A stretch of 35,188 nt of DNA, from positions 1-35,188 of the forward strand of contig DUMA01000020.1 of the NCBI GenBank assembly GCA_012840135.1, in the 5' to 3' direction. Each line of letters starts with the position of its first letter. The stretch's first letter is position 1. The notes beneath the pieces were generated by a model. It did not search any database, was not told the DNA's origin, and was given only the letters and a program-made list of their open reading frames with translations. This document shows, one piece after another, positions 1 through 35,188 of the stretch. Source of the stretch: Thermoanaerobacterales bacterium. Lineage in GTDB: Bacteria; Bacillota; Thermosediminibacteria; Thermosediminibacterales; Tepidanaerobacteraceae. The translations under genes were made by a program, and so were the position numbers.

Positions 1-1
1 C

Positions 2-148
2 CAAGGAAACATGGATACGGGGCTTTATATCAAGGGCAGCCCTGAGTTTAAGTTAATAATACATTCTCATCCGCAATTTGATGGTGGGTCTTTTTCAAAA
101 AAAAACCTAAAAATACTTGACGCGATCTATAAATTTAGCTTCCCTTGA
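2..148 (+). CDS. 3' end of an unidentified protein, truncated by the window edge
   Basis: An open frame enters from the left edge and stops at TGA 146-148, giving about 48 residues that look protein-like (…IKGSPEFKLIIHSHPQF…, ending AIYKFSFP). There is an in-frame ATG at 11 but no ribosome-binding site that I can see, so it is more likely the end of a longer gene. The HSHP stretch resembles metal-binding HxHP motifs, but I do not recognise the family. The stop codon overlaps the proposed -35 element of the next gene, which fits a real gene boundary. A chance frame of this length is possible in AT-rich DNA. Confidence 0.35.
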   Translation, partial: QGNMDTGLYIKGSPEFKLIIHSHPQFDGGSFSKKNLKILDAIYKFSFP

Positions 149-174
149 GGAACAGACTATAAATGTGGTATAAT
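145..174 (+). promoter_or_regulatory. Extended -10 promoter for the RMD1-family gene
   Basis: TTGAGG (145-150) and TATAAT (169-174) are separated by 18 bases, and the -10 is preceded by TGG, making an extended -10. Transcription should begin near 181, only a few bases before the GGAGGA at 184-189. The upstream in-frame ATG at 163 lies inside this promoter and cannot be the start codon if the promoter is real. Confidence 0.5.
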
Positions 175-192
175 TTTCATACTGGAGGATTG

Positions 193-1017
193 ATGGCTTT
201 GGACCCCATAAAATTTAAGGCAGCTTCCCTTTGTAACGAAATTAATCTAAATCATCTGGCAAAACATTTCGGCTTTGAAAAAAAATTTCAATGGGACCAA
301 CCCCTCTTTTTATCTTCAAATCAGTTGAAGGGCATCCTGAAATTGCCGGAAAATAAATCAGCTTATATCTTTTCCTTTGGTTCAATAGTTTTTTTGAATT
401 TTGAGCATCATGAAATGATTGATCTTGTTGATTATCTTAAAAACATCGAAAAAGATCTCCTGAATGCCACGCTTGATTACTTCGATGACTACAGTCTGAT
501 TGTAAACCCCCAGGAAGAATTCACTATAAGTTATGATTATATGTCGGTACCCGAGATGAAAGATTTTTATTTAGAAATAATTGCGGTGGTACTGGCAAAA
601 TCGACCGCCCTTGACAGGATTGAAGTAGGCATCAATATATTACTTGATGACATTGAAGATATGATTCACTTCCTTGAAAAAGGGCATTTAAACATCTCCG
701 ACGAAAGGCTCGCCAGAGTATCGGGCAAAATCCTCGGTTTTAAATACAATACTATTTCATATGTCATGCTTCTCGATAAACCCGATATAACATGGGTGAA
801 TGAAGAAAGCCAGAATCTGTACAACGAACTGGAAAAACTGTTTGAACTGAGGGACCGATACGAAAAAATCCGCCACAAGACAGAAACGCTTCTGGATATT
901 ACCGATGTGTTTACAGGACTTGCTCACGCAAAAAGAGGTACCCGTCTGGAATGGATGGTCATAATTTTGATTTTTGCCGAAATTCTTTTATCAATAATTA
1001 TGTATATATGGAAATAA
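193..1017 (+). CDS. RMD1/YagE family (DUF155) protein with C-terminal membrane anchor
   Basis: This 274-residue protein matches the RMD1/DUF155 family. It has a mixed alpha/beta N-terminal part with the YIFSFGSIVF strand (residues about 55-65), a conserved middle AVVLAKSTALDRIE, a helical region with EL…LFELRDRYEKIRHK, and a single C-terminal transmembrane segment (WMVIILIFAEILLSIIMYIW) ending almost at the C-terminus. Family members in fungi are mitochondrial or meiotic proteins; the bacterial role is unknown. ATG 193 is chosen because GGAGGA lies just upstream and the in-frame ATG at 163 falls inside the promoter. The SD-to-ATG gap is short, so TTG 190 remains possible. The gene stands alone, followed by the phosphohexomutase on the same strand. 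Confidence 0.8.
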   Translation: MALDPIKFKAASLCNEINLNHLAKHFGFEKKFQWDQPLFLSSNQLKGILKLPENKSAYIFSFGSIVFLNFEHHEMIDLVDYLKNIEKDLLNATLDYFDDYSLIVNPQEEFTISYDYMSVPEMKDFYLEIIAVVLAKSTALDRIEVGINILLDDIEDMIHFLEKGHLNISDERLARVSGKILGFKYNTISYVMLLDKPDITWVNEESQNLYNELEKLFELRDRYEKIRHKTETLLDITDVFTGLAHAKRGTRLEWMVIILIFAEILLSIIMYIWK

Positions 1018-1073
1018 TATTTTGCAATAATAGATTATAGATGTTGCACGATAAAATTTGCGGAGGTGTCTTT

Positions 1074-2429
1074 GTGAAACTCAATCCCAATATTTTCAGG
1101 CAATATGACATAAGGGGTATTGTGGGACAGGATTTGGATGAAGAGGTGGCAAATACTTTGGGCAAGGCTTTCGGAAGTTTTGCCATTAAAAACGGTGAAA
1201 AAAAGGTCGTGGTGGGTTGCGATAACCGCTCCTCTTCTCCATCTTTAAAGAAATCCGTCATAGACGGCCTTATTTCCACCGGGTGCGATGTGGTAGACAT
1301 CGGCACCGTCGTCACTCCCATTTTTTATTACTCCCGAATCCGCTATGACATAAATCCCGGCATAATGGTCACCGCCAGCCACAATCCGTCAGAGTTCAAC
1401 GGCTTCAAGGTAGGTTTTGGGCCCGGAACCATATACGGTGAAGAAATTCAGGACCTTCGAAGAATGATGGAAAAGGGCGACTTTGTCAAAGGAAAAGGGA
1501 ATATATCATTTCTGGACCCCACCGAAGATTACATAAACATGATTTGCGAAAAAATACATCTCGATAGAAAACTAAGGGTAGGCGTGGATTGCGGAAACGG
1601 CACCGCATCCTTTTTCGCAGAAAAGCTTTTTAAACGTCTCGGAGTGGATGTATATCCGCTGTACTGCGATTCCGATCCGCACTTCCCCCATCATTTCCCC
1701 GACCCGGTAAAGCCTGAAAATCTCAAGGATCTGAGAGAACTGGTATTGAAAGAAAAACTGGATGTCGGCATCGGCTTTGACGGAGACGGAGACCGCATCG
1801 GTGTTGTGGACGACAATGGAAATGTCATATTCGGCGACATGCTGATGATACTTTTCTGGAGGAAAATCCTGCCAAAATACCCCGGCACTACCGCCATCGT
1901 AGAAGTAAAGTGCTCCCAGGCCCTTACCGAGGAAATACAAAAACTTGGCGGAAAGCCCATGTTCTACAAGACAGGGCATTCTCTCATAAAAGCCAAGATG
2001 AGGGAGATCGGGGCTGTGTTTACCGGCGAGATGTCGGGCCACATGTTCTTTTCGGACGAGTATTACGGCTATGATGATGCGCTGTATGCCGCCGCTCGGC
2101 TGCTCAGAATCCTGTCAAAAACCTCCCGCAAGCTCTCGGAGCTTTTGTCCGACGTGCCCCGGTATTACTCGACGCCGGAACTTCGGGTGCATTGCCCCGA
2201 CGAAGAAAAATTCAGGAAGGTTGAGGAAGTGAAGGAGTATTTCAGGGATAAATATCCAATGATTGAAGTAGACGGAGCCCGGGTGCTATTCCCTGAAGGC
2301 TGGGGCTTGGTGAGGAGTTCCAATACTGGCCCGGAGCTCATAGTGCGGTGCGAGGCCAGAACTCAGGAAGGATTGGAGAAAATAAAGGAAGAAATACAGG
2401 ATGCATTGAAACCGCTTAGACTGTTTTGA
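1074..2429 (+). CDS. Phosphomannomutase/phosphoglucomutase
   Basis: This enzyme of the alpha-D-phosphohexomutase superfamily interconverts hexose 1- and 6-phosphates through a phosphoserine. It has the N-terminal FRQYDIRG motif, the phosphoserine loop TASHNP at about residues 100-105, the metal-binding loop DGDGDR, and the sugar-binding GEMSGHMFF motif. The C-terminal domain contains the phosphate-binding RSSNTGPE. With the GTG start at 1074 it has 451 residues, the usual size for AlgC/ManB-type enzymes. GGAGGTG at 1062-1068 supports this GTG over the upstream ATG at 1041. The choice of mannose or glucose substrate cannot be read from sequence. A second paralogue lies at 31811-33148 on the other strand. 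Likely role: precursors for cell-surface polysaccharide or glycogen metabolism. Confidence 0.9.
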   Translation: MKLNPNIFRQYDIRGIVGQDLDEEVANTLGKAFGSFAIKNGEKKVVVGCDNRSSSPSLKKSVIDGLISTGCDVVDIGTVVTPIFYYSRIRYDINPGIMVTASHNPSEFNGFKVGFGPGTIYGEEIQDLRRMMEKGDFVKGKGNISFLDPTEDYINMICEKIHLDRKLRVGVDCGNGTASFFAEKLFKRLGVDVYPLYCDSDPHFPHHFPDPVKPENLKDLRELVLKEKLDVGIGFDGDGDRIGVVDDNGNVIFGDMLMILFWRKILPKYPGTTAIVEVKCSQALTEEIQKLGGKPMFYKTGHSLIKAKMREIGAVFTGEMSGHMFFSDEYYGYDDALYAAARLLRILSKTSRKLSELLSDVPRYYSTPELRVHCPDEEKFRKVEEVKEYFRDKYPMIEVDGARVLFPEGWGLVRSSNTGPELIVRCEARTQEGLEKIKEEIQDALKPLRLF

Positions 2430-2466
2430 TTTTTCTATAAAAAGGATTCCTTAATCAATTGATTTA

Positions 2467-2475
2467 TGTTAAAAT
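2467..2475 (+). promoter_or_regulatory. Possible extended -10 element for the coiled-coil gene
   Basis: TGTTAAAAT is an extended -10 form, about 30 bases before the ATG at 2506. No good -35 is present at the right distance (TTCCTT at best). The SD AAAGGGGGT (2490-2498) follows. Confidence 0.35.
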
Positions 2476-2505
2476 CAAATAAGAGCATTAAAGGGGGTAT
2501 TCTTA

Positions 2506-2910
2506 ATGGCGGATAAATTCGAAGAAAAAATGTATGAACTAATGGAAAAAATGTATGTGGAATTTAATAAAAAATTTGATTCAATGGATTCAAGATTGTC
2601 CGGTGTAGAAAATAGACTCGATTCTATGGATTCAAGACTGTCCGGCGTTGAAAACAGGCTCGATTCAATGGATTTAAGATTGTCCAGTGTAGAAAATAGG
2701 CTTGCAAAAGTAGAAATGAAAATTGACGGTGAAATCACAGATAAAATTAGGGCTCTGTTTGATGATAGGGAAGTTATCCACGATAAGCTTGATGATATCG
2801 GCGAGAAAATCGACAGGCTGCAGATGGATGTTAATCATTTGACAATGAAGACTGCGCACAATGATATCCGCATAATAGAATTGAGCAAATACATAAAAAA
2901 AGCAAGGTAA
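2506..2910 (+). CDS. Small coiled-coil protein with three 14-residue repeats
   Basis: This 134-residue soluble, highly charged protein is predicted to be almost entirely alpha-helical. Residues 25-66 are three copies of a 14-residue unit of the form DSMDSRLSGVENRL, giving heptad spacing of hydrophobics typical of a parallel coiled coil. The helix continues through AKVEMKIDGEI and a second coiled segment (DIGEKIDRLQMDVNHLTMK). There is no signal peptide or membrane segment. A strong SD (AAAGGGGGT) lies upstream. I do not recognise a specific family; similar short coiled-coil proteins with variable repeat number are common in Clostridia. The gene ends 15 bases before the convergent minus-strand ORF. 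Confidence 0.75.
   Translation: MADKFEEKMYELMEKMYVEFNKKFDSMDSRLSGVENRLDSMDSRLSGVENRLDSMDLRLSSVENRLAKVEMKIDGEITDKIRALFDDREVIHDKLDDIGEKIDRLQMDVNHLTMKTAHNDIRIIELSKYIKKAR
2578..2703 (+). repeat. Three tandem 42-bp in-frame repeats
   Basis: Units lie at 2578-2619, 2620-2661 and 2662-2703. Each encodes DSMDxRLSxVENRL, where the first two peptides are identical and the third has Leu and Ser changes. Synonymous differences (TTG/CTG, GGT/GGC, GTA/GTT) show the copies are not a very recent duplication. Confidence 0.95.
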
Positions 2911-2925
2911 ATTCCGCTACAAATC

Positions 2926-3336
2926 TTAATATCTGAATGTCATATAGCTCCATGTCAGCGGGTCCGGTACCGGAAGCTGAAGATATCCATTGGCTCTTAG
3001 TAAAGCCATGATGGAGTCAAAATTAGCCTTCTTATGGTGAAAAATTCTTGGCAGCAAAAAGGAATTGACAGTGCACAACCTGCCGCCCCCAAGCAGGGCA
3101 AAGTTGCACCTGTCGCAAGTCAGGGTGGATTTTTCCCTGTTCATTATCATATAAAAATCCATCGGTCTATTTTCCATGAAACTTCCGGGACACACCATGG
3201 AAAGCTTGAGTTTGAAGAGGGTAATTCTATCCTTCCGCTCGCGTACAAAACAATTGTCGGCGATTTTTAAAATTTTATCGGTCAGGGGCCCCTTTGTAAA
3301 ATCCAGTATGCTTCCATCGTATCGGAAATAATACAT
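2926..3336 (-). CDS. Hypothetical protein with a CxxC motif
   Basis: The product is a 136-residue protein of no family I recognise. It contains a TCDRC pair (residues about 74-78) that could bind metal, a KLSMVCPGSFMENR stretch and a hydrophobic/aromatic C-terminus (DPLTWSYMTFRY). There is no signal peptide or membrane segment. AAGGAG lies eight bases before the ATG, supporting a real gene. A shorter plus-strand frame covers the same DNA but has no SD. It is convergent with the coiled-coil gene and downstream of the second transporter operon, about 95 bases from the last permease stop. Its SD lies inside a hairpin (see 3340-3370), which may limit translation. Confidence 0.55.
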   Translation of the reverse strand: MYYFRYDGSILDFTKGPLTDKILKIADNCFVRERKDRITLFKLKLSMVCPGSFMENRPMDFYMIMNREKSTLTCDRCNFALLGGGRLCTVNSFLLPRIFHHKKANFDSIMALLRANGYLQLPVPDPLTWSYMTFRY

Positions 3337-3339
3337 AAG

Positions 3340-3370
3340 CTGCCCACTCCTTAAAATATAGGATGGGCAG
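3340..3370 (-). promoter_or_regulatory. Hairpin that encloses the SD of the 136-residue hypothetical gene
   Basis: CTGCCCA-c-TCC (3340-3350) pairs with GGATGGGCAG (3361-3370) around a 10-base loop, with a single bulged base. On the minus strand the SD AAGGAG (3347-3352) is half inside the 3' arm, immediately before the ATG at 3336. No U-tract follows on that strand, so RBS masking is more likely than termination. Confidence 0.4.
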
Positions 3371-3431
3371 TTTCTTGTACTATATTCATATGTATTTTAA
3401 ATATTTTTCTCTAAACTTACCATAATTAAAC

Positions 3432-4409
3432 TTAAGCGTTAATGCTTGTTTTAGAAACTGATTCAAATCTCTTTTCACTTAAAACTTTTCCAGTCTTTTC
3501 TATAAATAATGAAAATAGTATAACAAAGCCGACTACAGCATTTTGCCAGTAAGAAGAAATTCCCAAAATATTCATGCCGTTAGTCAATAATGTCATAATT
3601 ACAGCTCCGATAAAAGTCTGAGCCACGCCGCCCTCACCACCGGAAAAAGGAGTTCCTCCGATGAGAGTGGCGGCTATAGAATTTAATGTGAAGTCGGTAC
3701 CTATAACCGCTTCTGCCGCATTTAATCTTGATATATACAATAATCCCACAATAGCTGAAAGTAATCCATTAATCGAATAAATCGATATTATTATCTTATC
3801 TGTATTAACTCCTGATAACCTTGTAGCTGTTTTATTGGAACCGGTAGCATAAATGTTTCTACCGTAAATAGTTTTGTAGGTAACAAATACCAGTACAATT
3901 GTCATTATTGCCATTTCATAAATTAAAGCCGGTACACCGAGGAACTGACCACTTCCTAAAAATCTAAAAACAGCTGAAAATCCATAGATTTGAGTCCCGC
4001 CCATATATACATAAGCAAGCCCTCTTGCGACCCAATCCATACCGTACGTGGCGATAAATGGCGATAGACCTATTTTGGTTATCGAAAGGCCGTTAATACT
4101 GCCGCATAAAAAACCAATAATCAAACCAATCAATATCCCGCCTATAATATTTCCTGACTTTAGAAAGCTTGCAGCTATACAAGATGATAATGCAAGAACT
4201 GATCCCATTGATAGATCTATTCCGCCTGTAACTATTGCTAACGTCATTCCATAACTTACCATGCTGAGCAACGCTGCCTGTGCTAAGATATTCATCTGAT
4301 TTTGAAATGTAAGGAAATGGGGACTCAACAAAGAAAAACCTGAAAATAATAATATTAGTATAAAAAATCGTGCATACTTTATTAGTAATTTTATGTTATT
4401 AGATGCCAT
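3432..4409 (-). CDS. CUT2 sugar ABC transporter permease (RbsC family), second of a pair
   Basis: This 325-residue integral membrane protein of the RbsC/BPD_transp_2 type has 8-10 predicted hydrophobic segments. Family signatures visible are TLAIVTGGIDLSMGSVLAL (residues 56-74, the conserved GGIDLSVGS region) and AATLIGGTPFSGGEGG. It overlaps nothing: the stop of the previous permease and this ATG are one base apart (TGATATG), so translation is almost certainly coupled. GGGGGAA precedes the ATG. It is the last gene of the GntR-controlled operon. It differs clearly from its neighbour at 4411-5376, so the transporter probably uses a permease heterodimer. The substrate is not readable; context suggests a cyclitol or related sugar. 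Confidence 0.88.
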   Translation of the reverse strand: MASNNIKLLIKYARFFILILLFSGFSLLSPHFLTFQNQMNILAQAALLSMVSYGMTLAIVTGGIDLSMGSVLALSSCIAASFLKSGNIIGGILIGLIIGFLCGSINGLSITKIGLSPFIATYGMDWVARGLAYVYMGGTQIYGFSAVFRFLGSGQFLGVPALIYEMAIMTIVLVFVTYKTIYGRNIYATGSNKTATRLSGVNTDKIIISIYSINGLLSAIVGLLYISRLNAAEAVIGTDFTLNSIAATLIGGTPFSGGEGGVAQTFIGAVIMTLLTNGMNILGISSYWQNAVVGFVILFSLFIEKTGKVLSEKRFESVSKTSINA

Positions 4410-4410
4410 A

Positions 4411-5376
4411 TCATTTCCCCCATTTCTTTGCTTTATATTTTTCGTTTAATACATCGATTATGATTATTAGAACTATAATAAATCCTATTAACGTAAATTG
4501 TATCGGAGGGGTAAAACCGTAAAGATTCAAACCGTTCATTAAGATTGCTATTATTAATGCTCCTATTAGAGTGCCGACAATTCCTCCCCTTCCACCTTCA
4601 AAGGGTGTCCCTCCTATCAATGTTGCGGCAATAGCGTCAAATTCATAACCGGAACCGGCTATGGGGCTTGCCGAATTTACTTTCGATGCCAGTACAATCC
4701 CGGCTATGCCGGCCAGTATCCCACTTAGAATGTAAGTCTTAAAAACAATCGCTTCCGTATTAATTCCGGCATATTTGGATATTTGTTCGCTGCCTCCCAC
4801 AGAATAAACATTACTGCCGAAAGTGGTGCGCAGTGTCAAAAATACAAGCAAAATAGTAATACCAGATGCAATTAATACAATTACCGGTAAACCAAACAAA
4901 GAACCGTCACCCAAAAATCTAAAATCGTTTCCAAAGCCGGGGACTGTAGCACCATTGGTAATGACCAGAGCCAGGCTCTGAATAATTCCCATACTGGAAA
5001 AAGTCACTATCCAGAAGTCAAATCCCTGGTAACTTATAAGATAGCCATTAAACATTCCCAGTAAAGCTCCGGCCACCACACCTAGAAAAACAGAAATCCA
5101 TACCGGCATTCCGTTATGAATCATTAATCCCGTTACAACTCCCGTCAAAGACATTATGGAACCGATAGACATGTCGATTTTACCGAGCAATATGGTCAAT
5201 GTCATTGCGAACGAAGCAATCACCAGGATGGAAGCCTGTTCAAGTATGTTTATAAAATTATTCAATGTAAAAAAATAGGGTGTCGTTATACTGAATATAC
5301 AGACCACGGCTAACAGGCCAAACAAAATGCCGGGTACTTTTTTAAATTTATTTTTTGAGTTTATTAGATTAACCAT
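4411..5376 (-). CDS. CUT2 sugar ABC transporter permease (RbsC family), first of a pair
   Basis: The protein is a 321-residue polytopic membrane protein with the RbsC-family motif LLGKIDMSIGSIMSL (where GGIDLSVGS is usual) and AATLIGGTPFEGGRGG. The GGID motif is changed to GKID, a mild divergence from the norm. The start overlaps the last codons of the ATPase gene by 8 bases, and GGGAG lies at good spacing before the ATG. Together with the downstream permease, the ATPase (5369-6889) and the lipoprotein (6955-7911) it forms a complete importer. Confidence 0.88.
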   Translation of the reverse strand: MVNLINSKNKFKKVPGILFGLLAVVCIFSITTPYFFTLNNFINILEQASILVIASFAMTLTILLGKIDMSIGSIMSLTGVVTGLMIHNGMPVWISVFLGVVAGALLGMFNGYLISYQGFDFWIVTFSSMGIIQSLALVITNGATVPGFGNDFRFLGDGSLFGLPVIVLIASGITILLVFLTLRTTFGSNVYSVGGSEQISKYAGINTEAIVFKTYILSGILAGIAGIVLASKVNSASPIAGSGYEFDAIAATLIGGTPFEGGRGGIVGTLIGALIIAILMNGLNLYGFTPPIQFTLIGFIIVLIIIIDVLNEKYKAKKWGK

Positions 5377-6889
5377 GCTTTTCTCCCTTTCCTATGGCAA
5401 AGCTTATTATTTTCTCTTGATTATAATTTTGATGATCAAATTCGGCTACAATTTTTCCCTGATACATTACATATATTCTGTCGGTCAATCCCATTATTTC
5501 TTTAATGTCCGACGATATCATCATTATTGCCCGGCCTTTTTTAGCCAGTTCATCCATTATCTCATATATTTCCGCTTTTGCCCCTACGTCTATACCGCGA
5601 GTCGGTTCATCGAAAATAATAATATCAGACTCCGTTAAAAGCCATTTTGCCAGTACCACTTTCTGTTGATTACCGCCACTTAAATTTTTAACTATTTTAT
5701 GAGCATCCGGTGTGGCTATGTTTAATTCTTTAATATACTTTTTAGAAATCTCCAGTTCCAATTCCTCTTTTAATATGCCGGAAGGAAATACTTTTTTCAA
5801 ACTTGCCTGGACGATGTTTTGCTTCACCGACATTTTTATATTCAGTCCTTCTTCTTTACGATCTTCGGGTAACAAACCAATTTTGTTCTTCACCGCTTCG
5901 GTTGGAGTTAATTTGCTCAATTTCCTGCCGAAAACATATATACTCCCTTTATCCGGCTTGTATTCGCCAAAAACCGTTTTGGCTACCTCCGTCCTTCCAG
6001 CACCAACTAGACCGTAAAATCCCACTATTTCTCCTTCGTGTATTTTAAAGCTTACGTCACGAATTCTTTTATTTAGAGTCAATCCCTCGACCCTTAACGC
6101 TTCCTTACCTATCTTGTTGTACGTCCTGGTGTAGAGATTCTCTATCTTCCTTCCGACCATCATTTTTACCAGTTCATCAGTAGAAGTGTCGCACACCTCA
6201 ACTGTTCCAATGTATTTACCATCTCTCAGCACGGTGACCCTGTCGCCAATAATCTTGATTTCTTCAAGCCTGTGAGAAATATATATAATGCTTACACCTT
6301 TTGCCTTAAGTTGCAGAATTATATTAAAAAGTTTGTCTATTTCATTTTTTGTGAGGGTGGCAGTGGGTTCATCCATGATAAGTATTTTTACTTCGCTTGA
6401 AAGAGCTTTGGCTATTTCTACCATCTGTTTTTGCGCAACGCCCAAATCTTTTACTAAAGCATATTCGTTTATATTTATTTCCAGTGAATCCAGCAACTCT
6501 CTACATTTTTTGTACATGACACTTCTATCTATTACATCCACTAATTTTAAGTTCTTTCGTGGTTCTTTTCCCAGGTAAATATTTTGCGCTATGTCTCTAA
6601 AAGGTAAAAGGTTAAATTCTTGATGTATGATTCCGATTCCCAGTTTTTCCGCATCCTTGACCCCATTGATGGTAACCTCTTTATTATCAATAAAAATCTT
6701 CCCGCCATCTTTTTTGTAGACGCCACAAAGTATCTTCATTAATGTTGATTTTCCGGCACCATTTTCGCCCAGAAGTACATGAACTTCTCCCTGTTTTACT
6801 TCTAAACTGACTCTGTCTAATGCCAGGACTCCGGGAAATTCTTTCGTAATATTTTCAAGGCGCAAAATTACATCATTTTTAATACTCAT
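5369..6889 (-). CDS. CUT2 sugar ABC transporter ATPase with two ABC domains (RbsA family)
   Basis: This 506-residue cytoplasmic ATPase has two fused ABC domains. Domain 1 (about 1-245) has Walker A GENGAGKST, signature LGVAQKQMVEIA and Walker B ILIMDEPTATLT. Domain 2 (about 255-500) has a degenerate Walker A (GLVGAGRTE), signature LSGGNQQKVVLAKW and Walker B IIIFDEPTRGID. This asymmetry is normal for RbsA/XylG/MglA proteins. GGGGGG lies eight bases before the ATG. It follows the lipoprotein gene after a perfect hairpin and overlaps the next permease by 8 bases. The substrate is unknown. Confidence 0.92.
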   Translation of the reverse strand: MSIKNDVILRLENITKEFPGVLALDRVSLEVKQGEVHVLLGENGAGKSTLMKILCGVYKKDGGKIFIDNKEVTINGVKDAEKLGIGIIHQEFNLLPFRDIAQNIYLGKEPRKNLKLVDVIDRSVMYKKCRELLDSLEININEYALVKDLGVAQKQMVEIAKALSSEVKILIMDEPTATLTKNEIDKLFNIILQLKAKGVSIIYISHRLEEIKIIGDRVTVLRDGKYIGTVEVCDTSTDELVKMMVGRKIENLYTRTYNKIGKEALRVEGLTLNKRIRDVSFKIHEGEIVGFYGLVGAGRTEVAKTVFGEYKPDKGSIYVFGRKLSKLTPTEAVKNKIGLLPEDRKEEGLNIKMSVKQNIVQASLKKVFPSGILKEELELEISKKYIKELNIATPDAHKIVKNLSGGNQQKVVLAKWLLTESDIIIFDEPTRGIDVGAKAEIYEIMDELAKKGRAIMMISSDIKEIMGLTDRIYVMYQGKIVAEFDHQNYNQEKIISFAIGKGEKHG

Positions 6890-6916
6890 TATTGATTCCC
6901 CCCAGGTTTTGAGTCT

Positions 6917-6947
6917 GTGAGGTATTACACCGAGTGTAATACCTCAC
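6917..6947 (-). repeat. Perfect 14-bp hairpin between the lipoprotein and ATPase genes
   Basis: GTGAGGTATTACAC (6917-6930) and its exact reverse complement (6934-6947) are separated by CGA. There is no U-tract on the minus strand, so it is not a standard terminator. The position just after the binding-protein stop fits an mRNA-stabilising or partial-termination element that raises binding-protein levels over the membrane components. Confidence 0.8.
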
Positions 6948-6954
6948 TTTACAA

Positions 6955-7911
6955 CTATTGTTGTAAATACTGATCCACATTGTTTTCATCCACTATTGTG
7001 GTTTCTACTACTATTCTTTCGTCAACGGGCTCATTATTTAAAATTTTAAATGCCGCCTCTACTCCCTGGTAGCCCTGATCATAGCTCTTTTTGTCGCAAG
7101 TAAGAGTCATTTTACCTTCCTTAATAGCTTGAATGGCATCTTTATTGGCATCTAAACCCGCAATCATGATCTTTCCGGTAAGGCCGGCCTGATTGACCGC
7201 TTCCACCGCTCCCATGGCCATCTCGTCATTTGAAGCAAAAATGGCATTTATATCAGGATGAGCCTGCAAGAGGTTCTGTGTAACCTGCATCGCTTCTGCC
7301 CTGTTCCAGTTGGCGGTCTGAGACGCTACAACATTAATATTCGGGTATTTTTTAAATGTATCGACGGCGCCGTTTTTCAAATCAATGGCACTTTGAGCGC
7401 CGGCTTTACCCTCGAGTATGATTACTTTGCCTTTTTCACCCATCTTTTTAGCCAGCGCTTCGGCAACTTTACTAGCGGCATCATAGTTTTCGACAGCCAC
7501 AAAGGTCTCGGTTTTGCCTCCGCCAACTTTGGTGTTCACATTTATTATCGGAATGCCTGCGGCGTTAGCCTTTTCGACAGCCGGAATTATGCCTTTGGTA
7601 TCTGCCGGCACCAGAATTATGGCATCAACCTTTTTTGTTATCGAATCTTCGACCTGGCGAATCTGTTCTTCATTATTATCGGCCTTCAATGGTGCCAGAA
7701 CGGTTAATTCAACACCGAGTTTGGCAGCGGCATCTTCCCCACCTTTTTTGACCGCCTGCCAGGTGGGATTTACTAGATTCTTCAAAATCATTACTACTTT
7801 CTTTTTCTCGGATTTAGATGCATCGTTTGCCTGCTGGCTTTTAGAGCCACACCCTGTAAAGAAAAGAAGGCCCATTACCAAAAGTGATACTAATAGATAA
7901 CTTTTTTTCAT
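6955..7911 (-). CDS. CUT2 transporter solute-binding lipoprotein (RbsB-like)
   Basis: This periplasmic-binding-protein-like lipoprotein of 318 residues has a signal peptide with lipobox FTGC (cleavage before Cys at about residue 21), then a Ser/Lys/Gln-rich linker and two Rossmann-like lobes of the Peripla_BP_4 type (KNLVNPTWQAVKKGGEDAA…, DAIILVPADTKGIIPAVEKA…, AIFASNDEMAMGAVEAV). ATG 7911 is chosen because GGGAGGG (7917-7923) sits just upstream; the TTG at 7926 would place the SD inside the gene. It captures the substrate for the ATPase and paired permeases downstream. It is related to but clearly distinct from the lipoprotein at 21718-22692, so the two transporters probably differ in substrate. 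Confidence 0.9.
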   Translation of the reverse strand: MKKSYLLVSLLVMGLLFFTGCGSKSQQANDASKSEKKKVVMILKNLVNPTWQAVKKGGEDAAAKLGVELTVLAPLKADNNEEQIRQVEDSITKKVDAIILVPADTKGIIPAVEKANAAGIPIINVNTKVGGGKTETFVAVENYDAASKVAEALAKKMGEKGKVIILEGKAGAQSAIDLKNGAVDTFKKYPNINVVASQTANWNRAEAMQVTQNLLQAHPDINAIFASNDEMAMGAVEAVNQAGLTGKIMIAGLDANKDAIQAIKEGKMTLTCDKKSYDQGYQGVEAAFKILNNEPVDERIVVETTIVDENNVDQYLQQ

Positions 7912-8060
7912 CAAATACCCTCCCAAAATAAGATTTTAACAGTTCTTTATTATAATTTTTTTATTATTATCACCCCTCTCTATTTTTCTAATATTATTTC
8001 CCCGGGGATTTATTTGAACATACTGTATTTTTAACAAGTAAAACCGTCGCATTAATCAAA

Positions 8061-9128
8061 TTACGGAACCACTACCACTTTTATAGCGCCGCCAATCCTT
8101 TCCTTGAATGTTTTTACTGCTTCATTAATGTCATCAAGACTGAACTTATGGGTTATAAGAGGCTTGACATCGATTTTCCCCTGGGCCAGCAATGGCAGTA
8201 TCCTCTCGATGCACCACATACCTTCGGCTTTGCCGCCCGCCATTTGAATATTATATTGAACGACTCTGTTCAAATCCAGTTTAACCATGTCTTTGTATAT
8301 CCCAATAAATGAAATGCGACCGCTTTTTCTGGTGATTTTCACCGCCTGTTGGGGACCATCGGTGCTGCCGGAAGCCTCAATCGTAAGGTCTACACCGTAC
8401 CCGTTTGTAAGTTCGTTTATTCTTTTATATAAATCTTCTTCTTTGATATTTATGAGCATGTCAGCTCCCATTTTTGTCCCTACGCTCAATCTGGAATTCC
8501 TGGTACCTATCAGTATTACTTTGCCTGCTCCAGATACTTTTGAAAGCTGGACTGCCATAAGGCCAATAGGACCCGGCCCTATTACGGCCACAGTCTCTCC
8601 CGGTTGCACCCATCCAATCCTTTCCATACCATAAAGGGCTGTCCCGGCGGCAGTCACGATGGTGCCTTCTTCAAAACTTACATTATCCGGCAATTTATGC
8701 AGACAATTGATATGAATGGCTACATACTCGGCGTAACCTCCGTTCACCGTAAAGCCGTAATGCCTGTGTCCTTTCTCAAGATTCCCATAATTCAAGCAAG
8801 TCGTATATAACCCCCTGATGCAGTTGATACACCTGCCGCACCCTTTATGAGGTTCTGCCACCACTCTATCGCCTATATTAAACTCGTCAACTCCTTCTCC
8901 CAATGCCACTACTTCTCCCGAAAACTCATGGCCGGGTATATAGCTTCCAAAAGGAGGGCAGTTGGGCCATCCGTGCTCAATGATTTCCGGGTCTGTTCCA
9001 CAAATCGCACATGCTTTTACTTTTACCAGGACTTCTTCTTTTTCGGGTTTGGGCACCACTGTTTCGACTACTCTCAAGTCATTTGAACCAAATAGAACAG
9101 CTGCTTTCATCCGATCGGGTATATTCAT
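8061..9128 (-). CDS. Zinc-dependent medium-chain dehydrogenase (polyol/alcohol type)
   Basis: This 355-residue GroES-like/NAD(P)-Rossmann dehydrogenase retains the catalytic zinc site (Cys43 in ICGTD, His67-Glu68 in GHE) and a structural zinc site (Cys97, Cys100, Cys103, Cys111). The dinucleotide loop is GPGPIG (about 185-190). Its closest look is to sorbitol/threonine/arabitol-type dehydrogenases oxidising a secondary alcohol. AAAGGGGG lies eight bases before ATG 9128; a second in-frame ATG six codons on has a weaker site. Lying in an operon with iolN2, it could make the mono- or diketone that IolN2 opens, or reduce a ring-opened keto acid. The specific substrate cannot be assigned. Confidence 0.85.
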   Translation of the reverse strand: MNIPDRMKAAVLFGSNDLRVVETVVPKPEKEEVLVKVKACAICGTDPEIIEHGWPNCPPFGSYIPGHEFSGEVVALGEGVDEFNIGDRVVAEPHKGCGRCINCIRGLYTTCLNYGNLEKGHRHYGFTVNGGYAEYVAIHINCLHKLPDNVSFEEGTIVTAAGTALYGMERIGWVQPGETVAVIGPGPIGLMAVQLSKVSGAGKVILIGTRNSRLSVGTKMGADMLINIKEEDLYKRINELTNGYGVDLTIEASGSTDGPQQAVKITRKSGRISFIGIYKDMVKLDLNRVVQYNIQMAGGKAEGMWCIERILPLLAQGKIDVKPLITHKFSLDDINEAVKTFKERIGGAIKVVVVP

Positions 9129-9178
9129 CGGGAGGTCCCCCTTTCCTCAATTTAAAAACTTTATTTTAAATGGCATCT

Positions 9179-10207
9179 TTAAAAACGCAACTCCACCTTT
9201 CTTGACATTGAAATATTCTTACTAATGCTAAAAGCTTCATCATACTTCTCAAACGGCAATATATGGCTTATCATCTTTCTTACATAGTCCCTGTTCTTTT
9301 TCATAAAGTCCAGTATAAATTCAAATTCCCCGGTCCCTCCGATACTTCCCAGAATGGTTAAAGCTTTCATTACTATAAGTTTTTGTATTATCCTCGCCTC
9401 GGGCATCATCCCGACGCACCCTACTATGCCCAGCGGTTTTACAAGTCTCAATGCACTTTGAAATGCCTTTTCATTGCCTGTGGTTTCTATCACCGCATCA
9501 AAATGAGCGTTTTGATATAGCGAAGTATAATTAGACCAGTCAATTTCGCTATCTTCCATCAAATGCTCATCGGGTATTTGAGCTCCTACGGATTGAGCAA
9601 ATGTTCTCCTGTTTTCATCAATATCAAAAAGATATACTTTTTCACAATGATAAAACTTTTTTAAGAGCATCAGTGCCGCAATTCCGATGGAACCTCCGCC
9701 CAATATGAGAAAAGACTCGGGCACAAAATCAGCTCTCATAATCTTATTTACCAAATGTGCAGCCACCGCCATGGGTTCCGAAAGACATATCAAATCAAAA
9801 TCAAGTTCATCTGGAGCTTTATATATATATTTTGAATCTCTTACAATGAATTCGGCGGAAGCACCATCCAGTGTTATGCCGTATTTTTCTATATGTCTGC
9901 ATAAATTTTTATCCTGCCTGCAATAATCACAATTATCGCAGTACCTCGAACAGTCGCCGGTCACTCTATCTCCCGGTTTTAATCCCTTCACAGCGCTGCC
10001 GACTCCAAATATAGTGCCCGACCACTCGTGCCCGAATAAAATCGGATATTTATGGGGGCCGCTGTACGTCCCATCATATAGGTGTATGTCCGAACCGCAT
10101 ATGCCCACATGGCTTATTTTTATCAAAACCTCATTTTCGTTCAATTTCGGTATTTCTTTTTCTTCAACCAGAATTTTTTTCGGCTCCTCCAAAATATACG
10201 TTTTCAT
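9179..10207 (-). CDS. Zinc-dependent medium-chain dehydrogenase (sorbitol dehydrogenase-like)
   Basis: This 342-residue MDR enzyme has catalytic zinc ligands Cys37 (GICGSD) and His60-Glu61 (GHE), and a structural-zinc loop with Cys90, Cys93, Cys96 and Cys103. The nucleotide loop is GGGSIG (about 169-174). It is only distantly similar to the neighbouring MDR enzyme at 8061-9128, so this is not a recent duplication. GGGGGT lies seven bases before the ATG. It sits between the 2-hydroxyacid dehydrogenase and the other MDR in the GntR-controlled operon. Two consecutive MDR enzymes plus an IolN homologue parallel the IolG/IolM/IolN logic of successive oxidations before ring opening, but this is inference. 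Confidence 0.85.
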   Translation of the reverse strand: MKTYILEEPKKILVEEKEIPKLNENEVLIKISHVGICGSDIHLYDGTYSGPHKYPILFGHEWSGTIFGVGSAVKGLKPGDRVTGDCSRYCDNCDYCRQDKNLCRHIEKYGITLDGASAEFIVRDSKYIYKAPDELDFDLICLSEPMAVAAHLVNKIMRADFVPESFLILGGGSIGIAALMLLKKFYHCEKVYLFDIDENRRTFAQSVGAQIPDEHLMEDSEIDWSNYTSLYQNAHFDAVIETTGNEKAFQSALRLVKPLGIVGCVGMMPEARIIQKLIVMKALTILGSIGGTGEFEFILDFMKKNRDYVRKMISHILPFEKYDEAFSISKNISMSRKVELRF

Positions 10208-10235
10208 CTAAATTACCCCCAAAATTATACGAAAA

Positions 10236-11192
10236 TCAAGCAACAATAAAATCTGGAGATTGTCCACTGAAAAACTTAACTACATTCTTTGCACATATCA
10301 TGCTGACCGCATTTAATGCTTCTTTCGAATAGGAAGCTATATGGGATGTTATTAAAACATTTTCAAGCGTCAATAAAGGATTGTTTTTTGGGGCAGGCTC
10401 AACTTTTAAAACATCTAAAGCGGCTCCGGCTAGATGACCTTTTTTTAAATATTCATACAGCGCACTTTCATTTACTATTCCGCCCCGGGAAGTATTGACT
10501 AAAAATGCGCCTTTCTTCATTTTGTTTAATTCATCTTCATCGATCAAGTTGATTGTGTTTTGATTTAACGGAACATGTACTGTAACTATTTCTGAACTTC
10601 TTAACAAAGAATCCATATCGACGAATTTTACATAGGGAAATGAATTTGAAGATCCGCTAAAATAAGGATCGTATGCCAGTATATTCATATCAAATCCAGT
10701 GGCCCTTTTTGCAACTCTTTTCCCTATTTCTCCAAAACCGATAATACCAATGGTTTTACCGTATATATCGACACCTATGGTCTTAACCCATTCCCCATTT
10801 CTGACACCGATAATGTTATCGCTTATTTTCCTCAATAAATCTATTATTAACCCGAACGTAAAATCAGCCACCGCATTCGAATTGGTTGCGGGAACATTGG
10901 TCACTATAATCCCATTCTTTCGTGCTGTCTCGATGTCTATGTTGTCAACCCCTGTGCCGTGCTTGCAGATGAGTTTTAATCTTTTCGAAGAATTAAGCAC
11001 ATTGCCATTTATCTTATCTGCACCAATTATAATGGCGTCAAACTCATCTATTACTTCCAGAAAATCCTTTTCTTCCATTAAACCGTGTTTTTCTTTAAAT
11101 TTATAATTAATATTGTTCTCCCTCAGGATTTTTACAGGCTCGTCGCTCACCTGGCCGAAAGACCTTGATGTAATCAAAACATTTATCGCCAA
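10236..11192 (-). CDS. D-isomer-specific 2-hydroxyacid dehydrogenase
   Basis: The enzyme is an NAD-dependent dehydrogenase of the SerA/GhrB superfamily, 318 residues from the TTG at 11192. The NAD-binding motif is GIIGFGEIG. The catalytic triad is Arg (preceded by LICKHGTGVDNID and seen near the VNTSRGG segment), Glu in LKVEPAP and His in ITSHIAS. A TTG start is chosen because GAGG lies seven bases upstream and the translated N-terminus (LAINVLITSR) begins the first beta strand. The longer frame would reach well back into the kinase gene. It overlaps the kinase stop by 10 bases, so it is translationally coupled. A 2-ketoaldonate reductase role would suit the sugar-acid context; phosphoglycerate or other hydroxyacid substrates cannot be excluded. 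Confidence 0.85.
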   Translation of the reverse strand: MAINVLITSRSFGQVSDEPVKILRENNINYKFKEKHGLMEEKDFLEVIDEFDAIIIGADKINGNVLNSSKRLKLICKHGTGVDNIDIETARKNGIIVTNVPATNSNAVADFTFGLIIDLLRKISDNIIGVRNGEWVKTIGVDIYGKTIGIIGFGEIGKRVAKRATGFDMNILAYDPYFSGSSNSFPYVKFVDMDSLLRSSEIVTVHVPLNQNTINLIDEDELNKMKKGAFLVNTSRGGIVNESALYEYLKKGHLAGAALDVLKVEPAPKNNPLLTLENVLITSHIASYSKEALNAVSMICAKNVVKFFSGQSPDFIVA

Positions 11193-12187
11193 TTTGTATT
11201 CCTCGCTCTCAATATTTCTAAAAATCCTTCTACCGAGCAATTGACTTCGGATTTGTATACCGTCAGGGTGCTTATTTTATCGTCAAGGGCTTTTATAAGA
11301 GCCCTGTAGACTTCCGCCATGCCTCTGTCGGCATAAATTACTGCAAACTCTATATCATGCCATTTTTCATTCACATATTTTTCAAAACACAGTATGTCTC
11401 CCCCGACAATCGCTCCCTCCAAAAAGGAAGTTCTGGCAAAGTTGTCTGCGATGTCAAATATCCTCATAGTATTTATTAAATAAATGGCCTTATTGAATCC
11501 ATATTTTTTTAAAACATTGTAAGCATGCCTTACCATATTTTCGTCATACTCGGTCATTGTAGTTTCAATCGATGAGGAGACAATGGTATTGCGGGAGATG
11601 GCATAAAATAGCTCGCCTGAAATAGTAGAAACAAAATCAAGTATTTGACCATTTTTGACATATGTTATCTGCGTATGCGATCCCGGCATAAAGATAGCCA
11701 ATGCTTTGTTTTTTACTTTTTCACCTAAATATTTCAAGATGCCGAATATTTCGGTTTCTTCACCCCTCATAGAGTTTACGTCAAATATATTTTCAATTGT
11801 AACGTTTTTCCCGGGAACATCCCTCAATCCTCTAATTAAATTAATATTTCTTTTAAAAAACATTTCTTCATAGTGTGTATATATACTTTTACACAAGCCA
11901 TTTAAATCTATCGGTATATCAAGGTGCGGAACTTCTTTTATGCCGTAAGGAGATGTTACCATTCCGGACGCATATATTTCGTTTATATCACCATCGCACA
12001 GTCCATTTTTTTCAAGGAGTTCATCATATATTTCTTTTAATCCCTTTAAAAGAATGCCGTTATCCCGGGCTATAGAGCAATCCTTTGAACCGACGGCTTT
12101 TCTTATTGAATCAATAATAGTGCCATCCTTTATTAGATAAAGTCTGGAGTTGGATGTTCCCGAATCGAAATAAGCGAATATTGCCGT
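11183..12187 (-). CDS. dgoK: 2-dehydro-3-deoxygalactonokinase (DgoK) with a non-standard start codon
   Basis: It phosphorylates 2-keto-3-deoxygalactonate (or the gluco epimer) to the 6-phosphate for the aldolase encoded just upstream. The DgoK signature is present: AYFDSGTSNSRLYLI (phosphate-binding N-terminus), IRGLRD, MRGEETE, MPGSHTQITYV and STISGELFYAI. The frame is open to the stop of the aldolase gene, but the region 11963-12190 contains no ATG, GTG or TTG in frame. The first ATG (11962) would delete 75 residues, including the phosphate-binding loop. An ACG at 12187-12185 lies six bases after GGAGGGG and would give 334 residues starting (M)AIFAYFDSG, the usual length. An in-frame AUA two codons on is the alternative. 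Either a non-canonical start, a mutated ATG or a sequence error. It is three bases from the aldolase stop and overlaps the next gene by 10. Confidence 0.85.
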   Translation of the reverse strand, partial: TAIFAYFDSGTSNSRLYLIKDGTIIDSIRKAVGSKDCSIARDNGILLKGLKEIYDELLEKNGLCDGDINEIYASGMVTSPYGIKEVPHLDIPIDLNGLCKSIYTHYEEMFFKRNINLIRGLRDVPGKNVTIENIFDVNSMRGEETEIFGILKYLGEKVKNKALAIFMPGSHTQITYVKNGQILDFVSTISGELFYAISRNTIVSSSIETTMTEYDENMVRHAYNVLKKYGFNKAIYLINTMRIFDIADNFARTSFLEGAIVGGDILCFEKYVNEKWHDIEFAVIYADRGMAEVYRALIKALDDKISTLTVYKSEVNCSVEGFLEILRARNTNWR

Positions 12188-12190
12188 AAA

Positions 12191-12835
12191 TTACCCCTCC
12201 TTTATTTTCTCAACGTAAAGGCCTGCAAGTTCCGAAAGTCTGTCAAATTCTCCGGCATTGATTAAAGATTTGCTGACCAGATTTCCACCGATTCCTACGC
12301 CGACGGCGCCCATGTGCAGGTACTCATTCATATTGTTTAAATCCACGCCTCCTACCGCCAAAAGAGGGATATTTTGAAGAGGAGCCAGAACAGCTTTGAT
12401 ATATTCGGGCCCCAGCGACCCTGCGGGAAAAACCTTCACAAAATCTGCTCCCGACACATGAGCCCTGTATATCTCACTGGGAGTAAAAGCCCCCGGAATT
12501 GAAACCATATTAGCTTTTTTTGCAGCAGCAATTACCTGTTCATCAATATTGGGCGACACAATAAATTTTGCGCCCGCATCGTAGGATTTTTCCACTTGCT
12601 CCTGGCTCAGGACCGTCCCCGCACCGATTATAACCCGATTTTGAAATTCGCTTTCGACTAGCTTGATGCAATCAAAAGCATCATCCCTGTTCAGGGTTAC
12701 TTCCATAATATTTAATCCACCTTTTAATAGGGCTTCAGCCGTCTTCAATATCTTTTCTTTCCCAATTCCCCTGATAATGGCAATAATTTTATTTTCACGA
12801 ATCGCATTTATGATATAATCATTATCAATATTCAT
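12191..12835 (-). CDS. KDPG/KDPGal-type class I aldolase (Eda/DgoA)
   Basis: This 214-residue TIM-barrel aldolase cleaves 2-keto-3-deoxy-6-phospho-gluconate or -galactonate to pyruvate and glyceraldehyde-3-phosphate. The Schiff-base lysine is Lys134 in GADFVKVFPA. Glu45 lies in the conserved MEVTL motif, and IIGAGTVL is the usual third strand. ATG 12835 is preceded by GGGGAGG; the longer frame runs back into the dehydrogenase gene and is an artefact. Pairing with dgoK three bases downstream favours a 2-keto-3-deoxygalactonate-6-phosphate substrate. It is the terminal step of the module encoded in this operon. Confidence 0.92.
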   Translation of the reverse strand: MNIDNDYIINAIRENKIIAIIRGIGKEKILKTAEALLKGGLNIMEVTLNRDDAFDCIKLVESEFQNRVIIGAGTVLSQEQVEKSYDAGAKFIVSPNIDEQVIAAAKKANMVSIPGAFTPSEIYRAHVSGADFVKVFPAGSLGPEYIKAVLAPLQNIPLLAVGGVDLNNMNEYLHMGAVGVGIGGNLVSKSLINAGEFDRLSELAGLYVEKIKEG

Positions 12836-12848
12836 GTTATCCTCCCCG

Positions 12849-13607
12849 TCAACAGGCCAGGTACCCGCCATCCACCGGAATGACGGCCCCGCAGATGTAG
12901 TCCGACGCATCCGATGAAAGAAAGACTATAAGGCCTTTGATATCATCCGGAGTTCCCCAGCGGCCTTTCGGTATTCTTTTTAGAATAGAATTGAATCTTT
13001 CCTGGTCGTTTAAAATCTGGGTATTCAGTGCGGTGGCCATGTAACCGGGAGCGATAGCATTCACGTTGATGCCCTTTTGAGCCCATTCATTCGAAAGAGC
13101 TTTTGTCAGCTGAGCCACCGCTCCTTTACTTGCTGCATAGGCCGGAACCGTATATCCTCCAAAGTAGCTCAACATAGAAGCAAAATTGATTATTTTCCCT
13201 TTCCCTTTTTCAAGCATTTTTCTTCCAGCCAACTGGCACATTAAAAAGACTGAAGTGAGATTTACTTCCAGGACGTCATCCCAATCTTTTTCGGTGAAAT
13301 CCTCACATTTATTCCTTCTTTGAATTCCCGCGCCATTCACAAGTATGTCCACGTCGCCCAGTTTTTCTACCGCTTGATTGAAAGCATTTTTTAATTCATC
13401 TCTTTTGCCGAGGTTAGCCCGTATACCGTAAACTTTCGGACCGCTGTTTTTTTCAATATTTCTCGCCACATCTTCCACATCTTTTGCTATATCGATAATT
13501 GCCACATCCGCGCCGGCTTCATGAAGACCATATACGGCACTTAAACACAGACCCGAGGCTCCGCCCGTGACAATGGCTTTTTGACCGCTTAAGTCAAACA
13601 TGTTCAC
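12849..13607 (-). CDS. KduD-like short-chain dehydrogenase (2-keto-3-deoxygluconate 5-dehydrogenase type)
   Basis: This SDR oxidoreductase of about 252 residues most resembles KduD, which interconverts 2,5-diketo-3-deoxygluconate and 2-keto-3-deoxygluconate. KduD-like stretches include KIINFASMLSYFGG, NVNAIAPGYMAT and IPKGRWGTPDD. Catalytic Ser lies in FASML and Tyr-x3-Lys in YAASK. The cofactor motif is unusual: TGGASGLC, with Cys replacing the final Gly of TGxxxGxG, and NGAG in place of NNAG. The GTG at 13607 lies nine bases after AAAGGAG and is preferred; ATG 13601 is also possible. Placed before the aldolase and kinase, it would deliver a 2-keto-3-deoxyhexonate to DgoK. A gluconate 5-dehydrogenase or fructuronate-reductase-like role is the alternative. 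Confidence 0.85.
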   Translation of the reverse strand: MNMFDLSGQKAIVTGGASGLCLSAVYGLHEAGADVAIIDIAKDVEDVARNIEKNSGPKVYGIRANLGKRDELKNAFNQAVEKLGDVDILVNGAGIQRRNKCEDFTEKDWDDVLEVNLTSVFLMCQLAGRKMLEKGKGKIINFASMLSYFGGYTVPAYAASKGAVAQLTKALSNEWAQKGINVNAIAPGYMATALNTQILNDQERFNSILKRIPKGRWGTPDDIKGLIVFLSSDASDYICGAVIPVDGGYLAC

Positions 13608-13634
13608 TAATATCAACTCCTTTGGGTCTCGAGC

Positions 13635-13653
13635 ATGGGCGAAATTTGCCCAT
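13635..13653 (-). repeat. Small intercistronic hairpin
   Basis: ATGGGC and GCCCAT flank a seven-base loop between iolN2 and the kduD-like gene. Outer GGGT/ACCC can extend the stem. No U-tract follows, so it is a processing or stability element at most. Confidence 0.4.
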
Positions 13654-13679
13654 ACCCGTTTGCAACCCGTAATTATTAT

Positions 13680-14801
13680 TTATAGCTTTTTATATACACC
13701 TATCTGAGGCAACTCATCAATAGATTTCCATCCGGGGCTGAGAGGTTCTTTTAAGAAGGGTTTCATTTCTTCCTCTGTGCGGAGCGTAACCATCTCCACA
13801 GGAGGTACAGTGCCCGGGGGGAATGCCTCCAATATCTGATCTATCAGAAGCGTAAGGTATTTCAATATAGCAGCAATCGGTCTCTTCGCCTTTCTGGCGG
13901 AGGCTATGCTTGGTTTTCCTACGACGCCTTCCGGTGTTGCCGCGCGTTCAATGGCCATATGCCCTTCGCCTTCGGACCATCTATGAGGCCTTCTATAAGG
14001 ATCTACCGACGTATCAAAATGTCCATCCGGCAAGAATCCTTTCGGTTCAGCATCGACCACAACGCTCATATCTATCATGCCGGGGAACAGCAACAGACCG
14101 ACTGATGTTTCGCTTTCATCCGCATGCACAAAGTGTGTTTCCAGACTATCATCCCTATCGACGGGATAGAAAAATTCTCTAACAGCCCGATGCCAATCAA
14201 TGACCTGGAATATCCCAGGCAGCTGGAACCTTTTCATGAATTCCTGAATGGCGGACTCGAGCATCCAGAGGTGGCCATGGTTGTTTACAAGGATAATCTT
14301 CCGGAAACCGTCGTTCCACAGGCCCAGCATGGTATATATAATAGTTTCTTCAACAACTTCTTTAGGCATGATAACCGTTCCGGGCATTCCAAGATGGTGA
14401 TACGGATGACCGCCGTAGTTCAAAGGCGGAAACGCAAGACTCACCTCTCTTCCCTGTTTTGCAGTATAACGGCGTACGCCTTCGATAATTTGAGTCACCA
14501 TGAAAGTATCAAGACCGCTATTGGCATGAATTCCATGATTCTCGGTGCATCCGATGGGCACCAACACTATGTCATTTTTCCTTCGCTTTTCAATAACCTT
14601 CGCTCTCGGGGTATTTTGTATATAAGTTCCGGGTTTCCCCAGTTCGGATTCCGATGGGATTTCATATTCTTTCAATATGCTGTCGATTTCCTCTTCAGAA
14701 GCGTCCCAAATTTGCTTCTTCATTCTTCCAACGGTATTATCCTCAAAAATTATTGCAGGGTTTTCCGTCAATAGCCATTTTTTATCCTTTGGTTTTTCCA
14801 T
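13680..14801 (-). CDS. iolN: Second 3-dehydro-scyllo-inosose hydrolase-like protein (IolN paralogue, creatininase family)
   Basis: This 373-residue creatininase-family amidohydrolase-like protein resembles Thermotoga maritima IolN (TM0413), which opens the diketo-inositol ring hydrolytically to 5-keto-L-gluconate. Likely metal ligands are Glu87 and His89 (TENHG), Asp98 (SGLDTF), His175 (NNHGH) and Glu229 (HADESE), matching the creatininase pattern. It has the same length as the copy at 19120-20241 and differs at about 36 positions (about 90% identical). All putative metal ligands are conserved; differences cluster in the N-terminal 30 residues, at residues 247-252 and at the C-terminus. ATG 14801 follows AAGGAAGGAG. 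It is the first gene of the operon behind a GntR operator, and its partners differ from those of the first copy, suggesting a different diketo-cyclitol substrate. Confidence 0.88.
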   Translation of the reverse strand: MEKPKDKKWLLTENPAIIFEDNTVGRMKKQIWDASEEEIDSILKEYEIPSESELGKPGTYIQNTPRAKVIEKRRKNDIVLVPIGCTENHGIHANSGLDTFMVTQIIEGVRRYTAKQGREVSLAFPPLNYGGHPYHHLGMPGTVIMPKEVVEETIIYTMLGLWNDGFRKIILVNNHGHLWMLESAIQEFMKRFQLPGIFQVIDWHRAVREFFYPVDRDDSLETHFVHADESETSVGLLLFPGMIDMSVVVDAEPKGFLPDGHFDTSVDPYRRPHRWSEGEGHMAIERAATPEGVVGKPSIASARKAKRPIAAILKYLTLLIDQILEAFPPGTVPPVEMVTLRTEEEMKPFLKEPLSPGWKSIDELPQIGVYKKL

Positions 14802-14946
14802 TGATATTTCTCCTTCCTTTACATTAATGATTAATTGTAGTTTTATTTTGCGGGTTATTTTTACGGCAGGATATCCATACCCATTTAGATTTTTAATGAT
14901 TCTATACGCGGCCGGCCTGTACACTAAAATATTTATTATATATTTT

Positions 14947-14984
14947 TGGTATACCATATATATTACATTAAGCCTTTGGCTCAA
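14947..14984 (-). promoter_or_regulatory. Promoter of the iolN2 operon with a GntR-type operator
   Basis: On the minus strand TTGAGC (14984-14979), a 16-base spacer and TATATA (14962-14957) form the promoter. The perfect palindrome TGGTATACCA (14947-14956) abuts the -10 on its downstream side, where a repressor would block initiation. A matching site lies upstream of the gntR gene at 15757-15767. The leader to ATG 14801 is about 140 bases. Confidence 0.6.
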
Positions 14985-15033
14985 GTTTATTAACCTGGGC
15001 CTTATGCCCGGCGATTTCAATCATAAAATTCTT

Positions 15034-15708
15034 TTATAATTTGCCGAGAAGATACTTTAAATTTTTTATATGGTATTCTTTACTTTCCGATATGTGATGT
15101 TTCATCAATTTTTCCGCTTCAACGTAATTTCGTTGAGAAATTTCCTTAAAAATTTCCTTATGATGAGTCAGTGTTGTTTCCGCTCTGGCAATATCTTTTA
15201 TGGTCAAATTGGTTATTCTTTCTATCTTTGTCCTGATATTTTCCATAATGTTTTTCAAGTTTTTATTTTTACATCCTTTTAATATGAGGTGATGAAAAGT
15301 TTTGTCGTATTCAACAAATTTTTCCAGGTCATTGTTTCGTTTCATTCTTTCTTGCAAATCCAGGACTCTTTTCAATTCATCAATTTCCTCTTCAGTGGCA
15401 CAAATACAAAACAATTTTACGGCCAAACCTTCCAGGACCTCACGAATATCATAAATTTCTGTTATAACTTCATACGTGATGTTTGTAACAAAAGCGCCCC
15501 GATTGGGCAGTATCTCAACAAGTCCGTCGCTGGCCAATTTTAATATGGCTTCTCTTATCGGAGTTCTGCTGATATTCAGCCTTTCGCACAACTCCCTCTC
15601 GTTTAAAACAGTGCCCGGTTTTAAAACATTGTTTAATATATCGTCTTTTATTTTTTCATAGGCGTAATCTTTCTTTGATTTTAGTTCTTTATATTCAGCC
15701 ATTTGCAT
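15034..15708 (-). CDS. GntR-family transcriptional regulator, FadR/FCD subfamily
   Basis: This 224-residue regulator has an N-terminal winged helix (residues about 9-72, with ERELCERLNISRTPIREAI as the recognition region) and an all-helical FCD ligand-binding domain (residues about 80-215, with DIREVLEGLAV, DKTFHHLIL and a helix carrying HHKEIFKEI). The FCD domain commonly binds sugar acids with a metal held by Asp/His residues, which fits an inducer such as a keto-gluconate. GGTGGA lies seven bases before ATG 15708. The gene precedes the iolN2 operon by about 230 bases, and TTGGTATAC palindromes are found at both its own promoter and the operon promoter, indicating autoregulation plus control of the operon. 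Confidence 0.9.
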   Translation of the reverse strand: MQMAEYKELKSKKDYAYEKIKDDILNNVLKPGTVLNERELCERLNISRTPIREAILKLASDGLVEILPNRGAFVTNITYEVITEIYDIREVLEGLAVKLFCICATEEEIDELKRVLDLQERMKRNNDLEKFVEYDKTFHHLILKGCKNKNLKNIMENIRTKIERITNLTIKDIARAETTLTHHKEIFKEISQRNYVEAEKLMKHHISESKEYHIKNLKYLLGKL

Positions 15709-15756
15709 TTTAAATCCACCTATTCATAATTTACATAGTATATGATTTATATATAT

Positions 15757-15767
15757 TTGGTATACAA
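15757..15767 (-). promoter_or_regulatory. GntR-type operator upstream of gntR
   Basis: TTGGTATACAA is a near-perfect palindrome sharing the TTGGTATAC core of the site at 14947-14956. On the minus strand it overlaps TTGTAT, a possible -35, with TATACT about 19 bases downstream. It lies 49 bases upstream of the gntR ATG. Confidence 0.55.
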
Positions 15768-15908
15768 TTTATATATTATATATTCTCTGTCAAAATAAAA
15801 AATCCTGCTTGTTAATGAAATTATTTTAAAAAATTTATCAAAAAAGTACCGTCTTATCAGGTACCTTCTCAATTATCTACAATCAACAATATTCTTCTGA
15901 CACAATAT

Positions 15909-15940
15909 AAAATGCCCATTCTGAAGTTTTAAGATGGGCA
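15909..15940 (-). terminator. Terminator of the lacI-iol operon
   Basis: On the minus strand the arms TGCCCAT (15940-15934) and ATGGGCA (15919-15913) form a 7-bp stem around a 14-base loop, followed by UUUUAUAUUG. It lies about 25 bases after the stop of the last gene of the operon and before the gntR promoter, separating the two transcription units. Confidence 0.6.
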
Positions 15941-15965
15941 TAAAGGATATTTTCATTAAATAAAT

Positions 15966-16751
15966 TTAAAAATTCATTTCTTTTATGATTTTAATCGCGT
16001 CTTCCGAGCTGTTTAGCGGAAAAAGTTCGAATCCTATTATTCCATTATAATTCAATGTTCTTAAAGTATTCAGTACATTGTTATAATTTATTTCTCCCGT
16101 ACCCGGTTCATGTCTTCCCGGTACATCAGCGATATGTATATATCCAATCGAATCTATATATTTTTTAATAGTGGCAATTATATTTCCTTCCATAATCTGC
16201 ATATGGTATACATCATATAATATTTTTATATATGGAGAATTCACTAATTGAACAGCTTCTGCAGCAACTCTTGTGTTAGTTAAAAAATTGCCTGCATGAT
16301 CTATTTCGGTGTTCAATGCTTCTAAAACCAGTGTTATTTTCTCCTTTTCAGCAATCGGGGACAACTTTTTTAAAACATTTAGCATGGTCCCGAATTTTCT
16401 GTAACTGCTCATCTCCTTATAATCATTTAGAACCAATCCTCCAGGGCCCAGAGCATTAGAATGAATTACCAGATGATTGCATTTTAAATATTTTGCTGTC
16501 TCAATGGATTCTTTGATAAAAGAAATATATTTTTCCGATTCATTGTCATCAATTAATGAATAATCCTGATCGCCAGAAAAACTGGCTACTTTAAGGTCGT
16601 TTTTTTCACACAATTCTTTTATCTTATCAATATTTTTATCTTTCCATGACCAAAATTCGATGTAATCGAAACCAGATTGCTTAACTAATTCAAATCTTTT
16701 CTCAAAAGGCGCTTCAGTAAAGATAGTTTCAATACATATTGACTTTATCAT
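15966..16751 (-). CDS. Hydroxypyruvate-isomerase-like TIM-barrel protein (AP endonuclease 2 family)
   Basis: This 261-residue sugar-phosphate isomerase/epimerase-like TIM barrel matches the Hyi/OtnI group in its metal-binding segments: VLEALN (Glu), LYDVYHMQIMEGN (Asp and His), and HIADVPGRHEPGTGEINY, ending with Glu in IIGFELFP. Hyi/OtnI enzymes isomerise small 2-keto acids or ketoacid derivatives. In this operon it could isomerise a product of inosose ring opening. It is distinct from the neighbouring iolO, sharing only the fold. A GGGGTTGG region precedes the ATG. It is the last gene of the lacI-controlled operon, 37 bases after iolO and before the terminator. An inosose dehydratase (IolE) is a related fold, but the motifs here are Hyi-like. 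Confidence 0.82.
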   Translation of the reverse strand: MIKSICIETIFTEAPFEKRFELVKQSGFDYIEFWSWKDKNIDKIKELCEKNDLKVASFSGDQDYSLIDDNESEKYISFIKESIETAKYLKCNHLVIHSNALGPGGLVLNDYKEMSSYRKFGTMLNVLKKLSPIAEKEKITLVLEALNTEIDHAGNFLTNTRVAAEAVQLVNSPYIKILYDVYHMQIMEGNIIATIKKYIDSIGYIHIADVPGRHEPGTGEINYNNVLNTLRTLNYNGIIGFELFPLNSSEDAIKIIKEMNF

Positions 16752-16788
16752 TTTTCCAACCCCTTTGTATTAATAAGATAACAACATT

Positions 16789-17604
16789 TTAATATATTTC
16801 ATATAAAGCATTTACATATTCAAATGCTTTTACTGCCGCTTCATCTTGAGTTGGCCACGGTAAACATTCAAAAGCAATGAAACCCTTATAATTTATTTTT
16901 TTTAATATTTTAATAATACTTTCAAAATTTATATGCCCCGCACCTGGATACCAGCGATTGCTATCCGCGAAATGGAGATGGCCTAGATACTTCCCTGCCA
17001 ATTCAATGCTTTGTTCAATATTTGGTTCTTCAATGTTCATATGAAAAGTATCAAGATGTAATTTAAGATAATTTGAATTGACTTTTTCAATTATATCAAG
17101 TCCATCTTCTACATTATTTACAAAATTTGTCTCATAACGATTGATAGCTTCCAAAAAAATCTTTACATTATTTTTTTCAGCATTCTCCAATACTTTTTTT
17201 AAACATTCAATAGCATAATGTTCGTACTTGATATGCTCTTTTACATTCGGTATTTTTCCGCGCATTGAACCAATTATTACTCCTGCATTAAGTTTTTTTG
17301 CTACATTTATATGAGTCAGAATTCTTTCGACTGCTTTCTCTCTTATAGCGAGGTCCGGATCAGTGAAGCTAAGACCATCAATTACATAACCCATGCCTGT
17401 TCCCAGAGTAGAAACACTTATTTTATTTAAATAACACGCATTCATAATTTCTTCAATATTCAAAGCGAGAGGGTTGTTTACATGAATTTCTACCGCTTTA
17501 TATCCTATTTCCGATGCTTTTTTTATACATTCCACATAGTTTCCTCTCAGAACTATCGGTGCATTTTCACCTGCATTTTCTGCAATTGATATGCTTAATT
17601 TCAT
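16789..17604 (-). CDS. iolO: 5-keto-L-gluconate epimerase (IolO)
   Basis: This TIM-barrel isomerase, about 271 residues long, closely resembles Thermotoga maritima IolO (TM0416), which converts 5-keto-L-gluconate to D-tagaturonate. Shared features include GTGMGYVIDGLSFTDP, REKAVERILTHINVA, VIIGSMRG, EAINRYETNFVN, LDTFHMNIEEPN and HFADSNRWYPGAGH. Expected metal ligands are Glu in EAINRYE, Asp and His in DTFHM, and a later Glu in FECLPWP. Two adjacent ATGs exist; the second (17604) has the better seven-base spacing from GGGGG. It lies downstream of iolG after a 250-base gap containing a MITE-like element, and upstream of the Hyi-like gene. Confidence 0.92.
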   Translation of the reverse strand: MKLSISIAENAGENAPIVLRGNYVECIKKASEIGYKAVEIHVNNPLALNIEEIMNACYLNKISVSTLGTGMGYVIDGLSFTDPDLAIREKAVERILTHINVAKKLNAGVIIGSMRGKIPNVKEHIKYEHYAIECLKKVLENAEKNNVKIFLEAINRYETNFVNNVEDGLDIIEKVNSNYLKLHLDTFHMNIEEPNIEQSIELAGKYLGHLHFADSNRWYPGAGHINFESIIKILKKINYKGFIAFECLPWPTQDEAAVKAFEYVNALYEIY

Positions 17605-17642
17605 CATGAAACCCCCAGAAATGATGAATTCATATTAATTTT

Positions 17643-17823
17643 TGACGGCCAGAAACCCAATAATTTTCCCACTGCTTTGTGCTCATTTGCATTTTTTCAA
17701 GAGTTACCTGCAACTCTACGTACCGTTTCAATGCCGGTTGTAGGGCTCATTTATCCTTTTCCTATTCCGTTTGATCTGAGGCAAAATCTTAATGAGCTCA
17801 CTCATTGGCTTATCTGGCCGTCA
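17643..17823. mobile_element. MITE-like remnant with 11-bp terminal inverted repeats
   Basis: TGACGGCCAGA (17643-17653) is an exact inverted copy of TCTGGCCGTCA (17813-17823), and similarity continues inward with one gap (AACCCAATAA against TAAGCCAATGA). The 181-bp interior has no intact gene. It contains short frames with decayed similarity to nothing I can name, one (17697-17750, minus) with its own SD and 17 codons (MSPTTGIETVRRVAGNS). It fills the gap between iolG and iolO in an otherwise compact operon. No clear target-site duplication is visible. An IS deletion derivative or MITE is the best reading. Confidence 0.5.
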
Positions 17824-17856
17824 GTATTTCCGTTGATTTTATTTAAAAACTCTATA

Positions 17857-18867
17857 TTATCTTTCTATCTTAATCGGTCTTCCTTCAACAAGAGATCTAT
17901 TTGCCGCCATACCTATCAACACCGGCTCTAAACCGTCTCTGCCGGTTACTATCGGTTTCTTATCATTTATTATGCAATCAAAGAATGCTTTCATTTCTTC
18001 AATATATGCGTCTTTATATCTTTCAGGGAAAAAATATTTTGGTTTGTCGCTGATAACGCCTTCAGCCGAGCTTAATACCGCACTACTTGGAGTATCATTT
18101 GAAACAGTGATGCAGCCTTTTGAACCGAATACTTCAACCCGTTGATCATAACCGTATACTGCCTTTCTGCTGTTGTCAATAACACCCAATGCTCCGTTCT
18201 CAAATTTTAAGCTTACAATTGCCGTATCAACATCACCTGCTTCACCTATAGCAGGGTCAATCAGAACAGCTGCAGAGGCGAATACCTCCGTGACATCACT
18301 TCCTGTAAGAAATCTAGCCATATCAAAATCATGAATCATCATGTCAAAGAATAATCCACCTGAACTCTTTACATATTCAATTGGCGGCGGTTCAGGGTCT
18401 CTGGATGTTATTTTTACTATATGCACATCTCCTACTTTTCCTTCTTGAATCAAATCGTAAACTCTTTTAAAATTGTGATCGAATCTTCTGTTGAATCCTA
18501 TTTGAAACTTAACATTTGCCTTTTCAACAGCATCAAGAGCTTGTTTGATTCTATCCAATTCAAAATCAATGGGTTTTTCACAAAAAATATCTTTTCCTGA
18601 ATTCGCGGCTTCTATTATTATCTGAGCATGAGTATCAGTCGAAGAAAATATTAATACAGCATCTATCTCTTTATCTTCAAGTATGTTTTTATAATCTTTA
18701 TATACATTTTTTATACCTAATTCTTCAGCCCAGGCTTTTATTTTATCGGCAAATATATCAGCAACTGCTTTTACTTCAACATATCTGAAATTAGAAACTA
18801 TATTTTCTGCATGCATCCTTCCGATTCTACCTGCTCCTATTATACCCAGCTTTAATTTTTTACCCAT
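17857..18867 (-). CDS. iolG: myo-Inositol 2-dehydrogenase (IolG, Gfo/Idh/MocA family)
   Basis: The enzyme is a 336-residue NAD-dependent dehydrogenase oxidising myo-inositol to scyllo-inosose. The N-terminal Rossmann domain has GIIGAGRIGRMHAEN (about 8-22), then the catalytic motif CEKPI (about 95-99), GFNRRFDHNF, and the catalytic Asp/His segment MMIHDFDMARFL (about 175-186). REPPPIEYV-type spacing (DPEPPPIEY) is characteristic of the inositol dehydrogenase branch. AGGAAGGTGA precedes the ATG. It sits between iolN and iolO, the arrangement expected for the first pathway step, but is separated from both by about 250-base non-coding elements. Another polyol or scyllo-inositol preference cannot be excluded. 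Confidence 0.9.
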   Translation of the reverse strand: MGKKLKLGIIGAGRIGRMHAENIVSNFRYVEVKAVADIFADKIKAWAEELGIKNVYKDYKNILEDKEIDAVLIFSSTDTHAQIIIEAANSGKDIFCEKPIDFELDRIKQALDAVEKANVKFQIGFNRRFDHNFKRVYDLIQEGKVGDVHIVKITSRDPEPPPIEYVKSSGGLFFDMMIHDFDMARFLTGSDVTEVFASAAVLIDPAIGEAGDVDTAIVSLKFENGALGVIDNSRKAVYGYDQRVEVFGSKGCITVSNDTPSSAVLSSAEGVISDKPKYFFPERYKDAYIEEMKAFFDCIINDKKPIVTGRDGLEPVLIGMAANRSLVEGRPIKIER

Positions 18868-18938
18868 AGATTCACCTTCCTAATAAATAATAAATTTTCA
18901 TAATAATTTTCCGCTTCCAGAGGTATTCAAATTTTTAT

Positions 18939-19077
18939 AATCACCTTCGTCGATATTTTTAAAAAAGCTTTTATTAAATAATCATGAAATATAGCTTTTT
19001 TTAATGTGCTACGGAAAGCTCTAAATCAAGGAAAATTTTTGCTTCCAACACATTATAAAAATATCGGCGAAGGTATT
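18939..19077. repeat. 139-bp inverted repeat that folds as a three-way junction
   Basis: Outer arms 18939-18961 and 19056-19077 pair over about 21 bases (ACCTTCGTCGATATTTTTA with its complement; one bulge and one T-G pair on the plus strand, A-C on the minus). Inside lie two hairpins: AAAAAAGCT/AGCTTTTTT (18961-18969 with 18993-19001) and AATGTG…GGAAaGC/GCTTCC…CACATT (19003-19019 with 19041-19054). No coding frame is evident. It lies between iolN1 and iolG. Confidence 0.65.
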
Positions 19078-19097
19078 AAATGGGGAATTTTTTTAAA

Positions 19098-19141
19098 AGG
19101 TGTTTCTACACTAGAAAATTTATAATTTATGGAAAACACCT
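19098..19141 (-). terminator. Weak hairpin at the end of iolN1
   Basis: On the minus strand AGGTGTTT (19141-19134) pairs with AAACACCT (19105-19098), followed by UUUU then an A-run. The left arm begins inside the last codons of iolN1. The loop is 28 bases, so termination would be partial at best, allowing read-through to iolG. Confidence 0.35.
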
Positions 19142-20241
19142 ATGGCGGGCAGCTCGTATACCGACTTCCAGCCTTCACTGAAGGGTTCTTTCAGGAAAGG
19201 CTTCATTTCTTCCTCGGTCCTAAGTGTGACTTTTTCCACCGGTGGCACGGTCCCCGGCGGGAAGGCTTCCAGAATCTGATCATTCAGCAAAGTTAAATAT
19301 TTCAATATAGCGGCGATGGGTCGTTTGGCCTTTTTCACTGTAGCGATGCTCGGTTTGCCTACAACTCCCTGCGGTGTGGCAGCCCGCTCTATTGCAGCAT
19401 GGCCTTCACCCTCGGACCAGCGGTGAGGTCTTCCGAAAGGATCGACAGATGTATCAAAATGACCATCGGGAAGGAAGCTTTCTCCCTGAGCATCCTGTAC
19501 AACGCTCATATCGATCATACCTGGGAACAGCAACAATCCTACTGATGTTTCGCTTTCATCGGCATGGACAAAGTGGGTTTCCATGCTGTCTTCTCTATCG
19601 GTCGGATAGAAGAATTCTCTCACTGCCCTGTGCCAGTCTAATACCTGGAATATCCCTGGAAGCTGGAACCTCTTCATAAATTCCTGTATGGCCGATTCAA
19701 GCATCCAAAGGTGCCCGTGGTTGTTTACCAGGATTATCTTTCTGAAACCATCGTTCCAGAGTCCCAGCATTGTATAGATAATGGTCTCTTCAACAACTTC
19801 TTTCGGCATTATCACCGTGCCGGGCATTCCCAGATGATGGTAGGGATGCCCTCCGTAGTTCAGCGGTGGGAAGGCCAGATTTACCTCCCTGCCCTGTTTT
19901 GCGGTGTAACGGCGCACACCTTCCAGTATTTGTGTTACCATAAATGTATCAAGACCACTGTTGGCATGCAGACCGTGGTTTTCGGTGCATCCGATGGGTA
20001 CAAATACAATGTCGTTCTTTCTCCGCTTTTCTATCACTTTAACTCTGGGGGTGTTCTGGATATATGTTCCCGGTTTTCCCAGTTCGGACTCGGACGGAAT
20101 TTCATATTCTTTCAAAATTGCATCGATTTCTTCTTCGGAAGCATCCCAGATTTGCTTCTTTAATCTGCCGACTTCGTTGTCTTCAAATTTTATTGCAGGA
20201 TATTCTGTCAAAATCCATTTCTTGTCCTTTGGCTTTTCCAT
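19120..20241 (-). CDS. iolN: 3-dehydro-scyllo-inosose hydrolase (IolN, creatininase family)
   Basis: This 373-residue metal-dependent hydrolase of the creatininase fold opens the 3-dehydro-scyllo-inosose ring to 5-keto-L-gluconate in the Thermotoga pathway. Putative metal ligands are Glu87, His89, Asp98, His175 and Glu229, in the same frame as in the second copy. Long invariant blocks (residues 121-200) are shared between the two copies. ATG 20241 is preceded by GAGAGGAG; the longer upstream frame has no SD and is rejected. It lies directly downstream of iolM and upstream of iolG, so its assignment to the inositol pathway is stronger than that of its paralogue. Confidence 0.9.
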   Translation of the reverse strand: MEKPKDKKWILTEYPAIKFEDNEVGRLKKQIWDASEEEIDAILKEYEIPSESELGKPGTYIQNTPRVKVIEKRRKNDIVFVPIGCTENHGLHANSGLDTFMVTQILEGVRRYTAKQGREVNLAFPPLNYGGHPYHHLGMPGTVIMPKEVVEETIIYTMLGLWNDGFRKIILVNNHGHLWMLESAIQEFMKRFQLPGIFQVLDWHRAVREFFYPTDREDSMETHFVHADESETSVGLLLFPGMIDMSVVQDAQGESFLPDGHFDTSVDPFGRPHRWSEGEGHAAIERAATPQGVVGKPSIATVKKAKRPIAAILKYLTLLNDQILEAFPPGTVPPVEKVTLRTEEEMKPFLKEPFSEGWKSVYELPAIGVFHKL

Positions 20242-20295
20242 GGTTAATCTCCTCTCATGTCTATAGTTAATCACTGTTTTGTTATGGAAAGTTAT

Positions 20296-20332
20296 TTTTC
20301 TGCTGGAGGGTAAAGTCAACTCCAGCAGAAAA
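20296..20332 (-). repeat. Perfect 13-bp hairpin between iolM and iolN
   Basis: TTTTCTGCTGGAG (20296-20308) and CTCCAGCAGAAAA (20320-20332) are exact complements with an 11-base loop. The U residues lie inside the stem and no U-tract follows on the minus strand. It could protect the iolM 3' end or partly terminate transcription. Confidence 0.75.
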
Positions 20333-20370
20333 TACAGTCTTATGCCTGAAAAATCCGGTTTCACACCTGT

Positions 20371-21564
20371 TTAATCCATGACACAGGTTATCTTGCACTC
20401 TTTCCTGTCGGTCCTGAGCATAATGATATTTTGCGGAACTTCTTCCAGTTTTATCTTCTTTGTTATAAGCGGTGTCATATCCATGCCGGTAGCCATGCAC
20501 TCGATCACCCTTGGGAAGGTGCCATGGCCGGAATGTCCCTGAGCTCCGATAATTCTTGCGCGCCTTACCTGCAGCACTTCTCCCGTCACCGGCATCTTGG
20601 CATCGGCCCGGGCTACGACCACTACTGTGGAGTTCAAGGTCCTGCCTTCCCATATGGCTTTCTCTATGCCGGGATATACTACTGTAGGCAGACCTGTGGC
20701 TTCAAGGTACAAGCTGGCACCATATCCATCGGTGAGCCGCAGCACTTCCTCGGCAAAATCCACTTTGGTCGGATCAATTACATAATCTGCTCCCATTTTT
20801 TTGCCCAATTCAGCTCTTGTTGCAGAAGGTTCCGAAAGGATTACTCTTGCAGCTCCGTGCCTCTTTAAAATTGCACATGCCGCAAGGCCTATGGGGCCGC
20901 CTCCGCAAATCACCACATTGTCGCCGGGCCTTATGCCGCCGCCTCTTTCGATGACGGCATTATAAGCCACGGAAGTGGGTTCTACAAGGCTCCCGGCCAG
21001 GAACAGGACGTCGCCCTTGTAGCGATCCTTCAAAGGCTCGAGGCTCCACAGGTATTTTGCCGGCAGCACGATATATTTTGCAAAGGCACCGTTGACGTTA
21101 AAACCAATTTCATTTAATCTCTCACAGTGATTTGGCCATCCGTCAGCGCAGGGCTGGCACTCCCCGCACCACAGCATCTCTTCGGCTGTCACCGCTTCTC
21201 CACCCTTGTAAGGTTTGTTTGTCCTTTTGTCGATGGCACCGGGACCGGCTTCAACTACCACGCCGGAAAGCTCATGCCCCAGGATGCAGGGAAAACCGGT
21301 AAGCCCGGGATAAAAGATGTAACCGTCATCATCGGGCTGAGCCATGTGCACGTCGCTGCCGCAAATTCCGCAGGCCTTTACCTCGATCAGCACTTCACCC
21401 TTGCCCGGCTTTGGAACGTCATATTCCCTTATCTCCAGCTTTGGATTTCTCCATACCTTGCTGCCGAGATAAGTCTGCCTCCCTTCGATATCCTTGGCTC
21501 CCAGCTTAAATTCTGGTCTTGGATCCCAGTCGGCTACAAGTGTAACCGCTTTCATTTTTGTCAT
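20371..21564 (-). CDS. iolM: Scyllo-inosose 3-dehydrogenase (IolM)
   Basis: This 397-residue zinc-dependent MDR enzyme very closely resembles Thermotoga maritima IolM (TM0412, 395 residues), which oxidises scyllo-inosose to 3-dehydro-scyllo-inosose with NAD. Diagnostic stretches are WDPRPEFKLGAKDIEG, YLGSKVWRNP, ACGICGSDVHMAQ, GYIFYPGLTGFP, EEMLWCGECQPC and GAQGHSGHGTFPRVI. The catalytic zinc ligands are Cys68 and His97-Glu98. The structural site is Cys133, Cys136, Cys139 and Cys147. ATG 21564 is chosen because GTGGAGGT lies seven bases upstream; the GTG at 21579 is part of that SD. It sits between the binding-protein gene and iolN. Confidence 0.94.
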   Translation of the reverse strand: MTKMKAVTLVADWDPRPEFKLGAKDIEGRQTYLGSKVWRNPKLEIREYDVPKPGKGEVLIEVKACGICGSDVHMAQPDDDGYIFYPGLTGFPCILGHELSGVVVEAGPGAIDKRTNKPYKGGEAVTAEEMLWCGECQPCADGWPNHCERLNEIGFNVNGAFAKYIVLPAKYLWSLEPLKDRYKGDVLFLAGSLVEPTSVAYNAVIERGGGIRPGDNVVICGGGPIGLAACAILKRHGAARVILSEPSATRAELGKKMGADYVIDPTKVDFAEEVLRLTDGYGASLYLEATGLPTVVYPGIEKAIWEGRTLNSTVVVVARADAKMPVTGEVLQVRRARIIGAQGHSGHGTFPRVIECMATGMDMTPLITKKIKLEEVPQNIIMLRTDRKECKITCVMD

Positions 21565-21678
21565 AATAAAAACCTCCACTTTGTGTTTATTTTTAAAACA
21601 TTGTAAACCCTATTTGATTTTTTTGATATCATTTTATCAGACCTTACAAACTCGAAATACTTCCACAAATTTTTTTGT

Positions 21679-21703
21679 ACCTCCGGCCAAATAGGCCGGA
21701 GGT
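21679..21703 (-). repeat. Perfect 10-bp GC-rich hairpin after the binding-protein gene
   Basis: ACCTCCGGCC (21679-21688) and GGCCGGAGGT (21694-21703) flank a five-base loop, 15 bases after the lipoprotein stop. On the minus strand it is followed by ACAAAAAAA, not a U-tract, so it is not a standard terminator. It resembles the hairpin at 6917-6947 in position and form. Confidence 0.75.
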
Positions 21704-21717
21704 TAATCACAATATAA

Positions 21718-22692
21718 TTATTTGAGATATTTATCAACATTCTCTTTTGTAACTAATTCGGTACCTGTATCTATCCTGTTTGAAACTTCTTTTTTGTTGA
21801 TATAATCAACTGCTGCTTTAACGCCTAAATAACCCATATTGAACGGACTTTGTGCCACTAAAGAATCAAGTTTTCCTGCTTTTATTGCTTCTAGGGATTC
21901 TTTTTGACTGTCAAAACCTATGACTTTAATTTGATCCAGCTTTCCGGCAGCTTCAACCGCTTCCATTGCACCCATTGCCATAAGTGTGCTGGCTGCGAAA
22001 ACCGCATTAAGATCAGGATTTGCCTGCAATATATTTTCCATTACGGTCATTGCTAAAGCTCTTTCGCTATTCGCAGGTTGTTCTGCCACCAGCTTAATAT
22101 CTGGTGCTCCTGCTAATGCTTCCTTAAATCCAGCAGCTCTGTCCCTCATAGTCTGCTGACCAGGAACACCAACTATCAAAGCAACTTTGCCTTTACCATT
22201 TAATAACTTTATCACTCTTTCCCCCGCAATTTTCCCACCTAGTTTATTGTCCGTACCAATAAAAGATACTATTTTCCCGCCGTCAGCATTTGTGTCAACT
22301 GTAAAGACAGGTATATTGGCCTGATTAGCTTTATCTATAAAAGGTACTACACCGGCGGAATCGCATGGGGCAATAAGCAGGGCATCAACTTTTTTCTGTA
22401 TCATATCTTCAATTATTCTAAATTGCTGTTCTACGTTTGATTCTTTATCAGGAGCCAGAACTATAAGATCTACATTGTTTTCCTGGGCAGCCTTTTCAGC
22501 TCCATTCTTAACATCGAGCCAGAATTCGCTATCTAATGCCTTCGGAATAACTGCTATTGTCAACTTCTTTGTTTCCTGCTGCTGATTTTGTTGAGAGGAT
22601 TGACTTGGTTCGCTTGCCTTTTGGCTGGAACAACCCGCTATTAGGGAAACTACCAGTAAAGTGACCAGAATAATTGAAATAACTTTTTTCAT
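21718..22692 (-). CDS. CUT2 transporter solute-binding lipoprotein, probably for inositol
   Basis: This 324-residue lipoprotein of the RbsB/Peripla_BP_4 type has the signal peptide MKKVISIILVTLLVVSLIAG with lipobox LIAGC (Cys21) and a Ser/Gln-rich linker, then the two-lobed sugar-binding fold (DSEFWLDVKNGAEKAA, DALLIAPCDSAGVVPFIDKA, AVFAASTLMAMGAMEAVE). AGGAGGGG precedes the ATG. CUT2-type inositol importers are known (Caulobacter IbpA-IatA-IatP), and this gene lies directly before iolM, so inositol is the likely ligand by context. The T. maritima system uses a different transporter type, as far as I recall. Confidence 0.9.
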   Translation of the reverse strand: MKKVISIILVTLLVVSLIAGCSSQKASEPSQSSQQNQQQETKKLTIAVIPKALDSEFWLDVKNGAEKAAQENNVDLIVLAPDKESNVEQQFRIIEDMIQKKVDALLIAPCDSAGVVPFIDKANQANIPVFTVDTNADGGKIVSFIGTDNKLGGKIAGERVIKLLNGKGKVALIVGVPGQQTMRDRAAGFKEALAGAPDIKLVAEQPANSERALAMTVMENILQANPDLNAVFAASTLMAMGAMEAVEAAGKLDQIKVIGFDSQKESLEAIKAGKLDSLVAQSPFNMGYLGVKAAVDYINKKEVSNRIDTGTELVTKENVDKYLK

Positions 22693-22765
22693 TACTTTCC
22701 CCTCCTAATTTTTCTTTGTTACTTTTCCAATTTAAGAAAAATTTTTAGTACTATATTACTCCATT

Positions 22766-23764
22766 TCACCTCCTTTTTTTCTGCAATTGATCAAGAGATA
22801 CTGCTGCGATTACTACAACGCCAATTACTACTTGTTGCCAAAAAGTAGATACATTCAATAGATTTAATCCATTTCTTAACACACCCATCACCACTGCTCC
22901 TAGAAGAGTCCCTGATGCTGATCCTTCACCTCCCATCAAGCTTACTCCTCCTATAACGGATGCTGCTATTGCGTCTAATTCATAACCCATGCCCGCAATC
23001 GCCAAAGCGGAATTTACTCTAGCAGCTAATACTATACCGGCGATTCCTGCAAACAATCCTGATATGGTATAAATTATAATCTTATACTTATCGACATTTA
23101 CACCAGATAATTTAGTAGCTTCTTCATTTCCACCGATCGCATAGTCATATCTTCCAATTTTTGTATTTGATAAAATGATGTGTGAAATCACAAATAATAT
23201 AATTACCAGCAATACCGGCACAGGTATACCAGCTAACTTATCAGCTCCCAAGAATCTAACTGCCGGTGGGAGACCAGATATCGGATATCCTTTTGTGATT
23301 ACCAGCGCCAACCCACGAGCTATACTCATCATACCTAATGTCGCTATAAAAGGCGGTAGATTCAATTTTGTTATTAAAACGCCATTGCTGAATCCACATA
23401 ATGCACCTACTATCAGCCCAAGAAAAATGGCAATTACCACATTACCTTGATTTTGCAAAACAACGCCCATGACTACTCCTGCCAATGCAAGCACTGAACC
23501 CACAGACAGGTCAATTCCGCCCGTTATGATGACGAAAGTCAAACCAAAGGCCAGTATAGCATTTATTGAAGATTGTAATAATATATTTACAAAGTTACTG
23601 ACTTTTAAAAAATATGGCGACATAATGCTTAGCGCTATACACATTATCAATAACGCCAGTACTATACCGAACTTTTGTAAATACTCTCCGGTGATAAACT
23701 TCATTATGCCGACTGATGTTTTTTGCTCTTTTGCCATAACCTGTTTTTGAATTTTATCCGACAT
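22766..23764 (-). CDS. CUT2 sugar ABC transporter permease (RbsC family), probably for inositol
   Basis: This 332-residue polytopic membrane protein has the RbsC signature FVIITGGIDLSVGSVLAL (residues about 78-95), ARGLALVITKGYPI, and AASVIGGVSLMGGEGS, with about ten hydrophobic segments. GGGAGGT precedes the ATG. It overlaps the end of the ATPase gene by 11 bases and is the only permease in this transporter, so it is expected to act as a homodimer. It lies upstream of the binding-protein gene. Confidence 0.9.
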   Translation of the reverse strand: MSDKIQKQVMAKEQKTSVGIMKFITGEYLQKFGIVLALLIMCIALSIMSPYFLKVSNFVNILLQSSINAILAFGLTFVIITGGIDLSVGSVLALAGVVMGVVLQNQGNVVIAIFLGLIVGALCGFSNGVLITKLNLPPFIATLGMMSIARGLALVITKGYPISGLPPAVRFLGADKLAGIPVPVLLVIILFVISHIILSNTKIGRYDYAIGGNEEATKLSGVNVDKYKIIIYTISGLFAGIAGIVLAARVNSALAIAGMGYELDAIAASVIGGVSLMGGEGSASGTLLGAVVMGVLRNGLNLLNVSTFWQQVVIGVVVIAAVSLDQLQKKRR

Positions 23765-25253
23765 TTTTTAACCTCCCAGTAGCACAAGCTAATATTTTTT
23801 CCTGAGTTGCATCCTGCCTTAAAAATTCTCCTGTTATTTCTCCTTCATGCATGACCAAAATTCTGTCGCACATTCCGAGTATTTCCGGCAATTCCGATGA
23901 TATCAACAATACTGATTTGCCTTCTTTAACCAAATTATTTATTAATTTATATATCTCTACTTTTGCCCCTACATCAATTCCTCTTGTAGGTTCATCGAAA
24001 ATCAAAATATCCACATTTGCACACAGCCATTTTGCTAATACGACTTTTTGCTGGTTCCCGCCACTTAAGAAACGAACCTTTTTGGATGTAGAAGGTGTTT
24101 TAATATTTACTTTCTCAACATACGCATACGTAATATCATTTTCTTTCTTTTTATTTAAAAAAATTTTTTTTATAAAATTGTTCAAACTTGGGAGTGTAAC
24201 ATTATGAGTTACACTTAATGCTTGAACAAGCCCCTGCATTTTTCTATCTTCAGGCAATAAGCCAATTCCATTCTTAATAGCCTCTGACGGTGATTTAATA
24301 TTTACTTTGATACCGTTTATATATATTTCTCCACCGTCAATGGGATCGACTCCAAAAATTGCTCTTGCCAGTTCAGTTCTCCCTGCGCCCATTAAACCGG
24401 CTAACCCCAAAACTTCACCCTTTTTTAGAACAAACGAAATATTTTTTAATACATTTTTTCTATTAAGGTTTTTAACTTCAAGAACATTATTCGAAATAGC
24501 AGCAAATTCTTTAGGAAATTTTTCCTCAAGTCTTCTTCCCACCATCAACTGTATGATTTTATCTATATCTACACTATCCACTGCATAAGTCCCGATATAT
24601 GTGCCATCTCTTAGTACGGTCAATCGGTCACCGATCTTTTTTATTTCTTCCAATCTGTGAGAAATGTAAATAATTGCAACCCCTGAACTTTTTAGCTGTT
24701 TCATGACCTTGAACAGTTGCTCAATCTCTTTTTCCGTCAACGCCGACGTCGGTTCATCCATTATGATTATATCCGACTTAAACGATAACGCTTTTGCAAT
24801 TTCTACCATCTGTTGTTGTGCTATTCCCAGTTTTTTTACTTTAATCCTGGGCTCTAGATTTAAATCCAGTCTTTTCAATAATTCATTGGTTTTTCTATAC
24901 ATATCTTCCCAATCAATTAAACCATTTTTCTTCAATGGTTCTCTGCCTAAAAAGATGTTTTCAGCAATACTTAACTGTGGCACTAAATTTAGTTCCTGGT
25001 AAATAATACTTATTCCAGCTATTTGAGCTTCTTTGGGGCTTTTTATATCTATTTTTTTCCCTTTTAAAATTATTTCTCCCTCATCTTTGCTATACACTCC
25101 TGTAAGGATTTTCATCAGCGTAGACTTGCCGGCACCATTTTCGCCAACCAAAACATGAATTTCCCCCGGTTTAATATTCAAATTTACTTTATTTAAAGCT
25201 TTTACCCCCGGAAATTCCTTCGAAATGTTTCTCATTTCTAAAATGTAATCCAC
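23754..25253 (-). CDS. CUT2 sugar ABC transporter ATPase with two ABC domains, probably for inositol
   Basis: This RbsA-type ATPase has about 499 residues. Domain 1 has Walker A GENGAGKST, signature LGIAQQQMVEIAK and Walker B IIIMDEPTSALT. Domain 2 has a degenerate Walker A (GLMGAGRTE), signature LSGGNQQKVVLAKW and Walker B ILIFDEPTRGID. The frame extends to GTG 25265, which abuts an SD-like AAAGGCGG. GTG 25253 is better spaced (eight bases after GGGTGA) and starts MDYILEMRNISK, so it is preferred, with moderate certainty. It follows lacI by a short gap and overlaps the permease by 11 bases. Confidence 0.92.
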   Translation of the reverse strand: MDYILEMRNISKEFPGVKALNKVNLNIKPGEIHVLVGENGAGKSTLMKILTGVYSKDEGEIILKGKKIDIKSPKEAQIAGISIIYQELNLVPQLSIAENIFLGREPLKKNGLIDWEDMYRKTNELLKRLDLNLEPRIKVKKLGIAQQQMVEIAKALSFKSDIIIMDEPTSALTEKEIEQLFKVMKQLKSSGVAIIYISHRLEEIKKIGDRLTVLRDGTYIGTYAVDSVDIDKIIQLMVGRRLEEKFPKEFAAISNNVLEVKNLNRKNVLKNISFVLKKGEVLGLAGLMGAGRTELARAIFGVDPIDGGEIYINGIKVNIKSPSEAIKNGIGLLPEDRKMQGLVQALSVTHNVTLPSLNNFIKKIFLNKKKENDITYAYVEKVNIKTPSTSKKVRFLSGGNQQKVVLAKWLCANVDILIFDEPTRGIDVGAKVEIYKLINNLVKEGKSVLLISSELPEILGMCDRILVMHEGEITGEFLRQDATQEKILACATGRLKNVG

Positions 25254-25278
25254 TTCTAATTTCACCCGCCTTTACTGT

Positions 25279-26307
25279 TTAAAGGATATCAACGTTTTTA
25301 CACCTGCATGTAGATTTCCTTATCACAAGTTCTGTATCGAGAACAATCTTTTCTCCCACTCCCCTTTCACCTTTGATCCTTTTTATCAAAAGTTCTGTAG
25401 CGATGTATCCCATCTTTCTCATCTGCTGATTTACAGTAGTCAGGGGCGGGTCCACCATCTCAGCCAGCATGGTGTTGTCATATCCGACCACGGATATATC
25501 ATCAGGAACTCGCCAGCCCAAATGCTTTATGGCCCGCATCGCTCCAATGGCGGTTAAATCGTTGGCTGCGAAGATGGCTGTTGGTTTGCACGGACCTTTC
25601 AATATTTCCAATGTCTTTTTTAAGCCGAATTCTATTTTAAAATCGCCATATCCCACCGCTTCGGGACAAACCTTCAGTCCGGCTTCTTCCATAGCTTTCA
25701 AATAGCCCTTTTCCCTTTCGAGATTTACCTTTATACGCGGAGGGCCCAAAAGGCATGCGATATTTTTATGACCAAGATCTATTAAATATTTTGTAGCAAT
25801 ATATCCGCCTTTCACGTTGTTTGAAACTACCACATCCACCGGCAGACCTTCGGAGTCATCGATATCCCTGCCCAATAGCACCAGTGGCACATTGGCTTTC
25901 AACAGCTTTATAACGTTCTGGTCATTGTAGTAGGCTGAAGATATGATAAAACCGTCGATGCTTTTTTGCTTCAATAGGGATATATATGTAGCTTCTTTAT
26001 CCGAGCTGTAATCGGTATTGCACATGATTATATTGAAACCGAAATCGCTGCTGGCATCTTCCACTCCCCGGGCAAGCTCTGCAAAAAACGGGTTAGCAAT
26101 ATCGGGTATGAGAAGCCCTAGAGTGAGAGTAGATTTTTTGGTAAGGGCTGAAGCAATAACATTGGGAGTATAATTTAATTGTTCCATTACTTTTTTTACT
26201 CTGAGCCGGGTTTTCTCCGATACGGCGCCACTGTTGTTTAAAACCCTGGATACGGTGGCTATAGAAACTCTGGCCTCTTTTGCTATGTCGTATATGGTTA
26301 CTGGCAT
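25279..26307 (-). CDS. LacI-family transcriptional regulator of the iol operon
   Basis: This repressor of about 342 residues has an N-terminal LacI helix-turn-helix (TIYDIAKEARVSIATVSRVL, residues about 3-22), then a hinge helix (NYTPNVIASAL) and a sugar-binding periplasmic-like domain (LGLLIPDIANPFFAELARGVED, CLLGPPRI, TAIFAANDLTAIGAM). ATG 26307 is preferred over GTG 26316 because GGGGAG lies eight bases upstream. It is the first gene of its own operon, and an operator-like palindrome (26383-26396) sits at the promoter, which implies autorepression relieved by an inositol-derived ligand. Confidence 0.92.
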   Translation of the reverse strand: MPVTIYDIAKEARVSIATVSRVLNNSGAVSEKTRLRVKKVMEQLNYTPNVIASALTKKSTLTLGLLIPDIANPFFAELARGVEDASSDFGFNIIMCNTDYSSDKEATYISLLKQKSIDGFIISSAYYNDQNVIKLLKANVPLVLLGRDIDDSEGLPVDVVVSNNVKGGYIATKYLIDLGHKNIACLLGPPRIKVNLEREKGYLKAMEEAGLKVCPEAVGYGDFKIEFGLKKTLEILKGPCKPTAIFAANDLTAIGAMRAIKHLGWRVPDDISVVGYDNTMLAEMVDPPLTTVNQQMRKMGYIATELLIKRIKGERGVGEKIVLDTELVIRKSTCRCKNVDIL

Positions 26308-26382
26308 TGGCGGCACTCCCCAACATTTTTTAAAGATGATTGTTCATAGATACTATTGTAATTTTTTCATTTGAAAGACAAT

Positions 26383-26425
26383 TGTAAGCGGTTACATTTT
26401 GTAGATTTCAAATTGCCTCCGACAA
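26383..26425 (-). promoter_or_regulatory. Promoter of the lacI-iol operon with LacI/CcpA-type operator
   Basis: On the minus strand TTGTCG (26425-26420), a 16-base spacer and TACAAA (26403-26398) form a modest promoter. TGTAAGCGGTTACA (26383-26396) lies two bases downstream of the -10 and matches the LacI/CcpA-type consensus with central CG. Binding there would block initiation. A weaker copy, TGTAAGGGCTTTCA (26473-26486), lies about 90 bases upstream. Whether the local LacI or CcpA binds cannot be told from sequence. The 26317-26600 gap otherwise holds a 9-bp hairpin (26413-26445). Confidence 0.5.
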
Positions 26426-26603
26426 AATATTATTTACGAAGGCAAACGGTATATTGTTAGAATATTCATTTTTGTAAGGGCTTTCATTTTGTAATACACT
26501 AAATTTATTCATTTTGTTATGTTATTAAATATTCTACATTAACTTGAAAATTCCTTCTTGATAATAAAATTTTTTTATTGCATTTTTGGCAATTAAAAAG
26601 AAA

Positions 26604-26643
26604 AGAGCATCGGGATTCTCCTGCACCGTTATCCCGATGCTCT
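26604..26643 (-). terminator. Rho-independent terminator of glyS, usable in both directions
   Basis: AGAGCATCGGGAT (26604-26616) pairs perfectly with ATCCCGATGCTCT (26631-26643) around a 14-base loop. On the minus strand it is followed by TTTTCTTTTT, 55 bases after the glyS stop. The plus strand also has a T-run (TTTTTTGTTTTT), but no plus-strand gene leads into it. Confidence 0.85.
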
Positions 26644-26697
26644 AGCTTTTTTGTTTTTCGTGTGGAAGAAGCTATTTTTATTAATTTTTAATAAAAT

Positions 26698-28080
26698 TTA
26701 GAACCCCAGCTTATCCTCCAGATATTCTCTAACACTTGCAATATCTATCCTATCCTGCTTCATGGTATCTCTGTCCCTGACTGTGACTTTGCTATCCTCC
26801 AGGCTGTCGAAGTCTACCGTTATGGCAAAGGGCGTCCCGATCTCGTCCTGGCGGCGGTAGCGCTTGCCTATGCTGCCGGTGTTGTCGTATTCCACATGGT
26901 AATATTTTTTGAGGTCGTGGTAGATTTTTCTCGCCAGTTCCTCGAGGGGTTCCTTCTTTGACAGCGGCAGGACGGCACATTTAATAGGAGCCATTTCGGG
27001 ATGGAAGCCCAGAACCACTCTCGTTTCCCCTTCTACCTCTTCTTCCCTGTAAGCGTCGCAGAGTAGCACCAGCATGGCCCTATCTACGCCCAATGAGGGC
27101 TCGATGACATACGGCGTGATCTGCCGGTTTTCCGTCTGGTCGAAATATGTGAGGGTTTTCCCCGAGTACTCCATATGCTTTGTTAGGTCAAAATCCGTGC
27201 GGTTTGCAACACCCCAGAGTTCTCCCCACCCGAAGGGGAACTTGTATTCAAGGTCGGTGGTAGCCTTTGAGTAGTGGGAAAGTTCTTCGGGAGCATGGTC
27301 CCGGAGGCGCAGATTTTCCTTTTTCACCCCTAAAGCCAGAAAGAAATCCATGGTGAACTGCCGCCAGAATTCAAACCAATTCATATCATCACCGGGCTTT
27401 ACAAAGTATTCCAGTTCCATCTGTTCGAATTCCCTTGTCCTGAAAATAAAGTTCCCCGGTGTTATTTCGTTCCTGAAAGCCTTTCCTATCTGTGCGATGC
27501 CGAAAGGCAGCTTTACCCTGCTGGTATCCAGCACATTCTTGAAGTTCACGAAAATACCCTGGGCAGTTTCGGGGCGCAGGTACACCACCGAACTGGAGTC
27601 TTCCGTCACTCCCTGATGGGTCTTGAACATCAAGTTGAATACCCGGGCATCGGTCCAGGCCACATCTCCGCAGACCGGACATTTTACCTTATTGCCGTGT
27701 ATAATCTGTGTCAGTTCCTGGACGCTCTTTCCTTCCACATGCATATTCAGAGCATCCTCGATAAGATGGTCGGCCCTGAAACGGGATTTGCACTGCTTGC
27801 AGTCTATAAGCGCATCGTTGAAGCCCGCCACATGGCCGGAAGCCTCCCATACCCTGGGGTGCATCAGTATGGCGCTGTCAAGACCCACCACATCTTCCCT
27901 CTCATGGACCACCTTTTTCCACCACATGCGCTTCACATTTTGCTTGAGTTCGGCCCCCAGGGGACCGTAATCCCAGGTATTTGCAAGGCCGCCGTAAATT
28001 TCAGAGCCCTGAAAAACAAATCCCCGGCGCTTGCACAAAGAAATGATCTTGTTCATGAGTTTTTCACCATTGTCTGCCAC
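26698..28080 (-). CDS. glyS: Glycyl-tRNA synthetase, single-chain dimeric type
   Basis: This 460-residue class II aminoacyl-tRNA synthetase of the alpha-2 type charges tRNA-Gly. Motifs include the N-terminal [26 protein letters not shown], a zinc-binding pair of CxxC knuckles (CKQC at about 97-100; CPVCG at about 134-138), motif 2 [21 protein letters not shown] and motif 3 [11 protein letters not shown], plus a C-terminal anticodon-binding domain. The start is GTG 28080 with AAAGGGGT upstream. It is transcribed from the T-box leader at 28148-28450. The bacterial alternative, the tetrameric GlyQ/GlyS type, is clearly not this protein. Confidence 0.96.
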
Positions 28081-28147
28081 AAATATACCCCTTTCTCTTT
28101 AAATGTTACTTTTTATTTTAACTTTTTACAAAATCCTTTTCGAATAT

Positions 28148-28450
28148 TAAAAAACCCCAGGCCCATTTAAGGCCTAGGGGTCCCTTTCCAGGACGGTTCC
28201 ACCCTAGTTGCAGGAGGATAATTAAATAAACCCTGCCTGCCGCTTTTTTTAAAAACAATCTTTCTTGTAAAAGCCATGTCTGAAAAATATATATCCCGTA
28301 AACTACGGGAGTTCTTCCGCTGCCACATCTTTTTTATGCAACGGGGCTTCCACCTTCCCCCGCTCGCTTTTTGCAGGGAAAAAAGACTTTGCGGAAATGT
28401 TTTCCTTCACTTCAACTCCAAGGCCGTTAATTTTTAATCAATTTCTTTTC
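28148..28450 (-). ncRNA. T-box leader of glyS with glycine (GGC) specifier
   Basis: The leader contains the T-box core AGGGTGGAACCG (28205-28194 read on the minus strand), which pairs in the antiterminator. It ends in a GC-rich terminator: CCCCTAGGCC (28180-28171) with GGGCCTGGGG (28164-28155), then a T-run to 28149. The base of stem I is TTCCGC (28396-28391) with GCGGAA (28320-28315). A GGC triplet (28324-28322) followed by A lies just before the 3' strand of that stem, the position of a specifier codon, and matches Gly. Uncharged tRNA-Gly would favour read-through into glyS. A stem near 28291-28308 (CCCGTA/TACGGG) follows stem I. Confidence 0.88.
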
Positions 28451-28453
28451 TTA

Positions 28454-28483
28454 AGTCTATCATTTCTTTTCGCTGATTGTCAA
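28454..28483 (-). promoter_or_regulatory. Promoter of the glyS T-box leader
   Basis: TTGACA (28483-28478) and TAGACT (28459-28454) are separated by 18 bases on the minus strand, placing the start near 28447, just before the T-box leader. The -35 is perfect; the -10 matches four of six bases. Confidence 0.6.
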
Positions 28484-28574
28484 ATCTTATATCAATGCTG
28501 TTTCTTTATTTTAACATTATTACCCTTAAACTTCAATATATGTGTTAAGATGAATGCAACTCGTTCGTGGCCAT

Positions 28575-29882
28575 TCAGTTTATAAGTCCCGCTATAGCCG
28601 CTCCCACCAGTGTGGCATTTTCGGCTCTTACAAATTCATAGTAGACATGTTTTTCATCATTCAAATAAGATTTCATATAAAAGTCAAGTTTATTTTTAAA
28701 TAACTTGGATTTATAAAAAGTCGTTCCTTCGGCTGCTATGCATACGGGTTTGCAGGGGTTTTTACCCTTCCCGGTTTTGAGTATTATGGATGAAAGGTTC
28801 ACCGCCACCAGCTTTGCCGCTCTCTCCATCATTGAATCGATAAGATGGTACACAATCAAATAATCATCATCTTCAAAACAGCAATTTGAAAGTTTATTGT
28901 CGGAATAAGGGTAATACAGGAAATCGTTTATCTCCCTGGCAGAAAGTTCCTCGATGTCCCGAACCCTTTCGCAAAATCTCCCGGAAAACAGTCCATCTTC
29001 AGCCGCCCTTTTAATGATTTGGAGCATAAGTCCTCCCTGATACCTGCCTGATATCATTTTCTCAAAAGTATACACTCCGGGGTTTAGGGTCGTCTCATCA
29101 AATTCTTTATCAATCAAGCCTCTAGGCGCTTTGTCATAGCCACCGGATTCCATATTAATTACGGTGGAACCGGCTTTTCCCACCAGGTCGCAGGCTTTTT
29201 TTATATTGCGATTCTCTTCGATATAACAGGTATTAGTACCGGTGCCCAGAATAAATCCTATGTAACCGTCAAACACCCTGTCGGGGTATGCAGCTTTGCC
29301 GCCCAGGAGTGTTGCTACCGTGTCATTGAGCAGCACGATTTTTTTATCTCCATCAAATCCTGAATTTTTTACAGCTCTCAAGAGATTCTCGCCAATTATC
29401 TCGCCTATTAAATCCTTAACCTTTATTTCCTTGCTGAACTGCAGCAGCTTCCCGTCTTTATTGGGAAGTATTTCCGTGGCATATGAAAAACAAAAACCTA
29501 TCTTTTTACTCCTGTCCAGCACGGGTTCAATATATCCTGCCATTGTCTCAAAAAATTCTTCCTTTGAGATCTCCCCTTGCGTCCCGGGCATCGGATACAG
29601 CCTGTAGTCCTGCACCACCGGCTTTTTATCCCTGTCAAAATGAATGACAGCCACCCTGAAGTTGGTGCCGCCTGCATCCATCACTATGACCGGCTCTCCC
29701 AGGGGTATATCCCCGTCTACGGTTATATATGTTGGCAGCATTTTGAGAGAGCTTTCCTGGCCTTCCAGCCCCTTTTCCATTTCCTCGATGAAGGTTCTGC
29801 AGCTTTTATCCATGTCCATGCTTTCATAATCCATACCATACCTTGATAAAAAACTCTTCACAGCCGCTTTATGGTCATTCAT
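28575..29882 (-). CDS. Hexokinase of the eukaryotic type
   Basis: This 435-residue ATP-dependent hexokinase of the Hexokinase_1/Hexokinase_2 family phosphorylates hexose at C6. It has the phosphate-1 loop MDAGGTNFRV (about 68-77), a sugar-binding segment (GFCFSYATEI), the catalytic Asp in LLNDTVATLLGG, the phosphate-2 loop GFILGTGTNTCYIE, INMESGGYD, and GLIDKEFDETTLNPG with the Glu that contacts sugar. This fold is typical of eukaryotic hexokinases and differs from the ROK glucokinases common in Firmicutes, although a few anaerobic bacteria have it. GAAAGGATGATATA precedes the ATG. It is divergent from ldh and downstream of no other gene. Confidence 0.9.
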   Translation of the reverse strand: MNDHKAAVKSFLSRYGMDYESMDMDKSCRTFIEEMEKGLEGQESSLKMLPTYITVDGDIPLGEPVIVMDAGGTNFRVAVIHFDRDKKPVVQDYRLYPMPGTQGEISKEEFFETMAGYIEPVLDRSKKIGFCFSYATEILPNKDGKLLQFSKEIKVKDLIGEIIGENLLRAVKNSGFDGDKKIVLLNDTVATLLGGKAAYPDRVFDGYIGFILGTGTNTCYIEENRNIKKACDLVGKAGSTVINMESGGYDKAPRGLIDKEFDETTLNPGVYTFEKMISGRYQGGLMLQIIKRAAEDGLFSGRFCERVRDIEELSAREINDFLYYPYSDNKLSNCCFEDDDYLIVYHLIDSMMERAAKLVAVNLSSIILKTGKGKNPCKPVCIAAEGTTFYKSKLFKNKLDFYMKSYLNDEKHVYYEFVRAENATLVGAAIAGLIN

Positions 29883-29977
29883 TATATCATCCTTTCCATG
29901 CCAGAACCGATTTTTAATAAATAATTTTCGCTATCTGGACATAAATTCCTTCTTAATAAAATATTATTTTTTTTCAT

Positions 29978-30006
29978 TTGGTGGAAAAATAAATACTAAA
30001 TACATT
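29978..30006 (+). promoter_or_regulatory. Possible promoter of ldh
   Basis: TTGGTG (29978-29983) and TACATT (30001-30006) are separated by 17 bases in the divergent spacer between the hexokinase and ldh genes. The SD GAAAGGATG follows before TTG 30032. Confidence 0.4.
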
Positions 30007-30031
30007 CTTGCAATAGAAAGGATGAAGATAC

Positions 30032-30973
30032 TTGAAAATAGGGCTCATCGGTACGGGTTACGTAGGAGCCACCACTGCCTTTGCGCTATTGCTTCAGGGT
30101 ATTGCTTCAGAGTTAGTATTGATTGACATAAACAGGGATAAGGCCGAGGGTGAGGCTTTGGACCTTGTACACTCCACTTCTTTTGTGCATCCGGTGGAAA
30201 TATATGCCGGAGATTATTGTGATCTAAAAGATGCAAGAATAGTCATCATTTCGGCAGGTCCCAGCATTGGCAAAGGTGAAACAAGGCTGGACCTTGCCAC
30301 TAAGAATTATAATATATTCAGGGAAATCATTCCTCAAATCGTAAGATACAATGATGGATGCATACTATTGGTAGTGACTAATCCCGTAGATGTATTGGCT
30401 TACACGGCCATGAAACTTTCAGGGTTCCCCAGCAGCAGAGTCATAGGTTCCGGCACGGTTCTCGATAGCTCCAGGTTCAGGGCGGCATTGGCTGCAAAGC
30501 TCCGGGTAGATGCCAGAAATATTCACGGTTATATCCTGGGTGAACATGGGGATTCTCAGGTGGCTGTATGGAGCCTTACTAATATCATGGGAATAAATTT
30601 CGATGAATTCTGCCAAAGGTACTCCGCCAATTGCAGCAGCCATATAAAGCAGGAAATCCAGGATTATGTCAGGACCTCGGCATATAAAGTTATCCAGAAA
30701 AAGGGAGCTACCAATTACGCAGTGGCCCTGGCCGTGGCAAAAATAGTAAAGAGCATATTAAGGGATGAAAATTCCATCCTCACCGTATCCACTTATGTGG
30801 AAGACCTGTACGGAGTAAAAGATGTCTACCTCAGCCTTCCATGCATTGTAAATAAAAACGGAATAGATAAAATTCTACTTCCGGAGCTTTCAGAAAGCGA
30901 AAAAACGGACCTTAAAAAGTCCGCCGAAATAATCAAAAAATATATCGATGATACCATGGCAGTAAAAGTGTGA
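30032..30973 (+). CDS. ldh: L-lactate dehydrogenase
   Basis: This 313-residue NAD-dependent enzyme interconverts pyruvate and L-lactate. It has the NAD motif GLIGTGYVGATTAFAL, the Asp of LIDINRDKAEGEALDL, the active-site Arg region GETRLDLATKN, VVTNPVDVLAY, the catalytic His in ILGEHGDSQVAVWS, and TNYAVALAVAKI near the C-terminus. TTG 30032 is the only suitable start: AAAGG lies ten bases upstream and the ATG at 30022 is out of frame. It sits divergent from hexokinase, fitting fermentative metabolism. The GEHGDS motif and length favour lactate over malate dehydrogenase. Confidence 0.92.
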   Translation: MKIGLIGTGYVGATTAFALLLQGIASELVLIDINRDKAEGEALDLVHSTSFVHPVEIYAGDYCDLKDARIVIISAGPSIGKGETRLDLATKNYNIFREIIPQIVRYNDGCILLVVTNPVDVLAYTAMKLSGFPSSRVIGSGTVLDSSRFRAALAAKLRVDARNIHGYILGEHGDSQVAVWSLTNIMGINFDEFCQRYSANCSSHIKQEIQDYVRTSAYKVIQKKGATNYAVALAVAKIVKSILRDENSILTVSTYVEDLYGVKDVYLSLPCIVNKNGIDKILLPELSESEKTDLKKSAEIIKKYIDDTMAVKV

Positions 30974-30985
30974 CAGCATTATCGT

Positions 30986-31026
30986 ACAGTTTTATTCAGC
31001 AGATATTACTTGATTGAACAAACTGT
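30986..31026. terminator. Hairpin between the convergent ldh and aldolase genes
   Basis: ACAGTTT-ta-TTCA (30986-30998) pairs with TGAA-c-AAACTGT (31015-31026). An outer TGACAG/CTGTCA pair lies further out. No adjacent U-tract is present in either direction, so it may be a weak bidirectional terminator. Confidence 0.35.
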
Positions 31027-31054
31027 CATGGACCTTTTACTGGAACCAGGGTTT

Positions 31055-31678
31055 TCACCCGTTTATCATATTTTCAAAAATCTCCTGTGGCATAAAATCT
31101 TTGTGGTCCAGGGCCAGCATATGATAGTACAAAAAGGCCACTTCCTCAACATAGATTAGCTTTATGAGCGCCTTCTCAAGATCCTCGCCTGCAGCTATGA
31201 CTCCGTGATATTTTAAAAGACATACATCGGAATCCCTCATGGGCTCTTTAATGCTTTGGGCCAGTTCCTTGCTTCCCGGCGGGGCAAACTCCGCCACTTT
31301 TACTGGCTTTCCGCCATATAAGACCGCCTCTGCGCTTACCGGAAGAATCTCCTTCCCCATGCAGGCAAAAATGGTAGAGTATCTGGAATGGGTGTGGGCC
31401 ACTCCTCCTGCCTCCGGCCTTATTTTATATGCGGTGATATGCATTGCGGTTTCTATGGACGGATGAAGATTCCCATCAACTATGTTGCCGTCAAGGTCCA
31501 CAACGATGATCTTTTCAGGCGTGAGGTCTTCCCTGGATATGCCCGATGGTGTAATATATACAAGCCCTTCCCTGCGGTCTATCATGCTGAAATTGCCGGA
31601 CTTGTGGCGGCAGAGTTCCATCTGATCAGCTTTTTTTGCTATTCTTACCACTTCTTTTTTAATTTCTAGATTTATCAT
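31055..31678 (-). CDS. Class II aldolase/adducin family protein (fuculose-phosphate aldolase-like)
   Basis: This 207-residue zinc-dependent aldolase or epimerase of the AraD/FucA family cleaves phosphorylated ketoses to dihydroxyacetone phosphate and an aldehyde, or epimerises L-ribulose-5-phosphate. Motifs are SGNFS (about 27-31), ITPSGI, the catalytic Glu in HPSIETAMH, the zinc-binding HTHSRYST and the third His in KYHGVIAAG. AGGAGGG lies seven bases before ATG 31678; the longer frame is not supported. It stands apart from the neighbouring phosphohexomutase by 130 bases. Substrate cannot be assigned between fuculose-1-phosphate, rhamnulose-1-phosphate, ribulose-5-phosphate or methylthioribulose-1-phosphate; length and motifs favour the aldolases. 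Confidence 0.85.
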   Translation of the reverse strand: MINLEIKKEVVRIAKKADQMELCRHKSGNFSMIDRREGLVYITPSGISREDLTPEKIIVVDLDGNIVDGNLHPSIETAMHITAYKIRPEAGGVAHTHSRYSTIFACMGKEILPVSAEAVLYGGKPVKVAEFAPPGSKELAQSIKEPMRDSDVCLLKYHGVIAAGEDLEKALIKLIYVEEVAFLYYHMLALDHKDFMPQEIFENMING

Positions 31679-31810
31679 GAATAAACCCTCCTGATCTAAA
31701 CTATAAAACAAATACCAGACATCCTGCCCCCGAAATCTAACTGTTTGAGAATTACATAGTTCTGAGTTTCAATTTTTTACAAAAAAACATACAGCATCTT
31801 CTATGTTTAT

Positions 31811-33148
31811 TCAATCCCTTATAAGTGCTCTTATTTTTGGAATGGCACTTATAAATCTTTCTTTTATTGAGATAAGCGCTTCGGGTGTGCATCCTTCAAA
31901 CCTCATAGTGATCATTGGCTCTGTAACTGAAATTCGGATGAGACCCCAGCCATTGGGGAATACAACCCTGACTCCATCCAGGGTATCAATTGGATAGTCT
32001 TCAAACCTTTCTTTTATACTGTTCAAAAGTTCTTCTTTGTCATCATAAGGATAAGGGATGCGGATATCAGGAGTTATATAATAATTCGGTATCTCCAATG
32101 AAAGCTGGGACAATTTTGCTTTTTCTTCATTTAGTAACTCTCCCATCAATAGGGCTGCATAAATACCATCATCACCTGCAAGTTCCCTGAAAAAATAGTG
32201 GCCGCTTATCTCTCCAGCCATTACGGCATTTTGAAGGAGAAAAGTTCGCTTAATAAATGCATGGCCTGATTTTTCTCTTATAACGCTGCCACCGGCTTTA
32301 AGAATTTCTTTTTCTACTATAGTGGAACATTTATGGTCATAAACCACCTTACCGGCACCATATTTTTTAAACAAATATTTTGCAAAAATAATTATAGCTC
32401 TTTCACTAGTTAAAATATTACCATTTTCATCTATAAAAGCCACTCTGTCTCCATCCCCGTCAAATGCAATACCCATGTCGGCTTTAGTTTCAACAACCAG
32501 CTTTTGCAAATGCTTTAGATTTTCTGCAACGGCAGGGTTGGGCTCTCTATTTGGAAAATTTCCATCTGGTTCACAGAAAAGCGGCACTGTTTCATATCCA
32601 AGTTCCGAAAACAGTTCCAATGCCACTGGTCCGCATACTCCATTGCCAGCGTCGATTACAACCTTGAACTTTTCTGATGTCTTTTTAAAAAGACTTTTAA
32701 TATATTTTCGGTATTCTTCCAGCATCGGATTACTTTCCACCGAACCTTTTCCCGACCTGTAATTTTTATCTTTTACTATTATTTCAAGATGTTTCATATC
32801 TTCTTCCTGCACCGGCAACTGTCCGAAAGTTATCTTGAATCCGTTGTAACAGGCAGGATTGTGAGATGCAGTCACCATTACCCCAGCATACATGTCAAGC
32901 CGGCGCTTTGCATAATAAAAAGCCGGGGTTGGTAAAACTCCTATGTCTAAAACACAGCAACCACTTTCGGAAAGTCCTCTCATTAATTCCCGTTTCAGTA
33001 TAGGAGTGCTGATCCTTACATCCCCACCTACTGCAACACTCCTACCTTCAACCATTGTACCAAAAGCCCGACCTATTTCAAATGCATCTTCTGCAGTCAA
33101 GTCTTTACCATAAGTTCCTCTGATATCGCATGCTTTAAAAATGCTCAT
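31811..33148 (-). CDS. Phosphomannomutase/phosphoglucomutase, second paralogue
   Basis: This 445-residue phosphohexomutase has FKACDIRGTYG at the N-terminus, the phosphoserine loop TASHNP at residues 93-98 (Ser95), the metal loop DGDGDR and the sugar loop GEISGHYFF. The C-terminal phosphate-binding segment is IRISVTEPMITMRFEG, where Val-Thr-Glu-Pro replaces the more usual SNT/GP. AAAGGAGGTC lies four bases before the ATG, a strong initiation site. It is only moderately similar to the copy at 1074-2429, so the pair is an old duplication and may have different sugar preferences. Confidence 0.9.
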   Translation of the reverse strand: MSIFKACDIRGTYGKDLTAEDAFEIGRAFGTMVEGRSVAVGGDVRISTPILKRELMRGLSESGCCVLDIGVLPTPAFYYAKRRLDMYAGVMVTASHNPACYNGFKITFGQLPVQEEDMKHLEIIVKDKNYRSGKGSVESNPMLEEYRKYIKSLFKKTSEKFKVVIDAGNGVCGPVALELFSELGYETVPLFCEPDGNFPNREPNPAVAENLKHLQKLVVETKADMGIAFDGDGDRVAFIDENGNILTSERAIIIFAKYLFKKYGAGKVVYDHKCSTIVEKEILKAGGSVIREKSGHAFIKRTFLLQNAVMAGEISGHYFFRELAGDDGIYAALLMGELLNEEKAKLSQLSLEIPNYYITPDIRIPYPYDDKEELLNSIKERFEDYPIDTLDGVRVVFPNGWGLIRISVTEPMITMRFEGCTPEALISIKERFISAIPKIRALIRD

Positions 33149-33265
33149 AAAGACCTCCTTTAAGATCTACACACACTCTCCTATGGAGATAATATTTAGA
33201 ATAAATCACTTATTATTCGGAGGTGTTCAATTTTTTATTAAGAAGAACACCCCAACAAGGTCGTG

Positions 33266-34717
33266 TCAATCTATATAACCCTTTTGTCTCATAATACATT
33301 TAAATGTATTATATTTTTCTTCATAGACCCCTGTAAAACGATGATCTGGTGCTATAATTTCCCCCGGCCTTACCATATTTGCCGCTGCTTCTAGTAAGTT
33401 TTTGTAAACAGTCCTTGATGCTGCTACCACAGCACTTCCCATACAAGGGTCGCTAATTTTGGGCATCAGAAGGGTTTTATTAAGAACACTGGCTCTAAGC
33501 TTCATCCATATCCTGCTTTTTGTCCCGCCACCGGTTACATAGATTTTATCGGATACAGTAGCACCCAAATCAGATAAAGTATCATAACACAATCTTTCGA
33601 AAAAACTCACACCTTCCAGATAACCAGCATAAAGTTCAATATCACTTTGTGATTCTCCAGAGATAAATCCCTCGGCTTCGGAGTTGATAAAGGGGAATCT
33701 TTCGCCTTTTTTTACAAGAGGATAAATAATAAGATTTGTAGGTAAGTACCGTTCGGCCTTTAGATCCCAATCTTTATAATCTATCGCCGGAAATACCTTC
33801 TCCAGGCACTCTCCACCCGTATTGCTAGCTCCGCCAGGCATCCAGTAGCCCTCGGGGTGAAGGTGGGAATAAATCCTACCGCACCTGTCCTTGATTAAAT
33901 TTTGAGTAATACCTTTTACTACCAGCGTAGTTCCCAAAATGGAATTCCATGTTCCTTCCTGTACAGCTCCGGATGCTACCTGGCCTGCGCATCCATCGGT
34001 CATCCCGGCCACCACAGTAGTATCGCATGAAAGTCCGAATTCCTGTGCAAAATTTTTGCTTATATTCGCTATTACATCCCCCGGTCTGATGACCCGTGGA
34101 AATTTTTGAAGGTCAAGCCCTAATTTTTCTATTATTGAGTCCGGCCATTTATAATCTACAAGATCAAATCCTGTTTTAAGGGCATTCGAATGATCGGTTA
34201 TATCATAAATTCCCGTCATAACTCCAACGATAAAATCGGTCTGGTGAATGAATTTCCACGTATTTTGATAAACTTCCTGCAGGTTTTCTTTGATCCAGAG
34301 TATTTTGGGCAGGGCAAAAGATGAATTGAAACTGTACCCGACCTTATCCGAAAAATTAACAGTCAGACTCTTAATATGCTCTGTTTCTTCCCCCGCTCGA
34401 GAATCATTGTACATAATGGCATTCATTAGTGGAAGATTGTTATTATCAATTGGTATTATAGTTCCGGATGTCCCATCCACAGAAATAGCCTTAACCTCTG
34501 ATAATGAATAACCCTGTATTTTTATTCCTTCGAGTAGCTTTTTAAAACAGATCCTAAAAGCCCTTTCCCAATCTTTGGGATTCTGCTCCTTCCACCCTCT
34601 ATTGATACTTGTGAAAGGTTGCAGTTCTTCATGAGCGATGCATATTTTTTTTCCACTTTCATCTACAGCTATATTCCGTACTCCCTGTGTACCTATGTCA
34701 ATGCCTATGACTATCAT
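33266..34717 (-). CDS. FGGY-family carbohydrate kinase (xylulokinase-like)
   Basis: This 483-residue sugar kinase of the FGGY family has N-terminal phosphate-binding GIDIGTQGVRNIAVD, the sugar-binding SVDGTSGTIIPID and MYNDSRAGEET, the adenine-side GMTDGCAGQVASGAV, GTTLVVKG, and C-terminal YVTGGGTKSRIWMKLRASVL. AGGAGAG precedes the ATG. It likely phosphorylates a ketopentose or tetrulose; its place downstream of the transketolase C-terminal subunit and a galactitol-IIB-like gene favours a xylulose-like sugar. It is about 25 bases after the IIB-like gene stop, in one operon. Confidence 0.88.
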   Translation of the reverse strand: MIVIGIDIGTQGVRNIAVDESGKKICIAHEELQPFTSINRGWKEQNPKDWERAFRICFKKLLEGIKIQGYSLSEVKAISVDGTSGTIIPIDNNNLPLMNAIMYNDSRAGEETEHIKSLTVNFSDKVGYSFNSSFALPKILWIKENLQEVYQNTWKFIHQTDFIVGVMTGIYDITDHSNALKTGFDLVDYKWPDSIIEKLGLDLQKFPRVIRPGDVIANISKNFAQEFGLSCDTTVVAGMTDGCAGQVASGAVQEGTWNSILGTTLVVKGITQNLIKDRCGRIYSHLHPEGYWMPGGASNTGGECLEKVFPAIDYKDWDLKAERYLPTNLIIYPLVKKGERFPFINSEAEGFISGESQSDIELYAGYLEGVSFFERLCYDTLSDLGATVSDKIYVTGGGTKSRIWMKLRASVLNKTLLMPKISDPCMGSAVVAASRTVYKNLLEAAANMVRPGEIIAPDHRFTGVYEEKYNTFKCIMRQKGYID

Positions 34718-34740
34718 ATAAAACTCTCCTAAAAGACAGT

Positions 34741-35028
34741 TTATTTATTATATTTTACTACTTCTTCAATGACTTTGTCAGCCCCCATCCACGGATAGAC
34801 CAGAGGAAGTCCATTAATTACAGGAAGTCCGGTGTCCAGTTTTTTTGTACCGACCAGTACAATTACATCTGGTTTTTCTTTTTCCTCAATTTTTTTCAAA
34901 TCACTTGTAAATATGTTTGCTGTTATTATTTCTACTTCCACCCCTTTCTTTCCACAGCCTTCAATTAATTGTTTTGAAAGTTTATCTGCTTTAGCATCTG
35001 ACGTTCCGCCTAATAAAAGAATTTTCAT
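34741..35028 (-). CDS. Galactitol-type PTS IIB-like small protein lacking the phospho-cysteine
   Basis: This 95-residue Rossmann-like protein follows the pattern of the galactitol/pentitol PTS IIB family: beta-alpha at the N-terminus, EIITANIFTSDLKKIEE, VIVLVGTKKLDTGLPVINGLPL and a C-terminal helix. In true IIB proteins the first loop carries the phosphorylated Cys (VACG). Here it reads LLLGGTSDAKADKL and has no Cys; the only Cys is further on (EGCGKKG, about residue 25), which is not the phosphorylation site. No IIA or IIC partner is visible. It lies between transketolase and FGGY kinase genes with AAGGAG upstream. It could bind a sugar phosphate or be a divergent non-PTS relative. Confidence 0.72.
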   Translation of the reverse strand: MKILLLGGTSDAKADKLSKQLIEGCGKKGVEVEIITANIFTSDLKKIEEKEKPDVIVLVGTKKLDTGLPVINGLPLVYPWMGADKVIEEVVKYNK

Positions 35029-35032
35029 TCTT

Positions 35033-35188
35033 TCATCTCCTTATTTTTATTAATATTTTTCTTGCCGCCTCTGCTATATCCTCCGCAGTTAGATGATAGA
35101 TTTTGAGGAGTTCATCGGGGTTGCCCGACTGGCCGAACTCGTCGGCTATGCCTATCCTCTTCATGGGGGTGGGTCTTTCTTCTGCCAG
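35033..35188 (-). CDS. Transketolase, C-terminal subunit (3' part only)
   Basis: The frame enters from the right edge and stops at TGA 35035-35033, giving 51 residues. RIGIADEFGQSGNPDELL, YHLTAEDIAEAARKI is the conserved end of the transketolase C-terminal (pyrimidine/C domain) subunit of split transketolases. The stop lies four bases before the IIB-like ATG, so the two are cotranscribed. The GQSG motif and the AEDIAEA helix make the assignment firm despite the short length. Confidence 0.85.
   Translation of the reverse strand: MAEERPTPMKRIGIADEFGQSGNPDELLKIYHLTAEDIAEAARKILIKIRR

Follow-up and report, generated by a model that had tools for sequence, protein, structure and literature searches.

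Where does the translation of dgoK begin? In the window, the whole stretch of 35,188 nucleotides analysed here, codons 1–75 of this gene include no ATG, GTG, or TTG. The first canonical start is codon 76, the ATG at 11962, when codons are numbered from the ACG at 12187 as codon 1. The initial annotation described these 75 codons as open, encoding the N-terminal phosphate motif and lacking a standard start, and this is borne out by the sequence, the translation, and the Pfam match. It also placed an ACG six bases after GGAGGGG and three bases after the upstream stop. These coordinates are correct: GGAGGGG is at 12200–12194, six bases follow before the ACG, and TTT is the sole sequence between the TAA of eda (12193–12191) and the ACG (12187–12185). 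Comparison with related genomes indicates that initiation probably takes place at this ACG. Judged from the sequence, dgoK is very likely an intact kinase gene, with weak initiation at ACG 12187 that would be assisted by a strong Shine-Dalgarno (SD) sequence, probably coupled to eda, and limiting for the kinase relative to the aldolase.

Table 1. Features around the start of dgoK, with positions in the window.
Feature	Position	Strand	Remarks
eda, KDPG/KHG aldolase	12191..12835	-	ATG start; directly upstream of dgoK; Pfam PF01081, E 7.4e-45; NCBIfam TIGR01182 above its cut-off
Shine-Dalgarno sequence AAAGGAGGGG	12194..12203	-	Within the last eda codons; duplex with the assumed Bacillota 16S tail -13.9 kcal/mol, rank 58 of 365 genes sampled
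eda stop, TAA	12191..12193	-	Same frame as dgoK; 3 nt ahead of the ACG
ACG, putative dgoK start codon	12185..12187	-	Only near-cognate codon common to the G004 and G003 orthologues; 8 nt past GGAGG
DSGTSNSR, phosphate-binding motif	12143..12166	-	From the translation; conserved in homologues; lost if translation starts at ATG 11962
First in-frame canonical start, ATG, codon 76	11960..11962	-	Unlikely to be the true start
dgoK	11183..12187	-	334 codons plus stop; 2-keto-3-deoxygalactonokinase family; Pfam PF05035, 125.6 bits, residues 8–307
D-2-hydroxyacid dehydrogenase	10236..11192	-	Downstream; Pfam 2-Hacid_dh and 2-Hacid_dh_C; probable TTG start, judged from sequence; overlaps the dgoK end

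The first 75 codons of dgoK are coding in nature. The Pfam DGOK match begins at residue 8 of the protein started at ACG (E 2.4e-36, 125.6 bits against a cut-off of 25), and the product covers positions 1–267 of the 281 in the family profile. Residues 8–15 are DSGTSNSR, which is found in all close DgoK homologues and is included only with a start upstream of ATG 11962. In this family, DSGTSNSR is a phosphate motif and stands at the beginning of the DGOK fold. Protein identity with the orthologue in G003 is 62% in the first 75 codons (46 of 74 aligned residues) and 51% in the remainder (130 of 253), indicating that the N-terminal segment is translated. Among 365 coding frames in a 518-kb sample of the genome, dgoK shows the strongest coding signal ahead of its first canonical start. 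By profile, the product belongs to the DGOK family, with a predicted 2-keto-3-deoxygalactonate/gluconate kinase activity.

Orthologues were searched in 26 genomes of the class, here designated G000 for the window's own genome and G003, G004, and G006 for the genomes compared with it. Close orthologues of dgoK are present in G004 and G003, where the protein identities are 99% and 54%, respectively. G004 is the metagenome-assembled genome A05DMB13 of Tepidanaerobacteraceae (JANLFP010000011), and its genus differs from that of G000. The eda-dgoK junction, AAAGGAGGGGTAATTTACGGCAATATTC, is identical in G004 and the window. In G003, which belongs to another genus, the junction is GAGGAGGTCTAATTACGCTGAAAGCATATTTTGATTCAGGG. 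The G003 gene also contains no ATG, GTG, or TTG ahead of codon 75, and an ACG is seen 7 nt past GGAGG at the position matched to that of the window. The operon order of G003 is the same as in the window: creatininase-like, SDR, eda, dgoK, 2-hydroxyacid dehydrogenase, and two alcohol dehydrogenases. The 2-hydroxyacid dehydrogenase of this operon probably starts with TTG in the window (11190–11192) versus ATG in G003. Viral contigs, which were also scanned, yielded no additional relatives. In G001, a genome of the same genus as the window genome, a distant match to DGOK is divided between two frames (L011/L012, G001:C1:531148-531911) and is perhaps a broken copy.

Four-fold degenerate sites are saturated between the window and G003: identity is at 17 of 67 sites for dgoK and 18 of 64 for eda, no more than chance would give. 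Of the 11 threonine codons conserved in dgoK and eda, not one is ACG in both the window and G003. An unconstrained threonine codon is therefore not expected to remain ACG, and the start triplet looks kept as a start rather than as a threonine codon. A single T-to-C change separates ACG from ATG, and ATG is found in neither lineage. In the stretch that directly precedes the DSGTSNSR motif, an ATG, GTG, or TTG is present in twelve further DgoK homologues; those with 40% identity, from G006 and Chakrabartyella, start with ATG. The initial annotation had listed a genuine non-canonical or coupled start keeping the kinase level low, a recent start mutation, and a sequence error as options, and had proposed to look at this codon in related genomes, where an ATG in all near relatives would speak for an error. 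ACG is present in G004 and in the more distant G003. This distribution supports the genuine non-canonical start and rules out both the error and the recent mutation.

The copies in G000 and G004 are not independent. Their sugar-acid operons (L044 in G004) are about 96–97% identical over at least 20 kb (window 5049–25038), whereas their rpoB genes are just 82.6% identical. Therefore, the whole cluster was most likely transferred recently between genera. The G000 and G004 copies represent one lineage, and the conservation of ACG rests on two lineages. Cross-matches to L044 also reveal that two creatininase-like genes in the window (13678–14814 and 19118–20253) are paralogues with about 77% DNA identity.

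Another non-canonical codon nearby could be the start, or initiation could be diffuse over several codons. AUA, AUU, and CUG are better-known weak starts than ACG; the window has AUA at codon 3, and in G003 ATT and CTG adjoin the ACG, with ATT ACG CTG in a row. But no AUA, AUU, or CUG is common to both lineages. The distance from GGAGG is 14 nt for the AUA and 4 nt for the ATT of G003, against 8 nt and 7 nt for the ACG in the window and G003. The AUA is the only other near-cognate codon in the first 12 dgoK codons of the window, and the initial annotation had named it as an alternative start. Since it is 14 nt from GGAGG and missing in G003, this suggestion is not supported and ACG is favoured. 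A start at one or several of these codons is thus improbable.

It is very unlikely that dgoK is a decaying pseudogene without a start, or that the gene yields just a truncated protein begun at ATG 11962, even though gene finders limited to ATG, GTG, and TTG would put the start there. The frame is open, and 54% amino acid identity persists although silent sites are saturated. Conservation in the N-terminal 75 codons is at least as high as in the remainder, and the truncated start would drop the phosphate motif. Besides, the DGOK profile matches only dgoK in the window genome, and G003 and G004 likewise have no second match.

An Eda-DgoK fusion produced by readthrough of the eda stop or by frameshifting was also considered. 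The window does have the two genes in one frame, with only TAA TTT between them, and a family of aldolase/sugar kinase fusions exists (NF041633), which is matched by the aldolase part. In G003, however, the frame of dgoK is -1 with respect to that of eda and is closed by a TGA shortly before the SD. This different frame relation (0 in the window) argues against readthrough, and in G003 neither readthrough nor a shift at the A-AAA-AAA run would yield a fusion. A strong SD is located at the eda stop, and TAA is usually an efficient stop. No continuous or recoded frame is kept in the orthologues, with TAA between the genes in the window and a different frame in G003, and the fusion was rejected as highly improbable.

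Editing of the mRNA from ACG to AUG occurs by C-to-U conversion in plant organelles, but according to PMC9845219 bacteria do not show it, and it has no sign at dgoK, which makes it barely conceivable here; a sequencing or assembly error is practically negligible too, since the ACG, one base from ATG as it is, occurs in three separate assemblies, including that of G003 with its 54% identical protein.

The duplex energy of the SD AAAGGAGG, computed like the others against an assumed Bacillota 16S tail, is in the top 16% of the 365 genes sampled: strong, not extreme. The corresponding energies are -12.7 kcal/mol for the G003 orthologue, which starts with ACG, and -7.9 kcal/mol for that of G006, which starts with ATG. 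Weak starts are reported to tend toward stronger SDs (PMC5622118), and the SD of dgoK fits this tendency. Compared with shuffled sequences, the window shows less folding around the start (z +1.7 and +2.2), and in G003 the start region is not unusually open (z -0.9). A conserved RNA structure is not supported by this comparison. A search for a special initiator tRNA in G000, G003, and G004 by an anticodon-loop pattern, which a differing loop could escape, found CAU loops only. IF3 is present in the genome. With these CAU anticodons and IF3, ACG would use the ordinary machinery and form a mismatched C-A pair at its middle position.

The following scheme can be proposed. The fMet-tRNA (anticodon CAU) would read ACG despite the mismatch, and the strong SD at the end of eda would set the ribosome on it. 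Ribosomes ending eda 2–3 bases upstream would probably re-initiate at the ACG, and coupling to eda is plausible. Termination-reinitiation works in a range including this stop-to-start distance of 2 to 3 nt (PMC10666635). The predicted N-terminus of the product is fMet-Ala-Ile-Phe-Ala-Tyr-Phe-Asp-Ser-Gly, and the expected N-terminal peptide is (fMet)-AIFAYFDSGTSNSR. The yield of kinase would be much below that of aldolase from the same mRNA. A metabolic reason can tentatively be suggested: a low level of kinase might prevent its product, KDPG or KDPGal, from being formed faster than the aldolase can use it. In E. coli, build-up of KDPG is bacteriostatic according to work cited in PMC9424857, and a low kinase/aldolase ratio would avoid such accumulation. 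It can further be speculated, with some reserve, that ACG is a selected regulatory start in bacteria, which was kept through saturated silent divergence, moved between genera with its operon, and sets a low kinase-to-aldolase ratio, and that similar genes are hidden from gene finders restricted to ATG, GTG, and TTG.

The known weak starts of bacteria are AUG changed at the first base (GUG, UUG, and CUG) or at the third (AUU, AUA, and AUC). In E. coli, initiation at ACG is expected to be very poor. The literature searched, which included few subscription papers, held no example of a natural ACG start in bacteria, and dgoK would use a codon with no natural precedent there as a bacterial start. 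The ACG of dgoK is probably an evolutionarily kept start in a bacterial enzyme gene that works like known weak-start genes. One of these is infC, encoding IF3, which starts with AUU or AUA and is autoregulated by its own product. Like dgoK, infC has a conserved non-canonical start behind a strong SD, which in infC limits translation. The two differ in that the mismatch of infC is at the third base and the gene is autoregulated, while that of dgoK is at the middle base and a comparable loop is not evident. The infC genes of G000, G003, and G004 seem to start with ATT, 8 nt past GGAGG. The apparent start at L078 (also L077 and L079; three genera) reads GGAGG-TGAATAGT-ATT, and a GTG inside this SD may be called as the start by gene finders.

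In S. aureus, infC and ccpN (AUA) and cvfC1 (AUU) have non-canonical starts with extended SDs, and in poor medium reporters with the non-canonical codons reached about 10% of the yield from AUG (PMC13009471). The AUA of Staphylococcus ccpN, also seen in B. subtilis ccpN, and the AUU of cvfC1 lower expression according to Ribo-Ret and reporters (PMC13009471). These genes resemble dgoK in belonging to Bacillota and in combining a conserved weak start with a strong or extended SD, and ccpN is a carbon-metabolism gene. They differ in their third-base mismatch, in encoding regulators or small proteins (ccpN and cvfC1), and in having been demonstrated experimentally, whereas dgoK is an enzyme gene inside an operon, right after a stop codon, with a putative start. 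The pcnB gene of E. coli starts with AUU (Binns and Masters 2002, as cited in PMC13009471). It codes for an enzyme whose amount is held down by inefficient initiation, as proposed for dgoK, but with AUU in place of ACG. Plant organellar genes share the ACG at the start position, but there it can be edited to AUG (PMC9845219), whereas bacteria are not known to do so.

If true, a conserved start with a mismatch at the middle base would widen the set of start codons used by evolution. It would also be a natural case in which to study the tolerance of IF3 and the initiator tRNA for a C-A pair in the P site, and gene finders would truncate genes of the dgoK type.

The sampled stretches, 518 kb in total, correspond to 16% of the window genome. 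Of the next five candidates after dgoK, three are gene fragments, from an SNF2 helicase, a transposase, and an ABC ATPase; the fourth is an ordinary DHDPS-family gene that starts normally, and the fifth is a GGDEF gene of ambiguous status. Genome-wide use of ACG starts is not supported in this sample. The open frame of the SNF2 helicase (L048, 16830–18209) begins in the middle of the associated domain without a start codon and is probably a disrupted gene.
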